Below, piece after piece: positions 1 through 64,000 of a stretch of DNA of 64,000 nucleotides. The notes beneath the pieces were generated by a model. That model saw nothing but the letters and a program-made list of their open reading frames with translations. It had not been told where the DNA came from and did not search any database. The DNA is taken from NCBI RefSeq assembly GCF_011682065.1, contig NZ_VUYU01000004.1:62001-126000 (forward strand). Reading direction: 5' to 3'. The position numbers and the translations under genes are program-made. This DNA is from Massilia rubra (GTDB taxonomy: Bacteria > Pseudomonadota > Gammaproteobacteria > Burkholderiales > Burkholderiaceae_D). Each line of letters starts with the position of its first letter. Position 1 is the first letter of the stretch.

Positions 1-2
1 AG

Positions 3-584
3 ATCGATGGCGCAAGCGGCCAGTACCGCAACCTGGTGCGCTTCGCGCGCCCGCTGCGCGACGCCAACAAGCTGATGCTGGTCAATGGCAGCGACATGTG
101 GTTTTTCGACCCGTCGAGCCGGGCCGCGGTGCGCATCTCGCCGCAGCAACGCTTGCTTGGCAGGGCGTCCAGCGGCGACGTGGTCACGGCCAACCTGGCG
201 CGCGACTACCGTGCGGAGCTCGTTGGCGACGAACAGATCCAGGACGGCGATGTGCAGGCGCGCCAGTGCACCTTGCTGAACCTGGCCGCGCATACCAGAC
301 AGGCCAACTATCACCGGGTGCGACTGTGGCTCGACAGTGCCAGCCGCCATCCGGTCAAGGCCGAGTACTACAGCGGCAGCGGGCATTTGCTCAAGACCGT
401 GTTCTACCGGCGTGCCCAGCGCGTGCTCGGCGAGCTGCGCCCGACCGAAGCGGTGATCATCGATGGCGCGGACACCAGCTGGATCACGGTGATGGATTTT
501 TCCGGCTACGTGGGGCGCGAGATTCCCGATTCCTGGTTCCAGCGCGACTACCTGCCGCGTTTCAGGCTGGAGCGCGATACGTGA
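3..584 (+). CDS. Outer-membrane lipoprotein-sorting (LolA-like) protein, 5' partial
   Basis: The frame is open from the window edge and stops at TGA 582-584, so the N-terminus lies outside the window. A GTG at 36 is an internal Val, not a convincing start. The visible part (about 190 residues) has the antiparallel-strand pattern of the LolA/LolB-like fold used by periplasmic lipoprotein carriers (COG2834-type): 'WFFDPSSRAAVRIS', then 'LVGDEQIQDGDVQARQC', then 'RVRLWLDSASRHPVKAEYY'. Members of this branch often sit beside RND/MMPL exporters, so the neighbour upstream may be one (inference). The stop overlaps the ATG of the next gene by one base (TGATG), which suggests translational coupling. 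Confidence 0.7.
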   Translation: MDGASGQYRNLVRFARPLRDANKLMLVNGSDMWFFDPSSRAAVRISPQQRLLGRASSGDVVTANLARDYRAELVGDEQIQDGDVQARQCTLLNLAAHTRQANYHRVRLWLDSASRHPVKAEYYSGSGHLLKTVFYRRAQRVLGELRPTEAVIIDGADTSWITVMDFSGYVGREIPDSWFQRDYLPRFRLERDT

Positions 585-1747
585 TGCGGCGCGCTTGCGC
601 CCTGGCGCCCGCCATGCTGGCGTGCTGCGCCGCCTCGCACGCTGGCCAGGCCGGTGCGCCATGGGCCACCTCGCTCGAACTCGAAGCGGGCTTGCGCGCA
701 GCGCAGCCGGGCGCCCGGCGCACTACGCGCCTGTCGGTCGACGTGAGCGGGGAGCACCAGTTCAGCCCCGACTGGCGCTTCAAGCTGGCCGACCGCTTCG
801 AGCACTTCGGGGGGACGGAACGGCGCTCGGTCAATACAGTCAAGGATGCCTACCTGAGCTGGAACGCGAGCGCCGAAAGCGCCATCGATCTCGGGCGCGT
901 CAACCTGCGCCAGGGTGTCGCCGCCGGCTACAACCCGAGCGACTACTTTCGCGCGCGGGCGGTGCGCTCGGTGGTCTCGGTCGACCCGGAGACGCTGCGC
1001 CGCAGCCGCAGTGGCACCTATCTGGTGCAGGGGCAGCGCGTGTGGGATGGCGGCTCGGTGAGCGCGGTGCTGGCGCCGCGCATCGGTGACGACGACGGCG
1101 GCAACACCAACGCCCGCGGCCGCGCGATGCTCGTTGGCAGCGTGCGGCTGGCGCCCGACTTCCAGCCGCAGGCGCTGCTGTTGCTGGAAGAGGGCGAAGC
1201 GCCGCAGCTTGGCCTGAATCTGTCGACCCTGCTCGGTGACGCCCTGACCGCGCATGCGGAATGGTCGGGCGGGCGGCAGCGCGACTTGTTGTCGCGCGCG
1301 CTGGGCGGGCAGGGTGGGCGGGCCTGGCGCAACCGCCTGGCGGCGGGCGCTACCTATACCGCCGGCAACCGGATGTCGTTCACGGCCGAGGTCCACTGGT
1401 GCGGGGCCGCGCTCGACAGGGAGCAGTGGGCCGGCCTGGCACGCCAGCCCGCACAGTATTGGGCGTATCGCGATTTCGTGCGGCGCGAGCAGGAGCCGCC
1501 GACCCGCAAGGGCCTGTTCGCCATGCTGGTCTGGCCCGATGCGCTGCGCCCGAGGCTGGACCTGAGCGCGGTGGCGAAACACGACTTGCAGGATGGCAGT
1601 TCGCTGCTGTGGTCGGAAGCACGCTGGCGGCTCGATGAAGTCGACGTCGCCTTGCAATGGACGCATGTGCGCGGCGGCGCCTGGGACCAGTACGCGGCCC
1701 ACGGCGAACGCAATAGCTGGCGCCTGCTGGCGCAATGGTATTTATAG
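584..1747 (+). CDS. Probable outer-membrane beta-barrel protein, unknown function
   Basis: This 387-residue protein starts at ATG 584, overlapping the preceding stop. It begins with a short signal-like stretch (Arg-Arg, then an Ala/Leu-rich core, 'CCAASHAGQAG'). The body alternates polar and aromatic residues with many Asp/Arg/Trp/Tyr and ends in Trp-Tyr-Leu; the C-terminal hydrophobic/aromatic residue is typical of outer-membrane barrels recognised by BamA. It resembles porin or DUF1302-like proteins that accompany LolA-like/RND export modules. Together with the upstream LolA-like protein it may form the envelope part of an export system for the product of the following cassette. I do not recognise a specific family, so the barrel assignment is inference from sequence character. 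Confidence 0.5.
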   Translation: MRRACALAPAMLACCAASHAGQAGAPWATSLELEAGLRAAQPGARRTTRLSVDVSGEHQFSPDWRFKLADRFEHFGGTERRSVNTVKDAYLSWNASAESAIDLGRVNLRQGVAAGYNPSDYFRARAVRSVVSVDPETLRRSRSGTYLVQGQRVWDGGSVSAVLAPRIGDDDGGNTNARGRAMLVGSVRLAPDFQPQALLLLEEGEAPQLGLNLSTLLGDALTAHAEWSGGRQRDLLSRALGGQGGRAWRNRLAAGATYTAGNRMSFTAEVHWCGAALDREQWAGLARQPAQYWAYRDFVRREQEPPTRKGLFAMLVWPDALRPRLDLSAVAKHDLQDGSSLLWSEARWRLDEVDVALQWTHVRGGAWDQYAAHGERNSWRLLAQWYL

Positions 1748-1764
1748 CTGACAAGGGGAAGGTG

Positions 1765-3057
1765 ATGAGCGTAAAACAGTGCCTGGAATACCGGTTGACC
1801 GAGGAGCAGCTTCCTGCGCAGTGGTACAACTTTCTGCTGGACTTGCCGAAGGCCTTGCCGCCGGTCGAGGATGTGCACGTGCCGCCCTCGGCCGAGATCA
1901 TGGCCAGGATCCGGCCGGCGGAACTGTTGCGCCAGAATGCGCCGAGCGAGCAGTGGGTGGATATTCCGGCGCCAGTGCGCCAGCGCCTGCTGCAAGTGGG
2001 CCGTCCCACGCCCCTGCGGCGCGCCCTGGCCCTGGAAGCGGCCCTGCAGACGCGCGCGCGCATCTACATCAAGCGTGAAGACACCCTGGTGACGGGCAGC
2101 TTCAAGGTCGGCACGGCGCTGGCCCAGGCTTACTATGCCAGGGAGGAAGGGCGCGATTGCCTGATCTCGGAGACCGGGGCCGGACAGTGGGGCATGAGCC
2201 TGGCCCTGGCAAGCCAGATGTTCGGCCTGAAGTGCAAGATCTTCATGGCGCGTTGTTCGATGGAGCAAAAGCGCTATCGCGAACACTACATGCGCCTGCT
2301 GGGAACGGAAGTGGCGCCGTCGCCGTCGCGCGCCACGGCCATCGGCCGCCGCTTGCTGGAACAGCGCCCCGACCACCCGGGCACGATGGGTACCGCGATC
2401 AGCGAAGCGATCGAAGCGGCCCTGGCCACCCCCGGTTCGGCCTATCTGTCGGGCAGCAATGTCAATCATGTGCATCTGCACCAGACCTTGCTGGGACAGG
2501 AAACGCGGGCCCAGCTCGCGCTGGCGGGTGAACAGGGCCCCGATCAAATGATCGCGTGCGTCAGCGGCGGCAGCAATCTGTGCGGCTTCATGCTGCCCTT
2601 CCTGCGCGACAAGAAGGAGGGGCGCACGATTTCCTTCCTCGGCGCCGAATCCACGGCCGCCCCACGCCTGACCCAGGGCACCTACGAATACTGCTCGTCC
2701 GACCCGGCCGGCTATACGCCACGGGTGCTGGCCTATTCGATGGGGCCGGACTTCATCCCGCTGCCGGTGCACGCGGGTGGCTTGCGCCAGCACAACAGTT
2801 CGCCGCTGGTCAGCCTGCTGAAAAAGGAAGGCGTGCTCGACGCCGTCGCGATCGAAGAGCATGAAGCGTTCGAAGCGGGCCGCTTGCTGCTGCGCACCGA
2901 GGGCTTCCTGGTGGCGCCGGAGTCGGCCCATGCGATGGCGGCGGCGATTCGCGCCGCCGCGCGGGCGCGCGAGGAGGACCGCGAGCCGTGCATTGTGGTG
3001 CTGGGCAGCGGCAGCGGCATGCTGGACCTGGAAGGCTATCGCCAGGTGCTGCTATGA
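1765..3057 (+). CDS. TrpB2-like PLP-dependent beta-substitution/elimination enzyme
   Basis: The protein has 430 residues. ATG 1765 is chosen over an in-frame ATG at 1735 because AAGGGGAAGG precedes it at normal spacing and the earlier start would overlap the upstream gene. It is a fold-type II PLP enzyme of the tryptophan synthase beta-like (TrpB2) branch. The PLP lysine is K114 in 'GSFKVG', 'ETGAGQWG' is the TrpB2 version (Trp where TrpB1 has His), and 'SGGSN' binds the PLP phosphate. Family chemistry is beta-replacement on serine-type substrates with a nucleophile such as indole. No trpA is visible in the window, and the gene opens a biosynthetic-looking cassette, so a role in making a modified amino acid is more likely than primary tryptophan synthesis (inference). 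The stop overlaps the next start (ATGA). Confidence 0.85.
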   Translation: MSVKQCLEYRLTEEQLPAQWYNFLLDLPKALPPVEDVHVPPSAEIMARIRPAELLRQNAPSEQWVDIPAPVRQRLLQVGRPTPLRRALALEAALQTRARIYIKREDTLVTGSFKVGTALAQAYYAREEGRDCLISETGAGQWGMSLALASQMFGLKCKIFMARCSMEQKRYREHYMRLLGTEVAPSPSRATAIGRRLLEQRPDHPGTMGTAISEAIEAALATPGSAYLSGSNVNHVHLHQTLLGQETRAQLALAGEQGPDQMIACVSGGSNLCGFMLPFLRDKKEGRTISFLGAESTAAPRLTQGTYEYCSSDPAGYTPRVLAYSMGPDFIPLPVHAGGLRQHNSSPLVSLLKKEGVLDAVAIEEHEAFEAGRLLLRTEGFLVAPESAHAMAAAIRAAARAREEDREPCIVVLGSGSGMLDLEGYRQVLL

Positions 3058-4112
3058 GCGCGCTGGCGAACGCGGGCGCCGGCGCCGGCGTGGCCCACGA
3101 CATGCTGGCCTTGCAGGATTTTCAAGCCCGGCCGGGCGTGCACTGCGAGTCGGGCACCTTGCGCATGATGCTGGCGCACGCGGGCATCCTGCACAGCGAA
3201 GCGATGGTGTTCGGGCTCGGGCAGGGCCTCGATTTCGTGGCCTGGCCGGTGGCCGATGCGCGCCACGAGATGCCGATGCTGTCGGGGCGCGGGGATTCGG
3301 GTGAACTGCTGCGCCACTATGCGGCCAACACCGGGGTGACGTTGCGCATCGAGCAGTCGGCCAACGGCGACCAGGCGCTCGAGCAGGCGCGCGCCATCCT
3401 GGAAGCGGGGCGGGTGGCGGGCTTGAAGCTCGATATTTTCTACTTGCCGTATTTCTCGGCCAAGCGCCATTTCTGCGCCCATTTCGTGGCCCTGCACGCC
3501 ATCGATGGGCAGCATGCATGGGTGGTCGACACCGCCCAGCAAGGCGGTAGCCACCGGATCGCGCTGGCCGACCTGGCGCAGGCGCGCGCCTCCCGGCAAG
3601 GCCAGCAATCGTCCGACAGCTTGTCGGTGAGCGTGGTCTCGACCGACGGCATGCGCGACCTGCGCGCTGCGCTGGCCAACGCTATTGGCCGCTGCGCCCG
3701 CAATTACCTGGAGCCGGCCGACCCCGCGCGCGGCCACCTGGGTTTGCGCACCCTGGCGCGCGAGATGCCCGACTGGTGGTCGCGCTTCGCCGATCCGGCG
3801 GCCATCATGACAGGCATTGCCAACTTCTGGGAATTCGCCGGCACCGGTGGCGCCAATTTCCGCGCGCTGTACCGCCAGTTCCTGCGCGAAAGCCAGGATG
3901 TGCTGGGCCTGGACGGCCTGGCGCCCTTGCTGCCCGATGCGCACGCGGTGGAGCTGGGCTGGGCCGATTGCATCGAAGGCTTGCGCGCGAGCGCCGACAC
4001 CGGTTCGCCAACGCACTTGCGCGAGGTGGCCGCGCGCTTTGCCGCCACGGTGGAACGCGAGCATGCGCTGATGGCGGCGCTGGCGCGGCTGTTCAAGGAC
4101 GAGCGCGCATGA
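3054..4112 (+). CDS. BtrH N-terminal-domain (DUF4872) protein
   Basis: This 352-residue protein starts at ATG 3054, inside the upstream stop (ATGA). The N-terminal part matches the BtrH_N pattern: an early conserved 'HCESG' Cys, 'EAMVFGLGQGLDF', and later 'HFVALHAID' with 'VVDT', the Cys/His/Asp arrangement of a papain-like fold. The C-terminal helical part resembles DUF4872. BtrH transfers an acyl group from a carrier protein in butirosin biosynthesis, and relatives occur widely in secondary-metabolite clusters. No acyl carrier protein is visible here, so the acyl donor may instead come from the PaaK-like ligase downstream (inference). The exact reaction cannot be read from sequence. Confidence 0.7.
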   Translation: MSALANAGAGAGVAHDMLALQDFQARPGVHCESGTLRMMLAHAGILHSEAMVFGLGQGLDFVAWPVADARHEMPMLSGRGDSGELLRHYAANTGVTLRIEQSANGDQALEQARAILEAGRVAGLKLDIFYLPYFSAKRHFCAHFVALHAIDGQHAWVVDTAQQGGSHRIALADLAQARASRQGQQSSDSLSVSVVSTDGMRDLRAALANAIGRCARNYLEPADPARGHLGLRTLAREMPDWWSRFADPAAIMTGIANFWEFAGTGGANFRALYRQFLRESQDVLGLDGLAPLLPDAHAVELGWADCIEGLRASADTGSPTHLREVAARFAATVEREHALMAALARLFKDERA

Positions 4113-6199
4113 TCATCGACCATCCCGATGGCGTGGGCGGCCAGTGCACCGAGCAGCGCAGCGTATGCCGCATGTGCCATGGCGGCTGTGGGGTCATCGT
4201 GCAGATGCGCGATGGCGTGGTGAGCGAACTCAAAGGCGATCCGGCCAGTCCCGCCAGCGAAGGCTTCTTTTGCACAAAGGGCAAGGCCTCGCTCGAACTG
4301 TTGACCCATCCGGCGCGCCTGACCGAGCCGCTGCTGCGCCGGGGCGACAAGCACATCGCCATGCCCTGGGACGAGGCACTGGACATGGCGGCGCACCGGA
4401 TCGGCGAGCAGATCGCCCGTCATGGCGCGGAATCGGTGGTGCTCAGCCAGGGCACGGACCGCAACTACCAGGAGTGGGTGTTCCGCTTTGCCAATACCCT
4501 GGGAACGCCGAACGTGCTGGGACCGGCCCATGTGTGCTTCTATCCGCGCGTGATGGCCTCCATCCTCACCTGCGGCGGCTTCACCTTTTGCGACTACGAG
4601 GGCGAGCCGGAGGTGATCATCCTCTGGGGCAGCAACAAGCTGCACACGCATTCCGACGGCTTGATCGGCGTCAAGCTGGCCAAGGCATTGCACCGCGGTG
4701 CGCGCCTGGTGGTGATCGATCCGCGCGCCAACGACCAGACCCGGCGCGCCGATCTGTGGTTGCAGATCCGGCCCGGCAGCGATGGCGCCCTGGCGCTCGG
4801 CATGCTGCACGTGATGATCAAGGAGGGCTGGTACGACGCCGGGTTCGTGGCCGGGCATACCGACGGCTTCGCCGAACTGGCCGAACACGTGCGCGGCTAC
4901 GATCCGCAGCGCGTGGCCGAACTGACCGGCCTGGACGCCGGGCAAGTGGTGGCCCTGGCCAGCGCCTACGGGCAGGCCAAGCGCGCCTGCATCGAGGCTG
5001 GCACGGGCTTGTCGCAGAACGAGAACGCATTTTCCACGCTGCGCAGCATCTGCATACTCAGCGCCCTGAGCGGCAACCTGGATGCGCCGGGCGGCGACGT
5101 GCTGTGGGACCTGCTGCCGGTGGACGGACGCCGCAGCTTCCCGCTGGCCGAGCAGCTGGCCCCGGAACAGCAAGCCAAGCGCCTGGGCGGGGGCGCCTAT
5201 CCGGTGCTGTCGATGGCGGGCTGGGCGCATCCGGACGCGGTCTGGGATGCGATGCTCGACGCCCAGCCGTACGCGGTCAAGACCCTGCTCAATTTCGGCA
5301 GCAACTTGCCGATGGTGTATGCCGACGCGCAGCGCGTGCACCGCGCCCTGCGCGGGCTGGAATTCCACATGACATGCGACCTGTTCATGACGCCGACCGC
5401 GCAGCTGGCCGACCTGGTGCTGCCGGTGGGGAGCTGGCTGGAACGCGACCAGATCGTCGAGTTCAACGCCTACCTGGCGCCGCGCCGCAAGCTGGCCCAG
5501 GTGGGCCAATGCCGCAGCGATGAAGAAATCATCCTGGGGCTGGCCCAGCGCCTCGGACTGGGACAGCACTTCTGGCCCGACCTGGAGGCGGCGCTCGATC
5601 ACAAACTGGCCGGCATCGGGCATACCTGGACCAGTTTCAAGCAGCACGGACCGATCGCCAACACGCCGCACTATCGCAAGTACGCGACCCAGGGTTTCCG
5701 CACCCGCAGCGGGCGGGTCAACCTGCTGCATGCGGGCCTGCCCAGGATGGGAGGGGATGCCTTGCCGCAGTACCGGCCGGGGGAGGACTTGCCGGACGGT
5801 CACTTCCGCATGTCCAGCGCGCATTCCCGCAACTTCTACAACTCCGAGTACCGGCAACTGGACAGCCTGCGCAAGCGCGAGCCGCTGCCGCGCGTGCAGA
5901 TCCACCCGCAAGCGGCGGCCGCCCTGGGCATCGCCGCCGGCGACTGGGTGCTGGTGCGCAGCGCCACCGGCAGCGCCCGTTTTTGCGCGGAGCTGTGCGA
6001 CGGCGTCGCGACCGACGTGGTGTATGTCGCGCCCTCGTGGTGGTACCCGGAAGAGGAGGGCGCCGACAACTGGCAGCGCTCGAACGCGAACATGCTCACC
6101 GGCCGCGCCGCGCGCGCCAGCGAGATGGGGACGTCGAATTTTCGCAATGTCGCTGTTCAACTTGAAAAAATTGAAAAGGATGACTCCCATGCTCAATGA
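4109..6199 (+). CDS. Molybdopterin-dependent oxidoreductase, DMSO reductase family
   Basis: This 696-residue protein starts at ATG 4109, overlapping the preceding stop. The N-terminal [4Fe-4S] ligands are C20, C23, C27 and C55 ('CRMCHGGCG' and 'FFCTKG'). The Mo-bis-MGD domains follow, with 'LWGSNKLHTHSD', 'VIDPRANDQTRRADLWL' and the C-terminal pterin-binding domain around 'SSAHSRNFYN'. C143 in 'HVCFYPR' is at the position expected for a Mo ligand, which would group it with Cys-ligated members such as thiosulfate/polysulfide reductases and formate dehydrogenases. No Tat signal is seen, so it should be cytoplasmic. No electron-transfer or membrane subunit is encoded nearby, which is unusual for a respiratory enzyme and favours a tailoring redox role in the cassette (inference). 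The last codons overlap the next gene. Confidence 0.85.
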   Translation: MIIDHPDGVGGQCTEQRSVCRMCHGGCGVIVQMRDGVVSELKGDPASPASEGFFCTKGKASLELLTHPARLTEPLLRRGDKHIAMPWDEALDMAAHRIGEQIARHGAESVVLSQGTDRNYQEWVFRFANTLGTPNVLGPAHVCFYPRVMASILTCGGFTFCDYEGEPEVIILWGSNKLHTHSDGLIGVKLAKALHRGARLVVIDPRANDQTRRADLWLQIRPGSDGALALGMLHVMIKEGWYDAGFVAGHTDGFAELAEHVRGYDPQRVAELTGLDAGQVVALASAYGQAKRACIEAGTGLSQNENAFSTLRSICILSALSGNLDAPGGDVLWDLLPVDGRRSFPLAEQLAPEQQAKRLGGGAYPVLSMAGWAHPDAVWDAMLDAQPYAVKTLLNFGSNLPMVYADAQRVHRALRGLEFHMTCDLFMTPTAQLADLVLPVGSWLERDQIVEFNAYLAPRRKLAQVGQCRSDEEIILGLAQRLGLGQHFWPDLEAALDHKLAGIGHTWTSFKQHGPIANTPHYRKYATQGFRTRSGRVNLLHAGLPRMGGDALPQYRPGEDLPDGHFRMSSAHSRNFYNSEYRQLDSLRKREPLPRVQIHPQAAAALGIAAGDWVLVRSATGSARFCAELCDGVATDVVYVAPSWWYPEEEGADNWQRSNANMLTGRAARASEMGTSNFRNVAVQLEKIEKDDSHAQ

Positions 6200-6878
6200 A
6201 CGTGTTCCAGAAACCGAAGACGGCTTGCAGGGCGCCTATATCGCGACCGTGTACGACGAGATGCAGCGCCATATCCGCGACAGCGGCTGGCTGAGCGAGA
6301 AGGTCGAGCTCTTGCTCGACTGCGAGGTACGGGCCGGGAGCGCGCTCGAGATCGGGCCGGGGCCGGGTTACTTCGGCCTGGAGTGGCTCAAGGCGGTGGC
6401 CGACCCCGGCGCGCGCCTGACCGCGCTCGATATCTCGCCCGACATGCTGGAGATGGCGCGCAGCAACGCGGCCGCCTACGGTTTGACGGAGCGCAGCGAA
6501 TATGTGCTGGGCGATTGCCAGCGCATGCCCTTTCCCGACAATCACTTCGATGTCTTGTTTACCCACAGTTCCCTGCACGAATGGGTCGACCCGGTCGCCG
6601 TCCTGCGCGAAACGCACCGCGTGCTCAAGCCGGGCGGGCGCTTCTGCATCATCGACTTGCGGCGCGACCTGAGTAAGGAAGCCATCGCTTTCATGCGCGG
6701 CAATATCAACGTCAACATGCGCAAGGGCTTCGCCAATTCGGTGAAGGCAGCCTACACCTCGGCCGAATTGCGGCGCCTGCTGGAGGCGACCCCGCTGGCT
6801 GGTGCGAAAGTCGAGGATATCGAGCTGGGCCTGTTCCTGACCGGCGTCAAAGCCGCCCCTGTGCAGTCAATCAACTGA
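6189..6878 (+). CDS. Class I SAM-dependent methyltransferase
   Basis: The protein has 229 residues. ATG 6189 is preferred because AAAAGGA at 6174-6180 is spaced 8 nt before it; ATG 6180 in the same frame lies too close to that site. It overlaps the end of the oxidoreductase gene. Motif I is 'ALEIGPGPGYFG', the motif II acidic residue is in 'LTALDISPDMLEMA', and 'GDCQRMPFPDNHFD' plus 'RVLKPGGRF' are the Methyltransf_11/UbiE-type motifs. The substrate is a small molecule in most relatives. With metK at the end of the same gene string, the cassette has both a SAM consumer and a SAM producer. Confidence 0.85.
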   Translation: MLNERVPETEDGLQGAYIATVYDEMQRHIRDSGWLSEKVELLLDCEVRAGSALEIGPGPGYFGLEWLKAVADPGARLTALDISPDMLEMARSNAAAYGLTERSEYVLGDCQRMPFPDNHFDVLFTHSSLHEWVDPVAVLRETHRVLKPGGRFCIIDLRRDLSKEAIAFMRGNINVNMRKGFANSVKAAYTSAELRRLLEATPLAGAKVEDIELGLFLTGVKAAPVQSIN

Positions 6879-6887
6879 TCCCATCCC

Positions 6888-8198
6888 ATGCGCGATCTCT
6901 ATAACGGGGCAACTAGCCCACAGCAGTTGCTCGCGGCCTTGCTGGAGCCGCAAGCGCCGGGCGAGCGCCTGGCGCGGCTCAATACGTCCGTGGCCCACGC
7001 GGCGGGGGCCAGTCCCTTCTACCGGCGCTGGCCAACCCTGCGCGCGCTCGATTCGCTCGAGGACCTGGCCTCGTTCGGCTTCACCTGCAAGGAAGACTTG
7101 CGGGCCGAATATCCCTACGGCCTGCTGGCGGTCGCCCCCGAGAACCTGACCCGCTATGCCGAAAGCACGGGGACCACGGGCGGCGTGAATGCCGGCTTCG
7201 TGACGGCGCGCGACTGGAAAACCAACAATTTTTGCGTCGCCCTGGCCTGGGCCGGGCTGCTCGGCGAGCACGACATCATGGCCGTGGCCGTGCCTTACGA
7301 ACTGTCGTACGTGGGGGCGGACATCGACCGGGTGGCCGAACTGCTCGGCGTGAGCGTGCTGGCGGTGGGCACCAACAACAAGCTGTGCCCGTGGACCCGG
7401 CTGCTGGCCTTGCTGCGCTCGCACAAGGTCACGACCCTGGTGTGCGCGCCGATCCGCGCCTTGCGCCTGGCCGCGATGGCGGCCGAGCAGGGCATCGATT
7501 TGCAGCGCGACCTGGCGGTGCGGCGCATCGTGTGCATGGGCGAAGCGCTCTCGCCCGCACGCAAGGCCCGCATCGAGCGCTTGTGGGGGGCCAGCGTGTA
7601 CAACCACTACGGCATGACCGAAGCCATGTCGGTCGCCTTGCCGTGCCCCCAGGGGCAACTGCACCTGGCCGAACAGCGCTTCGTGTTCGAGGTGATCGAC
7701 CCCGACAGCGCAGCCGTCCTGGCGCCCGGCTCGACCGGTGAACTGGTGCTGACCACGCTGGCGCAGGAGGCGATGCCGCTGGTGCGCTACCGCAGCGGCG
7801 ACCTGGTCAAGACCGACACCAGCCCGTGCGCCTGCGGCAATCCGCATACCCGGATCGTCCATCTGGGCCGGGTGCAAGACCTGATCGGCGCGCCGGCGCG
7901 GCGTTTTCACATCAGCGAACTGGACGACATCCTGCTGGCTGAACCGGGCATCGAGCCCATCTATTCGGTGCAGGGCGACGCCAGCCACGTCGCCATCCAC
8001 CTGATCCCGGCCGAGGGCGGGCACTGGCACGACACCCGCGCCCGCCTGACCACCGCGCTGGAGCGCTACTGCGGGATACCGGTGGAACTGGTGCCGATCG
8101 ACCGCCAGGAGTGGTACCAGCGCATCGACAACCGCTCCAAGCCGGGCACCGTGCCCGCGCCGGCATCACCGCTTTCAACCAAGGAGACTATGCAATGA
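6888..8198 (+). CDS. Phenylacetate-CoA ligase (PaaK)-like acyl-adenylating enzyme
   Basis: This 436-residue protein belongs to the ANL superfamily in its short PaaK-like form. The P-loop-like motif is 'AESTGTTGG', 'YNHYGMTEA' carries the A5 acyl-AMP-binding residues, 'YRSGDLV' is the A7/A8 region, and 'PCACGNPHTRI' is the Cys-containing turn usual for PaaK relatives. The enzyme should activate a carboxylic acid as acyl-AMP and transfer it to CoA or another nucleophile. The lid domain is short (last ~100 residues). No strong ribosome-binding site precedes ATG 6888, only 9 nt after the previous stop, so translation may depend on upstream coupling. Its stop overlaps the next start. The acid activated is unknown; amino-acid-derived or aromatic acids are plausible given the decarboxylase and TrpB2 neighbours. 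Confidence 0.8.
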   Translation: MRDLYNGATSPQQLLAALLEPQAPGERLARLNTSVAHAAGASPFYRRWPTLRALDSLEDLASFGFTCKEDLRAEYPYGLLAVAPENLTRYAESTGTTGGVNAGFVTARDWKTNNFCVALAWAGLLGEHDIMAVAVPYELSYVGADIDRVAELLGVSVLAVGTNNKLCPWTRLLALLRSHKVTTLVCAPIRALRLAAMAAEQGIDLQRDLAVRRIVCMGEALSPARKARIERLWGASVYNHYGMTEAMSVALPCPQGQLHLAEQRFVFEVIDPDSAAVLAPGSTGELVLTTLAQEAMPLVRYRSGDLVKTDTSPCACGNPHTRIVHLGRVQDLIGAPARRFHISELDDILLAEPGIEPIYSVQGDASHVAIHLIPAEGGHWHDTRARLTTALERYCGIPVELVPIDRQEWYQRIDNRSKPGTVPAPASPLSTKETMQ

Positions 8199-9121
8199 AG
8201 ATCGCCCTCGTCCAAAGCGTCTGGCAGCCCGATCCGCGCGACAACCTGCAACACGTGTTGGGCATGATCGACCAGGCTTGCCAGCAGCGCAGCCTCGATT
8301 TCGTGTGCCTGGCCGAATTTTTCCTCGGGCCGGCCTGGTACATGCCGGGCCAGGCGCATTTGCGCGGCGTCACCGACACCACCTTGACCAGCGCCGTGTT
8401 CGAGCAACTGTCGGCCATGGCCAGGAAGCACCGGGTGCACCTGGTGTGCGGTTCGGTGGTCGAGCAGATGCCGGACGGACGCTATTGCAATACCTCGGTC
8501 TTGCTGGACCGCGACGGCAACAACATCGGGCAGGCCAACAAGATCCATCCCTTCGCCAACGAAGCGGTGTCGTGCGTGGCGGGCGATACCCTGGCCGTGC
8601 ACGACACCGAATTCGGCCCGATCGGCATCGCCGTGTGTTCCGACTTCTGGATACCGGAAACCATCCGCATCCTCGCGCTGAAAGGCGCCACCACCATCTT
8701 CCTGCCGGGCGGCTCGCTGCGCCAGAACCTGCCCGCCATGATCAACGCCTTCCGCGCCACCGCTTACCTGAGCGCCGTCAACATGGTGTATTGCGGGCCG
8801 GTTGGCAAGATCACTGGCGTGCGCGGCAACACCTCGATCACGGTGGAGTTCGCGGGCACCAGCCTGATCGCCACGCCGCAAGGCTTGCTGGCGCAAGCGC
8901 CGCCGGATGCCGCCGCCGTGCTCGAAGCGACCCTGTCGGGCGAAGCGATCCTGGCGCTGCGCCAAGCGAACGCATCCGACGATACCTGGATGGGGCTCGG
9001 TTTGCGCCAGCCGCAAGCCTACGGCGCCCTGGAGCAGGACTATGTTGGCCTGAACCGCGACCTGGGGGCGGAAATCAGCCTGCGCATGCGCCAGATCACC
9101 CCCGGCGCCAGCGCGCCCTGA
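8195..9121 (+). CDS. Carbon-nitrogen hydrolase (nitrilase superfamily), intact triad
   Basis: This 308-residue protein starts at ATG 8195 with AAGGAG 8 nt upstream, overlapping the previous stop. The complete nitrilase-superfamily triad is visible: E41 in 'LAEFF', K116 in 'ANKIHPF' and C148 in 'AVCSDFW'. The family hydrolyses or transfers nitrile, amide and carbamoyl groups through a cysteine thioester; most members of this length are amidases or N-carbamoyl hydrolases rather than true nitrilases. In context it may deamidate or deacylate an intermediate made by the PaaK-like or BtrH-like enzymes (inference). A second, degenerate member follows directly. Confidence 0.85.
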   Translation: MKIALVQSVWQPDPRDNLQHVLGMIDQACQQRSLDFVCLAEFFLGPAWYMPGQAHLRGVTDTTLTSAVFEQLSAMARKHRVHLVCGSVVEQMPDGRYCNTSVLLDRDGNNIGQANKIHPFANEAVSCVAGDTLAVHDTEFGPIGIAVCSDFWIPETIRILALKGATTIFLPGGSLRQNLPAMINAFRATAYLSAVNMVYCGPVGKITGVRGNTSITVEFAGTSLIATPQGLLAQAPPDAAAVLEATLSGEAILALRQANASDDTWMGLGLRQPQAYGALEQDYVGLNRDLGAEISLRMRQITPGASAP

Positions 9122-9140
9122 ACCGTCAAGGAGAACGACC

Positions 9141-9932
9141 ATGAAGATTTCCATCATCGCCGGCATCATCGCGTCCAGCCCCGACAGCGCGTGGGCGCAC
9201 ATGCGGCAAGCCGTGGCCGACAGCCCCGCCGCCGATTTCCTGGTATTGCCGGCCCGCTTCCTGGGCGAGGGCGGGGCGCCTGGCGCCGCGCTGCGCGCCG
9301 ACGTGCAACAGGGCCTGGCGCAACTGGCGCGCGAAAAGCACTGCTACATCGTGGGCGGATCGCTGCTGTCCGAGGATGGCGGGCACGATGTGACCTGGCT
9401 GTTCGACCGCAGCGGCGCGCTGGTCCACACCCACTGCACGCCGCTGGACCAGGGGCAGGCGCGCGACGATGCGCTGTTCCCCGTCATCGAGACCGACGCC
9501 GGCCGCATCGGCATGTTGAACGGCGACGATATCTGGGTGCTCGAATCGACGCGCATCCTGAGCCTGCAGGGGGCCGAAGTGGTGTTCGTGCCGGCCCGCC
9601 TGTCGAGCCGGAACGCCGACGCGAAGATCGCTTCGCTGTGGGGCCTGGCGACCCTGAACTGCGTCGCGATCGCGTTTGCCAGCGGGCCGCATGCGGACGG
9701 ACTGGCCCATGCCTCGGTGATTCTGCCAAGCGGCGTGCTGGCCGCATCAAGCCAGGCCGACGGCGCGCCCCTGCTGGCCGAGATCGCACCCGGGCAGATG
9801 GGCAAGCTGCGCGACGCCGACCTGACCTTCGCCAATACGCTGTGGTTCGGCCTGTGGTCGCGCCGCAAGCAGTTGTACGGCCCGCTCCTGGAGAGCAGGA
9901 TGCCGGCGGCGGCGGAGCGTGCGCATGCGTAA
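9141..9932 (+). CDS. Nitrilase-fold protein with degenerate active site (pseudoenzyme)
   Basis: This 263-residue protein starts at ATG 9141 after AAGGAGAA. It aligns by eye along its length with the intact hydrolase just upstream (start 'MKISIIAG' against 'MKIALVQS'; 'ESTRILSLQGAEVVFVPA' against 'ETIRILALKGATTIFLPG'), so the pair looks like an ancient duplication. All three catalytic residues are replaced: E becomes A38 ('LPARFLG'), K becomes H98 ('THCTPLD') and C becomes G128 ('MLNGDDIW'). It should not be a nitrilase-type hydrolase. A role as structural partner of the active copy is the simplest reading, since nitrilase-fold proteins assemble through conserved interfaces; that is inference. 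The reading frame is open and shows no sign of decay. Confidence 0.7.
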   Translation: MKISIIAGIIASSPDSAWAHMRQAVADSPAADFLVLPARFLGEGGAPGAALRADVQQGLAQLAREKHCYIVGGSLLSEDGGHDVTWLFDRSGALVHTHCTPLDQGQARDDALFPVIETDAGRIGMLNGDDIWVLESTRILSLQGAEVVFVPARLSSRNADAKIASLWGLATLNCVAIAFASGPHADGLAHASVILPSGVLAASSQADGAPLLAEIAPGQMGKLRDADLTFANTLWFGLWSRRKQLYGPLLESRMPAAAERAHA

Positions 9933-11079
9933 ACAGGGGCGTGCGCAATCCGAGGTACTGGCCGAGCTCGACAATCTGCGCACGCGCGACGTGCCGTGGA
10001 ACCGGGTGCTCAATTCCATCTGCACCGTGCCGCACGAAGCCGCGTTACGGGCGGGGCAGGCGGCCCTGGACAGCAATCTGGGCGATCTGCGCATCTTCCG
10101 CGGCTGCCGCGAGGTGGAGCAGAAAGCGCTGGCGCTGATGGGCGGGTTGCTCGGCAAGGCCGACTGCGCCGGCAGCCTGGTGTCGGGCGGAACCGAAGCG
10201 AATCTGCTGGCGATGTATGTTGCGCGCAAGCGCAGGCCGGACATCGCCCATCCCGAGATCGTGGCGGGCGAGACGGTGCACTACTCGTTCGGCAAGGTGT
10301 GCGACATGCTCGGCATCACGCTGCGCGTGGTCGGGCTGGACGAGCGCTTCCGGATGCGCCCCGACGCCGCGCTCGAGGCGATCAACGGCAACACGATCGC
10401 CCTGGTCGGCACGGCCGGCAGCAGCGAGTTCGGGGCGGTCGACCCGATCGAGGAACTGGCGGCCATCGCACACCGGCGCGATTTGTACTTCCATGTCGAC
10501 GCCGCCACCGGCGGCTTCATCATCCCGTTTGCGCGCGCACTCGGGCGCGACTTGCCGCAGTTCGACTTCAGCCTGGCGGGGGTCAGTTCGATCGCGATGG
10601 ATCCGCATAAATACGGGATGTCGATCATTCCGGCCGGCGCGGTCTTCTTTCGCGACCAGGCCCTGCGCGACAGCATCAACCTGGAATCGTTCTTCAACGC
10701 CACCCCGACCCACCACAGCCTGATCGGCACGCGCAGCGGGGCGGCGGCGGCGGCCACCTACGCCGTGCTGGAAACGCTGGGCTTCGATGGCTATCTCGAC
10801 GTGACCAGGAAAAACTATCGCGTGATGGATTACCTGATCGAGCAACTCGTGCAACACGGTTACCGGCTGGTCGCGCCGCCGCAGCTCAATATTGTCAACG
10901 TCGACTTGCCGAACGCGGTCGAGGTCATGCGCGCGCTGGAGGAATGCGGCTGGATCATCTCGGTGTCGAAGCGCTTCCGGCATTGCCTGCGGCTGGTTGT
11001 CACGCACCACGTCGACGAAGCCATGGTCGACGAATTTGTCGAGCGATTGCGATCCATCGCCACGCCACCGGCACTCTAG
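9925..11079 (+). CDS. PLP-dependent decarboxylase, MfnA/group II family
   Basis: This 384-residue protein starts at ATG 9925 with GGCGGAG 7 nt before it; an in-frame GTG at 9919 is less well placed. It is a fold-type I PLP enzyme: 'VSGGTEANLLAM' is the cofactor phosphate region, 'VDAATGGFIIPF' carries the Asp contacting the pyridine nitrogen, and K229 in 'MDPHKYG' is the Schiff-base lysine. The short length and sequence resemble archaeal MfnA (tyrosine/aspartate decarboxylase). It probably turns an amino acid or modified amino acid into an amine for the pathway. The start overlaps the end of the degenerate nitrilase gene. Confidence 0.85.
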   Translation: MRKQGRAQSEVLAELDNLRTRDVPWNRVLNSICTVPHEAALRAGQAALDSNLGDLRIFRGCREVEQKALALMGGLLGKADCAGSLVSGGTEANLLAMYVARKRRPDIAHPEIVAGETVHYSFGKVCDMLGITLRVVGLDERFRMRPDAALEAINGNTIALVGTAGSSEFGAVDPIEELAAIAHRRDLYFHVDAATGGFIIPFARALGRDLPQFDFSLAGVSSIAMDPHKYGMSIIPAGAVFFRDQALRDSINLESFFNATPTHHSLIGTRSGAAAAATYAVLETLGFDGYLDVTRKNYRVMDYLIEQLVQHGYRLVAPPQLNIVNVDLPNAVEVMRALEECGWIISVSKRFRHCLRLVVTHHVDEAMVDEFVERLRSIATPPAL

Positions 11080-11134
11080 GGCCAGGGACGCGCCAAGCTC
11101 CCGGACATCATTTGAAGCGAACTGAAGGAGCATC

Positions 11135-11938
11135 ATGGAAAAGATTCTTGGCTTGCTGTTTCCGCTGACGTACATCGTGTTTCTGATCCTGGAGCGCATT
11201 TTTCCCGCGCGCGCACTGGTTCCCGTGCCGCACTGGCGCTTGAAGGGCTTCGCCTTCTTCCTCGTGGGCGGGGCCATCGTCAATACCTTGCCGCTGCTGT
11301 GGCGCGACTGGGTGAGCGCGCACCGCTTGATCGACCTGGACAGCTGGGGCACGGCGGGCGGCGCCCTGGCCGCCATCGTGTTCAGCAACCTGCTCGACTG
11401 GTGCCGCCACCGCTTGCAGCATGCGCTGCCGGTGCTGTGGCGCTTCCACCAGATGCATCACAGTTCGGAGCGCCTGGAGGTGGCCACCGCGTTCTACTTT
11501 CATCCGATCGACACGATCGGCTATACGGTGGTGTCGACTTTCCTCGCTGCCTTCGTGGTCGGGGTCAACATGGAGGCGGCGATTTTGAGCGGCTACTTCC
11601 TGTTTGCCTCGACCATCTTCACCCATGCGAACATCCGTTCGCCGCACTGGCTCGGCTACATCATCTCGCGCCCCGAAGCGCATGCCGTGCACCACCAGGC
11701 GGGCGTGCACCGTTACAACTACGGCAGCCTGCCGCTGTGGGACATGCTGTTCGGTACCTTCCGCAATCCGCGCGAGTGGAATGCGCAGTCCGGGTTCTGG
11801 CACGGCGCGTCCAGCCGGCTGGGCGACCTCCTGCTGGGCAAGAATGTCGTGACCCGGTCCGCGCCACAGGCCGGGCACGCCAGCGGCGCGCCGCACCAGC
11901 CCGAGCACGCGGCCGGCCCGCTCCAGCAGGCCGAGTGA
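11135..11938 (+). CDS. Membrane fatty acid hydroxylase / sterol desaturase family protein
   Basis: This 267-residue membrane protein starts at ATG 11135 with GAAGGAG upstream. It has several hydrophobic helices and the di-iron histidine boxes of the family: 'HRLQH', 'HQMHHS' and 'HAVHHQ'. Such enzymes hydroxylate or desaturate C-H bonds of lipids using O2. The last ~35 residues are Ala/Pro/His-rich and probably disordered. The location suggests it oxidises a lipid-like or hydrophobic product of the cassette, or modifies membrane lipid for its handling; sequence alone does not decide. Confidence 0.8.
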   Translation: MEKILGLLFPLTYIVFLILERIFPARALVPVPHWRLKGFAFFLVGGAIVNTLPLLWRDWVSAHRLIDLDSWGTAGGALAAIVFSNLLDWCRHRLQHALPVLWRFHQMHHSSERLEVATAFYFHPIDTIGYTVVSTFLAAFVVGVNMEAAILSGYFLFASTIFTHANIRSPHWLGYIISRPEAHAVHHQAGVHRYNYGSLPLWDMLFGTFRNPREWNAQSGFWHGASSRLGDLLLGKNVVTRSAPQAGHASGAPHQPEHAAGPLQQAE

Positions 11939-12002
11939 CGCGGGCGCCAGCGCACTTTGATGCAGTCCAATGCAGTCCGACTTTTCACTTACGAAAGATG
12001 CT

Positions 12003-13175
12003 ATGGCACACGACTACCTCTTTACTTCCGAATCCGTATCGGAAGGGCACCCCGACAAAGTGGCCGACCAGATTTCCGACGCCATCCTCGATGCCATCCT
12101 GGCGCAGGACCCCAAGGCACGGGTCGCGGCGGAAACGCTGTGCAACACCGGCCTGGTGGTGCTGGCCGGCGAAATCACCACGCACGCCAACGTGGACTAT
12201 ATCCAGGTGGCGCGCCAGACGCTCAAGCAGATCGGCTATGACAATACCGATTTCGGCATCGATTATCGGGGCTGCGCGGTAATGGTTTGCTACGACAAGC
12301 AGTCGCCCGACATCGCCCAGGGCGTGGACGAGGGCGCCGGGCTCGATCTCGACCAGGGCGCCGGCGACCAGGGGTTGATGTTCGGCTATGCCTGCGACGA
12401 AACGCCGGAGCTGATGCCGGCGGCGATCCACTACGCGCACCGGCTGGTGGAATGCCAGTCGCGGCTGCGCAGGGATGGCACCTTGCCCTGGCTGCGTCCC
12501 GACGCCAAGTCCCAGGTCACCTTGCGCTACGAGAACGGGCAGCCGGTCGGCGTCGATACGGTGGTCCTGTCGACCCAGCACGCGCCGGACGTGTCGCACC
12601 GGCATATCCAGGAAGCGGTCATCGAAGAGATTATCAAGCGCGTGCTGCCGCGCGCCTGGCTGGCCGGCACGCGCTACCTGGTCAACCCGACCGGGCGCTT
12701 CGTGATCGGCGGGCCGCAGGGCGACTGCGGCTTAACGGGACGCAAGATTATCGTGGACACCTATGGCGGCGCGAGCCCGCATGGCGGCGGGGCGTTTTCG
12801 GGCAAGGACCCGTCCAAGGTGGATCGTTCGGCAGCGTACGCGGCGCGCTATGTCGCCAAGAATATCGTCGCGGCCGGCATTGCGCGCCAGTGCCAGATCC
12901 AGATCAGCTACGCCATCGGCGTCGCCAAGCCGATCAATATCACCGTGTACACCGAAGGCACGGGCCTGATTTCAGACCACAAGATCGTCGAACTGGTACG
13001 CGAAAACTTCGACCTGCGGCCCAAGGGCATCGTCAAGATGCTCGATCTGTTGCGCCCGATCTACACCAAGACCGCCGCCTACGGTCACTTCGGGCGCACT
13101 GAGCCGGACTTTACCTGGGAGCGCACCGACAAGGCGGCGACGCTGCGCGATCAGGCGGGCCTGGACCGGCGTTGA
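12003..13175 (+). CDS. metK: S-adenosylmethionine synthetase
   Basis: The protein has 390 residues. ATG 12003 gives the expected N-terminus ('[20 protein letters not shown]'), whereas an in-frame ATG at 11970 would add 11 unrelated residues. Hallmarks present include '[13 protein letters not shown]', the ATP-binding '[21 protein letters not shown]' region and the P-loop-like '[19 protein letters not shown]'. It makes SAM from methionine and ATP. It is placed at the end of a biosynthetic cassette with a methyltransferase and directly before a SAM-dependent peptide N-methyltransferase, so a dedicated SAM supply is likely. Whether the genome has a second metK cannot be seen. 'tgcagtcc' occurs twice just upstream (11961-11977); no SAM or SAH riboswitch was recognised in the 64-nt gap. 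Confidence 0.95.
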
Positions 13176-13185
13176 CTTGTCCTTA

Positions 13186-13214
13186 TAGACATAGTTGTAA
13201 TTTTTGTATTTAAA
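13186..13214 (+). promoter_or_regulatory. Possible sigma70-like promoter before the borosin gene
   Basis: The 56-nt gap between metK and the borosin methyltransferase is AT-rich against its surroundings. TAGACA (13186-13191) and TTTAAA (13209-13214) are separated by 17 nt and match the -35/-10 consensus at 5 and 4 of 6 positions. The predicted start site leaves a very short leader before GAGG at 13223-13226, so this is tentative; read-through from metK is equally possible. Confidence 0.25.
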
Positions 13215-13231
13215 CGTGAAATGAGGATCGT

Positions 13232-14377
13232 ATGAAACATGCAATCAACTCAAGTGCGGGAAGACGCAAAAAAGCTGGCAGCTTGACAGTGGTCGGCTCT
13301 GGAATCAAGAGCGTTGGCCATATCACTCTGGAAACCCAAGGCTGGATAAAGGAAGCAGACATCGTCGTGTACTGTGTCGCCGACCCTGCAACCGAAATCT
13401 GGATCAAGAAGAACAGCAAGGCGTCTTTCGACCTGTATACGCTCTACGGGAACGCGAAGCCGCGTATCGATACGTACAATGATATGGTCGATGTCATGGT
13501 AAATCATACCCGTGCAGGCAAACGCTGCTGCGGTGTCTTCTATGGTCACCCTGGTGTCTTCGTGCTGCCATCGCACAAGGCTATCAAGATCCTCCGCGAC
13601 GAGGGCTACGAGGCCACCATGCTGCCGGCAATCTCCGCGCTCGACTGCCTCTACGCTGACTTGGGCATTGATCCATCCACCAATGGTTCCCAAGAGTTCG
13701 AGGCCACAGACTTGCTGCTTCGCGAGCGGCAACTGCATATCGACATGCACGCGGTAATATGGCAGATCGGATGCGTCGGCGATCTTGGCTTCAAATTTTC
13801 CGGCTACGACAATCGGAATCTGAACGTTCTGGTCGACTATCTCGAGACCTTCTATAAGCCAACTCATGGCGTCATCCATTATCAAGGCTCGCAGTACCCC
13901 GTCTGCCCACCGAGCATCGAGCATGTTGAATTGCGCGACCTGAGGAAATCTAAGGTGACGGGCATTTCAACCCTGTACATCCCACCACAGAAAAAGTCCG
14001 TCACCAGCACCAAAATGATGGCGCGCCTTGGACTGGCCGAAAAACCAGCTGGCGCCAATGCCACCATCGGCGCACTGTCATCAAGCACCGCCCCCTCGCC
14101 CTGCAAGCCCGGCGCGGTGCCCATGGAATATGTGGGCACTCCCAGTCATAGCGGGCTCGCGCAATTCATTGCCGACTTGGCGGAAACGCCATCGCTGCTA
14201 CAGGCATTTCAAGCAAATCCAGCAGCAACACTGCGCTTATGCGCAAAATTGACCAAGGAAGAAGAGAAAGCGATCATGTCGATGCATGCCGGCATGATTC
14301 GGATGGCAATCAAGAATACGAAGGACTTTCCGCATCTTGATCACATCTATCAGGCGCACCATCCGTGTCGCGGTTAA
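13232..14377 (+). CDS. Borosin-type peptide backbone alpha-N-methyltransferase with C-terminal precursor-like domain
   Basis: This 381-residue protein has GAGG 5 nt before ATG 13232. Residues about 15-250 form a tetrapyrrole-methylase-fold domain strikingly like the omphalotin enzyme OphMA: 'SLTVVGSGIKSVGHITLET', 'FYGHPGVFVLPSHKAI', 'DPSTNGSQEFEATDLL', 'IIWQ'-like 'VIWQIGCVG' and 'STLYIPP'. The OphMA active-site group (Tyr, Arg, Tyr after the 'FDL' motif) is present as Y72, R78 and Y82. A Ser/Pro/Ala linker (about 275-305) leads to a small helical domain (about 308-360; 'GLAQFIADLAETPSLLQAF') that resembles the borosin-binding/clasp domains of precursors. The C-terminal 20 residues are polar and His-rich, not the hydrophobic core typical of self-methylating borosins. 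Expected reaction: SAM-dependent N-methylation of peptide-bond nitrogens. Base composition is well below that of metK, suggesting transfer. Confidence 0.85.
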   Translation: MKHAINSSAGRRKKAGSLTVVGSGIKSVGHITLETQGWIKEADIVVYCVADPATEIWIKKNSKASFDLYTLYGNAKPRIDTYNDMVDVMVNHTRAGKRCCGVFYGHPGVFVLPSHKAIKILRDEGYEATMLPAISALDCLYADLGIDPSTNGSQEFEATDLLLRERQLHIDMHAVIWQIGCVGDLGFKFSGYDNRNLNVLVDYLETFYKPTHGVIHYQGSQYPVCPPSIEHVELRDLRKSKVTGISTLYIPPQKKSVTSTKMMARLGLAEKPAGANATIGALSSSTAPSPCKPGAVPMEYVGTPSHSGLAQFIADLAETPSLLQAFQANPAATLRLCAKLTKEEEKAIMSMHAGMIRMAIKNTKDFPHLDHIYQAHHPCRG

Positions 14378-14431
14378 TCCCAGGCTTTGATGGGCAAACA
14401 CTCTTCCGAATTTTTCTTGGGAAAAACCAAC

Positions 14432-16093
14432 ATGACGACCGCTCATCTTCAGCAACAATTCAACGATGCACAACGTTTCTTGTCAAATGCTTTGTCAGGC
14501 GGCAACGGACCTGATAGTTTGAGCCAGCAATACCTAGCGCAGATCAACAACGCTGCCGCAGGCGGTTCCCCAAGTCAACTTTTGGCTTGGATCGCCGGAC
14601 AGGGCTACACCTGCAGCCCAACGCAAATCCAGCAAGCTCAGGAACAAATGTCGAACACGCAGTTGTCGTTCTGGAGTGGCATCTATGGAACGGTGTCGAT
14701 GAAGGTCAATGGCGCATATGTGGCGGCACCACCCCTGATGATTCTGAGCGGCACGCAGGTCACGCTTGACAATGTACCTTTAAAAAACTTCACGTACACG
14801 CCCAATGCGAATGGCATCAACGGCGTGCTCGCGTGGACGATTGCCGGTGGCAATACAAGCACGGGCAGTATTACCTTTTATCTACCCAGCTCGGCTACGT
14901 CAAGCACGAATAGCAATCCCAGCAACTCATTCTCGGGCACGCTGCAGACATCGGCAACTGCTACGGCCGTGCCGTATAGCGGAATAATCGGTCCTATCAC
15001 GGCAATGCCCCTGGTCAATTGGTCCGGCTATTACGGGACTAGTTCCCTGGCAACATCGAGCGGAAGTTATGTCGTTGGCCCGGTGCTGGTGGTCGTCAGT
15101 GCAAGTAATGTCACGCTCGACGGTGTTACGCTAGTTGACCTTTCGTATGACGATGTTGCGAATCAACTAAGCTGGACCTTGGCTAGCAATGCAAGCGCAG
15201 GCAATATTAACTTCGTCAAAGTAAGCACGCCGACGGCACCCTCTAACTACGTTGGCAATTCGTTTTACGGCACTCTGCAACAAAGTACGACCAGCACGGC
15301 AGTTGCATATAGCGGCCAGATCTCAGTACCCACATCGTTGGCGTCTTGGTCTGCTACCTATGGGATCACATCTATTAATACCAATGGAACGCTCACAGCG
15401 GGCCCTGTGCTGGTGGTGGCAGGCAACGAAAGCGTAACGCTATACGGTGTTGCGATTCAGAACTTTACGTTCCAAGGCAATACCTTGACTTGGCCGCTTT
15501 CCAGCAATGGCTCAGCGGGCAGTATTACTTTTGCCACTATCACGACGCCAACAAGTTCTGGCTATGTGGGTAACTCGTTCAGCGGAACTTTGCAGCAAGG
15601 TACCACCGCAGCCCTACCGTACAGCGGTCTTGTCGGCTCCAGCAGCAGCAGTTCCAGTGCCGCCGCACACGGTGCAACGACGTTTGAAATCGTAATGCAA
15701 TATTTCTCATACATAATGGAAATCGGATCGGCACTATATGTGGGTGCGACGGTCGCAAAATGGATATATGGAAAAGTAACCGCCCCCGCGCCCAGTGGGG
15801 CTGTCAGCGAGCCAGAGGTGGGCCCTGAAATTGATCCACTCGATCCGCCGCCGGTCAATACGACAACAGATACCACCACGGATGTCACGACCGACGTGAC
15901 GACTGACGTAACGACTGACGTAACGACCGACGTGACGACCGATGTTACGACTGACGTGACGACCGATGTTACGACTGACGTGACGACCGATGTAACGACC
16001 GACGTGACGACCGATGTTACGACTGACGTGACGACTGACGTAACGACCGACGTCACCACGGACATAGATGTCGATGTTGTTGTCGCGGTCTAG
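14432..16093 (+). CDS. Repeat protein with Nif11-like N-terminus and TTDV array; candidate borosin substrate
   Basis: The protein has 553 residues. ATG 14432 is chosen for its N-terminus ('MTTAHLQQQFNDAQRFL'); ATG 14390 would add 14 residues and neither has a strong ribosome site. Residues 1-70 resemble a Nif11-like leader ('LLAWIAGQGYTCSPTQIQQA'). Three imperfect repeats of about 100 residues follow, each with 'W-S-x-x-Y-G', 'VTL-x-G/N-V', 'L-x-W' and 'NSF-x-GTLQ' elements, all predicted beta strand. A hydrophobic helix ('YFSYIMEIGSALYVGATVAK') comes next, then an acidic/Pro linker, fifteen TTDV units, TTDI, and the tail 'DVDVVVAV'. It lies 54 nt after the methyltransferase on the same strand with the same low GC. 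The V-rich tail is reminiscent of borosin cores, so it may be the modified substrate; it could alternatively be an adhesin-like surface protein. No family is known to me. Confidence 0.7.
   Translation: MTTAHLQQQFNDAQRFLSNALSGGNGPDSLSQQYLAQINNAAAGGSPSQLLAWIAGQGYTCSPTQIQQAQEQMSNTQLSFWSGIYGTVSMKVNGAYVAAPPLMILSGTQVTLDNVPLKNFTYTPNANGINGVLAWTIAGGNTSTGSITFYLPSSATSSTNSNPSNSFSGTLQTSATATAVPYSGIIGPITAMPLVNWSGYYGTSSLATSSGSYVVGPVLVVVSASNVTLDGVTLVDLSYDDVANQLSWTLASNASAGNINFVKVSTPTAPSNYVGNSFYGTLQQSTTSTAVAYSGQISVPTSLASWSATYGITSINTNGTLTAGPVLVVAGNESVTLYGVAIQNFTFQGNTLTWPLSSNGSAGSITFATITTPTSSGYVGNSFSGTLQQGTTAALPYSGLVGSSSSSSSAAAHGATTFEIVMQYFSYIMEIGSALYVGATVAKWIYGKVTAPAPSGAVSEPEVGPEIDPLDPPPVNTTTDTTTDVTTDVTTDVTTDVTTDVTTDVTTDVTTDVTTDVTTDVTTDVTTDVTTDVTTDVTTDVTTDIDVDVVVAV
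15875..16066 (+). repeat. 12-bp tandem array encoding (TTDV)15-TTDI
   Basis: Sixteen in-frame 12-bp units of the form ACG-ACY-GAY-GTN run without interruption, differing mainly at third codon positions (GAC/GAT, GTG/GTA/GTT, ACC/ACT). Synonymous variation with a fixed amino-acid sequence points to selection on the protein rather than recent slippage only. The unit encodes Thr-Thr-Asp-Val. Confidence 0.95.
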
Positions 16094-16138
16094 GGTGTGT
16101 CTGACTAAGCTTATAGAAGCCAGATCATAATTGTTGCC

Positions 16139-16180
16139 ACGAGCACGGCCGTAAAGAAGTGATGGCCGTGCTTGTTGTCA
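16139..16180 (+). terminator. Probable rho-independent terminator after the borosin locus
   Basis: AGCACGGCC (16142-16150) and GGCCGTGCT (16164-16172) form a perfect 9-bp stem with a 13-nt loop, followed by a T-rich stretch (TTGTTGT). It lies about 50 nt after the stop of the repeat protein and marks the end of this + strand run. Confidence 0.7.
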
Positions 16181-16223
16181 ACGGCAAATCTTAAACTGAT
16201 AATGTTTCCGTATTGCCAGCGGT

Positions 16224-16490
16224 TTACATCCACCTGACGGTCACGCGGCGGCGCGCCGGCGCCTCAATCGCGCGCACCTGACGAAGATGGTGGCCAGCTG
16301 CCGCTGAGCGGGGCTTTTCGCCGATCACCTCGAAGTCTGCCGGGTCCAGTCCCGCCGCCTCGTCATTGGCAACGGCGATGACCTCGACCGGCTTCTTCGA
16401 CTCGTCAAAGAACAGGGCCGCGTCATCGTTGCCGTCGATGGGATTACGGTGTGCCGGCAGCCATGCCGGTACGCCGGCCAGCGTGCGCCT
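16224..16490 (-). pseudogene. Coding remnant without start codon
   Basis: On the - strand a stop-to-stop frame (TGA at 16491-16493 to TAA at 16224-16226) encodes about 88 residues of protein-like composition, including 'VPAWLPAHRNPIDGNDDAAL' and 'DPADFEVIGEKPRSAA'. It has no Met before its last codon and no ribosome-binding site, so I read it as a decayed fragment. I do not recognise the family. The rest of 16180-16496 shows nothing else. Confidence 0.3.
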
Positions 16491-16496
16491 TCAACC

Positions 16497-17915
16497 CTAT
16501 CTGATCCTGCTTGCGAGCCATGTTTTATAGGCATCGACCCTGGTTTCGACCCCGGTGGTGCAATCGGACGATCCGGAAGAGGTGATCGCTACCTGGATGA
16601 TTTTTCCGTTTTCGATCAGGAACGCCGGTCCACCCGAGTCCCCCTTGCAGGTATTCTTGCCCGGTACGCCGAAGCTCACCCGCCGGTTTTCTACGTGGTT
16701 GACATACCATGAACCCTCGCGCTTGATCCCGGAGCCCACCGGCTGGCTGTCGACGACGTCGTAGCCGTAGCCCACGAACGTGAGGCTGGTCTGCTTGTCG
16801 ACCAGGTCCTTCCAGTTCGGATTGCCGTCGTGCAGCGGCAAAGCGGCGATGTTGGCGGGCTGCGCAAGATACACAAGCCCGATGTCGTCCTCCAGGGTTT
16901 TGGCGTTGTACTGGAACCCGGAGGCGCTGTCTTTCGGGAAAGCAAGTTCCGAAACGGCTACCGGGCCGAACGTGGGCTGTTGGAGGTTTGCACCGATCAG
17001 GAAGGTCATTGCGGCGAGTTGCTTTTCGTATCCGTGCAGGCAATGCGCGGCGGTGAGCACGGTACTCTTGCCGATGAGCGTGCCGGTGCAATGAAGCTCC
17101 CCCTTGAGCAGGAGCGCGCCGACACTCTTGTACGAGGTGGTCTGCTTGCCGCCGCCGATGTAGGGTTCCAGTTCCCTTTGAGAGGCCAGCAGTGGCGCCT
17201 TCCTCAGGTTCACGTCCAGCCGCGCGGAATTGCCTGACTGGTCGCTGCAGCATGCCCCGGTGTTGCCGGCGTTGCTCGTGAGCGCGGCGGACAGATAAAA
17301 GATGGCGCCCGGGCGCGCCTGTATCTTGAACGAGCTGGCGTCCGCCGCCGTGGGGGCAAGCGCTTTCCCGGCCTGGTCCGTCATTTTGACGGCCGGCGCG
17401 CTACCGTGCGCGGCGACGCCCACGTCGACGATATAGAAAGCGTCGGCCGCATCGGCTGGGAAGGTGATCGCAATGTCGGCCGTCGATTGGGCCACCGAAT
17501 TGGCGCGCGTGTCGTGGCCGAACACGACGACGCATTTGTCGCTGGCGCACATGCCGCAGGTGCGGTAATGGCCGCCGATCGCGGTGGCGCTGGCCGCCAT
17601 CTGGATGCTCATGCCGTCCTCGCGCTGGCCGAGCAGCACCACATCGGCGGCGCCGGACGCCGTACTGCGCCGTCCATAGACTTCGCACTGGCTTTTTTCC
17701 TTGCCCAGCAGCAGTGCGGCGAGCTTCGCGCTGCCGTGGCTGATTTCCGGCTTGGCGCCGAAGGCGGTCAGGGTGAGTTCATTGCGCTGGCTCAAACTGA
17801 GCGAATAGGGCTCGGCCGCCGCGGCGGGATGGACCAAGCTGAACAGGAACAGCAGGCCGATGCAGCCATGGATGGCGCAGGTGTGCACGGCCTGGAAGCG
17901 GTGAGCGCTGATCAT
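16497..17915 (-). CDS. Secreted trypsin-like serine protease (S1 family)
   Basis: This 472-residue protein starts at the ATG whose first base is 17915, one base after the upstream lipoprotein stop, so the two genes are coupled; a longer in-frame start at 17963 would overlap that gene. Residues 1-34 are a signal peptide ending in a poly-Ala cleavage region. Residues about 40-240 are a Cys-containing region of unknown fold with 'CGMC' and 'ACC' motifs. The C-terminal half is chymotrypsin-like, with H291 ('TAAHC'), D344 ('DDIGLV') and S427 ('GDSGGP'). No Asp stands at the usual trypsin S1 position that I can identify with certainty, so specificity is left open. The lipoprotein partner and the two-component genes nearby suggest a regulated extracellular protease. 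Confidence 0.85.
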   Translation of the reverse strand: MISAHRFQAVHTCAIHGCIGLLFLFSLVHPAAAAEPYSLSLSQRNELTLTAFGAKPEISHGSAKLAALLLGKEKSQCEVYGRRSTASGAADVVLLGQREDGMSIQMAASATAIGGHYRTCGMCASDKCVVVFGHDTRANSVAQSTADIAITFPADAADAFYIVDVGVAAHGSAPAVKMTDQAGKALAPTAADASSFKIQARPGAIFYLSAALTSNAGNTGACCSDQSGNSARLDVNLRKAPLLASQRELEPYIGGGKQTTSYKSVGALLLKGELHCTGTLIGKSTVLTAAHCLHGYEKQLAAMTFLIGANLQQPTFGPVAVSELAFPKDSASGFQYNAKTLEDDIGLVYLAQPANIAALPLHDGNPNWKDLVDKQTSLTFVGYGYDVVDSQPVGSGIKREGSWYVNHVENRRVSFGVPGKNTCKGDSGGPAFLIENGKIIQVAITSSGSSDCTTGVETRVDAYKTWLASRIR

Positions 17916-17916
17916 C

Positions 17917-18819
17917 TCACTTCTCGCTTTCTTTGGCCGCCGCAATCGCTTCCTTGATCGCAATGGCTTGCGTCACAAGCGCTTCGGCAATGTCGAGCCC
18001 CGACCTGGTGCCCGGGTCCTTGTCCGTGGTCACCGATACGCCGCATTCCGAATGCGCGGTGATCTTGCCTTTGACGGGGAAGTTCACCAACTGGAAATAG
18101 CGAGGATCCGAAATCTTGACCGTTTTCGTAAAGTGACCGGCGTCGCCCAGCGACACGCGCACCGTTGCGCTGCGGCAGGCCGCATACACGAAGGCGCTCA
18201 CCTTGCCCGACAGCGGCAGTGCCGAGATCGCTTGAGCATCCCTGGGCAGTGCGCCGAAGTCGATCGTGGCCCCGGGCACCGCCACGCCTGACCTGGCGTC
18301 GCGTTCGATCCGCTCGGCGACCATGATGGGCAGCGGCCTGACGATCATGGGCAAGTTCGACAGCCCGAGCCCTTTTGCATCGAGGCCGGCCGCTTTGACC
18401 AGGATGCCACCGACCTTGGTGATCAGCTCGACCCGGTTGTCGACAACTTCCGTACCCGCTTCCTGCACCATGTCGGTGTTGTCGAACTTCTTCAGGTTCA
18501 GGTTGGTACGTACGCCCCACGCGTCGGCATGCTCGACGCCGAGCTTGAATTCTTCGTACTCGACGGGGATCGATGTCATGGTCAGGCTGGCGGGATCGAG
18601 CTTGCCCGTTTTGCCTTTCTGGCCGCCGTCGATCCTGATATGCGATTGCTGCAGGGCGAACGCATCGAACATCGTCGCGTGCACATCGCCCGGCGAGGCA
18701 ATTTTCCGGTACTGGACGCTGGGCGCGACCGCGCATCCGCCCAGCATGAGCGCGCATGCCGCCACGGCTGTTCGGCGCACGGTGTTCAATTGCAGACGGG
18801 AAATGGGACGTTGGAACAT
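17917..18819 (-). CDS. Lipoprotein of unknown function
   Basis: The protein has 300 residues. Start 18819 is chosen because GGAG lies 6 nt before it; longer in-frame starts (18831, 18876) lack a ribosome site. The N-terminus is basic, then hydrophobic, then a lipobox 'MLGGC' with C29 as the lipidated residue. The mature part is mixed alpha/beta with a likely helical C-terminus rich in Ala/Glu/Lys. It has no Asp at +2 after the Cys, so the outer membrane is the expected location. It is co-transcribed with the secreted protease (1-nt gap) and may act as its chaperone, anchor or inhibitor; that is inference from position. Divergent from the response regulator at 19017. Confidence 0.75.
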   Translation of the reverse strand: MFQRPISRLQLNTVRRTAVAACALMLGGCAVAPSVQYRKIASPGDVHATMFDAFALQQSHIRIDGGQKGKTGKLDPASLTMTSIPVEYEEFKLGVEHADAWGVRTNLNLKKFDNTDMVQEAGTEVVDNRVELITKVGGILVKAAGLDAKGLGLSNLPMIVRPLPIMVAERIERDARSGVAVPGATIDFGALPRDAQAISALPLSGKVSAFVYAACRSATVRVSLGDAGHFTKTVKISDPRYFQLVNFPVKGKITAHSECGVSVTTDKDPGTRSGLDIAEALVTQAIAIKEAIAAAKESEK

Positions 18820-18900
18820 GATCTTCTCCATGATGAGCTTGGCTGATTGAGGCGAATTCTCTTTGGTGCCTAGCAAGCATAGGAGGCGGCGCCCGCGCTT

Positions 18901-18924
18901 TCCATCCGGCTGATGGCCTAGCCG
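18901..18924. promoter_or_regulatory. Operator-like motif between lipoprotein and response regulator
   Basis: The sequence CCATCCGG, then ATGGCCTAGCC after a 3-nt insert (CTG), lies in the roughly 200-nt divergent region 18820-19016. A very similar motif (CCATCCGG directly followed by ATGGCCTATCC) occurs at 27082-27100 in the other divergent region of this block. A shared binding site for the encoded NarL-type regulator is possible. Nothing else was recognised in this gap. Confidence 0.35.
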
Positions 18925-19016
18925 AAGTCGGGAACGGTCGCGATGTGTTGTGCTAACATGGACACAAGGCTAAGCCATCTGGACTTGGCGCGGAAATATC
19001 AGGTCGGGGGAACGCC

Positions 19017-19664
19017 GTGCGTGTTTTGCTTATCGATGATCATCATCTTTTCCGCCAAGGGTTGAAATTCCTGCTCGCCGACCTGGAAGCGGGTATCGCG
19101 TTTGCCGAAGCGGCCACCTTGCCGTGCGCGCTCGCGCATGCCGGGGAGCATGCGCCCGAATTGGTGCTGGTCGACCTGCACATGCCGGGCGAAGATTCGA
19201 TGGGTGTGCTCACCGCCATCCGCGCCGCCTTCGATGCGTCGATGGTCGTGGTGCTGTCGAGCGAGGACGATCCCGACGTTATCCTGCGCGCCATCGAGGC
19301 CGGTGCTTCCGGCTATGTGCCGAAATCGTCAACGCCCCAGATCCTGATCGCGGCCTTGCGCCTGGTCATGGCTGGCGGCATCTATATACCGCCGCCCGCC
19401 TTGCGCGCGTTTGCCGCCCCGGCTGCCCCGCGCCCGCCAAGCTCGCGCGAATGCGAGAGCTTGTCCGGACGGCAGATGGAAGTATTGCTCAAGGCCGTGC
19501 AGGGCAAGGCCAACAAGGTCATTGCCCGCGAAATGCAGCTCTCGGAAGGGACGGTCAAGGCCCATCTGTCGGCGGCGTTCAGGACGCTTGGGGTGCAGAA
19601 CCGGACGGAGGCGGTGTTTGCCGCCGCGCGTATGGGCTTGCAGGCGGACGTGCGCCCGTCTTAG
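19017..19664 (+). CDS. NarL/FixJ-type response regulator
   Basis: This 215-residue protein starts at GTG 19017 after GGGGGA. The receiver domain occupies residues 1-120, with acidic pair D7/D8, phosphoacceptor D53 in 'LVLVDLHMPG' and the conserved Lys in 'YVPKSS'. A LuxR-type helix-turn-helix covers about 150-205 ('LSGRQMEVLLKAVQGKANK', 'LSEGTVKAHLSAAFRTLG'). The likely partner kinase is the hybrid kinase at 25217-26992, in the same block but not adjacent. Its last 86 bp overlap the 3' end of the convergent triple-fusion gene, so the two messages are antisense to each other there. It may bind the motifs at 18901 and 27082 (inference). Confidence 0.9.
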   Translation: MRVLLIDDHHLFRQGLKFLLADLEAGIAFAEAATLPCALAHAGEHAPELVLVDLHMPGEDSMGVLTAIRAAFDASMVVVLSSEDDPDVILRAIEAGASGYVPKSSTPQILIAALRLVMAGGIYIPPPALRAFAAPAAPRPPSSRECESLSGRQMEVLLKAVQGKANKVIAREMQLSEGTVKAHLSAAFRTLGVQNRTEAVFAAARMGLQADVRPS

Positions 19665-22600
19665 GCGGCGCCCGGTCGAACTTCAGGTCGAGTTGCCCGT
19701 CCGGTCCCACGGTTACCAGCGTAAATCCGGCGTCTTCCTTGTACTCGGTGTAGGCCACGCAGTGGATCGGCAAACAACCGCCCGTCGCGTCGTCCACATG
19801 CTCGAAGCAGGAGTAGTCGGGGCTTGCGGCAAATTCGTCCTCGCGCGCGTTGGCGAACGGGTAGGGCGCATACAGCGGCGAGGCATGCACCGAGCGCACC
19901 TGCACCAGGCGCTCCCCGCACCAGAGCGTGAGCCTGGTGTCGCACGACAGGTGTTCGTCGCCTGACAAGAACACCACATGATCGATCTTGTTCATGACGA
20001 TATGCGCCAGCAGCTCCGCCATGGAAGCGGGATAGCCTTCCCAGCCGTCGCAGCGCAGGCGCGCCACCTCGCCCGCCCCCAGCAGGGCACGCCGGCGCAG
20101 TCCCAGCATGGAGGAGGTGACCACGAATCTGGGACCCTCGTGCGCTTCGAGCAGCCACGATTTGAGCGCGTCCATCTGCGCCTTGCCCATGATCCGCGCC
20201 GCTCGCAGGTTGCGCAGCGAGCGCGCCTCGCGTTCGCTGCGCGTGTCGGCCATGAAGAAGCGCTGGCCCGCGTTCTCGAAGGTGTACCACATCGCGTTGT
20301 CCTGCACGTCGTAGGCGCGCTGGTATTTGCGGTAGCCTTCGCAGCCGGCGATTTTCGCGGCGCGCGCCGCGCCGTCGGCGTGCGGAGCCCAGTTGTCGCC
20401 GATCTCATGGTCATCGAGCATCATGTAGGCGGGCCGCTGGCGCATCACCTCGCGCACGTGACGATTCGCGAACAGTTTTTCGTAGGGCCGCTTGTATCGG
20501 TCGTCGAGCGCGGCGGGGTCGAACAGCCCGGCGCTGGCGTCGCTGTAGATCTGGTCGCCCGCCAGGACCAGGAATGCGGGCGCGTCCGCGGCCTCGGCGC
20601 GCAAGCGCGCCGCCAGGCGCGCGTAGGATTGGTAGGCCGGTTCGCTGTCGAGCAGGCCGGCCGGATACTGGCAACTGCCCACGGCGAACGTGATGCGCGG
20701 GCCGCTATCGGTTTGCGGCGGGGCCAGCACGCCCGCCTCGAGCTGGGCGGCAGGCGTGTTCTCAAGCAGGCGCTGCAGCTCCTGGCGCAGCGCGTCGGGC
20801 AGCTCGCTCCATTCCGAGGGTTCCGCCTGGGCCGGACGTGGCCACCTGCGCCGCTTTTGCAGCCGGCTGCGCGGATCGAGCGAACCGGAGAACCTGGACA
20901 TCGCGGCGCCGGGCGGGCCGGCCACGACCAGCGCTTCGTCGTACACGATCAGCACCAGCGTTCCATCCGGGCCGGCCAGGCCGGGGTCGCGCGCAATGCG
21001 CAGCCAGCCGTCATCGTCCGCATGCGGATCCCATGCGCGGCAGGCGGGCACGAAACCGTCGGCATTGACGAAGTGTTCGTCCATGCGCATCACAGGCACG
21101 CACAGCACCGTGGTGGGATTGGGCAGCACCGGGCTGCACATCAGGCTGAACTGGTCGCTCCCCGCAGCCCCGACCGGGTTGCCCTGGCTGGCCGATCCTA
21201 TCCATACCGGCCCGGCAGCCGGCACCAGCAGCAGGGGAAGCCGCGGGCCCGCCTGCGCCGGCGCCTGGCCGACGCTGTCGTCGCCGCCCAGGAAGGCCGC
21301 CACCGGCGCAAACACCTTCACCGCATGCCGGCCGAGCCAGCTGTCCTGGTGGCCGAAGCCGGGGATGGGCAGCGTCCGGACGGTGCAGTGCGCATCGCCC
21401 AGCACCGCCGCCATGCGCGCCAGGGTCGCCACGCTCGACAAGCCGTTGTGGGTCCCGTGGATGCACAGGGTGGGGAAGCTCCAGCGCGCCAGGCGCGCGC
21501 GCGAGACGTACACGTTGCGGCCGGCGCGGTTGGTGATGGTCTTGCGCCGCGCAAAGTGGATCGATTGCGACACCGTCACCAGGTTGAGCGGCCCAAAGAA
21601 GTCGTCCAGGTTGTCGAGGATGTTGCGGTCGACATTGGCCAGTTCGAAATCGCGCCCGTACAGCGCATCCATGCGGTGGCGGGTCCCGGTAAAGCTGGTG
21701 TCGGCGAAAGGCCACCACGGGTTCTCGATGGCCAGTTCGTGGCGCGGGTAGGGCATGGACGAGAGCAGGCGGTCCAGCAGTTCGTCGCCCAGCGTGGGCT
21801 CGCCCTCGACCCGGAAGGTGTAGGCGATGCGCGGCAGGATACTGCTCACGTAGTGCATCAGGTAAGCCCGGAATACATTGGCCTGGGTAAACACCACCAG
21901 CGGCCCCACCTGCGACAGCACCAGGCGCCGGATACGCGAGGGCAGCAATGCGCGTTCACGGTAAAAGCGCTCTCCCGTTTTCAGCTCGGCCAGGACGGCC
22001 ATGCCGGTCATCGCGCCGCCCATGCAGTGGGCCATCAAGTCGACCTGCGCCTGGCCGCTGGCGCGGCACACCAGGTCGATGGCGGCCGGGATGTCGGCCA
22101 GCGCCACCTGTTCGAAGCTCCACGGCAGGCGTGCGAACGGCAGGCCGCTGCTGGTGCGCAAGTCCAGCACCCACACATCGCGCCCCGCGTTCCACAGATA
22201 GCCGGCCAGGTTGGGATTGACCTGCGGGTGCGAAAACGCCGTGCCGCTGGTGCTGTAGCCGTGCACCAGCACCACCGGCGGCTGGACCGTATCGGCGCGC
22301 TCGTAGCGCGTCAGGCGCGCGCACACCCGGGCGCCGTCGGGCAACTGGTCGACCGGCACATCCGCGACCTGTGGCGCGGGCAGGCCGGACACGAGGCCCG
22401 GCATGCGCTGCGGCGTGCGGGCGCGCGGCGCGTCCGGCTTGCGGAAGGTCCACATGTGCACATTGAGCACCACGCGCGCCAGCAGCCCCGCCAGGCCGAT
22501 CAGATCGAGCAGGGCCGAGGGCTGGTCCTGCTGCGTGATGATGCGCAGCAGCGGCGCGTTTTCTTCCACCAGGAAATCGGTATCGAGCGTGAGCCGGGCG

Positions 22601-25224
22601 CTGCCGGTGAGCCCGGGGAACGCGGTCAGCTCCAGTTCGGTCAGCTGGGTCCAGGGGTTGGACAGGCAGGCGTAGGTCAGGCGCTTGTGCCCGGCGATGC
22701 GACCGTGCAGCCGCGGGCCTTGTGCGGCGCCGCCCGAGGCCGCGCCGCCCGAGGCCGGGCCGGCAATGTCGAGCTGGTAGTCGAAGCGGCGCACTTCGCC
22801 TGCGCGCGAGGCGAGCATGGCCAGGCTGCGCAGCCATTGCCCGAGCCCGTTGCGTGGCGGTTCGCCGGCTTGGCGGCGCCGCAGCAGCGCCCGCGTGCGC
22901 CAATCGTTGCGCAGCAGTTGCCAGGTGTCGCGTGCGCCGCGGTTGCGCAGCCAGGCGGCGGCGCCGCGCAGGATGCGGCGCCACGGGCCGCTTGGCTCGC
23001 GCTGCATGAAGTCGAGCTTGCCGGCCAGGGGCGCCACGGCCAGCGCGCCGGGCCGCCTGGCGCCGCCGCCCTCGCGCTGGGTGACCCATTGCTCCCAATC
23101 GTTCAAGTCGAATACCGCCACCTCGCTGTGTGCCGGATCCACCAGCAGCGTGCGGCGCAACCGCACCCCGGCGCCGTCTTGCGGCAGGGAGAGCCTGGCG
23201 ACGTCGCAGCGCGCGTAGCGCAGCGTCAGCTCGAGCATGTATTGGCGGCGACCGCCATCGGGCGCGCGCAGCCAGGCCGGGCCGCTGAGGCGTTCGACCA
23301 CGTCCACCTCGGTCGGCGCCGGGCTGGCCGCCGCGCAAGCGGCGCGCCTGCGCGGACTGGGCGAGAGCGCCGGCGGCGCGCGGTCGCGCCCGGTCCCGGC
23401 TGCTTCATAGTCCCACTCTGTCAGCAGCGCCCGCGTGGCGCGCAAGGCGAGCGCGGCGATGGTCAATGCGGGATTGACGCCGAGCGCGCCCGGCACGATG
23501 GCGCCGTCAAGCACCACCAGGGTGCCCGCCCCGGCGTGGGTCGGCCCCAGGTGGACCTGCCCGATCTGGTTGACCACATAGCCCTGCTCCTCGGGACCGA
23601 TCGCGCACCCGCCCAGCGGATGGGCGGTGGTCAGGGGGCCGCGTTTGGCCACGATCATGTTTTCCATCTCGGCGGGGAGCAGCCGCCATACGGGATTGGG
23701 CAGCACGGTCTCGCGCACCGGCGGGGCCGACTTGCCGCGCGGCTGGGTGGCGACCGGGATGGCCTCGACCTGTTCGGCGAACAGCGCATGCTCGCGCAGG
23801 GCCGGCCAGCGTACCTGGATCGCGCCGTCGCCGCATGCCTGGCCATCCTGGTCGGTCAGTTCCAGTTCGCCGTCGGCGCCGTCGTCGCCCATGACGGCCA
23901 GGATGGTGCTGTGCGCAATGGCCTGCGCATTGACGGCGCAGGGATCGACGCCGTCCGCCGCGTGCACCGACCAGTCGATGCGCCCGAGGTGGTGCAGGGC
24001 GGCGGCGGTGGTACTCATTTCTTCGAAGACGCGGCGTAGCGCGGCCGGCACGGCCAGTTCCTCGAAGCACAGGCGCGCACCCTGCGCGCCGGTGGTCTCG
24101 ATGCGGGCGGTGATGGTGGGGCCGATCCGGCGCTGGTCCGGCGCGATGCGGCCGTCGGCCACGGCGTTGGCCGGCGCCGGGTAATCGTAGGCAACGGCGA
24201 TCATGTCGCCGTTGCTGGAAAAACCCTGGCCCAGGCGCGGCGGCAAGGGCAGCTCGCCGCTGCGCGAGCGCAACAGGATTTCGGTCGAGCCGAAGGTGCC
24301 GGCCGCCAGGATGACTTTGCGGGCGCGCACCTTGAATGCCGAAGGATGGCGTCGCCGCAGCGTGGCGTCGGTGTAGACCACGTGCAGGCACCAGGCGCCA
24401 TCGACCGCTTCGATGTTGAGCACCGTGGCGCCGGTGTAGATGCTGGCGCCGTTGGCCCTGGCCCTGACCAGCAGGTTGGTGTCGAGCGAGAGCTTGGCGT
24501 TGTGGTTGCAGCCCGTGGCGCAGTCGCCGCACTGGATGCACGCGTCCATGTGCACCCCTGCCGAGTTCGCGCCGCTGGCCATGGCCACCGAAATCGGCAC
24601 CGCTTCGAAGCGGCTGTCCTTGCCCATCCGTTCGTGCAGGGCCTTGAGCGCCTCGAACTTGAGCGGCCCGCTGGCGCCGCCCGCATAGTCCGCATGGCGC
24701 AAGATGGTATTGCCGGCCGGGGTGTCGAGCAGGGCGCGCGCCTCGGCGAAGCATTCGGCAAGGCCCGGCAGGGCGATGCCGAGCGCCTCCAGCGTGCGCT
24801 CGTCCGGTTCCAGCATGACGCCGGCGTTGATCAGCGAGCCGCCGCCCAAGCCGTTGGCGACGAGCGCATTGAGGTCGGGGCCGAGGCGCATGTCGAACAG
24901 GCCTTCCGGCTTGCCTTGCGGCCCGGGCGTGGCGGGCGTGGACCAGCGCAGGTGGCCCGGGATGTCGGCGGCGCCGGCCGGGAACGCGCCGGGAAGGTAT
25001 TCGCGCCCGCGTTCAAGCACGCACACCGTCACCGGCTGGCCGTCGGCACGCCGGGTTCCGGCCAGCGTGGCGGCGGCGACCGACCCGCCGTAGCCGCTGC
25101 CGACGACGAGCACGTCGAAAACCGGCGCGGGTGCACTTCCCGAGGGCGGGTGCAGGGAGGCGAACAGCTCTTCCACGCCGCGCGAGAGCCATTGCGTGCC
25201 TTGTTCATTGCCGGTCTCAGTCAT
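19579..25224 (-). CDS. Triple fusion: GMC oxidoreductase, alpha/beta hydrolase, PhoD-like phosphatase
   Basis: The protein has 1881 residues. Start 25224 has AGGA 7 nt upstream; earlier in-frame codons lie within the kinase gene. Part 1 (about 35-650) is a GMC/cholesterol-oxidase-like flavoenzyme: 'VVGSGYGG' for FAD, a Cys cluster 'CIQCGDCATGC', and C-terminal 'HPLGGC' and 'GALGVNPALTIAAL'. A linker of about 330 residues follows. Part 2 (about 980-1330) is an alpha/beta hydrolase with 'LVHGYSTSG' and a nucleophile elbow 'AHCMGG' (C1067), so Cys replaces the usual Ser. Part 3 (about 1530-1850) is PhoD-like, with 'FAVGSC', 'LAGDQIYSD', 'DDHEIGDNW' and 'SGDEHLS' metal-binding motifs. No signal peptide is visible. 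The combination suggests oxidation plus ester/phosphoester cleavage on a lipid or sterol-like substrate. The start overlaps the kinase stop by 8 nt. Confidence 0.85.
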   Translation of the reverse strand: MTETGNEQGTQWLSRGVEELFASLHPPSGSAPAPVFDVLVVGSGYGGSVAAATLAGTRRADGQPVTVCVLERGREYLPGAFPAGAADIPGHLRWSTPATPGPQGKPEGLFDMRLGPDLNALVANGLGGGSLINAGVMLEPDERTLEALGIALPGLAECFAEARALLDTPAGNTILRHADYAGGASGPLKFEALKALHERMGKDSRFEAVPISVAMASGANSAGVHMDACIQCGDCATGCNHNAKLSLDTNLLVRARANGASIYTGATVLNIEAVDGAWCLHVVYTDATLRRRHPSAFKVRARKVILAAGTFGSTEILLRSRSGELPLPPRLGQGFSSNGDMIAVAYDYPAPANAVADGRIAPDQRRIGPTITARIETTGAQGARLCFEELAVPAALRRVFEEMSTTAAALHHLGRIDWSVHAADGVDPCAVNAQAIAHSTILAVMGDDGADGELELTDQDGQACGDGAIQVRWPALREHALFAEQVEAIPVATQPRGKSAPPVRETVLPNPVWRLLPAEMENMIVAKRGPLTTAHPLGGCAIGPEEQGYVVNQIGQVHLGPTHAGAGTLVVLDGAIVPGALGVNPALTIAALALRATRALLTEWDYEAAGTGRDRAPPALSPSPRRRAACAAASPAPTEVDVVERLSGPAWLRAPDGGRRQYMLELTLRYARCDVARLSLPQDGAGVRLRRTLLVDPAHSEVAVFDLNDWEQWVTQREGGGARRPGALAVAPLAGKLDFMQREPSGPWRRILRGAAAWLRNRGARDTWQLLRNDWRTRALLRRRQAGEPPRNGLGQWLRSLAMLASRAGEVRRFDYQLDIAGPASGGAASGGAAQGPRLHGRIAGHKRLTYACLSNPWTQLTELELTAFPGLTGSARLTLDTDFLVEENAPLLRIITQQDQPSALLDLIGLAGLLARVVLNVHMWTFRKPDAPRARTPQRMPGLVSGLPAPQVADVPVDQLPDGARVCARLTRYERADTVQPPVVLVHGYSTSGTAFSHPQVNPNLAGYLWNAGRDVWVLDLRTSSGLPFARLPWSFEQVALADIPAAIDLVCRASGQAQVDLMAHCMGGAMTGMAVLAELKTGERFYRERALLPSRIRRLVLSQVGPLVVFTQANVFRAYLMHYVSSILPRIAYTFRVEGEPTLGDELLDRLLSSMPYPRHELAIENPWWPFADTSFTGTRHRMDALYGRDFELANVDRNILDNLDDFFGPLNLVTVSQSIHFARRKTITNRAGRNVYVSRARLARWSFPTLCIHGTHNGLSSVATLARMAAVLGDAHCTVRTLPIPGFGHQDSWLGRHAVKVFAPVAAFLGGDDSVGQAPAQAGPRLPLLLVPAAGPVWIGSASQGNPVGAAGSDQFSLMCSPVLPNPTTVLCVPVMRMDEHFVNADGFVPACRAWDPHADDDGWLRIARDPGLAGPDGTLVLIVYDEALVVAGPPGAAMSRFSGSLDPRSRLQKRRRWPRPAQAEPSEWSELPDALRQELQRLLENTPAAQLEAGVLAPPQTDSGPRITFAVGSCQYPAGLLDSEPAYQSYARLAARLRAEAADAPAFLVLAGDQIYSDASAGLFDPAALDDRYKRPYEKLFANRHVREVMRQRPAYMMLDDHEIGDNWAPHADGAARAAKIAGCEGYRKYQRAYDVQDNAMWYTFENAGQRFFMADTRSEREARSLRNLRAARIMGKAQMDALKSWLLEAHEGPRFVVTSSMLGLRRRALLGAGEVARLRCDGWEGYPASMAELLAHIVMNKIDHVVFLSGDEHLSCDTRLTLWCGERLVQVRSVHASPLYAPYPFANAREDEFAASPDYSCFEHVDDATGGCLPIHCVAYTEYKEDAGFTLVTVGPDGQLDLKFDRAPPKTGARPPASPYARRQTPPPSGSAPQAS

Positions 25225-26992
25225 GTGAAGGTCCTGGTTCGGGGGAGGTGGCCGGTATCGCGGAGAGCGCGTGGCGCAGCTGGTCCAGGACGACGGGCTT
25301 GTGCAGCAGGGGGATATTGGCGGCCTGCGCTTCGCGCAGGCGCTCGGGCGAGGTGTCGCCACTGATGAGCAGGGCTGCGATGTCGGGGGCGAAGGCGCGC
25401 ACCTTGGCGATGAGGGCGATGCCGGACTGCGCGCCGCGCAGGCGCAGGTCCGACAGGATGAAGTCGGGCCTGCCGGCGTGCACCGCCGCCAGCGCGTCGG
25501 CTTCGCCTTCGGCCAGCGTCACGCGCGCGCCCATGCCTTCGAGCAGCAGGCGCATGCCCTGGCGTATCCCTTCCTCGTCGTCCACCACCAGCACATGTCG
25601 TCCGGCAAGGTCGGCATGCGCGTGCGCGTGCGCCGGCGCGGCAAGGGCTGCCGGTTCCTCCGGCGCGAGCGCCAGCACCAGGTAAAAGCCGGTGCCGATG
25701 CCCGGGCGCGACACCATTTCCATGCGCACCCCCAGCAGCTCGGCCGTGCGGCCCACGATCGACAGGCCCAGTCCCAGGCCCTTGCCGCGGTCGCGCTCGG
25801 GGTTGCCGACCTGGTAGAACTCTTCGAACACGCGCACCTGTTCGTCGTCGGCGATGCCGACCCCGCTGTCCTCGATCGCCAGCACCGCCACGCCGCCGTG
25901 GGCGCTGACCGACAGCGCGATATCGCCTTGCAGCGTGTACTTGATGGCGTTGTCGACCAGGTTGCCCACCACCCGCGCCAGCAACACCGGGTCGGTGGTG
26001 ACTGCCGCCTGGCTGGCCTGGCAGCTCACGCGCAAGCCCTTCGCCAGCGCGATGGGCTCGTATTGCTGGCAAATGCGTTCGATCAGCCCGGCCAGCTCCA
26101 CCCGGCCCGGTTGCACCGCCACCACCCCGGCGTCGAGCTTGGAAATGTCGAGCAGGGCGTCGAGCTGGGTGCCCAGGCTCTCCAGGGCCAGGTCGATATG
26201 GCGCGAGATGTCGCGGCTGACCGGGTCCAGCGGGCGCATGGCCAGCGACGCGGCAAACAGCGACAGTGTATGGATCGGCTGGCGCAGGTCGTGGCTGGCG
26301 GACGCCAGGAAACGTGTCTTGGCGCGGCTGGCCGCCTCCGCGCGTTCGAGAGCGGCGCGCAGTTCGCGGTTCAGGCTGGCCTGCTGCAGCCGGATGGCGA
26401 AGGACTCGCAAAACAGGCGGTAGGCGTCGTCGGCCAGCGACAGGAGCACGGCGCCGAACAGGGCCAGGATGAAGGCGATGGCCAGCGCGAACGGCTGCGG
26501 CCCCGGCGCTTGCGCCGTCGCCAGCCAGCGCAAGACCAGCGCCCCCATGACCGGCAGCGCGTACGCGAGGAACAGCGCCCGGTTGCCGGCCGTGGTCGCC
26601 ACCGCGCCGGCGCACAGGCCCACCAGCAGCAGGCTGGCAATGGCCAGTGGCAGCATCGCCTCTTGCGGGAAGAACAGCAGGCCGGCGCCATGCGACAGGC
26701 CATTCATGGCATTGAGCGCGACGGCGACCCGCATGCGCAGGCGCAGCGGCACCGCATGCATCGCGGGCAGCCGTCCCAGCAGCGAACGCCGCGCCATGAG
26801 CATCGTGCCCAACACGGCGACCCAGGACAGCAGCAAGGGCGACGGCCATCCGGGATACGAGGCCAGCCATGCCATGAGCGCCGCCGCGAGGAAAATCGGC
26901 AGCGGCAAACGCCGGCTCTGCTTGGCCAGCAGGCGCAGCAGTTCTTCGTCAAGCAGGTCTTCCGCGCCTTCGGGCTGGGCAGGTCTTGGCAT
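25217..26992 (-). CDS. Hybrid sensor histidine kinase with C-terminal receiver
   Basis: This 591-residue protein starts at ATG 26992 with AGGAGG 7 nt upstream. Residues 30-190 contain about six membrane helices and little periplasmic loop, so it probably senses a membrane or intramembrane signal. The HisKA domain has phosphoacceptor H234 in 'SASHDLRQPIHTL'. The HATPase domain has 'VDNAIKYT', 'IEDSGVGI' and 'GKGLGLGLSIV' boxes. After a His/Ala linker the receiver domain holds 'VLVVDDEEGIRQG' and 'FILSDLRLRG'. This architecture (RpfC/HnoK-like hybrid) normally works with a stand-alone regulator; the NarL-type protein at 19017 is the nearest candidate. The 3' end overlaps the triple-fusion start, so both are likely in one transcript. 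Confidence 0.9.
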   Translation of the reverse strand: MPRPAQPEGAEDLLDEELLRLLAKQSRRLPLPIFLAAALMAWLASYPGWPSPLLLSWVAVLGTMLMARRSLLGRLPAMHAVPLRLRMRVAVALNAMNGLSHGAGLLFFPQEAMLPLAIASLLLVGLCAGAVATTAGNRALFLAYALPVMGALVLRWLATAQAPGPQPFALAIAFILALFGAVLLSLADDAYRLFCESFAIRLQQASLNRELRAALERAEAASRAKTRFLASASHDLRQPIHTLSLFAASLAMRPLDPVSRDISRHIDLALESLGTQLDALLDISKLDAGVVAVQPGRVELAGLIERICQQYEPIALAKGLRVSCQASQAAVTTDPVLLARVVGNLVDNAIKYTLQGDIALSVSAHGGVAVLAIEDSGVGIADDEQVRVFEEFYQVGNPERDRGKGLGLGLSIVGRTAELLGVRMEMVSRPGIGTGFYLVLALAPEEPAALAAPAHAHAHADLAGRHVLVVDDEEGIRQGMRLLLEGMGARVTLAEGEADALAAVHAGRPDFILSDLRLRGAQSGIALIAKVRAFAPDIAALLISGDTSPERLREAQAANIPLLHKPVVLDQLRHALSAIPATSPEPGPSHD

Positions 26993-27068
26993 CGAACATC
27001 CTCCTGGCGGTGGGCGACGGTAGGGTCAGGTGACGAAAATACACCATTTGCACGCCAAAACCAATTGG

Positions 27069-27100
27069 CCGGATGGCTATCCCATCCGGATGGCCTATCC
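27069..27100. promoter_or_regulatory. Palindromic operator-like site in divergent region 26993-27212
   Basis: CCGGATGG (27069-27076), 5 nt, then CCATCCGG (27082-27089) form a perfect 8-bp inverted repeat, and ATGGCCTATCC follows directly. The right half recurs at 18901 near the response regulator. The site lies between the kinase (-) and the secreted protein (+). Nothing else is recognised in this 220-nt gap. Confidence 0.4.
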
Positions 27101-27212
27101 ATGCGGACGGCGCCGCACTGGGCGCGGGACTAGCCAGTGGGCGAATGGCGCCGCGCGGCCTTCCTTCCTATACTTTCCCGTGTCGATTGGAGCGCTGAAC
27201 GAGGGGACGTCA

Positions 27213-30200
27213 ATGACATACCACATGGACAGGAAACGCATCGGGCGCAGCGCCGTCGTGGCCGTTGCGCTGATGGGCGCGAGCAGCGTGGCGCCGGCTG
27301 CGCCGGCCAAGGGCACATGGGGCCGGACGATCGGCACGCTATGCTTCGAGGGCATACCCGACACGGCCCGCAGGAGCACCGCGACATCGAACGACAATGG
27401 GGTGGAGGTGGCCCACTTCAAGGTCGACTACGTCCACAAGGACAAGGAGCCGTGGCCGCTCGTGCGGGTGTTCAGGGATATCCCCGGCGTTCCCCACCCG
27501 CTAGCGAGTTGCGGCGAATTGACCGGGCAAGTCGTTTTTGAAGGCAGCGTCAAGCGCATGGCGGTCGATGCGGGGCGCGAAACGGCGGCGGGCGAAGCGA
27601 AGGCGGTCTTCTACCTGCCCGAAGGCAGCCTGCGTATCGAACTGGTGCGGGCCAAGGCTGTCATGACACTGTACGGCGGCAGCATGCAGCTGGGGCGCAG
27701 CGCGGACAAGGTCACCAGCGGCAGGGCCTGGATCAGCAATGCCGGACCGATCGTTGCGCAAGCCGGCCAGCCGGCGCAGGGTGGCATTGCGCTCGCATCC
27801 TGGGGGCGCGAACTGGCAGGCGCCAGGATCGTCATGCCCGGTACGGAGACGGCGCAAACGCTCGACCTCACGGCGGGAAACAGCAACACCACGGTCTTGC
27901 TACCGCTCGCGGGCGGCGCCGCCAGTTTCCTTGACGGCGTGTTCAGCGCGAGCAATGTACCGTTCACGGCGGCCAGCGCCGCGTTTCCGGGAGTACAGTT
28001 CGGCACATTCAAGGGAGCGGCAAACGCGGTGGCGCTGTCGGCAAGCAAGGGCAAGGTCCGGTTCGAGGCAAGGAAACTGGCCTACAGCGCGGCAAGCGCG
28101 CGCTTTGCGGCCCCCCATTCGAGCGTGGCCACCGGCGCCGCCAAAGGCGCTATCGCCAGCCTGACGGCCAGCGCCGGCAATGGCGGCGACCACATCGCGC
28201 TGGACGATGTCGCCATCGCCGGGCTGCACACCGATGCCGGCGACTGCGATTACCGCTACGATGGCGCGCCCTTGGCCGCCGCCGCCGCGTGCAAGCTGGC
28301 CGTGGCGAGCGCCGCCGCCGGCGCGCAGGGCTGGCGTTTCGAGGCGAACAAGCCGTCCGCGGCCTTCGCGCCCGCCGTCGTACGCTCGGCAGGCGCTGTG
28401 GTGTTGACCAGCGCGGTCGATGGCGGCGCCGAAACCTTCGACGGTGTGGTCAAGGATGCCTCGGTGCGCCTGGGCGCGCTGGAACTCGACAAGCAACAGG
28501 TTTCGCTCGGCAACCCGGCGCAACAAGACAAGCGGCTGCGTATGCCGTTCTCGTTCTCCGCCGCGCCCGCGACGGGGGCATGGTCGCTGCTGCTTGCCGA
28601 CGGCAAGCTATCGGTCGAAGGGACTTTGGAGCAAGCCAGCGCGCGCGGCGCGCTCACGCTCGATCCGGCCGATGCCGGGGCGTGGGCGGTCGATGTCGAC
28701 AAGGACGAGCTGGTCTTCAGCGGCAAGGCCAGCGTGACGCACCAGCCCTGGCTGTACGGCGCCAGGCCCGCCTTCGGCGCGCTCGGCCTGGCGTTCCGGG
28801 CCGCGAGCGACTTGCATGTGACCAAGGATGGCGCAACGGGAACCCTGTACGCCCGCGCCGGCGCGCTGGTGCTGACCGATCCCGTTGTCACGCTGGGCGA
28901 ACAGCAGGGCGGCATGGTGCTCACCGGGCCGCACAAGTTCGAGGGCGCCGTGGGCCTCGCTATCGACCTGGCCAGCGGCAAGGGCAGTATCCACGACGGC
29001 TTGCTGCATGTGAGCAAGGTCAGCCTGGCCACCAGGCCGGGCCTGGCGGGCGACCTTGGTGCGATCCGGATCCATCAAGGGGAAGCGTCGGTCGGCGAAC
29101 TGAGGGCCAATTTCGACGGCGGCAAAGGCGCCTTGTCGATCAAGGACGTGGCGCTCAAGGCCGAGCGGCTCGAATCGAAGCCGCTGGCGCCGGACACCGG
29201 CTCCGGCAACCAGCTGGCCTGGTCGGGGGTGCTGCAAGACGGGACCGGCATCGAATCGATCACGGGCGACATTGCCCGGCGCGGCGACGATGGCGCGCTC
29301 ACGGTCGAGAACGTGGTCATTTCCAACGCCAGGCTCGCGCTGGCCGACATCCGCATGGGGCAGGGCAGCGCGCTGCGGTTTACCGGCGGCAAACTGGCGC
29401 TCGCGCTCGAGCGCCTGGCCGACAAGGAGCTGCGCGCCAGCTTGCTGCTGACCGACAGTCGCCTGTCGAGCAGTACGCCCAGCGCGCATGGCAAATTTGA
29501 CGCCAACGTCGGCATCAAGTCGTTCTCCGCGCAGGTGACTGGCGGTACGCCGGCCGCGCCCACCGGCCAGGGCCGGCTCCTGACGACGGCATTGCAACTG
29601 CAAACCGATACCAGCATCGAGATCAGGGAAAGCTGCGACGGCAAGCCCGATTTCCAGGGGGTGCCGGCGCGCGCCGCGATTGCCACCGGTCCTATCGCGC
29701 TCGACCTTGTCATCGACGGCGGCGCGCTCAAGGGCCAGGGCGCGGCGCTGGTCACGCTCGCCTCGCTGCGCAGTACCGCCAGTTACGAATGCCGGGCCAA
29801 GCTGGTCAACTGGGTCATTTCGAAGGAACGCCGCGCGTATTACGACTACCCCTGCCCCACATGGCGCAAGCCGTTTCGCATGTGCGATGGCTGGACCATG
29901 ATCGCGCCGGAGATCAGCGTCGGTTTTTCGCGGGTGATCAAGGTCCGTTCGCTCGATGTGGCGGGCATGTTCAGCGTGATGTCGCTCAAACTCGACGGAA
30001 CCGGCCAGATCAAGGCCTGCGGCAAGGCCGGTGCGATCGTCCCCCTGGCCGACATTTCCTACTATATCAAGCCCGACAGCAGCCTGCCCCTCGCGGACAA
30101 GGTCATCGACGCCGTGACCGATTTCACCGCGCGTCCGTTTTCGTCGGCGCTGGTGTCCGGGATCGGCGTGTTGGCCGGCGCTATCCTGCCCAACACATCT

Positions 30201-30218
30201 GATGGCTTGTGCCTGTAG
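27213..30218 (+). CDS. Large secreted protein, unknown function
   Basis: This 1001-residue protein starts at ATG 27213 with GAGGGG 6 nt upstream. The N-terminal signal peptide runs to about residue 31 ('VAVALMGASSVAPAAPA'). The rest is rich in Gly/Ala/Lys/Asp with many short alternating segments ('GALTVENVVISNARLALADI', 'KGSIHDGLLHVSKVSL'), giving the look of a long beta-solenoid or AsmA/TamB-like repeat fold, but no named family is recognised. Cys residues are sparse until a C-terminal Cys/aromatic region ('RRAYYDYPCPTWRKPFRMC'). The GTG-free frame ends in 'DGLCL'. It is followed after 8 nt by another secreted protein gene and precedes the Tc toxin locus. Function is unknown. Confidence 0.7.
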   Translation: MTYHMDRKRIGRSAVVAVALMGASSVAPAAPAKGTWGRTIGTLCFEGIPDTARRSTATSNDNGVEVAHFKVDYVHKDKEPWPLVRVFRDIPGVPHPLASCGELTGQVVFEGSVKRMAVDAGRETAAGEAKAVFYLPEGSLRIELVRAKAVMTLYGGSMQLGRSADKVTSGRAWISNAGPIVAQAGQPAQGGIALASWGRELAGARIVMPGTETAQTLDLTAGNSNTTVLLPLAGGAASFLDGVFSASNVPFTAASAAFPGVQFGTFKGAANAVALSASKGKVRFEARKLAYSAASARFAAPHSSVATGAAKGAIASLTASAGNGGDHIALDDVAIAGLHTDAGDCDYRYDGAPLAAAAACKLAVASAAAGAQGWRFEANKPSAAFAPAVVRSAGAVVLTSAVDGGAETFDGVVKDASVRLGALELDKQQVSLGNPAQQDKRLRMPFSFSAAPATGAWSLLLADGKLSVEGTLEQASARGALTLDPADAGAWAVDVDKDELVFSGKASVTHQPWLYGARPAFGALGLAFRAASDLHVTKDGATGTLYARAGALVLTDPVVTLGEQQGGMVLTGPHKFEGAVGLAIDLASGKGSIHDGLLHVSKVSLATRPGLAGDLGAIRIHQGEASVGELRANFDGGKGALSIKDVALKAERLESKPLAPDTGSGNQLAWSGVLQDGTGIESITGDIARRGDDGALTVENVVISNARLALADIRMGQGSALRFTGGKLALALERLADKELRASLLLTDSRLSSSTPSAHGKFDANVGIKSFSAQVTGGTPAAPTGQGRLLTTALQLQTDTSIEIRESCDGKPDFQGVPARAAIATGPIALDLVIDGGALKGQGAALVTLASLRSTASYECRAKLVNWVISKERRAYYDYPCPTWRKPFRMCDGWTMIAPEISVGFSRVIKVRSLDVAGMFSVMSLKLDGTGQIKACGKAGAIVPLADISYYIKPDSSLPLADKVIDAVTDFTARPFSSALVSGIGVLAGAILPNTSDGLCL

Positions 30219-30226
30219 GAGGCATT

Positions 30227-31003
30227 ATGAACAAGGTAACGATGATTGCCGGTTTCACGCTCATTGCCAGCCTGGCATGCCGCGTTGGTGACGCCCACGC
30301 CGGCGCCGAGCTGGCGGCGGCCAAGGGGACGTTTCCGCAAGTGAAGCTCGCGTGCCTTCCTTTCCCGCTGCCGCCCGATGCATCGGATGCCGCCCGCGTG
30401 GTCGACCTGGCGCAGGAAAAGTGGTATCGCACGGCCCGCGCCGGCAAGCTCGAGCGTGTGGGCGCGCTCTTTGTCAGCGCCCTCATTTCCCCGCCCAAGC
30501 CTGGCGCGGCGGCGGCCGACGGCGCTCCGCTCGATGCCGCCATGTGCGGCGTGATCGACCAGGCGGTCAAGTCGGCGCCGGGCTTGACGGTCCAGGTATT
30601 GGACGCGGCCGACGGCTTTGCCGGCACCTGCATCGACCGCAAGGTGGACGCCTGCCTGCAAAAGGCGTTTACCGATTCCGGCTTCAGCGACGCCAAACCA
30701 TGGCCGCGCCTGCCCATCTATGCGCGCCTGCCGGACGCGGCCCCGGTACCGTCCGACGTGGCCGGCGTGCTGGCCCAGCTGTCGGCCGCGTCGAGGAGCA
30801 TTGCTCCCGATATGCGCGGCGAAGGCCGCACGTTCGAGCGCAGCACGGACGGCCTCAAGCCGCTCGTTCCCTGCGCCCCGGAGGGTTGCCCTCGGCAAAC
30901 CGCCAGTGCGCCGGAACAGCCGCAAGGCATTGCATGGTTCATCCAGGCCTTGCCGCAGCCGCCCAACGCCAGGCCGGCCGGCGGCGCCAAGCCCGGTCAG
31001 TGA
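30227..31003 (+). CDS. Small secreted protein, unknown function
   Basis: This 258-residue protein starts at ATG 30227, where GGAGG is spaced 4-5 nt upstream. A signal peptide covers about 1-25 ('MIAGFTLIASLACRVGDAHA'). The mature part contains several Cys ('VKLACLPFPLPPDA', 'CGVIDQAVKS', 'CIDRKVDACLQKAF', 'PCAPEGC') that could pair as disulfides, and a Pro/Gly-rich end. It is in the same transcript as the preceding 1001-residue protein. No family was recognised. A partner or cargo relation with the larger protein is plausible only from position. Confidence 0.65.
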   Translation: MNKVTMIAGFTLIASLACRVGDAHAGAELAAAKGTFPQVKLACLPFPLPPDASDAARVVDLAQEKWYRTARAGKLERVGALFVSALISPPKPGAAAADGAPLDAAMCGVIDQAVKSAPGLTVQVLDAADGFAGTCIDRKVDACLQKAFTDSGFSDAKPWPRLPIYARLPDAAPVPSDVAGVLAQLSAASRSIAPDMRGEGRTFERSTDGLKPLVPCAPEGCPRQTASAPEQPQGIAWFIQALPQPPNARPAGGAKPGQ

Positions 31004-31065
31004 ACCGTACCGGCTTGCGGCGCGCGCGGCGAGCGCATCGGGCGCATGCCGATGTCAAAAAGACT

Positions 31066-31110
31066 ATTGTGACAATTGAATACATTGTTCCTGGATTTTC
31101 ATAGGACAAT
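31066..31110. promoter_or_regulatory. Operator-like ATTGT/ACAAT half-site array before the Tc toxin
   Basis: Four half-sites are arranged as two inverted repeats: ATTGT (31066) with ACAAT (31072) around a single G, and ATTGT (31084) with ACAAT (31106), the second pair extended by TCCT/AGGA-like bases. The stretch is AT-rich in an otherwise GC-rich 163-nt gap (31004-31166) and lies 60-100 nt upstream of the toxin start, where a regulator or promoter would be expected. Confidence 0.4.
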
Positions 31111-31166
31111 CGCAACATACGGCACTTGGCACTCGTTCTTCCGACATTCAAGCGTGGAGGCGTCGC

Positions 31167-34100
31167 ATGCAAAAGCAGTCCGGCGGTATGGGCCACACCA
31201 GCGGCGACGATCTGCGCCGCATGCGCGAACCGGCGCCCGGGAGCAATGCCGCCAAGGCGCCGAAGCTGGAAGTCGAGCCGCCCACGCTGTCGCTGCCGAA
31301 AGGCGGCGGCGCGATCAGCGGCATCGACGAACAGTTCACGCTCAATCCATCGAACGGCACCGCCGCGCTGTCGCTGTCGTTGCCGATGACGCCCGCGCGC
31401 AACGGTTTCCTGCCGCCCTTGAAACTGACTTACAACTCGGGCGCCGGCAACGGCGTGCTGGGGATCGGCTGGGCGCTCGACATGCCATCGATCCGGCGGC
31501 GCTCCGACCAGCAACTGCCGCGCTACCGGGACGACGATGTCTTCCTGCTCCAGGGCCAGGAGCTGGTGCCGGCCGCCACATGGCAGGGCGGTCGCTGGGA
31601 CACGACGGCCGTCACGGACGGCGATTTCACCATCCGCCGCTACCGCGTGCGCGTCGAAAGCGCGTTTGCGCGCATCGAGCGGATCGCCCATCCCGTTTTC
31701 GGTGAATGGTGGCGCGTCACCACCCGGCACAATGTGAGCACCTTCTTCGGGCTCGATGCGGCCACCCGCATCGCCGATCCCGCCGCGGCCGGGAATGTGC
31801 ACGAATGGCTGCCCGCGCTGCTGTTCGACGACCAGGGCAACTGCCTCGCGTACGACTACCGGGACGAGGACCTGGCCGGCGTGCCGGCCACGCTTGCCGA
31901 GGCCAACCGGCTGGCCGGGGTCGCGCGCTTCGCCAACAAATACCTGAAGCGGGTGCGCTATGGCAACCGCACGCCCTACGTCGCGGACCCCGCCAATCCC
32001 TACCGGCCAGCCGCCATGCCGGCCGCTTTCCTGTTCCACCTGGTGCTGGACTATGGCGAACACGATGCGGCGGCCCCCGTGCCCGAGGTCTTGCCGGGGC
32101 AGCGCTGGCCGGCGCGCGCCGACCCGTTCTCCGCTTACCGCGGCGGTTTCGAGATCCGCACCTACCGCCTGCTGCGCCGGGCGCTGATGTTCCACCAGTT
32201 CGATGAACTGGCCGGCGGCGCAGCGTGCCTGGTGCGCTCGCTGGACCTGGCCTACGTGTCGTCGTCGGCGGCGTCGCCGCAGGCCACCGACGTGAGCTAC
32301 CTGCGGCACGCCACCCAGTGCGCCTATGTCCGGCGCGACGACGGCAGCTACCTGCGCTCCGCGCTGCCCCCGCTGGCGCTGGAGTACCAGGCGCTGGACT
32401 GGGATGGCGCCGTGCGCACGGTGGAACGCGCCACGCTGGCCAGCTTGCCGCCCGGCCTGGGCGACTACGAATGGACCGACCTGTATGGCGAGGGCATCCC
32501 GGGGCTGTTCACGGAGCGGGAGGGGGCCTGGTTCTACACGGCCAATCTGGGCGACGTGGACGAGAGCGGCCGGGTCACGCTCGACGCGAGCCGCTGCGTG
32601 ATGCCGCGCCCGTCGTTCAGCGGCATGCGCGAAGGCGCGCTGGCGCTGCGCGACCTCAATGGCGACGGCCGCCAGCAGGTCGTGGTGCAGACGGCGCAGA
32701 TGCAGGGCTACTTCGCGCGCGGCGAGCAGGGCGACTGGCTGCCGTTCCGCAGTTTCGACAAGGTGCTGCGGATCGACCTTTCCAGCGCCCATGTGCGCCG
32801 GCTCGATCTCGACGGCGATGGCCGGGCCGACCTGCTCATCTCGGAAGACAACGCCTTTGTCTGGCACAAGGGGAGCGCGCAAGGGTACGACGCCGGCGAG
32901 CGCGTGGCCAGGCCGGCCGACGAAAACCTGGGGCCGGCCATCGTCTTCGCCGAGGAACTGCAGACCATCCACCTGGCCGACATGAGCGGCGACGGACTGC
33001 GGGACATTGTCCGCATCCGCAACAACGAAGTGTGCTACTGGCCCAACCTGGGCTACGGGCGCTTCGGCCCGAAAGTGGCGATGGACAACGCGCCGGCCTT
33101 CGCCGCGCCGGACCAGTTCGATGCCCGCTACCTGCACCTGGCCGACGTCAGCGGCACCGGCGCGATCGACATCCTGTACCTCGGGCCGCAAGGCTGCGGG
33201 GCCTGGCTCAACCTGGGCGGGAACGCCTGGAGCGCGGTGCAGCCCATCGCGCCGTTCTTGCCGCCCGGGGCGCCGGTCAAGGTCGATGTGCTCGACCTGC
33301 TGGGCAACGGCACCGCGTGCATCGTATGGATGTCGCCGCTGCCGGCGCATGCCGCCGCGCCGCTGCGTTACATCGACCTGATGGGCGGCAAGAAGCCGCA
33401 CCTGCTGACCAAGGTCGTCAACAATCTCGGCAAGGAAACCACGTTTTCCTACAAGAGCTCCACCTGGTTCTACCAGAAGGATAAGCAGGATGGCCGCCCG
33501 TGGGCGACGCGGCTGCCGTTTCCAGTCCACTGCCTGCGCCGGGTCGAGGTGCGCGACCGCATCGCCGGCGCGCGCCGCGTCACTGAAATGCGTTATCACC
33601 ACGGTTACTACGACGCCGCCGAGCGCGAGTTCCACGGCTTCGGCATGGTCGAGCAGCGCGATGCCGAGTCGTTCGAGCACTGGGAGGGCGACGCGGCGCA
33701 ACCAGCGCTCGAGCAGGCCCTGCACCAGGCGCCCGTGCTGACGAAAACGTGGTTCCACACGGGGGCGATCAGCGGGCGCGACGCCATCTTGCTGCGCTTT
33801 CGCGACGAATACTGGGACCGCGAACTGGCCCGCCAGGGCTATGCCGGCGCCGCCGATGAAGCGGCGCTTCCGGATGCGCACGTGGTGCCGGCGCCGGGCA
33901 TCGCTCCCGATGCGGTCGCGCCGCTGCGGCCCGAGGACTGGCGCGAAGCCCTGAGGGCGTGCAAGGGCATGGTGCTACGCAAGGAAGTATTCGGCCTCGA
34001 CGCCCCGGCGACCAATCCGACCCCGGCCGAACTGCGGCGCCAGCTGTTGCCCTACACGGTGGCGGCGCACAATTGCGTGATCGAGATGCTGCAACCGGCG

Positions 34101-37100
34101 CTGGCCGGGGAACACGCCGTATTCGTGGTCAAGGAACGCGAGGCGCTCACCTGGAACTACGAGCGCGACCCGGTCCATCCGCGCATCGAGCACCGCCTCA
34201 ATCTGTCCATGGATGCGTACGGCAACGTGCTCGAAGCGGTGCACGTCGCCTACGGGGCCGGCGCGCCGCAGCCGGAGATCGCCGCCATCCAGGGCCGCAC
34301 CCTGGTCACGCTCGACCAAACCGACTTCACCACGGACGCCATCGACAAGCTGCACTACCGGCTGCGCCTGCCGGCGCGCAGCAGCAAGTTCGAGCTCACC
34401 GGGGTGCGGCAATCCGCGCCGCTGTATCGCCTGGAAGACTTTATGCGGACCGGATTCCACGTGCTGGCCGATTCGGTGGAGGCGCCGTTCTTCGCGTACG
34501 ACAGCACCCCGCCCGCGGGCGTCATCCAACGCCGCCTCATGTCGGCAAAGGAAACGCTGTATTACGATGCGAACGTGCGCGACGCCTTGCCGCTGGCAGG
34601 GCTGCATTACCGCGCGCTACCGTTTGCCAGCCATGAACTGGCCTACACGGCGGAGCTGCTGGCGCACCTCTTCGAGGCGCGCGTCACGCCCGCGCTGATG
34701 CGCGCCGGCGGCTATCTTGAGCGCGGCGCCGGGCGCTGGTGGGTGTCGTCCGGAAGCCTGGCCTACCTGGACGCGGGCGAGCATGCGGCCGCTGCGCAGG
34801 CGCGCTTCTTCGCGCCCGTTGCGCACCTCGATGCGCTGGGCGCGCGCACCGCCGTCGCCTACTTCGGCACGTATTTTCTGATGCGCAGCGCCACCGAGGA
34901 TGCCGCGCACAACCGCGTCACCATCGACACCTTCGATCTGCGCACCCTGGCGCCGGTGCGCATGACCGATGTCAACGGTAATGTATCGACACTGCTGCTC
35001 GACGAAATGGGGTGGGTCAAGGCCACGGCGGCCGGCGGCAAGGGAGGCGAGGGCGACGACCTGGCCGGCCTGTCGGTGGCGCCGTCGGCCGCCGACAGCG
35101 CCGCGCGCGCCAGTTTCCTCGGCACGGCCGACGCGCTTGCGCTGGAAGCGGCCGGCAAGGCGCTGCTGCAGCGCGCCTCGGCCCGCTATGTGTACGATGC
35201 GCACCGCTACCTGGACTCGGGCGGGACCGAGCCGCCTCTGGCGGCCTCGATCGTGCGCGAGCAGCACGCCGCCGCGCTGGCCGATTCGCCGGTGCAGATC
35301 TCGTTCGAGTATTCGAACGGCATGGGCCGGGTCGAGATGCGCAAGCTACAAGCCGAGCCCGGCATAGCGACCCGTGTCACCGTCGGCGCGGACGGCGCGC
35401 TGGTGGTGGACCAGGTCGACAGCGCGCGGCAGTCGCCGCCGCGCCTGCGGTGGGTGGGCAGCGGGCGCCGCATCGTCAACAACAAGGGCAATCCGGTCAA
35501 GGACTACGAGCCGTTCTTCTCGCTGTCGCCGCGCTTCGAGTCCGAGCGGGCGGTGGCGCAGGCCGGCAGGCCGATCCTGCGCTTCTACGATCCGGCCGAT
35601 CGTCCGGTGCGGGTGAACTACCCGGACGGCACGTTTACCCGCACGGAATTTTCGGCCTGGCGCGTCGTCGAGCACGATCGCAACGACACCGTGCTGGACT
35701 CGGCATGGTACGCACTGCGGCTCAAGCGCCGCATCGATGGCCTGTTGCGGGCGGCCGGCAAGGACCCGTTGCGGGAAGCGCAGGCGGCGGCGCAAACGGC
35801 CGCGCATGCCGGCACGCCGCTGACCCGCCATGTCGACCCGCTGGGCCGGCACGTGCTGGAGGTGGCGCACGACGGCCAGGATGGGCTGGGAAACGCGATC
35901 CTTCATGCGACCGTGCACCGGCGCGACGCCGGCGGCAATGTGGTGGCGATCCGCGATGCGCGCAATAACCCGTCGGTCATCTACGGGCATGACATGCGCG
36001 GTCGCGTCGCCTTGCTCGACAGCATGGACAGCGGCCTGCGCCAGATGCTCGACCATGCCGGCGGCGAGCCGCTGCGCGTCTGGGACGGGCGCGGCCAGGA
36101 ATTCCAGTTCGCCTATGACGATCCGCTGCACCGCCTGACCGGGCGGCGCGTGCTGGGCGGCGATGGCGCCGCGCCGCTCGATCATGTGTACGAGCGCATC
36201 GTCTACGGCGAAGGCCGGCCCGACGCCATGGCGCGCAACCTGCGCGGCAACGTGGCGCTGGTGTACGACACGGCGGGCCGGGTGGAAAACCTGGCGTATG
36301 ACTTCAAGGGCAACCTGGCCGCGTCCGCCCGGCGCCTGGCGCGCGATTACAAGGGCGTGCCCGACTGGGCCGGCGCCGATCCCGACGCCGCGCTGGAGGC
36401 GGCCGAGTACCGCTCCGGCGCCACCTATGACGCGATCGACAGGGTGGCCGCCAGGATCACGGCCGATGGCAGCGAGTACCTGCCCACGTATAACGCCGCC
36501 AACCTGCTCGAGCAGGTGCGCATCCGGCAGGGCGCAGACACCCTGCTCATCGTGGCCGGGATGGACTATGACGCCAAGGGCCAGCGCCTGCGGGTGGTGC
36601 ATGGCAACGGCGTCGTCACCACCTGTCGCTACGACAGCGACACCTTCCGCCTGCTGGAACTCGACAGTCTTGCCGGCGACGGCACCCTGTTGCAGGCGCT
36701 GCACTATACCTACGATCCGGTCGGCAATGCCACGCACCGCGAAGACCGCGCCGTGCCCACCGTCTGGTTCGCCAACGCGATGGTCACGGACCTCGCCACC
36801 TATCGCTATTCGCCGCTCTACCGGCTGGTCGAGGCCAACGGGCGCGAGCGGGCGGCGGCCGCCGCCGCCACCGACAACTGGAACGACGCCGCGTATGGCG
36901 CCAGCCTTGCCGTGGGCGACGCATTGGCATGGCGCAACTACACGCAGGAGTACCGCTACGACAGCACCGGCAACATCACGCAGATGAAGCACAGTGCCGG
37001 CGCAGCGGGCTGGACGCGCGACTATACCTATGCCGCCGGGTCCAACCGGCTTGCCGCCACCCGGTTTGGCATGCGGGAGGTGGCGTATGCCCACCACGCG

Positions 37101-38699
37101 GCGCATGGCTTCCTGACGTCGATGCCGCACCTGACGCTGATGGCGTGGAATTTTCGCGATGAACTGCAAGCCACCGCTACCCAGCGTGTGACCGACGGCA
37201 CGCCGGAAACCACCTGGTACGTGTATGACGGCCACGGCAAGCGTATCCGGAAAATCGTGGAAGGCGCCGCCGCCGCGGCCGCCGCGCCGGCGCGCAAGTC
37301 GGAACGGCTGTATCTCGACGGCGTCGAACTCTATCGCGACTACGGCGCCGCCGCGCCCGCCGTCGAACAGAGCACGCTCGACGTGATGGACGAGCGCCAG
37401 CGCGTGGCGCTGATCGAACGCACCGGGGCGACCAGGCTGGTGCGCTATCAGTGCGCCGACCACTTGCAGTCCGCGCAGATCGAAACCGACGCCGCCGGCC
37501 GCGTGATCAGCTATGAGCAATATCATCCGTTCGGCACCACCGCCTGGCAGGTGGCCGACCGCCATATCGCCGCCGCCGCCAGGCGCTATCGCCATGCCGG
37601 CATGGAGCGCGACGCCGAGAGCGGCCTCGAATACTGCCATGCCCGCTACTACGCGCCATGGCTGGGCCGATGGATCGCGCCCGACCACCTCGCCGAGCGG
37701 CTGGAGGGCAACCGCTATGCCTACGTGAAGAACAATCCGGTCAAGCACCGCGACCCGAACGGCATGTTTGAAGAATCAGTCCACGGCATCCTGACCTACC
37801 GGCTGGCGCTTGCCGCCGGCTTCCCGCCCGAGGATGCGGCGCGGGTGGCGCTCGCCGCCGCCGCCATGGACCACGATGCGGACACCAAGCCGGCCGGCGA
37901 GCTCGATATCCCCGCGTTCCAGCGCATTCCGCAGACCATCCGCTATCACTTTCCGGACAATCCCTTCGCCAGTGCGCAGGCCGGCGTGGACGGCGATATC
38001 GGCGCCCAGCGGGCGGGCGCGCGCGGCAACGACGACCTGGAACGCTTTGGCCAGCACTTGCACACGCTGGAGGATATCGGCTTCACCGATGCGCCCGGGC
38101 CGCACATGCGCCACGATCCCGGCCGCCCGGTGCAGCGGATGCTTGGCCCGTCGCTGGTGTTCGTCGGCCTGGCGGTCGCTACGGGCACGCTGATAAGCGA
38201 GCCGGCGCTGTTGCAGGGCAACGGCGGCGCCGCCTTGCTGGTCGGCTTGGGCATCTATCTGATGGTGCTTGGCGTTGCCGTCAAGGATATCGGACATCCG
38301 TCATACCGGACCGAGCGCGGCGAGTTCAGCACCTCGTTCGGCCACACCGCCGACCAGGCGCCGCAAGATCCCGTACGCAACAGCGCCGCGCTGCTGCAGG
38401 TCTATGAAAAGATGAAGGAATATGCGCGGGCCCGCTACGGCGGCGTGGCGACCGACGATGCGGGCGCCGCCGGCGCCATCACCGAGACGGTCTCGGCTGA
38501 CAACGCCTGCCTGGTCAGCAACTTCGCCAATGCGCGCCCGCTCGGCCTGGGCGGCGTGCCGCTGCCGTCTTACAGCGAGATCCTGTCGACCCGTAGCGCC
38601 GACCGTGGCAGGAGCTGGCTGCCGCAGCAAATGGACGTCACCATGCCGGCCCAGCGCGGCGGGTGGCGCTACACGCCCGGCATCAAGGCCTGCCACTAG
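31167..38699 (+). CDS. Tc toxin, fused TcB-TcC subunit with C-terminal effector domain
   Basis: This 2510-residue protein starts at ATG 31167, with GGAGG 6 nt before it. Residues about 15-330 are SpvB-like ('LTYNSGAGNGVLGIGWALD'); FG-GAP-like beta-propeller units with 'DLNGDGRQQV', 'DLDGDGRADLL' and 'DMSGDGLRDIVRI' follow, then the TcdB middle domains ('FSYKSSTWFYQKDK'). From about 1450 onward are YD/RHS repeats forming the TcC shell. The RHS core ends at 'NNPVKHRDPNGM' (M2200), where self-cleavage releases the tip in this family. The tip (about 2201-2510) starts 'HGILTYRLALAAGF', has 'DHDADT' and 'HLHTLED', two hydrophobic helices, then 'DIGHPS' and 'GHTADQ'. This His/Asp pattern resembles zinc phospholipase C/DUF6765-like domains. 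Tc complexes inject the tip into eukaryotic cells. Fusion of B and C in one chain is less common than separate genes. Confidence 0.9.
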   Translation: MQKQSGGMGHTSGDDLRRMREPAPGSNAAKAPKLEVEPPTLSLPKGGGAISGIDEQFTLNPSNGTAALSLSLPMTPARNGFLPPLKLTYNSGAGNGVLGIGWALDMPSIRRRSDQQLPRYRDDDVFLLQGQELVPAATWQGGRWDTTAVTDGDFTIRRYRVRVESAFARIERIAHPVFGEWWRVTTRHNVSTFFGLDAATRIADPAAAGNVHEWLPALLFDDQGNCLAYDYRDEDLAGVPATLAEANRLAGVARFANKYLKRVRYGNRTPYVADPANPYRPAAMPAAFLFHLVLDYGEHDAAAPVPEVLPGQRWPARADPFSAYRGGFEIRTYRLLRRALMFHQFDELAGGAACLVRSLDLAYVSSSAASPQATDVSYLRHATQCAYVRRDDGSYLRSALPPLALEYQALDWDGAVRTVERATLASLPPGLGDYEWTDLYGEGIPGLFTEREGAWFYTANLGDVDESGRVTLDASRCVMPRPSFSGMREGALALRDLNGDGRQQVVVQTAQMQGYFARGEQGDWLPFRSFDKVLRIDLSSAHVRRLDLDGDGRADLLISEDNAFVWHKGSAQGYDAGERVARPADENLGPAIVFAEELQTIHLADMSGDGLRDIVRIRNNEVCYWPNLGYGRFGPKVAMDNAPAFAAPDQFDARYLHLADVSGTGAIDILYLGPQGCGAWLNLGGNAWSAVQPIAPFLPPGAPVKVDVLDLLGNGTACIVWMSPLPAHAAAPLRYIDLMGGKKPHLLTKVVNNLGKETTFSYKSSTWFYQKDKQDGRPWATRLPFPVHCLRRVEVRDRIAGARRVTEMRYHHGYYDAAEREFHGFGMVEQRDAESFEHWEGDAAQPALEQALHQAPVLTKTWFHTGAISGRDAILLRFRDEYWDRELARQGYAGAADEAALPDAHVVPAPGIAPDAVAPLRPEDWREALRACKGMVLRKEVFGLDAPATNPTPAELRRQLLPYTVAAHNCVIEMLQPALAGEHAVFVVKEREALTWNYERDPVHPRIEHRLNLSMDAYGNVLEAVHVAYGAGAPQPEIAAIQGRTLVTLDQTDFTTDAIDKLHYRLRLPARSSKFELTGVRQSAPLYRLEDFMRTGFHVLADSVEAPFFAYDSTPPAGVIQRRLMSAKETLYYDANVRDALPLAGLHYRALPFASHELAYTAELLAHLFEARVTPALMRAGGYLERGAGRWWVSSGSLAYLDAGEHAAAAQARFFAPVAHLDALGARTAVAYFGTYFLMRSATEDAAHNRVTIDTFDLRTLAPVRMTDVNGNVSTLLLDEMGWVKATAAGGKGGEGDDLAGLSVAPSAADSAARASFLGTADALALEAAGKALLQRASARYVYDAHRYLDSGGTEPPLAASIVREQHAAALADSPVQISFEYSNGMGRVEMRKLQAEPGIATRVTVGADGALVVDQVDSARQSPPRLRWVGSGRRIVNNKGNPVKDYEPFFSLSPRFESERAVAQAGRPILRFYDPADRPVRVNYPDGTFTRTEFSAWRVVEHDRNDTVLDSAWYALRLKRRIDGLLRAAGKDPLREAQAAAQTAAHAGTPLTRHVDPLGRHVLEVAHDGQDGLGNAILHATVHRRDAGGNVVAIRDARNNPSVIYGHDMRGRVALLDSMDSGLRQMLDHAGGEPLRVWDGRGQEFQFAYDDPLHRLTGRRVLGGDGAAPLDHVYERIVYGEGRPDAMARNLRGNVALVYDTAGRVENLAYDFKGNLAASARRLARDYKGVPDWAGADPDAALEAAEYRSGATYDAIDRVAARITADGSEYLPTYNAANLLEQVRIRQGADTLLIVAGMDYDAKGQRLRVVHGNGVVTTCRYDSDTFRLLELDSLAGDGTLLQALHYTYDPVGNATHREDRAVPTVWFANAMVTDLATYRYSPLYRLVEANGRERAAAAAATDNWNDAAYGASLAVGDALAWRNYTQEYRYDSTGNITQMKHSAGAAGWTRDYTYAAGSNRLAATRFGMREVAYAHHAAHGFLTSMPHLTLMAWNFRDELQATATQRVTDGTPETTWYVYDGHGKRIRKIVEGAAAAAAAPARKSERLYLDGVELYRDYGAAAPAVEQSTLDVMDERQRVALIERTGATRLVRYQCADHLQSAQIETDAAGRVISYEQYHPFGTTAWQVADRHIAAAARRYRHAGMERDAESGLEYCHARYYAPWLGRWIAPDHLAERLEGNRYAYVKNNPVKHRDPNGMFEESVHGILTYRLALAAGFPPEDAARVALAAAAMDHDADTKPAGELDIPAFQRIPQTIRYHFPDNPFASAQAGVDGDIGAQRAGARGNDDLERFGQHLHTLEDIGFTDAPGPHMRHDPGRPVQRMLGPSLVFVGLAVATGTLISEPALLQGNGGAALLVGLGIYLMVLGVAVKDIGHPSYRTERGEFSTSFGHTADQAPQDPVRNSAALLQVYEKMKEYARARYGGVATDDAGAAGAITETVSADNACLVSNFANARPLGLGGVPLPSYSEILSTRSADRGRSWLPQQMDVTMPAQRGGWRYTPGIKACH

Positions 38700-38724
38700 G
38701 ACGCCAACCGAAAAGGGGAACAAC

Positions 38725-41700
38725 ATGGCACGACAGATCATCGAGGGCTTGCTGATCGACGCCGCAACGCGCGTCGCACTGCCCGACCTGCTGGTGCAAG
38801 CATGGTTGCGCGCACCGAAGCGGGAGGACGAGGCGGCCGTCGGCGAGGCCACCAGCGGGCATGACGGCCGCTTCGCGATCGCCCTGGACTACGCCGACGA
38901 CCATGCGCTCTGGGCCAGCGACGTCTACTTCAAGGTATTCATCGAGAAGCGGCTGGTCGAGGATACCCGGCAGAGCATTCTGAAGAACCCGAACGAGGCC
39001 AGCGCGCGGGTGCTGATCCCGATCGGCGCGCAGGTCCTGGCGTCCTTGCCCGCGCTGGACTTCTGCGAGCTCGCTGGCGTCGTGAGCAACGAGCTTGGGG
39101 TAGGCCTGGCGGAACTGCGCATCGAACTGGTCGAGCGCAGCCTGGGCAAGGAGACGGTGCTGGCCATCGCCGTCACCGATGGCGAGGGCCGCTACAGCAT
39201 GCTGGGCGACCTGGCGGGACGGCCCCGCGCCGACCTGTTGGTGCGCGCCAGGGCGCCGGGCGACAGCGACAACGGCAACGGCAAGGAGCTGGCGCGCTCG
39301 GACGTGTTTCACGGCGCCGATGCCGCGCTGAGCGTCGATCTCGTGGTGGCGGCGGACAAGGCGCCGCGCAGCGACGAATTCCTGCGCCTGAGCCGTGCCA
39401 TCGCGCGCGAGCTGGGGTCCGGCACCGGCGTCGAGCGGCTCGATGCGGCGGGCGTGCACGCCCTGTCCGGCAGCCTGCGCTGGGATCCGCGCATGATCGC
39501 CATGGGCGCCACGGCGGCCCGGCTGAGCAGCGAGACCAGCATTCCAGCCGAGCATTACTACGCCTTGCTGCGCTCCGGCGTGGCCGGCGATGCGGCGGCG
39601 ATCCACCGCCTGCCGCTGTCGAGCGTCGAGGCGCGGCTCAAGCGCGCGACGGACGACGGCGTGATCGGCGGCGAGCAGCCGATTGAGCGAACGCTCGAGC
39701 GCTACCAGAGCGCCAGCATTGCCGAGTATGGCCGGTACAAGGCGCCGGCCGCCGTCTCCAGCCTGGGCGAGCTGCTGGCCGTGAGCCTGGAGTCCGCGCA
39801 GGTGCCGGACTTTCTCGACGCTTTTGCGGCCACCGCGGACCGGCCCGCCGATCTGTGGAAGGCGCTGGCCCGGAACGGCATCGACGCCAACGCCATCGAG
39901 CGGCTGCGCACCGATGGCAAGCTGGGTTTTCTCACGCGCCAGAACGCACCGCTGGTCAAGCGCCTGGGCGCCGAAGGCATACGCGCCGTGGAAGACCTGG
40001 TGGGCGCGGGCCTGTATGAAGCCGAGGCCTGGAAGCGGCTGATCGACGCCGACGTGCCGGAGGGCGTGAGCGCCGATGCCTACGCCAGCGGGCTGGCGGC
40101 CCAGGTGCAGCTCAGTTTCGGTAGCCAGGTGATGGCCGAGATGGTGCGCCGCAAGCACATCGACATCGGCGTTGCGGGCGCCGCCGCCGACGAGGTGACG
40201 GCTTTCTTCCGCAACGCCGGCGCCCGCATCGGCGCCCAGGCCGTCAGTCAGTGGAAAGGATTCGACACCCTCTCGCCGCAAGCGAAGACAGGCGCGCGCC
40301 GGGTCGAGCGGCTGTACCAGCTGACGCCGTCGAACGATGCCATGAAGGCCCTGTCCAGGGCGGGCGTCGACTCGGCCATGGAGATCGCGCGCTTGCCGCG
40401 CGCGCAGTTCATGGCGCGTTTCGGCGGCAGCTTCCCCAGCATTGCCGAGGCGGCGCTGGTGTACCGCAAGGCCATTGCCACGCACAGCGCCACCCTGCAC
40501 CTTGCGACCGGCTTCCTGACGGCGCGCGGCATGCCGAACGTGTACGGCATTACCGGCCGGCGCCAGAACACGGCGGCCCCGCTGCCAGCCGCTACGCCGG
40601 GCGCGCCGTTACTGGAGCAATTGCTGGGCAACCTCGATTACTGCGCCTGCGACGAGTGCAAGTCGGTGCTGGGCGCCGCCGCCTACTTCGTCGAGCTGCT
40701 GCAGTTCATCGACCTGCCGCACCTGCCGGGAGCGGCGCTCAATCCGCAGGCGGTGCTGTTCGGCCGGCGGCCCGACCTGCAGCATCTGCTGCTCAGTTGC
40801 GAGAACACCAATATCGCGCTGCCCTACGTCGATCTGATCAACGAGGTGCTGGAACACTACATCGTCAGCGGCAGCCTGGCGGGGTTTCAGGGTTTTAACC
40901 TGCGCGAAGACAGCAGCGCGCCGGACCTGCTGGCCGATCCGGAACATGTCGCCGATGCCGCGTACGTCAAGACCAAGGAGCAGGTGTATCCGCACGGACT
41001 GCCGTTCGACCTGCCGCTGGCGGCGCTGCGGCTGCTGATGCGGGCATGGGGCACCACCCTGGCCGATGCGCTGGGCGTGTTCGGCAGCGCCGCCGCGGCG
41101 CGGCGCGAGCGCATTGGCCTGAACGCCGCCGAATACAGCATCCTCACCGACACCGGATTTCGCGCCTTGCCCGCGTACTTCGGCGAGTCCGCCGGCATGC
41201 GCATGGCCGAGCTGAACAAAGCCGTCGCCGATAGCAAGACCTTCTGCCGGCGCACGGGCATCAGTGCCGACGAGCTGGCCGCAGTGCTGCGCACGCGCTT
41301 CATCAATCCGGGCTATCCGCTGGTCGCCTTGTTAACGCCATTGCAAGTGTCGATGGGGCAGGTGCAGGCGCTGTACGATGGCACGCTCAGCAGCGCCAAG
41401 TTCAGCGCCTTGTTGCCGCCCGCGCTGGACCTGGCGCCGTATCACGGCGGTGTGGTCCGCTGGCTGCACGATCACCGCGAGCTGATCCTGAAGCTGATCA
41501 CGCTGACGGACGTGGGCGGCGCGATGCAACTGCGCCTGGCGCAGCCCGACAACGCCGCCGACCAGTTGGGCAAGCTCGACTATCACAAGCTGCTGCGCTT
41601 CATCCGCTTGTGGAAAAAGCTGGGCTGGCCGATCGCGCTGACCGACCGCGTGCTCAACGTCTTCCTCGGCATGCCGCCGGAAAAGCTGACCGATGCCAAT

Positions 41701-44700
41701 CTCGACACCGCATTTACCGCGCTGCTGGACCGGATCGCCAACTTCCTGACGCTGGGCGTGCGCCAGTCCCTGTCCGCCGCCAGGCTGGCCGACTGGGTCG
41801 ACGTGTTCGACAGCGCGCTCGCCGTGCCGGTGCGCCAGGAACGCCTGGCCCGGCTGTTGCGGATCGGCCTGGGGGACCTGGTGCGCTTGAGCGAGATCAG
41901 CGGCATCGATCCCTTGGCCGCCGACATGGCCGCCGATGCGCCCTCGTTGCCGCGCTTTCTGGACGCGTGGCAGCTGCTGCAGGGCGCGCGCCTGAAGGTG
42001 GCCGACCTGGACTACCTGCTGTGCCATGCCGACGACAGCGCCGCGCCGCTGCGCGACCTCAAGGCGCTGCGCGATAACATGGGCGCCGTGACCGCCCCCC
42101 TTGGCGCGCCGGCGGCCGGCGCCGACCTGGCGCAGGCGCATGCCCGCATGGCGCAGGTCTACGACAGGACGGTGGCCGACCATTTCATCGGCCTGGTCGG
42201 CCGCAGCGGCACCTATCGGGCCGCGCTGGTGACGGTGGAAGAAGCGCTGCCCGCCAGGCTCGGCGCCGTCGATGCGCGCCTCGGACTCGACCCGTTCGCC
42301 CGCCAACTGACCTATCGGGGTATCCTGCCGGCGGCAGTGGCCGCCGCGCTGGGCGCCGCCGCCGATGCCCTGACGCCGGCGGAGATGGACGCGCTCGATA
42401 CCATGCCCGCGCTGGCCGTCTTCATTGCCGACTTCAAGGCGGCGGTGCGCACGCTTGCCGCCGCCGGCCAGGCCGACCTGGCGCTCCTGGCCGCCGGCTA
42501 TCCCGAACTGAAGACCGTCTACGATGCGGTGGCCGGCATCGCCGACCCGGGCGCGCAGGCTGGCGCACTGATCGCGCAGGTCACGCCGGCGCTGCAGCGC
42601 GGCCTGGAAAGCACGGCGCTGCGCGGCACCCTGGCCGCGCTGCTGAAAACGCCGCTGGAGATGGTGGAGGTGCTGACCGGCGGGCCGGATGTGCTGCGCG
42701 CGGCCGGTGACGCCAGCGCCGGCGTGCTGGAAGACTTCCGGCAGCTCAACGCGGCGACCCCGCTCGATGCCGATGGCGTGCACCTGCTGCACATCGATCC
42801 TCCCGCCACCGACAACTACCTCCTGTTTGTCGCGGCGCCGCCGGGGACCGTGGTCACGCTGATGCTGGGCGCTGAACCGGCCATACCGGCGTCAGCGGTC
42901 GGCGCCAGCGGGGAAATCGCCGCCACCGGCTTGCTGGCCTTGAGCGCGGGCGTGCTCACCGGGCTCGCACTGACCCTGGCCAAGCTGCCGGCCGGGCAGG
43001 CGGCGCAACTGCGCTGGCGCACCAATGGCATGGCGAAGGCGCCAGTGCCGCCGTCCCGCATCTATGCGGCCGCGCGGCTGGCCACGGCGCGCCTGTCGCT
43101 GCTGCGGCTGCACAAGGCGGCCTTGCTGTCGCACACGCTGTCGCTGACGCCGAAGGCGCTGGCGTATCTTGCGGCCGGCAACACCAACAAGGCCGGCATC
43201 CTGAACCAGTTGGACGTGACGGGCAAGATCACCGGCGCCAGCCTGCACGCGCTGTGGAACGAGTTTGCCGAGCTGGCCTGGCTGGCGCAGATGAAGGTCG
43301 ACGACGCCAATCTTGATACCTGGGCCAGCCTGCTGGAACGTCCCGGCCAGGTCACGCCGACAGGCCGGCTGGTGCTGGCGGCCGCTGCCGGCTGGACCGA
43401 TGACGACCTGAACGCGGTGCTGGCGCACTTCGGCCTCGATATCGACAGCCTGGGGTCGATCGGCACACTGCGCCAGGTGAAGCAGGCCGTCGATCTGGCC
43501 ATGGCCAGCGGCCAGCGCGCCGTGGATTTGGCCGCCTGGAGCGTCGCTGCGCCGGACCAGGCGCTGATCGCCGCCATCAAGCAAAGCCTGCGCCAGCACC
43601 AGGATGCGGCGGCCTGGCGCGCTACGCTGCAGGATGTCAACGACGCCTTGCGCAACCAGCGCCGCGGCGCCCTGGTCAGCTATATCCTGCACCACCAGGC
43701 GCCGCTGCCCGGGATCGATACCGCCGACAAGCTGTACGAGCATTTCCTGATCGACGTCGAGATGGATGCGTGCATGCTCACGTCGCGCATCCGGCTGGCG
43801 CTGTCGACGGTGCAGTTGTTCGTCACGCGCTGCCTGATGGGCCTCGAGGACGAGGTGAAGCCGGCGGCGATCGACGCGGTCCAGTGGGCATGGATGCGGC
43901 GATACCGCGTGTGGCAGGCCAACCGCAAGATCTTCCTGTTCCCGGAAAACTGGCTTGAGCCTGAACTAAGGGACGACAAGTCGCCGTTCTTCCGCGAGCT
44001 CGAAGCGGAATTGCTGAAATCGGATATCACCGATGAGCTGGCGGAGGATGCGTACCTGGGCTACCTGAAGAAGCTCGACGACGTGGCGCGCCTGGAGGTG
44101 ACCGGCTCCTGCCTCCAGGAAGGCAAGGCGGGCACCGAGGATGACATCCTGCACGTGTTCGGCCGCACCAACGGTTTCACGCGCGAGCACTATTACCGCC
44201 GTTTCGAAGGCGGGTACTGGACGCCATGGGAAAAGGTCAGCCTCAATATCGAGGGCGAGTTCGTGCTCCCCGTGGTCTGGAAAAACCAGCTCTGCGTATT
44301 CTGGCTGATGGCGCTGCCCAAGCCGGCAGGGGTCGACGAGAGCAAGTCGCCGCAAGGCATGGCGGCCGAACCATGGACCAACAGCGCCAGGCTCAACGTA
44401 GAGATCAGCGTCGCCTTCGGCCAGTACTACCGGGGCAAGTGGAGCGCGCCGAAGTCTTCGGAACTGCATCAGCCGATACGCTTGACGGGACTGAAAAGCT
44501 TCGATCCGGCCAAGCTGCAGGTAATGCTGCGCACGCACAAGCCCGGCCCGGAGATAGCGGAACGCCTGACGATCGGCATTCTGTACCTGGACACCCTGCA
44601 AAAAGTCGAGATGGTGTTCTCCAGTAAGAACGCGGCGCCGCTGGTCAGTTCCGTGGATGTCACGCAGAGCCGCGCTGATTTCGACCCCTTCCTCGACCAG

Positions 44701-45303
44701 CTGATCTGGCAGGCGGACCCGTCGTACACGCCGGACTTCAACCGCGCGCATGCGCCGGGCAAGGTGCTGACGCTGCGCGTCGGGCAGCCGGCTGGCGCGG
44801 CGGAAAAGTACCTGGATGAAACGTTGTTGACCAAGACCGATGCGATGCTGGGCGGCTTTCAACTGCGCTCACTGATCCAACCGACGACGAACCGCTGGAA
44901 TGCGCCGCTGTTCTACTCGGACGAGCGGGTCGTGTTCTTCATCAATCCCACCGAGCAATTGCAGATAGTGGTCGACTTCGACAGCTACTACCGGCCCGAC
45001 TTCACTCCGGTTGAGATCAAGATCCCTCGCTTGGAAGTGGGACCGCGTCCGGGGCCATGGCCGAAGCCACCGATCGACCCGCGCGGGGACCCACTGGTCC
45101 AACCCCGGGTCGACCCACGGGTCAACCCCGAGGTCGGGCCACGCGTCAACCCACGCGCCGAACCGAGGATCGACCCACGCGGCGACCGGGTGGTCGGCCC
45201 GTTCAATCAGGACATCGAACGGATAATCCAGGACGACACCCCGTTTGTATTCGGCGGCGCGGTGTTCGATGCGGGCGGCATGGTCAAAGGGAGGCGTCAA
45301 TGA
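38725..45303 (+). CDS. Tc toxin TcA subunit, N-terminal half
   Basis: This 2192-residue protein starts at ATG 38725 after AAAAGGGG. Residues 1-230 contain two transthyretin/CarboxypepD-reg-like beta-sandwich units ('LIDAATRVALPDLLVQAW' and 'LAGVVSNELGVGLAELRIEL'), unusual at the front of TcA. The central alpha-helical shell follows, then the neuraminidase-like/ABC-toxin region with 'DAVQWAWMRRYRVWQANRKI', 'FLFPENWLEPELRDDKS' and 'FWLMAL'. The end (about 2105-2165) is a Pro/Arg/Asp repeat tract. It forms the outer shell and receptor-binding part of the TcA pentamer; the pore-forming part is on the next gene. The stop overlaps that start (ATGA), so the two chains should be made in step, as for YenA1/YenA2-type split subunits. 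Confidence 0.88.
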   Translation: MARQIIEGLLIDAATRVALPDLLVQAWLRAPKREDEAAVGEATSGHDGRFAIALDYADDHALWASDVYFKVFIEKRLVEDTRQSILKNPNEASARVLIPIGAQVLASLPALDFCELAGVVSNELGVGLAELRIELVERSLGKETVLAIAVTDGEGRYSMLGDLAGRPRADLLVRARAPGDSDNGNGKELARSDVFHGADAALSVDLVVAADKAPRSDEFLRLSRAIARELGSGTGVERLDAAGVHALSGSLRWDPRMIAMGATAARLSSETSIPAEHYYALLRSGVAGDAAAIHRLPLSSVEARLKRATDDGVIGGEQPIERTLERYQSASIAEYGRYKAPAAVSSLGELLAVSLESAQVPDFLDAFAATADRPADLWKALARNGIDANAIERLRTDGKLGFLTRQNAPLVKRLGAEGIRAVEDLVGAGLYEAEAWKRLIDADVPEGVSADAYASGLAAQVQLSFGSQVMAEMVRRKHIDIGVAGAAADEVTAFFRNAGARIGAQAVSQWKGFDTLSPQAKTGARRVERLYQLTPSNDAMKALSRAGVDSAMEIARLPRAQFMARFGGSFPSIAEAALVYRKAIATHSATLHLATGFLTARGMPNVYGITGRRQNTAAPLPAATPGAPLLEQLLGNLDYCACDECKSVLGAAAYFVELLQFIDLPHLPGAALNPQAVLFGRRPDLQHLLLSCENTNIALPYVDLINEVLEHYIVSGSLAGFQGFNLREDSSAPDLLADPEHVADAAYVKTKEQVYPHGLPFDLPLAALRLLMRAWGTTLADALGVFGSAAAARRERIGLNAAEYSILTDTGFRALPAYFGESAGMRMAELNKAVADSKTFCRRTGISADELAAVLRTRFINPGYPLVALLTPLQVSMGQVQALYDGTLSSAKFSALLPPALDLAPYHGGVVRWLHDHRELILKLITLTDVGGAMQLRLAQPDNAADQLGKLDYHKLLRFIRLWKKLGWPIALTDRVLNVFLGMPPEKLTDANLDTAFTALLDRIANFLTLGVRQSLSAARLADWVDVFDSALAVPVRQERLARLLRIGLGDLVRLSEISGIDPLAADMAADAPSLPRFLDAWQLLQGARLKVADLDYLLCHADDSAAPLRDLKALRDNMGAVTAPLGAPAAGADLAQAHARMAQVYDRTVADHFIGLVGRSGTYRAALVTVEEALPARLGAVDARLGLDPFARQLTYRGILPAAVAAALGAAADALTPAEMDALDTMPALAVFIADFKAAVRTLAAAGQADLALLAAGYPELKTVYDAVAGIADPGAQAGALIAQVTPALQRGLESTALRGTLAALLKTPLEMVEVLTGGPDVLRAAGDASAGVLEDFRQLNAATPLDADGVHLLHIDPPATDNYLLFVAAPPGTVVTLMLGAEPAIPASAVGASGEIAATGLLALSAGVLTGLALTLAKLPAGQAAQLRWRTNGMAKAPVPPSRIYAAARLATARLSLLRLHKAALLSHTLSLTPKALAYLAAGNTNKAGILNQLDVTGKITGASLHALWNEFAELAWLAQMKVDDANLDTWASLLERPGQVTPTGRLVLAAAAGWTDDDLNAVLAHFGLDIDSLGSIGTLRQVKQAVDLAMASGQRAVDLAAWSVAAPDQALIAAIKQSLRQHQDAAAWRATLQDVNDALRNQRRGALVSYILHHQAPLPGIDTADKLYEHFLIDVEMDACMLTSRIRLALSTVQLFVTRCLMGLEDEVKPAAIDAVQWAWMRRYRVWQANRKIFLFPENWLEPELRDDKSPFFRELEAELLKSDITDELAEDAYLGYLKKLDDVARLEVTGSCLQEGKAGTEDDILHVFGRTNGFTREHYYRRFEGGYWTPWEKVSLNIEGEFVLPVVWKNQLCVFWLMALPKPAGVDESKSPQGMAAEPWTNSARLNVEISVAFGQYYRGKWSAPKSSELHQPIRLTGLKSFDPAKLQVMLRTHKPGPEIAERLTIGILYLDTLQKVEMVFSSKNAAPLVSSVDVTQSRADFDPFLDQLIWQADPSYTPDFNRAHAPGKVLTLRVGQPAGAAEKYLDETLLTKTDAMLGGFQLRSLIQPTTNRWNAPLFYSDERVVFFINPTEQLQIVVDFDSYYRPDFTPVEIKIPRLEVGPRPGPWPKPPIDPRGDPLVQPRVDPRVNPEVGPRVNPRAEPRIDPRGDRVVGPFNQDIERIIQDDTPFVFGGAVFDAGGMVKGRRQ
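45050..45210 (+). repeat. Pro/Arg/Asp-rich tandem repeat at the TcA split point
   Basis: The DNA repeats GAYCCACG-GGTCAACCC-like units in a roughly 12-24 bp period and encodes x-P-R-V-D/N-P motifs, for example 'PRVDPRVNPEVGPRVNPRAE'. It lies in the last 90 codons of the first TcA gene, directly before the overlap with the second. It is probably an extended, rigid linker or assembly segment. Confidence 0.75.
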
Positions 45304-48300
45304 AATACCAGGGCTCTTACAGCTTTCACGACGCGATGGCGCGCTTCGAGACCGCGTCATCGGGACGGCTCGAGCGGGTGATCTCGCTCAAATCGCAGCG
45401 CAGCGTCGACTACAGGCTGTTCGCGCATTACCATCCGCACGTCGATGCGCTGATCGACAAGCTCAATGGCGAGGGTTTGTCGCGCTTGTTCGATCCGGTC
45501 TACCAGGCGGGACTCTCACGGCCGCTGGCGCCGACGCTGTACCAGCAGGGCGAGCATGCCGCCGGCGACTTTCCGCGCGAGGAGATCGACGTCAGCGACG
45601 ATGGCCCGTATGCGATCTACAACTGGGAAGCGTTCTTTCACGCACCGCTGCTGATCGCCATCCATCTGTCGAAAAACCAGCGCTTCGACGAGGCGCAGCG
45701 GTGGTTCCACCGCATCTTCGACCCCACCGCCAACGACACCGACATCCCGCTGCCGCAGCGCTTCTGGAAGTTCCTGCGCTTCAGGAACGAGACCTCGCCG
45801 CAGTTCATCGACGACATGCTGGCCGAACTGGCGAAGCCGGGCAATAGTGAGCTCAAGCGCCGCATGGAGCGCAGCATTGCGATGTGGCGCAAGTACCCGT
45901 TCAAGCCGCATGTGCTGGCGCGCGGGCGCTTCCTGGCCTACCAGCTCAACGTGGTGATGAAATACCTGGACAACTTGCTGGCCTGGGGCGACTTCCTGTT
46001 CCGGCAGGAGACGATGGAATCGGCCAACGAAGCCACGCAGATCTATGTGCTGGCCGCAAACCTGCTCGGTCCGAAGCCGCAAAAATCGCCGGCGCGCCGC
46101 CAGAGCGCGCCGCGCAGCTACGCGCAACTGAAGGCCGACGGCGTGGACGCCTTCGGCAACGCGCTGGTCGAGATGGAAAACGCATTCCCGTTCAACCAGT
46201 GGGAGGCGGGGCAGGAGGGGGAAGCGGACAGCGGGATGGAAGCGGCGTTCGGCATCGGCCGCTCGCTGTACTTCTGTGTGCCGCAAAACGATAAACTGCT
46301 CGCTTACTGGGACCTGGTGGGCGAGCGCCTGTTCAAGCTGCGGCACTGCATGAACATCGAAGGGATGGTGCGCCAGCTGCCCCTGTTCGATCCGCCGATC
46401 GATCCCGGCGCGCTGGTGCGCGCGGCGGCGGCCGGCATGGATATCGCCGGCATCGTCAACAACGTCAACCAGCCGCTGTCGACGATCCGCGGCCCGCTGC
46501 TGCTGCAAAAGGCGATCGACCTGTGCGGCGAGGTGAAAAACCTCGGCAACGCGCTGTTGTCGGTGCTGGAAAAGGGCGACGCCGAGCATATCGGTTTGCT
46601 GCGGCAGCAGCATGAACTGAACAGCCGCAAGCTGGCGCGCGATGTCAAGTTCCTGCAATGGAAGGAAGCGGAAGCCGCGACCGCCTCACTGCTCAAGAGC
46701 CGCGCCAGCGTCTGGGAGCGTTTCCGCCATTACAAGCGCATCCTCGGTGTGGCGGACGCCGATATCGACGCCGTCAGGGAACTCGACCTGCAACGCAATC
46801 GGCTGACCGAAGAAAATTTCGACGGGGTGTATGCGGCGCTGGTGGAGCGCTACAGCAAGCCGCTGGGCCGCGAGGCCTATCGCAAGGAGACCTCGGTGGG
46901 CGGCCTGACGGAATTTGCCGGCAACACCGTGGCGGGTGCCTTGGGCGGCCAGTTGGGCCAGACGCTGCCGCTGAACAAGAACGAAAACGCGGAACTGAAC
47001 ATCTTCCTGCCATCGTCCGATAAGCTCAGCGCCATCGCCATGGTGCTGGGCGCGGCGGCGCCGGCGCTGTCGCTGATCCCCCAGTTCCATGCCCATGGCA
47101 CGCCGCTCGGCGTCGGCGTGGCGATCAACTTTGGCGGCCAGCAGCTGTCGAGTGCGGCAAACTTTGGCGAGCACCTGTTCGAATTTGCCGCCGGTGTGTT
47201 CAGGACCAGCGCCGAACGCTCGTCGCGGCTGGCCGGCTATTACCGGCGCGCGGAAGACTATGTGCTGCAGGCGAACGTCGCCGCGGCGGAGCTGGAGCAA
47301 TATGGCCGCCAGGTGATCGGGGCGCTGTTGCGGGAGCAGATTCTGCAGCGCGAATACGATGCGCACGTGAAGCTGATCGATGACGCGGCGGCGGAAGAAG
47401 AATTCCTGCGCACGAAATTTACCAATGAAGAGCTGTATCGCTGGATGCAAGGTGAAATGGAACGTGGATATTACGACTGCTACAAGTTCGCCTTCGACCT
47501 CGCCAGGCGCGCCGAACAGACCTTGAAGCATGAAGTGATGCGCGCCGAATTCGACCAGTTGAAGCTGATCGAGTTCGGCTACTGGGACAGCGCGCGCAAG
47601 GGCTTGCTGGCCGGCGAGCGCCTGTACCTCGACCTGCGTCGCCTGGAAATGGCGTACCTCGAGCAGAATCGGCGCGAATACGAGATGACGCGCCATGTAT
47701 CGCTGGCGCGGCTCGATCCGCTGGCGCTGCTCAAACTGCAGGCCACCGGCGCCTGCGAAGTGACTATTCCCGAATGGCTGTTCGACATGGACAGCCCCGG
47801 CCAGTACATGCGGCGCCTGAAAACGGTGGCGCTGTCCGTGCCCTGCGTGACTGGCCCGTATACCGGCGTGCATTGCAAGCTGGCGTTGCTGCGCAGCAGT
47901 ATCCGGATCAGCGCCGTGGCCGGCGACGACTATGCGCGCGCCGAAGCCGGCGGCGACGAGCGCTTCCGCGACTTCGCCGGTGCGATCCAGTCGATCGTCA
48001 CCAGCACGGCGCACAACGACAGCGGCCTGTTCGAGGTCAACTTGCACGACGAACGCTACCTGCCGTTCGAGAATGCCGGCGCCATCAGCACCTGGCGCAT
48101 CGAATTGCCCCGCGATGTGCCGCAGTTCGACCTTGAAACGGTTTCCGACGTGGTATTCCACCTGCGCTACACGGCGCGCGAAGCGGGCAACCTGGCCGCA
48201 CCTGCGGCTGCGCATGTCAAGGAAGTGCTGCAAGCGCCCGACGCGCTGTTCCAGCTGTTCTCGCTGAATTCGGACTTCGGCAATGCCTGGTTCATGTTCC

Positions 48301-48590
48301 GCAATGCCGCAACGGACGCGACCCGCCGGATCGATATCGCCGTCAACAGCGACCAGTTCCCCTACTGGGTGAAGCGGCTCGGCATGGACGATACGATACG
48401 CGCCAGGTTCGCGGTGATCGACTGGTCGAAGGACAAGCTCACCCTGGCGCCGACCCCCGTCGACTTCGCCGGCGACGCCGCTGGCGGGTGGACGCTATCG
48501 ATCGACCAGGCTTCGCCGGTGTTCGCGTTCGTGAAGAAGAACCAGGCGAGGAAGGTGTACATGGCGGTGTCGTATGCGGCGCCGGCGTAG
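45300..48590 (+). CDS. Tc toxin TcA subunit, C-terminal pore-forming/TcB-binding half
   Basis: This 1096-residue protein starts at ATG 45300, inside the previous stop, with GGGAGG 5 nt upstream. It starts at the pore-forming part of the TcA chain: 'FDPTANDTDIPLPQRFWKFL' is typical of this family, followed by long helices that build the central channel, including a hydrophobic stretch around residues 545-605. The C-terminal TcB-binding domain has the signature 'FDMDSPGQYMRRLKTVALSV' and 'VTGPYTGVH'. It completes the Tc complex with the TcA N-terminal half and the TcB-TcC fusion upstream. The gene order (BC, A1, A2) and close spacing suggest one operon. Downstream, 48591-48680 separates it from the convergent PepSY gene. 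Confidence 0.88.
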   Translation: MKYQGSYSFHDAMARFETASSGRLERVISLKSQRSVDYRLFAHYHPHVDALIDKLNGEGLSRLFDPVYQAGLSRPLAPTLYQQGEHAAGDFPREEIDVSDDGPYAIYNWEAFFHAPLLIAIHLSKNQRFDEAQRWFHRIFDPTANDTDIPLPQRFWKFLRFRNETSPQFIDDMLAELAKPGNSELKRRMERSIAMWRKYPFKPHVLARGRFLAYQLNVVMKYLDNLLAWGDFLFRQETMESANEATQIYVLAANLLGPKPQKSPARRQSAPRSYAQLKADGVDAFGNALVEMENAFPFNQWEAGQEGEADSGMEAAFGIGRSLYFCVPQNDKLLAYWDLVGERLFKLRHCMNIEGMVRQLPLFDPPIDPGALVRAAAAGMDIAGIVNNVNQPLSTIRGPLLLQKAIDLCGEVKNLGNALLSVLEKGDAEHIGLLRQQHELNSRKLARDVKFLQWKEAEAATASLLKSRASVWERFRHYKRILGVADADIDAVRELDLQRNRLTEENFDGVYAALVERYSKPLGREAYRKETSVGGLTEFAGNTVAGALGGQLGQTLPLNKNENAELNIFLPSSDKLSAIAMVLGAAAPALSLIPQFHAHGTPLGVGVAINFGGQQLSSAANFGEHLFEFAAGVFRTSAERSSRLAGYYRRAEDYVLQANVAAAELEQYGRQVIGALLREQILQREYDAHVKLIDDAAAEEEFLRTKFTNEELYRWMQGEMERGYYDCYKFAFDLARRAEQTLKHEVMRAEFDQLKLIEFGYWDSARKGLLAGERLYLDLRRLEMAYLEQNRREYEMTRHVSLARLDPLALLKLQATGACEVTIPEWLFDMDSPGQYMRRLKTVALSVPCVTGPYTGVHCKLALLRSSIRISAVAGDDYARAEAGGDERFRDFAGAIQSIVTSTAHNDSGLFEVNLHDERYLPFENAGAISTWRIELPRDVPQFDLETVSDVVFHLRYTAREAGNLAAPAAAHVKEVLQAPDALFQLFSLNSDFGNAWFMFRNAATDATRRIDIAVNSDQFPYWVKRLGMDDTIRARFAVIDWSKDKLTLAPTPVDFAGDAAGGWTLSIDQASPVFAFVKKNQARKVYMAVSYAAPA

Positions 48591-48680
48591 GGCAATGCTG
48601 CCGTTTCAGCGGCGGGTCGCCGAAGACCCCGCGCCCGGCGACGCCACCGCACAGGTGCGCGAGATGAAGGCCGGCGCGCG

Positions 48681-50192
48681 TTAAGGCGTATTCCGCGCCG
48701 CACGCAGCTTGCGCCCCAGCCTGCGCCAGCCGATCACCACGCCCGTCACGCTCAGGACGGCCCCGCCCAGGCTGAACGCCAGCATGAGCACGTCCCACAA
48801 GGGCCGGCGCTCCAGCAGCGGTAGCCAATCCCAGCTGTGCAGCATGGCGAACAGCCAGCGGCTCTGGCGTTTGTGGCGGTCGCTGCGGCCAACCAGCGCG
48901 CCCGTGTGCGGATCGACATACACCCAGCTCTGGTGCGGATCGGCGAAGGCGATGCGCCACACCGGCAGCGGCTTGCCGGCGCCGCCGGTCATGCTGTGGG
49001 CGTCGCGGCTGTAATAGTACAGATCGTAAGCGTCCAGGCGTTCGACCTTGGCCACCGGATGGGGTAGCAGCGTGCGCGCGGCATCGAGCAGCGCGGCGCC
49101 GTCGACCGCCGCCGGGCGGCCGCTCTGGCTGTCGAGCACCAGCGGCGCACCGGCGGCGCTCTGGGCCAGCACCATGGTGTCGCCCAGCACCCGTGTCCAC
49201 TTGAGCTCGCGTATTCCGGGGCCGGCGGCGGCCAGCAGCGCCGCCGGCGCGGCATCGCGCGCGGACGGCAGCAGCGCGGCGCCTTCGAGCGCCTGCATGC
49301 GCAGCGGCGCGGCGCCGCCGTCGAAGACGCGCCACGGGTTCATCGACATCAGGCCGCTGAAGATCCAGCTTGCCGTCACCACCCCGAACAGCAGGCCGCC
49401 GATATGGTGCCAGCGCATCAGCGCGCCCGGATAGGGCGAGCGCGAACCGCTGCGGTACGGCGCCCGCAAGCGCCAGCGCAGGATGCCGACGCTCGCCCCG
49501 CCCAGTACCATGAGGGTGCCGGCGATCGCGAGCCAGTTGACGATATCGGCCCAGTAGGGCTCGAACACGGTGCCGCGCAAAGGATACAGCCAGTGGATCC
49601 ACGCGCCGGCGTAGTTCCACAGCCGTTCAGTGCGCGGCGCATCGCGCACCACTTCGCCGGTCCGGCCCGACACGTACAGCAGCGTGTGCTCCGGGTCGGC
49701 CAGTTGCACGCGGTGCAAGGGGCGGTGGCCATCCAGGCCGCGCGAGTGGGTGAACGCATCTTCGTCCACCGGGCCAAGGTAGTGCGCGCCGACACCCGGG
49801 CCGGCAAAGGCGGCGGCGCTGGCCATGGCGCGCGCCTGGTCGGTGAGTGCTAACCGGGCGCCGCTGCGCGCATCGACAGCGATGGCCGCCGTTCCCTTGG
49901 CGCCGGCGGGCTGGGCCAGATACACCGGCTCGCCGCCGCTGGCGGCCGCCAGCCTGAGTTCCTTGAGCGGCCCGTCGATGCCGGCCATGGCCAGCGCCTG
50001 TTGCGGCCCGAGCAGCGGCGCGCCGGGCTGCAAGGCCGGCAAATGCCCCAGGCGCTCGGCCTCGGTCAGTTTCGGATAGCCGACGTACATCATCACCACG
50101 CCGGAGACGAACCACATCGCGAAAAAGGCGCACAGGACGATGCCCAGCCAGCGGTGGCCCAGGAACAGCAGGCGTTTGAAAGAGATCCCCAT
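48681..50192 (-). CDS. PepSY-associated transmembrane protein (siderophore-iron utilisation)
   Basis: The protein has 503 residues. Start 50192 is chosen for GAGG 6 nt upstream; its start codon lies 8 nt after the siderophore receptor stop, so the two are one unit. It begins with the family hallmark 'FLGHRWLGIVLCAFFAMWF', then a periplasmic PepSY region, a second pair of helices ('MRWHHIGGLLFGVVTASWIF') and a final helix before 'GWRRLGRKL'. The His residues in helices are typical of the PepSY_TM family, which accompanies TonB receptors and is linked to ferric-siderophore reduction at the inner membrane. Position behind a receptor supports that role. Confidence 0.85.
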   Translation of the reverse strand: MGISFKRLLFLGHRWLGIVLCAFFAMWFVSGVVMMYVGYPKLTEAERLGHLPALQPGAPLLGPQQALAMAGIDGPLKELRLAAASGGEPVYLAQPAGAKGTAAIAVDARSGARLALTDQARAMASAAAFAGPGVGAHYLGPVDEDAFTHSRGLDGHRPLHRVQLADPEHTLLYVSGRTGEVVRDAPRTERLWNYAGAWIHWLYPLRGTVFEPYWADIVNWLAIAGTLMVLGGASVGILRWRLRAPYRSGSRSPYPGALMRWHHIGGLLFGVVTASWIFSGLMSMNPWRVFDGGAAPLRMQALEGAALLPSARDAAPAALLAAAGPGIRELKWTRVLGDTMVLAQSAAGAPLVLDSQSGRPAAVDGAALLDAARTLLPHPVAKVERLDAYDLYYYSRDAHSMTGGAGKPLPVWRIAFADPHQSWVYVDPHTGALVGRSDRHKRQSRWLFAMLHSWDWLPLLERRPLWDVLMLAFSLGGAVLSVTGVVIGWRRLGRKLRAARNTP

Positions 50193-50200
50193 CGGCGGCC

Positions 50201-52390
50201 TCAAAACGCCACGCGCAGCGCAAGGTCGGCCGTGCGCGGCGCGCCCAGATACGCCATGCTCGCGTTCAGATTGACCGCGTGCACCCGGTCCCCGGCATTG
50301 CGCACCCGCCCGACCACGGCCACATCGCGGCTGATCTGGTAACTGAGGCCCAGGTCGAGCAGGGTGTAGGCCGGCCAGTCGATGGTATTGGCCGCGTCCG
50401 CATACACGCCGCCCACGTGGCGCAGCCCCATGCTGGCCTTGATGCCAGGGGTGAGGGCGTAGCCCAGCCACAGGTTGGCGACGGTGCGCGGCGTGTTCGT
50501 CGGCGTCTTGCCGGCGAGCGAGACGCCACCCTGGCGGTATTGCTCGTATTGTGCATCGACCCGGGTCAGGTTGCCCTGGATCGACCACTGGCGCGTCGGC
50601 TGCAGGCCCAGCGACAGCTCGACGCCCCTGGCCGACTGCTCCCCGACCAGGACGGTCAGGGCGCTGTTGTCCGGGTCCTGGGTGGCGATGTTCTTGCGTT
50701 CGATGCGGTACGCCGCCACCGTGGCCGAGCCTTTGCCTTGCCAGAAGTCGAGCTTGGCGCCGATCTCGCGCTGGCGGCCGGTGGTCAGCTCGCTGTTATT
50801 GCGCACGTCGGCAAACGAGGCCGTGGACAACACGCCCGACGGCGGGTCGGCGGCGGTCGCGTACTGGACGTAGGCGGAAGCGCCCGGCGCCAGGTCCCAC
50901 ACCAGGCCGGCGCGGCCGGTGCTCGGGCGGTAGCGGCGCGTAAAGCTGGCCGGGTTGGCGGCGCTGGTCTCGCGCCGGTTCACCAGGCCGAGCGCGATGC
51001 GCTCGTGGCGCAGCGCGGTGACCAGGTTGAGCGACGGCGCGATGGCGGTCCGGTTTTCGAGGTAAATGGCGCGCGTGGTGACCTTGTTGTCGCGGTCCGG
51101 CCGCAACGCCGGGCTCATGCCGGCAATGTCGAAGAAGCGCTCGGTCGTAAAATCGTAGGGATCGACCTCGCCGAGCGAGGCTGCCAGGCTGTTGGGAAAG
51201 CGGGTCTGCTGGTTGACGCTGACATCGATGCCGAGCGCCCAGTCGCTGCGCCGGCCCGCGAGCTCGCCCTTGTACGTGGCGTCGAGGCGGTCGCCGAGCA
51301 TGCGCTGTTCATGGTGCTGCAACAGGATGCCGGAGCGCGCCACAGCCGTATTGGACTGGTTGAAGCGGTAGCTCTCGACGTTGCGGTAGTCGCGCAGCGC
51401 ATCGTAGAGGTACACCGTATTGGTGAGCGCGACCTGTTGCGTGGGGCGCCATTCGGTGAGCGAACGCAGCCAGTGAACGCGCTGGGCGTAGACGCCGTCG
51501 GCGCTGTTGTAGTTCTTCGCGCGCGTGGCCGGGTCGATGCGCGCGCGCCCGGCGACGGGGTTCATCAGCGGCGTGCCCCAGTAGGGCCGCGCAACGTCTT
51601 CTTGCTGGAACTCGTAGGCCAGGGTATGGCGCAAGCGTTCGCCGAGGTCGGAACGCAGCGACGCGGCCAGCTGGGTCGAGCGGGCCGCGCTGGCGTCGAT
51701 CCAGCTGCCAGCATCGCGATGGTTGAGGTCGATGCGCAGGTAATGCCCGTCGCCGGCTGCGCCACCGATGCGCCGGTTCAGGCCGATGGAAGCTTCTTTC
51801 AAGCCGTTCGTGCCAAGGCGCACTTGCGCCGCGCCGGCGTCGCCCGGTTCCGCCACCCTGGTGATGTAATTGATGGAGCCGCCGACCGCTCCCGAGCCGA
51901 ACAGGAAGCTCGACGGTCCGCCGATGGCCTCGACCCGGTCGATGATCCAGCTGTCGACCGGGCGCGCCGCGATCGCATACTGGACGTTGATGCCGTTAAA
52001 GAGCTGGCTGATCGAACCGCTGCCGAAGCCGCGGTAGCTGACGCCGATATTGCCCGGCGCATTGTGGGCGGTGACGCCGGCAATGGCGCGCAGGATCTCC
52101 TGGGTGTCCTGGGCGCCGCGCGCGTCGATCATGGCGCGGTCGACCAGGGTGACGGTGGCCGGCGTTTCGCGTGGCGTGAGGCCGAGCCGGCTGCCGGTGG
52201 TGGAGGGCGTGTCAAGGTTCAGCTTGCCGTTGGCGCGCGGCGCCGTGCCTGCGATCTCCACCGTGGGCAGGGGCTCGTCGGCCCGCGCCTGGATGGCCAT
52301 GGCGCTACAGGCGAGGGCGATGGCGAAGGGGAGGACGGCGCGGGCATGCGCCAGCGGCAGCGTAGCCGCGTGGAATGGTTGTGCAGTCAT
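50201..52390 (-). CDS. TonB-dependent siderophore receptor
   Basis: The protein has 729 residues. Start 52390 has AAGAG 6 nt upstream. A signal peptide runs to about residue 38 ('AIALACSAMAIQARA'). The plug follows, with 'SRLGLTPRETPATVTLVDRA', 'DTQEILRAIAGVTAHNAPGN' and 'SSFLFGSGAVGGSINYITR', the style of the FhuA/FpvA siderophore-receptor branch. The barrel ends in Phe ('TADLALRVAF'). It should import a ferric siderophore at the outer membrane with TonB energy. The PepSY protein follows directly. No TonB box can be assigned with certainty, though 'PLPTVEIAG' after the signal peptide is a candidate. Confidence 0.9.
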   Translation of the reverse strand: MTAQPFHAATLPLAHARAVLPFAIALACSAMAIQARADEPLPTVEIAGTAPRANGKLNLDTPSTTGSRLGLTPRETPATVTLVDRAMIDARGAQDTQEILRAIAGVTAHNAPGNIGVSYRGFGSGSISQLFNGINVQYAIAARPVDSWIIDRVEAIGGPSSFLFGSGAVGGSINYITRVAEPGDAGAAQVRLGTNGLKEASIGLNRRIGGAAGDGHYLRIDLNHRDAGSWIDASAARSTQLAASLRSDLGERLRHTLAYEFQQEDVARPYWGTPLMNPVAGRARIDPATRAKNYNSADGVYAQRVHWLRSLTEWRPTQQVALTNTVYLYDALRDYRNVESYRFNQSNTAVARSGILLQHHEQRMLGDRLDATYKGELAGRRSDWALGIDVSVNQQTRFPNSLAASLGEVDPYDFTTERFFDIAGMSPALRPDRDNKVTTRAIYLENRTAIAPSLNLVTALRHERIALGLVNRRETSAANPASFTRRYRPSTGRAGLVWDLAPGASAYVQYATAADPPSGVLSTASFADVRNNSELTTGRQREIGAKLDFWQGKGSATVAAYRIERKNIATQDPDNSALTVLVGEQSARGVELSLGLQPTRQWSIQGNLTRVDAQYEQYRQGGVSLAGKTPTNTPRTVANLWLGYALTPGIKASMGLRHVGGVYADAANTIDWPAYTLLDLGLSYQISRDVAVVGRVRNAGDRVHAVNLNASMAYLGAPRTADLALRVAF

Positions 52391-52521
52391 GTTGTACTCT
52401 TGTTCGGTTGTCTGGTGCAGGCGATTGGAAATTGGCGCGACACGGATCGGACGCGGCAAAGCCGCAGGCGCTGGCGCCTGTTCCTTTGCACTGAGCGATG
52501 CGTGCGCGATGTTCTACCGGA

Positions 52522-52908
52522 TCAAGACCAGGGCGGGCCGCGCGCGTGCGCCGCCGTCCATGCGAAGCGGGGTTTCGGCGCGTCGGGGAATGGCGCCGTG
52601 GGTGGCGCGTCGGCGACGGCCAGCGCCAGCGGGTGGGGCGCGGGCGGCAACAGGAGCACGCCGTTGCCGTGGTGGCAGTACGGGCAGTGCTGGCGTTTTT
52701 CTTCGTGTGATGGCGGCGCGGGCGCGCCGCCGGCCAGCGCTTCTCCGGCGGCCGCCACGCTGCCGGCCCGGCAAATGTCGCCCGGCAGAAAACGCGCCGC
52801 GGGGTCCGCGCCGAAGGCGTGCGAGAGCGCCGGCGCCAGGACGGCCATGAGCACGGCGAGCATGGCCATCCAGGCTGCCAGGGCAAACGCCCTGCGGTTC
52901 ATGCGCAT
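52522..52908 (-). CDS. DUF2946-type small membrane-associated protein
   Basis: This 128-residue protein has an N-terminal hydrophobic segment ('LAAWMAMLAVLMAVLAPALS') acting as signal or anchor, and a conserved 'HCPYCHHG' motif in the middle that could bind a metal. This layout matches DUF2946 proteins, which usually sit beside TonB receptors for metals. Start may be ATG 52908 or 52902; neither has a clear ribosome site. It lies between the riboswitch-controlled receptor (31-nt gap) and the siderophore receptor, on the same strand. A role in cobalt, copper or corrinoid handling is inferred only from context. Confidence 0.7.
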   Translation of the reverse strand: MRMNRRAFALAAWMAMLAVLMAVLAPALSHAFGADPAARFLPGDICRAGSVAAAGEALAGGAPAPPSHEEKRQHCPYCHHGNGVLLLPPAPHPLALAVADAPPTAPFPDAPKPRFAWTAAHARGPPWS

Positions 52909-52939
52909 CGCCGGCGCGCCGCGTGCTGCATGGTCCTGC

Positions 52940-55057
52940 TCAGAAGCGCCATGCCAGGCCGGCGCGCAGGGTGCGCATTTCGCCCGGATGGGTATGGATG
53001 TCGGCCACCGGCGCCGCTTCGCCCGGCAACTGCGATTCGTAGTAGTAATCGATGTCGCTGGCGCGGCGGTCGAGCAGGTTGAGCACTTCGAGGGTGAGCT
53101 TGAGGCGCGGTGTGAACCGGTAGCCGAGCTTCATGTTGAGCAAGGTGGACGACGGCGAACGCACGGAGTCGTCTTCCAGCAATGCACGCGGGCCGAAATA
53201 GCGCAGGCGCACGCCGCCCGACCACGCGCCGGCCACGCCCGAGACGCCGAGCGAAGCGGTGCGGCTGATCGAGCCGGGAATGAAGGCGCCGGCCGGATCG
53301 TGGTCGCGAAAGCGCGCGTGCGACCACGCCAGGTTGGCGTCGATGATCCAGTCCCTGGCGGGCGTGTAGAAATTGGCCAGTTCGATGCCGTGCCGCCGGC
53401 TCGGGCGGCCCGCTTCGGTGGTGCCGGCGTCGCCGATGAAGATCAGTTCGGAATCGAGGTCGAGCCGCCAGGCGGCGATGGTGGTCTGCATGCCCGGCAC
53501 CAGCCCGGCCAGCCGCATGCCGGCCTCTTTGCCGGTTGCGCGCACCAGCGGCGTGGCGCGCTCGATCGCCGCACCGTCGGCGTCCACCGCCAGTCCGGTT
53601 GTCGGATCGACGCTGCCGGTGACGCCGCGCGCGTCGTTGCTGTGAAAGCCCCGTCCCCAGTTCAGGTAGATCTCCGCATGTTTGCCCGCCGTGAAAATGG
53701 CGGTGAACTTGGGACTGGTGATGCGCGCATCGACCTTGCCGGAGTTGGCGGGCGTGTCGCTGTGCACGTCGAACGTGTAACGGTCGGCGCGCAAGCCGGC
53801 CACAGTACGCAGCCAGGGCGCCCAGACGGTGCTGTTGGACAGATACAGCGCGCCGCTACGCTCCTTGACGTCGTCTTCGCGCACCGTCGACAGGCGCTGG
53901 CGCGCCTGGCTCAGATACAGGCCGACCGGCGCCAGGTGATCGGCGCGCAGCTGGACGCCGAGCGCGGTCTCGGAAGCGAAAGGGCCGAGCGCATGGCGCC
54001 ATGTGCGCGCCGCGTTCAGGCCGAGAATGCGGCGCTTTTCGGATTGGTGGAACTGGTCGCCGTGTTCGGGGTCGCCGAGCATGTAGGTGAAGTCGCTGAA
54101 CAGGTCGAGCCGCGATGCGATGACGTAGGCATTGACCTTGCTGGCGCCGTCGCCGTACTGGCGGCTCCACTCGCCGGAGACGCTGTAGCGCGCGGTCTCG
54201 CCGCCGTCGGTCGGGGCCAGGGTGCCGTAGCGGCCGATCAAGCCGGCGGCGAGCGCGCGCTGCGGCACCTGGTCGGTCGAGGTCCAGGACGAACGCATCG
54301 CCATCGCCGTCACCCGGATCTCGTCATCGCCGGCCGCGCGGTGGTACGACAGCACGCCGTTGATGCGCTTGTAGTGTTCCGGCGTCTCCCAGGGACCATC
54401 CTGGCCCGCGCGTTCCAGGGCGTACAACAGCGTGCCGTCGGCCAGCGCGCTCGAGTTGGCCACCAGCGCGCGCTGGAAGCGATGCTGGCCCGCCTCCACG
54501 CTCAGCAAGCCTTGCTCCATCTGCCGCACGTAGTCGAACGCGGCTGCGCCGGCGGCCGAAAAGTCGCCTTCCTCGGCATAGTAAGTGCCTTTTTTGTACT
54601 GAATGGTGCTGACCAGCTCAGGAATCAGGAAGTTCAGGTCCGAATAGCCCTGGCCGTGCGCGTTGGTGGGCAGGTTGACCGGCATCCCCATCACGCTGGT
54701 GCGGAAATCGGTGCCGTGATCGAGATTGAAGCCACGCGCAAAATATTGATTGGCCTTGCCGTCGCCGGCGTGCTGGGTCACGATCAGGCCGGGCACCGCT
54801 TCGAGCAGCTCACCGGTGCGCAGCAAGGGACGGTTTTCGAGCTGCCGGGCGGTGACCGTGCCCTGGTTGGCCGAATCGGCGACGCCGAGCGGGATCAGGC
54901 TGGCGGACACGCGCACTTGCTGGACGGGGGAGGGGGCGTCGCCATCGACGGCGGCGTTGGCGGCGGCAGCGGTGGCGAAGGCGGGCAAGGCCGCCAGCAG
55001 CAGCGGCGACAGCAGGCGCAGCCCGCATTGCGACGGGGCAGGGGTGGTATTTTTCAC
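52940..55057 (-). CDS. TonB-dependent receptor, probably for cobalamin or a related corrinoid/cobalt
   Basis: The protein has 705 residues. Start is GTG 55057, with AGAGAG 5 nt upstream and a good signal peptide after it ('LLSPLLLAALPAFATAAAANA'). An ATG at 55348 in the same frame would read through the riboswitch, so it is rejected. The plug contains 'TVTARQLENRPLLRTGELLE', 'VPGLIVTQHAGDGKANQYF' and 'NLDHGTDFRTSVMGMPVNLP'; the barrel ends in 'RTLRAGLAWRF'. It resembles the OM receptor group often annotated as vitamin B12 or metal receptors, longer than classical BtuB. Control by a cobalamin riboswitch supports corrinoid or cobalt uptake. Confidence 0.88.
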   Translation of the reverse strand: MKNTTPAPSQCGLRLLSPLLLAALPAFATAAAANAAVDGDAPSPVQQVRVSASLIPLGVADSANQGTVTARQLENRPLLRTGELLEAVPGLIVTQHAGDGKANQYFARGFNLDHGTDFRTSVMGMPVNLPTNAHGQGYSDLNFLIPELVSTIQYKKGTYYAEEGDFSAAGAAAFDYVRQMEQGLLSVEAGQHRFQRALVANSSALADGTLLYALERAGQDGPWETPEHYKRINGVLSYHRAAGDDEIRVTAMAMRSSWTSTDQVPQRALAAGLIGRYGTLAPTDGGETARYSVSGEWSRQYGDGASKVNAYVIASRLDLFSDFTYMLGDPEHGDQFHQSEKRRILGLNAARTWRHALGPFASETALGVQLRADHLAPVGLYLSQARQRLSTVREDDVKERSGALYLSNSTVWAPWLRTVAGLRADRYTFDVHSDTPANSGKVDARITSPKFTAIFTAGKHAEIYLNWGRGFHSNDARGVTGSVDPTTGLAVDADGAAIERATPLVRATGKEAGMRLAGLVPGMQTTIAAWRLDLDSELIFIGDAGTTEAGRPSRRHGIELANFYTPARDWIIDANLAWSHARFRDHDPAGAFIPGSISRTASLGVSGVAGAWSGGVRLRYFGPRALLEDDSVRSPSSTLLNMKLGYRFTPRLKLTLEVLNLLDRRASDIDYYYESQLPGEAAPVADIHTHPGEMRTLRAGLAWRF

Positions 55058-55245
55058 GGGTACTCTCTGTAAAGACCGGACCGGCCGGCCTGTTTTTTGT
55101 ACGGCGCACATCCCCGTGCACCGAGAAAAAAGAAGCGGCGGCCGACGCAGGCGTGAGAGTCGATGGCGAGACGGGAGCGACGCCATTGCGCGCGCCCCCG
55201 GGGCGATCCACAAACACGGCAATTCCCGGCCGCTTGCTTCCATGC

Positions 55246-55430
55246 GTCCTGGCCGGTATCCGGGCTGACAGGTCAGATTGCCTCGCCTTCCCATGCCGGC
55301 GGCACAGTGGACCATGGAGACAACCGGCCGCGCATCGTTGGACGACATGCGGCGCCTGCTTTACCGTTGCGGGGACAGCACACGTTTGCCGCTGACATCA
55401 GCGCGTGTTTCCCGTTTAACTGCCGCCTTC
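55246..55430 (-). promoter_or_regulatory. Cobalamin riboswitch
   Basis: Reading the - strand, the region has the order of conserved cobalamin-riboswitch elements: AAACGGGAA near 55412, then GCTGTCCCCGCAACGGTAAA (55379-55360), then CCACTGTGCC and GGGAAGG (around 55300), then AGCCCGGATACCGGCC (55267-55252). It precedes the TonB receptor by about 190 nt. The spacer to the gene has a G/C-rich stretch followed by CTTCTTTTTTCTC near 55140-55125, which may be an expression-platform terminator. Binding of adenosylcobalamin normally turns such genes off. Confidence 0.9.
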
Positions 55431-55703
55431 AGAGCAAGGCCGCGAGCACCAAAACGTGGCAATCATACGGACTGCTGAGACATTTAGCAACATTTCCATG
55501 CACCACGGTCCGGCTTGCCAAATAGCATGGCGCGCTCCCTTGCGGCTGTATCTGACGAACAAGCAGATGGACGACCTGTGGCTGGCGATGCATTGGCGAG
55601 GGTAAGCGCACGCGCAAGGACTTGCGCCGCCGGGCGGGGGTTCAAAAGTAGCATATCGGCAAAATTTCACTGTTTCCGGCGCGCATAATCATTTATCATT
55701 CCA

Positions 55704-55726
55704 TTATTGAGAATACGTCTCATTCA
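55704..55726 (+). promoter_or_regulatory. Probable Fur box
   Basis: TGAGA (55708-55712) and TCTCA (55718-55722) form an inverted repeat inside ATTGAGAAT-ACG-TCTCATTC, which resembles Fur-type half-sites (GAGAAT/ATTCTC). It lies in an AT-rich stretch just before the ATG at 55738 of a PepSY-family iron operon. The remaining part of 55431-55737 shows only AT-rich stretches (55681-55705) that may contain the divergent promoters. Confidence 0.5.
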
Positions 55727-55737
55727 AGAGGTGGTAA

Positions 55738-55998
55738 ATGATCTGGATGTCCCTCGGCGCGGCCTTTCTGGCCGCGCTTGCTTTTTACCTGGCCTCGCCG
55801 CATCAGTCCCTGTGGGCGGCAGCGCCGCGGCGCCCGCTGCGCTGGCTGGCGCTGCCCTTGTGCACGGCGTCGGTGCTGGCCGCCAGCCATGGCTACGGCT
55901 TCTGGTGCGGCGTCTTTATCGCGCTGTCCGCCCTGATGCTGGCGCTGGTGGCGCTGCCTTACGTGAATGCCTGGAGCCGGGGGCGCCATGTGGGGTAA
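55738..55998 (+). CDS. DUF3325-like small membrane protein
   Basis: This 86-residue protein starts at ATG 55738 with GAGGTGG upstream. It has three hydrophobic helices (about 2-20, 35-50, 55-75). Size, helix pattern and position before a DUF3649-like and a PepSY protein match the DUF3325 gene of siderophore-uptake operons in beta- and gammaproteobacteria. The function of the family is not established; it is expected in the inner membrane. It overlaps the next start by 11 nt. A Fur-box-like element lies just upstream. Confidence 0.65.
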   Translation: MIWMSLGAAFLAALAFYLASPHQSLWAAAPRRPLRWLALPLCTASVLAASHGYGFWCGVFIALSALMLALVALPYVNAWSRGRHVG

Positions 55999-56257
55999 AT
56001 CGTTGGCCGCGGTATTCCTCGCGCCGCCGCTCGGCGTGGCGCTGGTGGGCTTGCTGGCCCTGCTGAGCGGCAACCAGCAGCGCGACACCCTGCCGATCCT
56101 GCTGATGTTCTTCCCGGTGTGGGTGGGGGCGATGGCGCTGGCCTATCATTTCAAGACCGCCCTGCGCGCCTGGTTGTGGATGGGTGGCGCCAGCCTGGCC
56201 GGGTTCGGCTTGATCCATGGACTCAAGGCTGCCGGCCTGCTGAGGATTGCGGCATGA
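55988..56257 (+). CDS. DUF3649-like small membrane protein
   Basis: This 89-residue protein starts at ATG 55988, inside the end of the preceding gene. It has three hydrophobic segments ('VFLAPPLGVALVGLLALL', 'ILLMFFPVWVGAMALAYHF', 'AWLWMGGASLAGFGLI'). It matches the size and place of DUF3649 proteins, which sit between DUF3325 and PepSY genes in iron-uptake operons. The stop overlaps the PepSY start (ATGA), so the three genes are coupled. No catalytic motif is seen. Confidence 0.65.
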   Translation: MWGKSLAAVFLAPPLGVALVGLLALLSGNQQRDTLPILLMFFPVWVGAMALAYHFKTALRAWLWMGGASLAGFGLIHGLKAAGLLRIAA

Positions 56258-57837
56258 AGTCATCCACGCTGAAAACCTACATCGCGGTGCATACCTGGGT
56301 TGGCCTGGTGGCCGGCTTTGCCCTGTTCATCGCCTTTTACGCCGGTGCGATCACCGTCTTCACCAAGCAATTGCATACCTGGGAGACGCCGTCGTCGGCG
56401 CGCGCGCCGATCGCGTCAGAGGCAGGCGCGCAAGCGCTGATCGACGCCGTGCTGCACCGGCACCCCCAAGCAAAAGCATCGTTCACGCTGCTCGTGCCCA
56501 ACGTGGATGAACCGCACCTGACGCTCGACTGGGACGAGCGCGACGCGAATGGCGGCCAGACCGAGCACAAGTTCCGCCTGGCGCCCGACGGCGCGCTGCT
56601 GGACCTGAAGCCGCAATCGGAGCTGTCGCATTTCCTGTATCGCCTGCACTACACGGCCGGGCTGCCGGCAAGCTGGGGCATTTATGTGCTGGGCCTGGTC
56701 TCCATCCTGTACGGCCTGGCGCTGGCCAGCGGCGTGGTGGCGTACGCGCCGCTGTTCCTCAAGGATTTGTTCGCACTGCGCGTCGGCAAAAACCTCAAGC
56801 GCATGTGGCAGGATGCGCATAATGTGATCGGCATCCTGTCGCTGCCGTTCCATATCGTGTTCGCCTGGAGCGGCGCGGTGCTGGCGCTGGGCGTGCTGCT
56901 GCTGGCCCCGTTCCAGTTCCTGGTTTTCGACGGCAAGCTGCTGCAATTGATCGAGCCCGATATTTCGGCCACGGCGCCGCTGAAGGCGGCCGGCGTGGCG
57001 GGGCCGCTGCTGCCCGCGGAGCAGTTGCTGGCGCGCGTACGCCAGGCGGCGCCGGGCATGCTGGTGACGCACGTGTACTATCAGCACGCGGGCGACGCCA
57101 ATGCCCATGTCATCGCGTACGGCGACATCGGACAGCGCACGCTGACCAGTTCCGCCGCCGTGGTGCTCAAGGCGGGCAGCGGCGCCGTGGTGCGCGTGAT
57201 GACGCCGCAGCAATATAGCCCCGGCACGACCTTCCTGCGCGGCCTGCAAACGCTGCATTTTGGGAATTTTGGTCATGCGGCGGTGCAGTGGGTGTATTTT
57301 GTGCTCGGACTGGCGGGCGCCTTCCTGTTCTACAGCGGAAACTTGCTGTGGATCGAAGCGCGCCGCAAGCGCCAGGCGCAGCGCCAGCCGCTGAGCGGGC
57401 GGCTGATGGCCCAGGCCACCTTGGGCGTGTGCCTGGGCTGCGTGGCGGGGGTGTCGGCGGTCTTCCTGGTCAATAAATTGTTCCCCGCCGCGCCGGGCGA
57501 GCTGCCGCTGTGGGAAGAGCGCGGCTATTACGCGGTGTTCCTGGCGTCCCTCGCATGGGCCTTCATCCGGCCGCCGGCGCGCGCGGCATGGGAGCTGCTG
57601 GCCTTGTGCGCCACGCTGACCCTGGCCATTCCGCTGGCGCAGTGGGCGGCGAGCGGCGTGCATCCGTTGCTGTCGCTGTGGCGCGGGCAATGGGTGGTGG
57701 TGAGCGTGAACGCGGTGGCGCTGGTCGCCGGCTGCGCATTCTGGAAAATGGGGCGGGCGGCCCTCAGGCGCGGCCGTCATGGCGATCCGCACAGCGTGTG
57801 GTCGCTGCGCGCCGTCGATGCGCCTGGCGCCGCTTGA
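56254..57837 (+). CDS. PepSY-associated transmembrane protein
   Basis: This 527-residue protein starts at ATG 56254, overlapping the preceding stop. The N-terminus has the PepSY_TM hallmark 'TYIAVHTWVGLVAGFALFIA'. A periplasmic part follows, then 'HNVIGILSLPFHIVFAWSGA', a second periplasmic part, and a cluster of C-terminal helices ('WVYFVLGLAGAFLFYSGNLL' onward) longer than in the paralogue at 48681. The His residues in the first helices are conserved in the family and may bind heme or metal. Its operon with DUF3325- and DUF3649-like proteins and a Fur-box-like site points to ferric-siderophore reduction or export-linked iron release. Confidence 0.85.
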   Translation: MKSSTLKTYIAVHTWVGLVAGFALFIAFYAGAITVFTKQLHTWETPSSARAPIASEAGAQALIDAVLHRHPQAKASFTLLVPNVDEPHLTLDWDERDANGGQTEHKFRLAPDGALLDLKPQSELSHFLYRLHYTAGLPASWGIYVLGLVSILYGLALASGVVAYAPLFLKDLFALRVGKNLKRMWQDAHNVIGILSLPFHIVFAWSGAVLALGVLLLAPFQFLVFDGKLLQLIEPDISATAPLKAAGVAGPLLPAEQLLARVRQAAPGMLVTHVYYQHAGDANAHVIAYGDIGQRTLTSSAAVVLKAGSGAVVRVMTPQQYSPGTTFLRGLQTLHFGNFGHAAVQWVYFVLGLAGAFLFYSGNLLWIEARRKRQAQRQPLSGRLMAQATLGVCLGCVAGVSAVFLVNKLFPAAPGELPLWEERGYYAVFLASLAWAFIRPPARAAWELLALCATLTLAIPLAQWAASGVHPLLSLWRGQWVVVSVNAVALVAGCAFWKMGRAALRRGRHGDPHSVWSLRAVDAPGAA

Positions 57838-57844
57838 CGGTGTT

Positions 57845-58151
57845 TCTATCACGTCGGACGTGTCCCGCATCGTTAACGAGACCGCCGCGCGGCGTGGTCG
57901 GCGCGGTCTGCCACGGGCCGGCGGCATTGCTGGGGGTTTAGCTGGCCGACGGCAAGGCGCTGCTGGCGGGGCGCCGCATGACCGCTTTCACCAACGAAGA
58001 AGAGCTCTTCCTGGTGAAGGATGCGCGCACGCGCTTTGGCTTCCTGCTCGAAGAGCGCGCCACGGCTGAAGGGGCGCGCTTCGTGGCCGGCCCCAAGTAC
58101 CTCGACAACACCATCGTCGACGGCCGCCTGGTCATGGGGCAGAACGCCTGA
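57845..58151 (+). pseudogene. Broken DJ-1/PfpI (type 1 glutamine amidotransferase-like) gene
   Basis: The C-terminal half of a DJ-1/PfpI family protein is recognisable: 'SDVSRIVNETAARR' in one frame, then, after a frame change near 57890, 'GVVGAVCHGPAALLGV' containing the nucleophile-elbow motif 'AVCHGPA'. An in-frame TAG follows (57939-57941), then 'LADGKALLAG', 'MTAFTNEEE' and 'NTIVDGRLVMGQNA' up to TGA 58151. The N-terminal half is absent. The frameshift, stop and truncation together mark it as dead. Confidence 0.8.
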
Positions 58152-58260
58152 CCGCTTTCGAACTGAACAAGTTCGGTGGCCAGGTCCAGCGCGAAGTCGC
58201 CGATGAATTGGGTGTATCGGCCACCTTGGTGAACTGCATGATGCGCGATGCCACGCTGCC

Positions 58261-58288
58261 CTGCGGCGCAGTGGGAATCGAACCCTTC
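58261..58288 (-). other. tRNA 3'-end-like sequence, possible attachment-site remnant
   Basis: On the - strand, GGGTTCGATTCCC followed by ACTGCGCCGCAG looks like the T-arm and acceptor end of a tRNA or tmRNA, but the T-stem pairs only in part and no D or anticodon arm precedes it. It lies about 105 nt beyond the 3' end of an integrase remnant on the same strand, the usual place for an att site left by element integration. Confidence 0.35.
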
Positions 58289-58392
58289 ATTTTTTGCATG
58301 TTTTCATAGCAGAGAGTGTTGATTATGAATCCCCGCGTGTCGTCCGCGTATCGTTCGTTTTCGGCGTGTCGTTCCAGTCGTACACGGGTTTC

Positions 58393-58560
58393 TACTGGCC
58401 CGACTCCTTGTTCGGCATCCATTTCCCGTAATGGCGGAACATCATCTCAACGTCGACGTGGCCCACCCGCTTTGTAGCCAATCACGGATTCTCTCCAGCG
58501 AACAGCATGCGTGAGGCATAGGTGTGCCGGTTCTGGTGTTCGTGCAGCATTGAAACGCAA
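58393..58560 (-). pseudogene. Tyrosine recombinase (phage integrase) C-terminal remnant
   Basis: On the - strand, 'HQNRHTYASRMLFAGENP' is followed by an in-frame TGA (58482-58484) where Trp is usual, then 'LATKRVGHVDVEMMFRHYGKW' and a stop at 58393-58395. These are the RHxxxS and GH...Y blocks of the catalytic domain. Upstream sequence is frame-shifted and not clearly integrase. The gene is non-functional. Confidence 0.75.
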
Positions 58561-58787
58561 TTGCCTACGTTCGGCGGGGGCGACATGATCGAGACCGCGG
58601 ACGCCACAGCAAGAGGAACGGACGAGGAGTTTTGACTGTGGCGATTCAGGCACCGTGCGATCGCCCAACTGCAGAAAGTCACAGCCGGCCGGCGCTTCGA
58701 CGTGGCGCTGGCCAAGGTCTCCGGCGCGCGCGCAACGACCTACGACGAGGCCATGCCGGCCGTGAACGTTATCCTGGAGTCGTTCCG

Positions 58788-58892
58788 ATGAGATACCTGC
58801 TGCCGACCCTGCTGACCCTGGCGCTGCTCACCGCCTGCGCCGCCGCGCCGCCGGTCGTGCAAGAGGTCAAGGTGCCAGTCTGCCGTCCATGA
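58788..58892 (+). CDS. Very small lipoprotein, Rz1/o-spanin-like
   Basis: ATG 58788 encodes 34 residues: 'MRYLLPTLLTLALLTAC', a lipobox Cys at position 17, then 'VQEVKVPVCRP'. A tiny lipoprotein ending in a V/P/K/C tail is the style of phage Rz1 outer spanins. The frame before it (about 58658-58791) ends with 'YDEAMPAVNVILESFR' overlapping this start and also looks phage-derived. It is probably prophage debris; expression is doubtful. The rest of 58893-59158 holds an open frame (58900-59178) without a recognisable family and seems to be debris too. Confidence 0.4.
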   Translation: MRYLLPTLLTLALLTACAAAPPVVQEVKVPVCRP

Positions 58893-59158
58893 TCGCGGGG
58901 TGCTTGTGAGCGATGCCGGGCCGCTGATTCTGGAGATGCACCGGATCGACGGCCCGGACAAGTCGCCCATGCAGATGATCAGTGCGGACCTCCTAACGCA
59001 CTATCGGCGCCAAGTAGCCGGCCGGGTAAGATTGATCGGGAACTGGTCGATGCAGTTAATCGTTTGCGATAAGGCAATGTTCGAATTAGTGAAATGGATA
59101 TTCTCGGCTTTCCTGCTGGCAATTGCCGCCGGCTTCTCCCGCAAAGGACAAGAAGACC

Positions 59159-62100
59159 ATGACCATGCCCAACGCTAGCCCGTTTCCGTCACTGATTCAG
59201 CTCGTCCGTTCCGCGTTGATGTTGCTACCGCTGGTTCATGGAACTGCCCGTGCAGAGAGTGCCCTGCCAGAAGGGACGCTGGGATGGACTGTTTACAAGC
59301 TAAGCAGCTGGATGAGCCCAACCGAATACGCATCAGATCCATTGACCGCATGTCAAAAAGGAGCGATGAATCATCTAAAAGAAAAGCTCGTGTCAATGCA
59401 GCCTTATACAGGCAGGCGCAACTATTTTAAGTGTTACTACAGGCTTGTTCCAAACGGTGGTGTTATGTGGTTAGGGGATACCGTGCTGAATTGCAAATAT
59501 GGCTACGGGACGTACGGACAGGGTTTCTGTCGCAAGATCAGGCAGGCTAAACCTGAGCCCTTGAAATGCGGAGAGGCAGCAGGAAACCCGGTTCAGTTTG
59601 CAAGCGGCTCTAAAGTTCAGTCCGAAACTGATCTTGATGGGGGAGGTAATGAGGCGCTGCAAGTTCGGCGCACCTACCGTAGCATGCGCAACAGCGGAAT
59701 CGGACAATCAGCAGGGGTGGGCTGGTCGTTTTCCTTCGAGCGGGCGTTCGACGCCCCAGTCTCACTTATGGGCAGGTCGTCTGTCGTCGGGGCGCTCGGC
59801 GATGGCAGCTATTTTGAGTTCCGGCGTCAGGACGACCGTACATACAAGTCCAGCTTCGACAAAAGCACAGTTTTGGAAGTGCAAGGCCCCGACGATTCCG
59901 TCTGGTTTTTGACAACGCGAGACGGCACGGTTGAACGCTACCTCCGAGATGGCGACGAGTTCAGACTCAGCAGCGTTCATAGCCGCAGCGGCATGGCGAC
60001 GCATTACACCTACGACGCTAAAAACAAACTCAGCAAGATTGTCGACACGAGCGGCCGTAGCTTGGCAATCGCATGGGAGGGTGACGTCATCGTGTCAATC
60101 GCCAGTGCGACCGGCAGCGTACGCTACGAATATGAGCAGACTGTCGTTGGTGACTACCCACCTATTGAAGGCATGGCCCGCCTGATCGGTGTGCACTATC
60201 TCGACCGCTCCGGTATGGAGATGTCATCGCGCGCATACCACTACGAAGACGCCAAAGACCGCTTCCTACTCACCGGAATTACCGATGAACATGGCAAGCG
60301 CTTTGCCACGTATGCATATGACGCGGACGTTCGGGCGGTACTATCGGAGCACGCCGGCGGTGCGCAACGTTACACATTCGCCTATCCCACCCCGGAAAAG
60401 CGGATTGTGACCGATGCGCTTGGCAGCAGTCGCAACATTACCGTCGCGTACGATTTTTTTAATGGCAAGAGCAAAATTACCGCCGAAAGCCAGCCTGCAG
60501 GCGCTGGCTGCGCAGCAAGTGCCAAGGCAACCACCTACACCGATAATGGCGACGTGGAAAGCCGTACCGACTTCAATGGAAACAAGACCTGCTTCATCAG
60601 TGATCCCATCCGTGGAACTGAACTAGCACGCACGACCGGACTGGCCAAAGATGCTACCTGCCTTGCGAGAATCGATAGCCCAACTCCGGCTGGCGCCCGT
60701 AAAACCAGTACACGCTGGCATCCGGACTGGCCGCTTGCCACCAGTATTGCCTCCCCAGGGCGCATGGACACGAAGATCTATAACGGCCAGCGCGACGCTG
60801 CGGGCAAGTTGGTGGAATGCGCTGGCGGCGCAGTGCTGCCCAATGGAAAACCGATAGTCGTCATTTGTCGTGCCAGCGTCCAGGCGACCAATGACAACAA
60901 TGGCGCACTTGGATTCGCGGCGGTGGGAACCGGCCCGGTTCAGGAGTGGCGCTACACCTACAATCCCAACGGGCAGCTGCTGACGAGTACCGGACCGGCC
61001 GATGCGAATGGCAAGACCGAATCGACCAGCATGACTTACTACTCGGACACGACCGCAAGCCACTCCCCTGGCGACCTTGCGAGTGTGCGCAACAGTGTTA
61101 GCGAGGTCACCAGTTACCTCGAATACAGCGAGGACGGCTTACCGACCAAAATTCAGCGTCCCACTGGACAGATTGTTGGGCTTGAATATGGCCCGCGCCA
61201 GCGCTTGGTGTCCAGCACCGTCCTCGCGACAAGTGGGCAAGCTGAAACCACGCGTTATGAATACGATATTGCGGGACAACTGATCCGTACAACTGCGCCC
61301 GACGGATCGGCGCTGGAGTACACGTACGATGACGCGCACCGCATGACCGGCTTGCGCGACCGTGCCGGCAACAGCATCAGCTTCACCCTCGATGCGATGG
61401 GCAATACCGTGCGCCAGGAAGTGAAAGACCCGAACGGCAAACTGGTGGCGCAAACCACGCGCGCCTTTGACGCGCTCAGCCGCCTGCAACGGGAACAGCG
61501 CAGTGCCAAAGACCCCGGCGCGCGCTTTGAATACGATGCCGCCGGCAACCTGACATCGAGTACCGATCCACTTGGTCGCGTCAGCAAGGGAACTTACGAC
61601 ACGTTTAATCGTCTGATCCAACAGGCGCTTCCTGCTGCGGATGCCACCGGCAAGCCGGCGACCATCGATTACGCGTACACGCCGCAGGATCAGCTTGCAT
61701 CCGTGCTCGATCCGCGGCGCTTGCAGACGCGCTACCTCTTCAACGGACTGGGGCAGCAGACGACGTTGATCAGTCCAGATACCGGCACTACGAGCACGCA
61801 GTTCGACGGCGCTGGGAACGTGATATCGAACGTCGACGCGGCCGGGCGCAAGACTGCCTATCGATACGACGCGGCGGGTCGCGTGACCGGTATCGGCGCT
61901 AGCACGTTTGAGTACGGCGCGGTCGGCACGCCCGCAGCGGGCCGCGTGACGGCAATGACGGATGAGGCTGGAAAAACGGTGTACGCCTACGATGGCATGG
62001 GGAGGCTCATCAGGACGGAGCAGACAAGCGGCCCGGCGGCCCGGCGCTTCGTGACCTCCTACACTTACGGCAGCGAAGGAAGTGCCCTTGGACACGCCAC

Positions 62101-63760
62101 TACGATGACCTACCCCAGCGGCAATCGCATTGACGTCACCTATGACACCAACGGGAAACCGTCTTCCCTGGGCTTGACGCGTCCGAATGTCGCGCGCGTG
62201 ACGATTCTGAGTCAGATAAGCTACCAACCGTTTGGAGCCGTGCGGGCGTGGTTATGGGGGAACCACAGCGCTGGCAGTCCCAACAAATACGAGCGCGAGT
62301 TCGACCTTGAGAACCGGCTGGTCAGCTATCCGCTGGGACACCCGGCTGCTGGCGGTGCGCTACGCACGCTTAATTACGACGCCGCCGGGCGCATCGTTTC
62401 CAGCACACACAAGGGTGGCACGCCGGGCAAGCTGGACCAGCGCTACTACTACGATGGGCGTGATCGCCTGGTCGGTTTTGATAGCGTCATCGGGGGCCAG
62501 AGTTTCGAATACGATGCTAATGGTAACCGCACCAGATTGAAAATCGGTCCCAACAGCTACCTCAACATGATCGATCCCGGCAGCAATCGGCTTACTTCCA
62601 CGTCCGGACCAGTGCCTGCAAAACGAAATACGTACGATGCCACGGGCAACCTCATCAGCGACGGGACGATACGCTACGTCTACGGCACCAATGGGCGCCT
62701 GAGCAGTGCCACGGGCACCGGTGGCGTCGCTGTCCAACACCGCTACAACGGGCTCGGCCAGCGGGCTATCAAGTCTGATGCGGCCGGCGCATCGACTTAC
62801 TTCATCTACAACGAGGCCGGGCAGATGGTGGGCGAGTACGATAGTGCCGGCACGCCGATACAGGAAACGATCTATTTTGAGGGGACACCGGTCGCTGTGA
62901 TTAAACCGCGTACAGCGGGTGCCGGGGAAAGTGCATACTATGTCTACGCCGACCACCTAATGACACCGCGGGTTATCACGCGCGCCAGCGACAACAAAAT
63001 AGTATGGCGCTGGGACGGCGCAAATCCGTTCGGCGAGGACTCGCCCGATGAAAATCCGAATCGGCTGGGAAACTTCACATACAACCCGCGTTTTCCTGGG
63101 CAATATTATGATAGAGAAACGAATCTCCATTACAATTATTATCGCGACTACGATCCCCAGACCGGCAGGTATATACAGTCCGACCCGATTGGCCTTAAAG
63201 GTGGAATTAACACTTATGGCTACGTCGGGGGCAATCCACTGACGTTCGTTGATCCCTTCGGGCTGGATTCAGCCTGCATGGCTGCGTGCAGAGCAGTAGG
63301 CGGGGGTATCGGCGGTGCGGCCGGATATTATGGAGGGGGATTAGCGGGAGGAACTGTCGGCGGACTTCTTGGCGGTGCAGCGGGCTCCGTCGTGCCAGGC
63401 GGTGGAACTGTTATAGGTGGCACTGCGGGTGCGAGCGTGGGGGCAGTTATTGGCAGTAGGGCTGGCCTAGCCGGTGGAATGTTTGCCGGAACCGCGATTG
63501 GCAAGGCTGTCGGCAATATGGTTTGCTCATCTTCAAAGGGAGACTCGCCGTCCAAGGAAGAGTGTGACGCCCAGTGGGAGAAGGCAAGGCAGACATGTCG
63601 GAATTTGATTATAGAAGAGATGCAACAGCGTGCAGGTAGACGAAAAAAACGGAGCGTTACCGGCGTTACTGGCGGCTATACCAATGTCGAAATTTGCGCA
63701 AGTGGTTTAGTTAGCGAAGAATGTGGCGGTAATAAAGTTGACTATAGTGTGAGAAAGTGA
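59159..63760 (+). CDS. Secreted RHS-repeat protein with glycine-zipper C-terminal tip
   Basis: This 1533-residue protein starts at ATG 59159; ATG 59165 is an alternative, with AAGGACAAGAAG upstream serving either. The signal peptide ('VRSALMLLPLVHGTARA') is followed by a Cys-containing region and then 'AGNPVQFASGSKVQSETDL', the typical RHS entry. Many YD repeats follow ('YRYDAAGRVTGI', 'YEYDIAGQLIRT'). The RHS core ends with 'RYIQSDPIGLKGGINTYGYV' and 'VDPFGL' at L1369. The 164-residue tip starts with a glycine-zipper segment ('GGLLGGAAGSVVPGGGTVIGG'), which may insert in a membrane, and ends in a Cys/Arg/Lys-rich unknown domain ('CDAQWEKARQTC', 'GRRKKRS'). No VgrG, PAAR or T6SS adaptor is visible. 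The tip and the following gene become AT-rich, usual for exchangeable toxin/immunity ends. Confidence 0.85.
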   Translation: MTMPNASPFPSLIQLVRSALMLLPLVHGTARAESALPEGTLGWTVYKLSSWMSPTEYASDPLTACQKGAMNHLKEKLVSMQPYTGRRNYFKCYYRLVPNGGVMWLGDTVLNCKYGYGTYGQGFCRKIRQAKPEPLKCGEAAGNPVQFASGSKVQSETDLDGGGNEALQVRRTYRSMRNSGIGQSAGVGWSFSFERAFDAPVSLMGRSSVVGALGDGSYFEFRRQDDRTYKSSFDKSTVLEVQGPDDSVWFLTTRDGTVERYLRDGDEFRLSSVHSRSGMATHYTYDAKNKLSKIVDTSGRSLAIAWEGDVIVSIASATGSVRYEYEQTVVGDYPPIEGMARLIGVHYLDRSGMEMSSRAYHYEDAKDRFLLTGITDEHGKRFATYAYDADVRAVLSEHAGGAQRYTFAYPTPEKRIVTDALGSSRNITVAYDFFNGKSKITAESQPAGAGCAASAKATTYTDNGDVESRTDFNGNKTCFISDPIRGTELARTTGLAKDATCLARIDSPTPAGARKTSTRWHPDWPLATSIASPGRMDTKIYNGQRDAAGKLVECAGGAVLPNGKPIVVICRASVQATNDNNGALGFAAVGTGPVQEWRYTYNPNGQLLTSTGPADANGKTESTSMTYYSDTTASHSPGDLASVRNSVSEVTSYLEYSEDGLPTKIQRPTGQIVGLEYGPRQRLVSSTVLATSGQAETTRYEYDIAGQLIRTTAPDGSALEYTYDDAHRMTGLRDRAGNSISFTLDAMGNTVRQEVKDPNGKLVAQTTRAFDALSRLQREQRSAKDPGARFEYDAAGNLTSSTDPLGRVSKGTYDTFNRLIQQALPAADATGKPATIDYAYTPQDQLASVLDPRRLQTRYLFNGLGQQTTLISPDTGTTSTQFDGAGNVISNVDAAGRKTAYRYDAAGRVTGIGASTFEYGAVGTPAAGRVTAMTDEAGKTVYAYDGMGRLIRTEQTSGPAARRFVTSYTYGSEGSALGHATTMTYPSGNRIDVTYDTNGKPSSLGLTRPNVARVTILSQISYQPFGAVRAWLWGNHSAGSPNKYEREFDLENRLVSYPLGHPAAGGALRTLNYDAAGRIVSSTHKGGTPGKLDQRYYYDGRDRLVGFDSVIGGQSFEYDANGNRTRLKIGPNSYLNMIDPGSNRLTSTSGPVPAKRNTYDATGNLISDGTIRYVYGTNGRLSSATGTGGVAVQHRYNGLGQRAIKSDAAGASTYFIYNEAGQMVGEYDSAGTPIQETIYFEGTPVAVIKPRTAGAGESAYYVYADHLMTPRVITRASDNKIVWRWDGANPFGEDSPDENPNRLGNFTYNPRFPGQYYDRETNLHYNYYRDYDPQTGRYIQSDPIGLKGGINTYGYVGGNPLTFVDPFGLDSACMAACRAVGGGIGGAAGYYGGGLAGGTVGGLLGGAAGSVVPGGGTVIGGTAGASVGAVIGSRAGLAGGMFAGTAIGKAVGNMVCSSSKGDSPSKEECDAQWEKARQTCRNLIIEEMQQRAGRRKKRSVTGVTGGYTNVEICASGLVSEECGGNKVDYSVRK

Positions 63761-64000
63761 TGAAAAATATGGAACTTATTAGACCAAAGTCTGAGAATGA
63801 ACTTGCATCAGTTTTGAAAACTGCATACAACTATGCATGTAATAAAAATTATGAAAAAGCAATCGAATTGTGTGATTGGCTTATGCAAGATTTTTCAACC
63901 GAAATTGCTGGCCGCCGAGAACGTGCGGCAGTGAAATCTCTTATGGGTGACATTGATGGAGCAATTATTGACCTGAAACATGTCTTAAAAAATGATGGCC
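63760..64000 (+). CDS. Candidate immunity protein, 3' partial
   Basis: ATG 63760 overlaps the RHS stop (TGATG); 80 residues are visible and the frame runs off the window. The sequence is helical and TPR-like ('ELASVLKTAYNYACNKNYEKA', shortened here by position; 'GDIDGAIIDLKHVLK'), much richer in AT than everything upstream. A small AT-rich gene coupled to an RHS toxin tip is normally its immunity protein. Tetratricopeptide or Sel1-type helical proteins are used in this role. The assignment is inference from context. Confidence 0.6.
   Translation, partial: MKNMELIRPKSENELASVLKTAYNYACNKNYEKAIELCDWLMQDFSTEIAGRRERAAVKSLMGDIDGAIIDLKHVLKNDG

What the first reader, a model, noticed from the sequence alone, without database searches (positions are those of the whole stretch)
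13232..14377. Bacterial borosin: OphMA-like peptide backbone N-methyltransferase
The methyltransferase domain shares long motif blocks with fungal omphalotin enzyme OphMA (SAM site 'FYGHPGVFVLPSHKAI', 'STLYIPP') and keeps its active-site Tyr/Arg/Tyr group (Y72, R78, Y82). Borosins are the only known RiPPs with backbone alpha-N-methylation, and bacterial ones are little explored. Seen: motifs. Known: OphMA chemistry. Inferred: same reaction here.
Basis: partly seen in the sequence, partly recalled or inferred. Interest (0 to 1): 0.88.

Follow-up and report, generated by a model that had tools for sequence, protein, structure and literature searches.

The report
Bacterial split borosin methyltransferase-precursor pair
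A bacterial relative of the mushroom enzyme that methylates peptide backbones sits directly before the gene of its probable substrate, a protein ending in fifteen perfect Thr-Thr-Asp-Val repeats; the kind of system is already known, but this repeat-cored pair makes a good test case.

Summary
Window 13232-14377 (+) encodes a 381-aa borosin-type peptide alpha-N-methyltransferase. Its best solved relatives are dbOphMA and OphMA (E about 1e-76), with SonM further off (7e-48). Six OphMA active-site residues compared are all kept. A C-terminal helical borosin-binding domain is predicted, but no core follows in the same chain.

The likely substrate is the next gene, 14432-16093: helical leader, three beta domains, hydrophobic helix, then a run of 15 TTDV units whose codons vary synonymously. 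Five other genomes have an MT followed directly by a TT[DE]V-cored protein. The precursor's beta part is homologous to the region after the binding domain in some long one-chain relatives. I read the pair as a 'Class 2' split borosin (enzyme plus binding domain in one gene, core in another), a class already described.

The pair is a low-GC cassette of about 2.9 kb. The metK beside it belongs to an upstream cluster, which a genus-mate has without the pair.

Methylation, its sites and the mature product are untested. Borosins are no longer the only RiPPs with backbone N-methylation (EreM).

The parts
13232..14377 (+). Borosin-type peptide alpha-N-methyltransferase with C-terminal borosin-binding domain, 381 aa
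13271..14047 (+). Methyltransferase domain, about aa 14-272; active-site set Y69, Y72, R78, Y82, Y104, S135, Q178
14129..14359 (+). Borosin-binding (clasp) domain, about aa 300-376: helices 308-318, 320-328, 330-335, 342-350, 353-361, 367-376
   Evidence: predicted structure (block pLDDT 42-90, under 60 from about residue 361); phmmer to MroMA1/MroMA2 covers aa 9-356; Foldseek to OphA over 372 columns
14432..16093 (+). Probable precursor, 553 aa (ATG 14432; ORF open from TTG 14387), 54 bp after the enzyme's stop codon
14432..14674 (+). N-terminal helical leader domain, about aa 1-81
   Evidence: helices 2-22, 30-44, 47-56, 63-76, 78-81; block pLDDT 51-78; alignable in L051 and L052, absent from L056-L058; no Pfam match
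14675..15640 (+). Three beta-domain repeats, about aa 82-403
   Evidence: homologous to the part after the binding domain of one-chain relatives L047, L063, L079
15680..15775 (+). Hydrophobic helix pair, about aa 417-448, ending at K448, the last basic residue
   Evidence: model residues 402-553 have pLDDT under 50; Kyte-Doolittle peak only 1.09
15875..16054 (+). Core: run of 15 perfect TTDV units (aa 482-541), flanked by TTDT and TTDI
16055..16090 (+). C-terminal end of the core region, TTDIDVDVVVAV

Best explanation
Window 13232-16093 is a two-gene Class 2 split borosin. The first gene makes an OphMA-type SAM-dependent alpha-N-methyltransferase with its binding domain in the same chain. By analogy with OphMA it should form a swapped homodimer in which the binding domain wraps the partner subunit (inferred). 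The second gene makes the substrate, whose C-terminal (TTDV)15 tail enters the active site in trans. Backbone amides, most likely at Val and perhaps Thr, are then methylated one after another from N to C terminus (inferred from OphMA, SonM and KchMA). The leader and beta domains of the precursor probably dock it on the enzyme, doing the job that physical fusion does in the one-chain relatives. A protease must then release the acidic tail; none is assigned. Shown: homology, catalytic residues, domain order, gene pairing, repeat conservation. Inferred: activity, sites, docking, release, product.
For: Family. Catalytic residues: with the OphMA mutant data in PMC6108569 (passages). Binding domain: phmmer to MroMA1 over aa 9-356, predicted C-terminal helices. 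Pairing: among 4126 ORFs of at least 80 aa in 87 MT loci, TT[DE]V-type arrays occur in 6, each directly downstream of the MT; [VITA][DE] arrays occur in 26, of which 24 adjoin an MT and 2 are antisense frames over precursors. 29 of 47 tail-bearing MTs adjoin such a core, against 1 of 40 tail-less ones. Domain order: the precursor's beta part matches the region after the binding domain in L047 (E 2e-10), L063 (3e-9) and L079 (2e-16). Constraint: in the 15 TTDV units all four codon positions vary synonymously. L051 and L052 keep the same pair; precursor identity 65% and 46% with the repeats, 61% and 41% over residues 7-476.
Against: No biochemical evidence for this pair. 18 of 47 tail-bearing MTs, among them the actinobacterial sisters L053-L055, have no core matched by my two patterns nearby; for L096 and L116 the contig starts within about 400 bases upstream of the MT. 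The two patterns were written after I had seen the first precursors, so the pairing count is not blind. The binding domain is weak by sequence against dbOphMA (second stretch 5 bits) and its predicted end has low pLDDT. The precursor model is poor (pLDDT 54.6) and its one Foldseek match under 0.001 has TM 0.17. NG86 dS between window and L051 could not be computed, so dN 0.15 and 0.34 give no ratio. The TT[DE]V pairs fall in two separate MT clades, and L056-L058 lack the leader.
Confidence: 0.77

Rival explanations
1. Self-methylating one-chain borosin, type I-like: the enzyme methylates its own C-terminal tail (aa 364-381), and the next gene is unrelated.
For: A binding domain followed by a short tail is the OphMA layout; the tail resembles that of L051 (KNTKDFPHLDHIYQAHHPCRG against KNLKDYPHLEHIYLAHNPKPK).
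Against: The tail is charged and His/Pro-rich, not a hydrophobic core; it is of different length and sequence in L052 and almost absent in L053-L055. A TT[DE]V-cored protein follows the MT in five other loci.
Confidence: 0.08
2. The downstream protein is a structural or surface repeat protein that happens to neighbour the MT; the MT acts on another substrate.
For: Beta repeats plus a Thr/Asp-rich tail would also suit an adhesin or matrix protein. A truncated homologue lies on a Cupriavidus taiwanensis plasmid whose record was not among the 13 found by the MT search; the rest of that genome was not searched.
Against: Its beta part is homologous to sequence joined to the MT in one chain in L047, L063 and L079; the 6 TT arrays found all lie directly after an MT (within loci fetched by the MT); of 245 genomes of the family searched, only this one has a precursor match.
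Confidence: 0.1
3. A tetrapyrrole or siroheme-type C-methyltransferase misread as a borosin enzyme.
For: Pfam TP_methylase and weak NCBIfam matches to CysG, CobM and YabN.
Against: Those NCBIfam matches are far under their cut-offs (YabN 37.1 against 525, CysG 19.8 against 400), while OphMA and SonM match at about 1e-76 and 7e-48 with the peptide-methylation residues kept.
Confidence: 0.01
4. A dedicated three-gene operon in which metK (11970-13175) supplies SAM to the borosin enzyme.
For: metK ends 56 bp before the MT and is one of two metK genes in the genome, 88.6% identical to the other.
Against: G008, of the same genus, also has two metK genes; its second one ends the same upstream cluster, 93% identical DNA up to window 13176, and G008 has no match to the MT or the precursor. 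None of L051-L130 has a metK match in the flanks held, which differ in length. GC falls from about 0.65 to 0.54 here. Co-transcription by position is still possible.
Confidence: 0.05

Closest known systems
OphMA / dbOphMA (type I fused borosins, fungi)
   Same: 38-40% identity in the Foldseek alignments, six of six compared active-site residues, C-terminal helical binding domain
   Different: OphMA carries its core at its own C-terminus; here the probable core is in a separate protein. Bacterial, with a repetitive acidic core
SonM-SonA (type IV split borosin, Shewanella)
   Same: MT family and separate precursor gene
   Different: SonM lacks the binding domain, which is on SonA (PMC8429565, passages); here it is on the enzyme. 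SonM lies among tail-less MTs in the tree; the precursor here is 553 aa against about 71-75
Class 2 borosins (MT and BBD in one protein, core in another; Fig. 1 legend of PMC11395268)
   Same: This gene and domain layout
   Different: I could not match the pair to a numbered type, as the papers that define types V-X were not available. The VD-core pairs found here resemble 'type VIII' (about 160 aa after the core); the window's precursor ends with the core
KchMA (type III fused borosin, bacterial, tested)
   Same: The nine residues reported as pivotal there have the same letters here at a constant offset of one; its residues 742-796 carry up to 11 methylations (PMC11395268)

Membership tests
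Borosin alpha-N-methyltransferase | MT domain homologous to OphMA/SonM | tested here: met
Borosin alpha-N-methyltransferase | Conserved Tyr/Arg/Tyr and SAM/substrate residues | tested here: met
   OphMA mutants in PMC6108569 (passages)
Borosin alpha-N-methyltransferase | Backbone alpha-N-methylation of a ribosomal peptide | not testable with these tools
   needs co-expression and LC-MS/MS
Class 2 split borosin | MT and binding domain in one protein | tested here: met
   domain end modelled with low pLDDT
Class 2 split borosin | Core peptide in a separate protein | tested here: inconclusive
   a separate repeat-cored protein is encoded next door; that it is the substrate is inferred
Type I-III fused borosin | Core at the C-terminus of the MT chain | tested here: not met
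   the 381-aa chain ends soon after the binding domain, with no core-like stretch
Type IV split borosin (SonM-SonA) | Tail-less MT, binding domain on the precursor | tested here: not met
Type VIII-like | About 160 aa after the core | tested here: not met
   the precursor ends 12 aa after the last TTDV unit
Borosin | Head-to-tail homodimer | not testable with these tools
   only a monomer was modelled

The most novel reading that the evidence does not exclude
TT[DE]V-core pairs are a distinct borosin variant: the enzyme steps through a strict four-residue repeat and makes a long, regularly N-methylated acidic peptide (about 60-75 residues, 15 or more methyls). Period-2 ([VIT]D), period-3 (AEA/EVA) and period-4 (TTDV) cores of one enzyme family would then be alternative repeat lengths of a shared product type.
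Probability: 0.3. Interest if true: 0.7.

Novelty: new member of a known kind. Interest (0 to 1): 0.46.

Why it matters
Backbone N-methylation makes peptides resistant to proteases and membrane-permeant, and is hard to do chemically. A natural enzyme-substrate pair whose substrate holds 15 identical tetrapeptides would allow site preference, directionality and processivity to be read from one mass spectrum. The related one-chain and two-gene forms also bear on how RiPP enzymes and precursors become fused or split.

Tried and rejected
Dedicated metK: rejected, because G008 has the same metK and upstream cluster without the pair. Tetrapyrrole methylase: rejected. Trypsin-like protease gene (16497-17963, minus strand, Trypsin 75.9 bits) as the maturation protease: not adopted. 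It faces the pair, and I did not search the relatives for it; the only hint is that the precursor has no Lys or Arg after K448. Membrane anchor before the core: weak. 9 of 30 core-bearing ORFs reach a Kyte-Doolittle peak of 1.6 in the 130 residues before the core, 3 of 30 reach it further upstream, and the window's own value is 1.09. Fold of the beta domains: no usable match. Promoter-like and terminator-like sites: 2 and 2 against 2.3 and 3.5 in shuffles. RNA fold of 14350-14450: z -0.16. Literature: no paper of the held library contains TTEVTTEV, TTDVTTDV, VTTDVTTD or VTTEVTTE. Three identifiers recalled for the 2022 papers on bacterial borosin types were looked up and none is held, so this says nothing about whether TT[DE]V cores are already in print.

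Full report
1. The observation. The ORF at 13232-14377 (+) is real and encodes 381 aa. Pfam places residues 18-160 in TP_methylase (61.2 bits, cut-off 27.8). Among solved structures the matches are dbOphMA (9e-77), OphMA chains (1.4e-75 to 2.8e-74), MroMA1 and MroMA2 (3.4e-74, covering aa 9-356) and SonM (6.6e-48). In a 90-row alignment of MT domains the window residues Y69, Y72, R78, Y82, Y104 and Q178 have the same letters as OphMA, and stand at a constant offset of six from OphMA Y63, Y66, R72, Y76, Y98 and Q172. In OphMA, R72A, Y76F and Y98A showed no detectable methylation on purification (Y98A a little after 12 days with SAM), and Y63F, Y66F and Q172A reduced methylation (PMC6108569, passages). 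The nine residues reported as pivotal in the tested bacterial enzyme KchMA (C49, Y70, Y73, R79, Y83, Y105, S136, Q179, F188; PMC11395268, parts 1-2 of 5 and passages) have the same letters here at an offset of one. The same paper reports that Y73F kept most of its activity, so the Tyr at 72 need not be essential.

2. Domain layout of the enzyme. The AlphaFold model from a 15-row alignment (mean pLDDT 75.8) shows the MT domain, a low-confidence linker (271-299) and C-terminal helices at 308-376. Foldseek aligns the model with OphA over 372 columns (E 9e-32, TM 0.62). The rmsd is large, about 18 A; I take this to reflect the placement of the C-terminal part. The listed SonM rows align over 254-263 columns at 3.2-4.0 A. 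The C-terminal helices correspond to the clasp or borosin-binding domain, a five-helix bundle in SonA that is homologous to part of OphMA's clasp (PMC8429565, passages). Nothing after that domain looks like a hydrophobic core.

3. The neighbour. The next ORF has its ATG at 14432, 54 bp after the enzyme's stop codon, and runs to 16093 (553 aa). It has a helical N-terminal part, three beta domains, a hydrophobic helix region, a PPP linker, 15 perfect TTDV units (aa 482-541) and the end TTDIDVDVVVAV. TRF finds the DNA repeat at 15887-16053, 82% matching at period 12 and 88% at period 24. The run was picked as perfect and is flanked by TTDT and TTDI, but within it all four codon positions use two to four synonymous codons. 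DNA that has drifted at silent sites while the peptide stayed perfect suggests selection on the peptide. dS between window and L051 could not be computed; dN is 0.15 for the MT and 0.34 for the precursor without its core.

4. Relatives. The nearest are L051 Candidatus Methylumidiphilus alinenensis (77% over query residues 1-378), L052 Azorhizobium doebereinerae (59%) and three actinobacteria, L053-L055 (50-52%). L051 and L052 have the same two genes in the same order. Their precursors are 65% and 46% identical to the window's with the repeats counted, 61% and 41% over residues 7-476, and end in TTDV/TTEV arrays. Burkholderia arboris (L056), Sphingomonas sp. ATCC 31555 (L057) and an alphaproteobacterial MAG (L058) also have a TTEV-cored protein directly downstream, shorter, without the leader and with fewer beta domains.

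5. Pairing, counted. In 87 loci (window plus L045-L130) I scanned 4126 ORFs of at least 80 aa. TT[DE]V-type arrays occur in 6 and all 6 lie directly downstream of the MT. Arrays of [VITA][DE] occur in 26: 24 adjoin an MT on its strand, 2 are antisense frames over precursors. By enzyme: of 47 MTs with at least 60 aa after the MT domain, 29 adjoin a core (6 TT downstream, 22 VD upstream, 1 VD downstream) and 18 do not; of 40 tail-less MTs, 1 does. Limits: the patterns were written after seeing the first precursors, the loci were all fetched by their MT, some are near copies (L046/L082, L095/L096), and L096 and L116 start within about 400 bases upstream of the MT. Among the 18 are one-chain proteins such as L063 (Erwinia), which ends in an AEA/EVA array, and two of the three actinobacteria, L053 and L055, which have 50-54-aa ORFs with EVAEVEVVEEA-like ends just downstream; my list showed none for L054. 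I did not test those as precursors.

6. Why the neighbour is probably the substrate. In some one-chain relatives the MT and binding domain are followed by beta domains that match the window's precursor: L047 (456-782 to precursor 33-386, 27%, E 2e-10), L079 (685-970 to 78-376, 29%, 2e-16), L063 (594-826 to 53-282, 27%, 3e-9), and weakly L083 (E 8e-4) (L047). The window pair therefore looks like such a chain cut between binding domain and leader. Which form is older I cannot say.

7. Tree. In a 90-row IQ-TREE of MT domains the window groups with L051 (100/98) and L052 (96/79, below the tree's own mark for firm support), then with the actinobacteria (98/83). L056-L058 form a second TT clade (100/100). 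OphMA and dbOphMA lie among tail-bearing bacterial MTs (100/91 with L060, L063 and L091). SonM lies among tail-less MTs. The TT label needs 2 changes on the tree against a shuffled mean of 5.9, so it either arose twice or was lost between.

8. Origin in this genome. The MT matches in 1 of 17 genomes of the genus, 15 of 245 of the family, two of these weak, and 37 of 398 of the phylum, 22 of these at E 2e-5 or weaker; each count includes this genome. The precursor matches in 1 of 245 of the family. GC is 0.52-0.55 over 13000-16000, against 0.63-0.68 over 10000-13000; it is 0.59-0.60 over 16000-17000, so the right edge is not sharp. GC3 is 0.65 (MT) and 0.58 (precursor) against 0.85 (metK) and 0.87 (decarboxylase). 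G008, of the same genus, carries the upstream cluster at 93% DNA identity from 4961 (where the fetched stretch ends) to 13176, the end of metK, and has no match to the MT or the precursor. The pair is therefore best read as an acquired cassette, and metK as part of the upstream cluster.

9. How it probably works. The enzyme dimer binds SAM (inferred from OphMA). The precursor docks through its leader and/or beta domains (inferred). Its TTDV tail enters the site and amides are methylated in the N-to-C direction reported for OphMA and the split borosins (PMC8429565, passages). KchMA prefers nonpolar residues such as Ala, Val and Leu, with some modification of Asp (PMC11395268), so Val is the first guess. 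Release and final product are unknown.

10. Known or new. The layout is 'Class 2' of the 2024 figure legend (PMC11395268), so the kind is known. Whether TT[DE]V cores are described I could not settle: the searches showed no such text, but the 2022 papers credited with types V-X (Cho et al. and Imani et al., named in PMC11285071) were not available under the identifiers I recalled. I therefore file it as a new member of a known kind.

Noticed in passing
window 1735-13175: Co-directional cluster: PALP enzyme, BtrH_N plus DUF4872 protein, a molybdopterin-oxidoreductase-like protein (by eye, not scanned), class I methyltransferase, PaaK-like AMP ligase, two carbon-nitrogen hydrolases, MfnA-like decarboxylase (382.8 bits, cut-off 299.4), fatty-acid hydroxylase, second metK. 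Its 4961-13176 part is 93% identical in G008 of the same genus.
   Followed up: partly
window 16497-17963 (minus): Trypsin-like serine protease gene facing the precursor; the precursor has no Lys or Arg after K448.
   Followed up: partly
window 16314-16445: About 130 bp found again at 75-89% identity in genus-mates G004, G008 and G009 (twice): a small dispersed element just after the cassette.
   Followed up: no
window 19579-25362 (minus): 1927-aa ORF that by eye joins a GMC-type oxidoreductase, an alpha/beta hydrolase and a PhoD-like part; not scanned.
   Followed up: no
L053:9160-9324 and L055:9107-9259: Tiny 50-54-aa ORFs just after actinobacterial MT-BBD genes, ending EVAEVEVVEEA-like: possible minimal borosin precursors.
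   Followed up: no
L163:5983-7158 (NZ_LT984809.1): Precursor homologue with a TTEV array, lacking the N-terminal part, near an IS5 transposase on a Cupriavidus taiwanensis conjugative plasmid; the MT search did not list this record.
   Followed up: partly
L057:10315-11001 and L058:10322-10987: A similar-looking third gene after the TTEV precursor, with only a weak PhyH match (E 0.008 and 0.014, under cut-off): possible tailoring oxygenase.
   Followed up: partly
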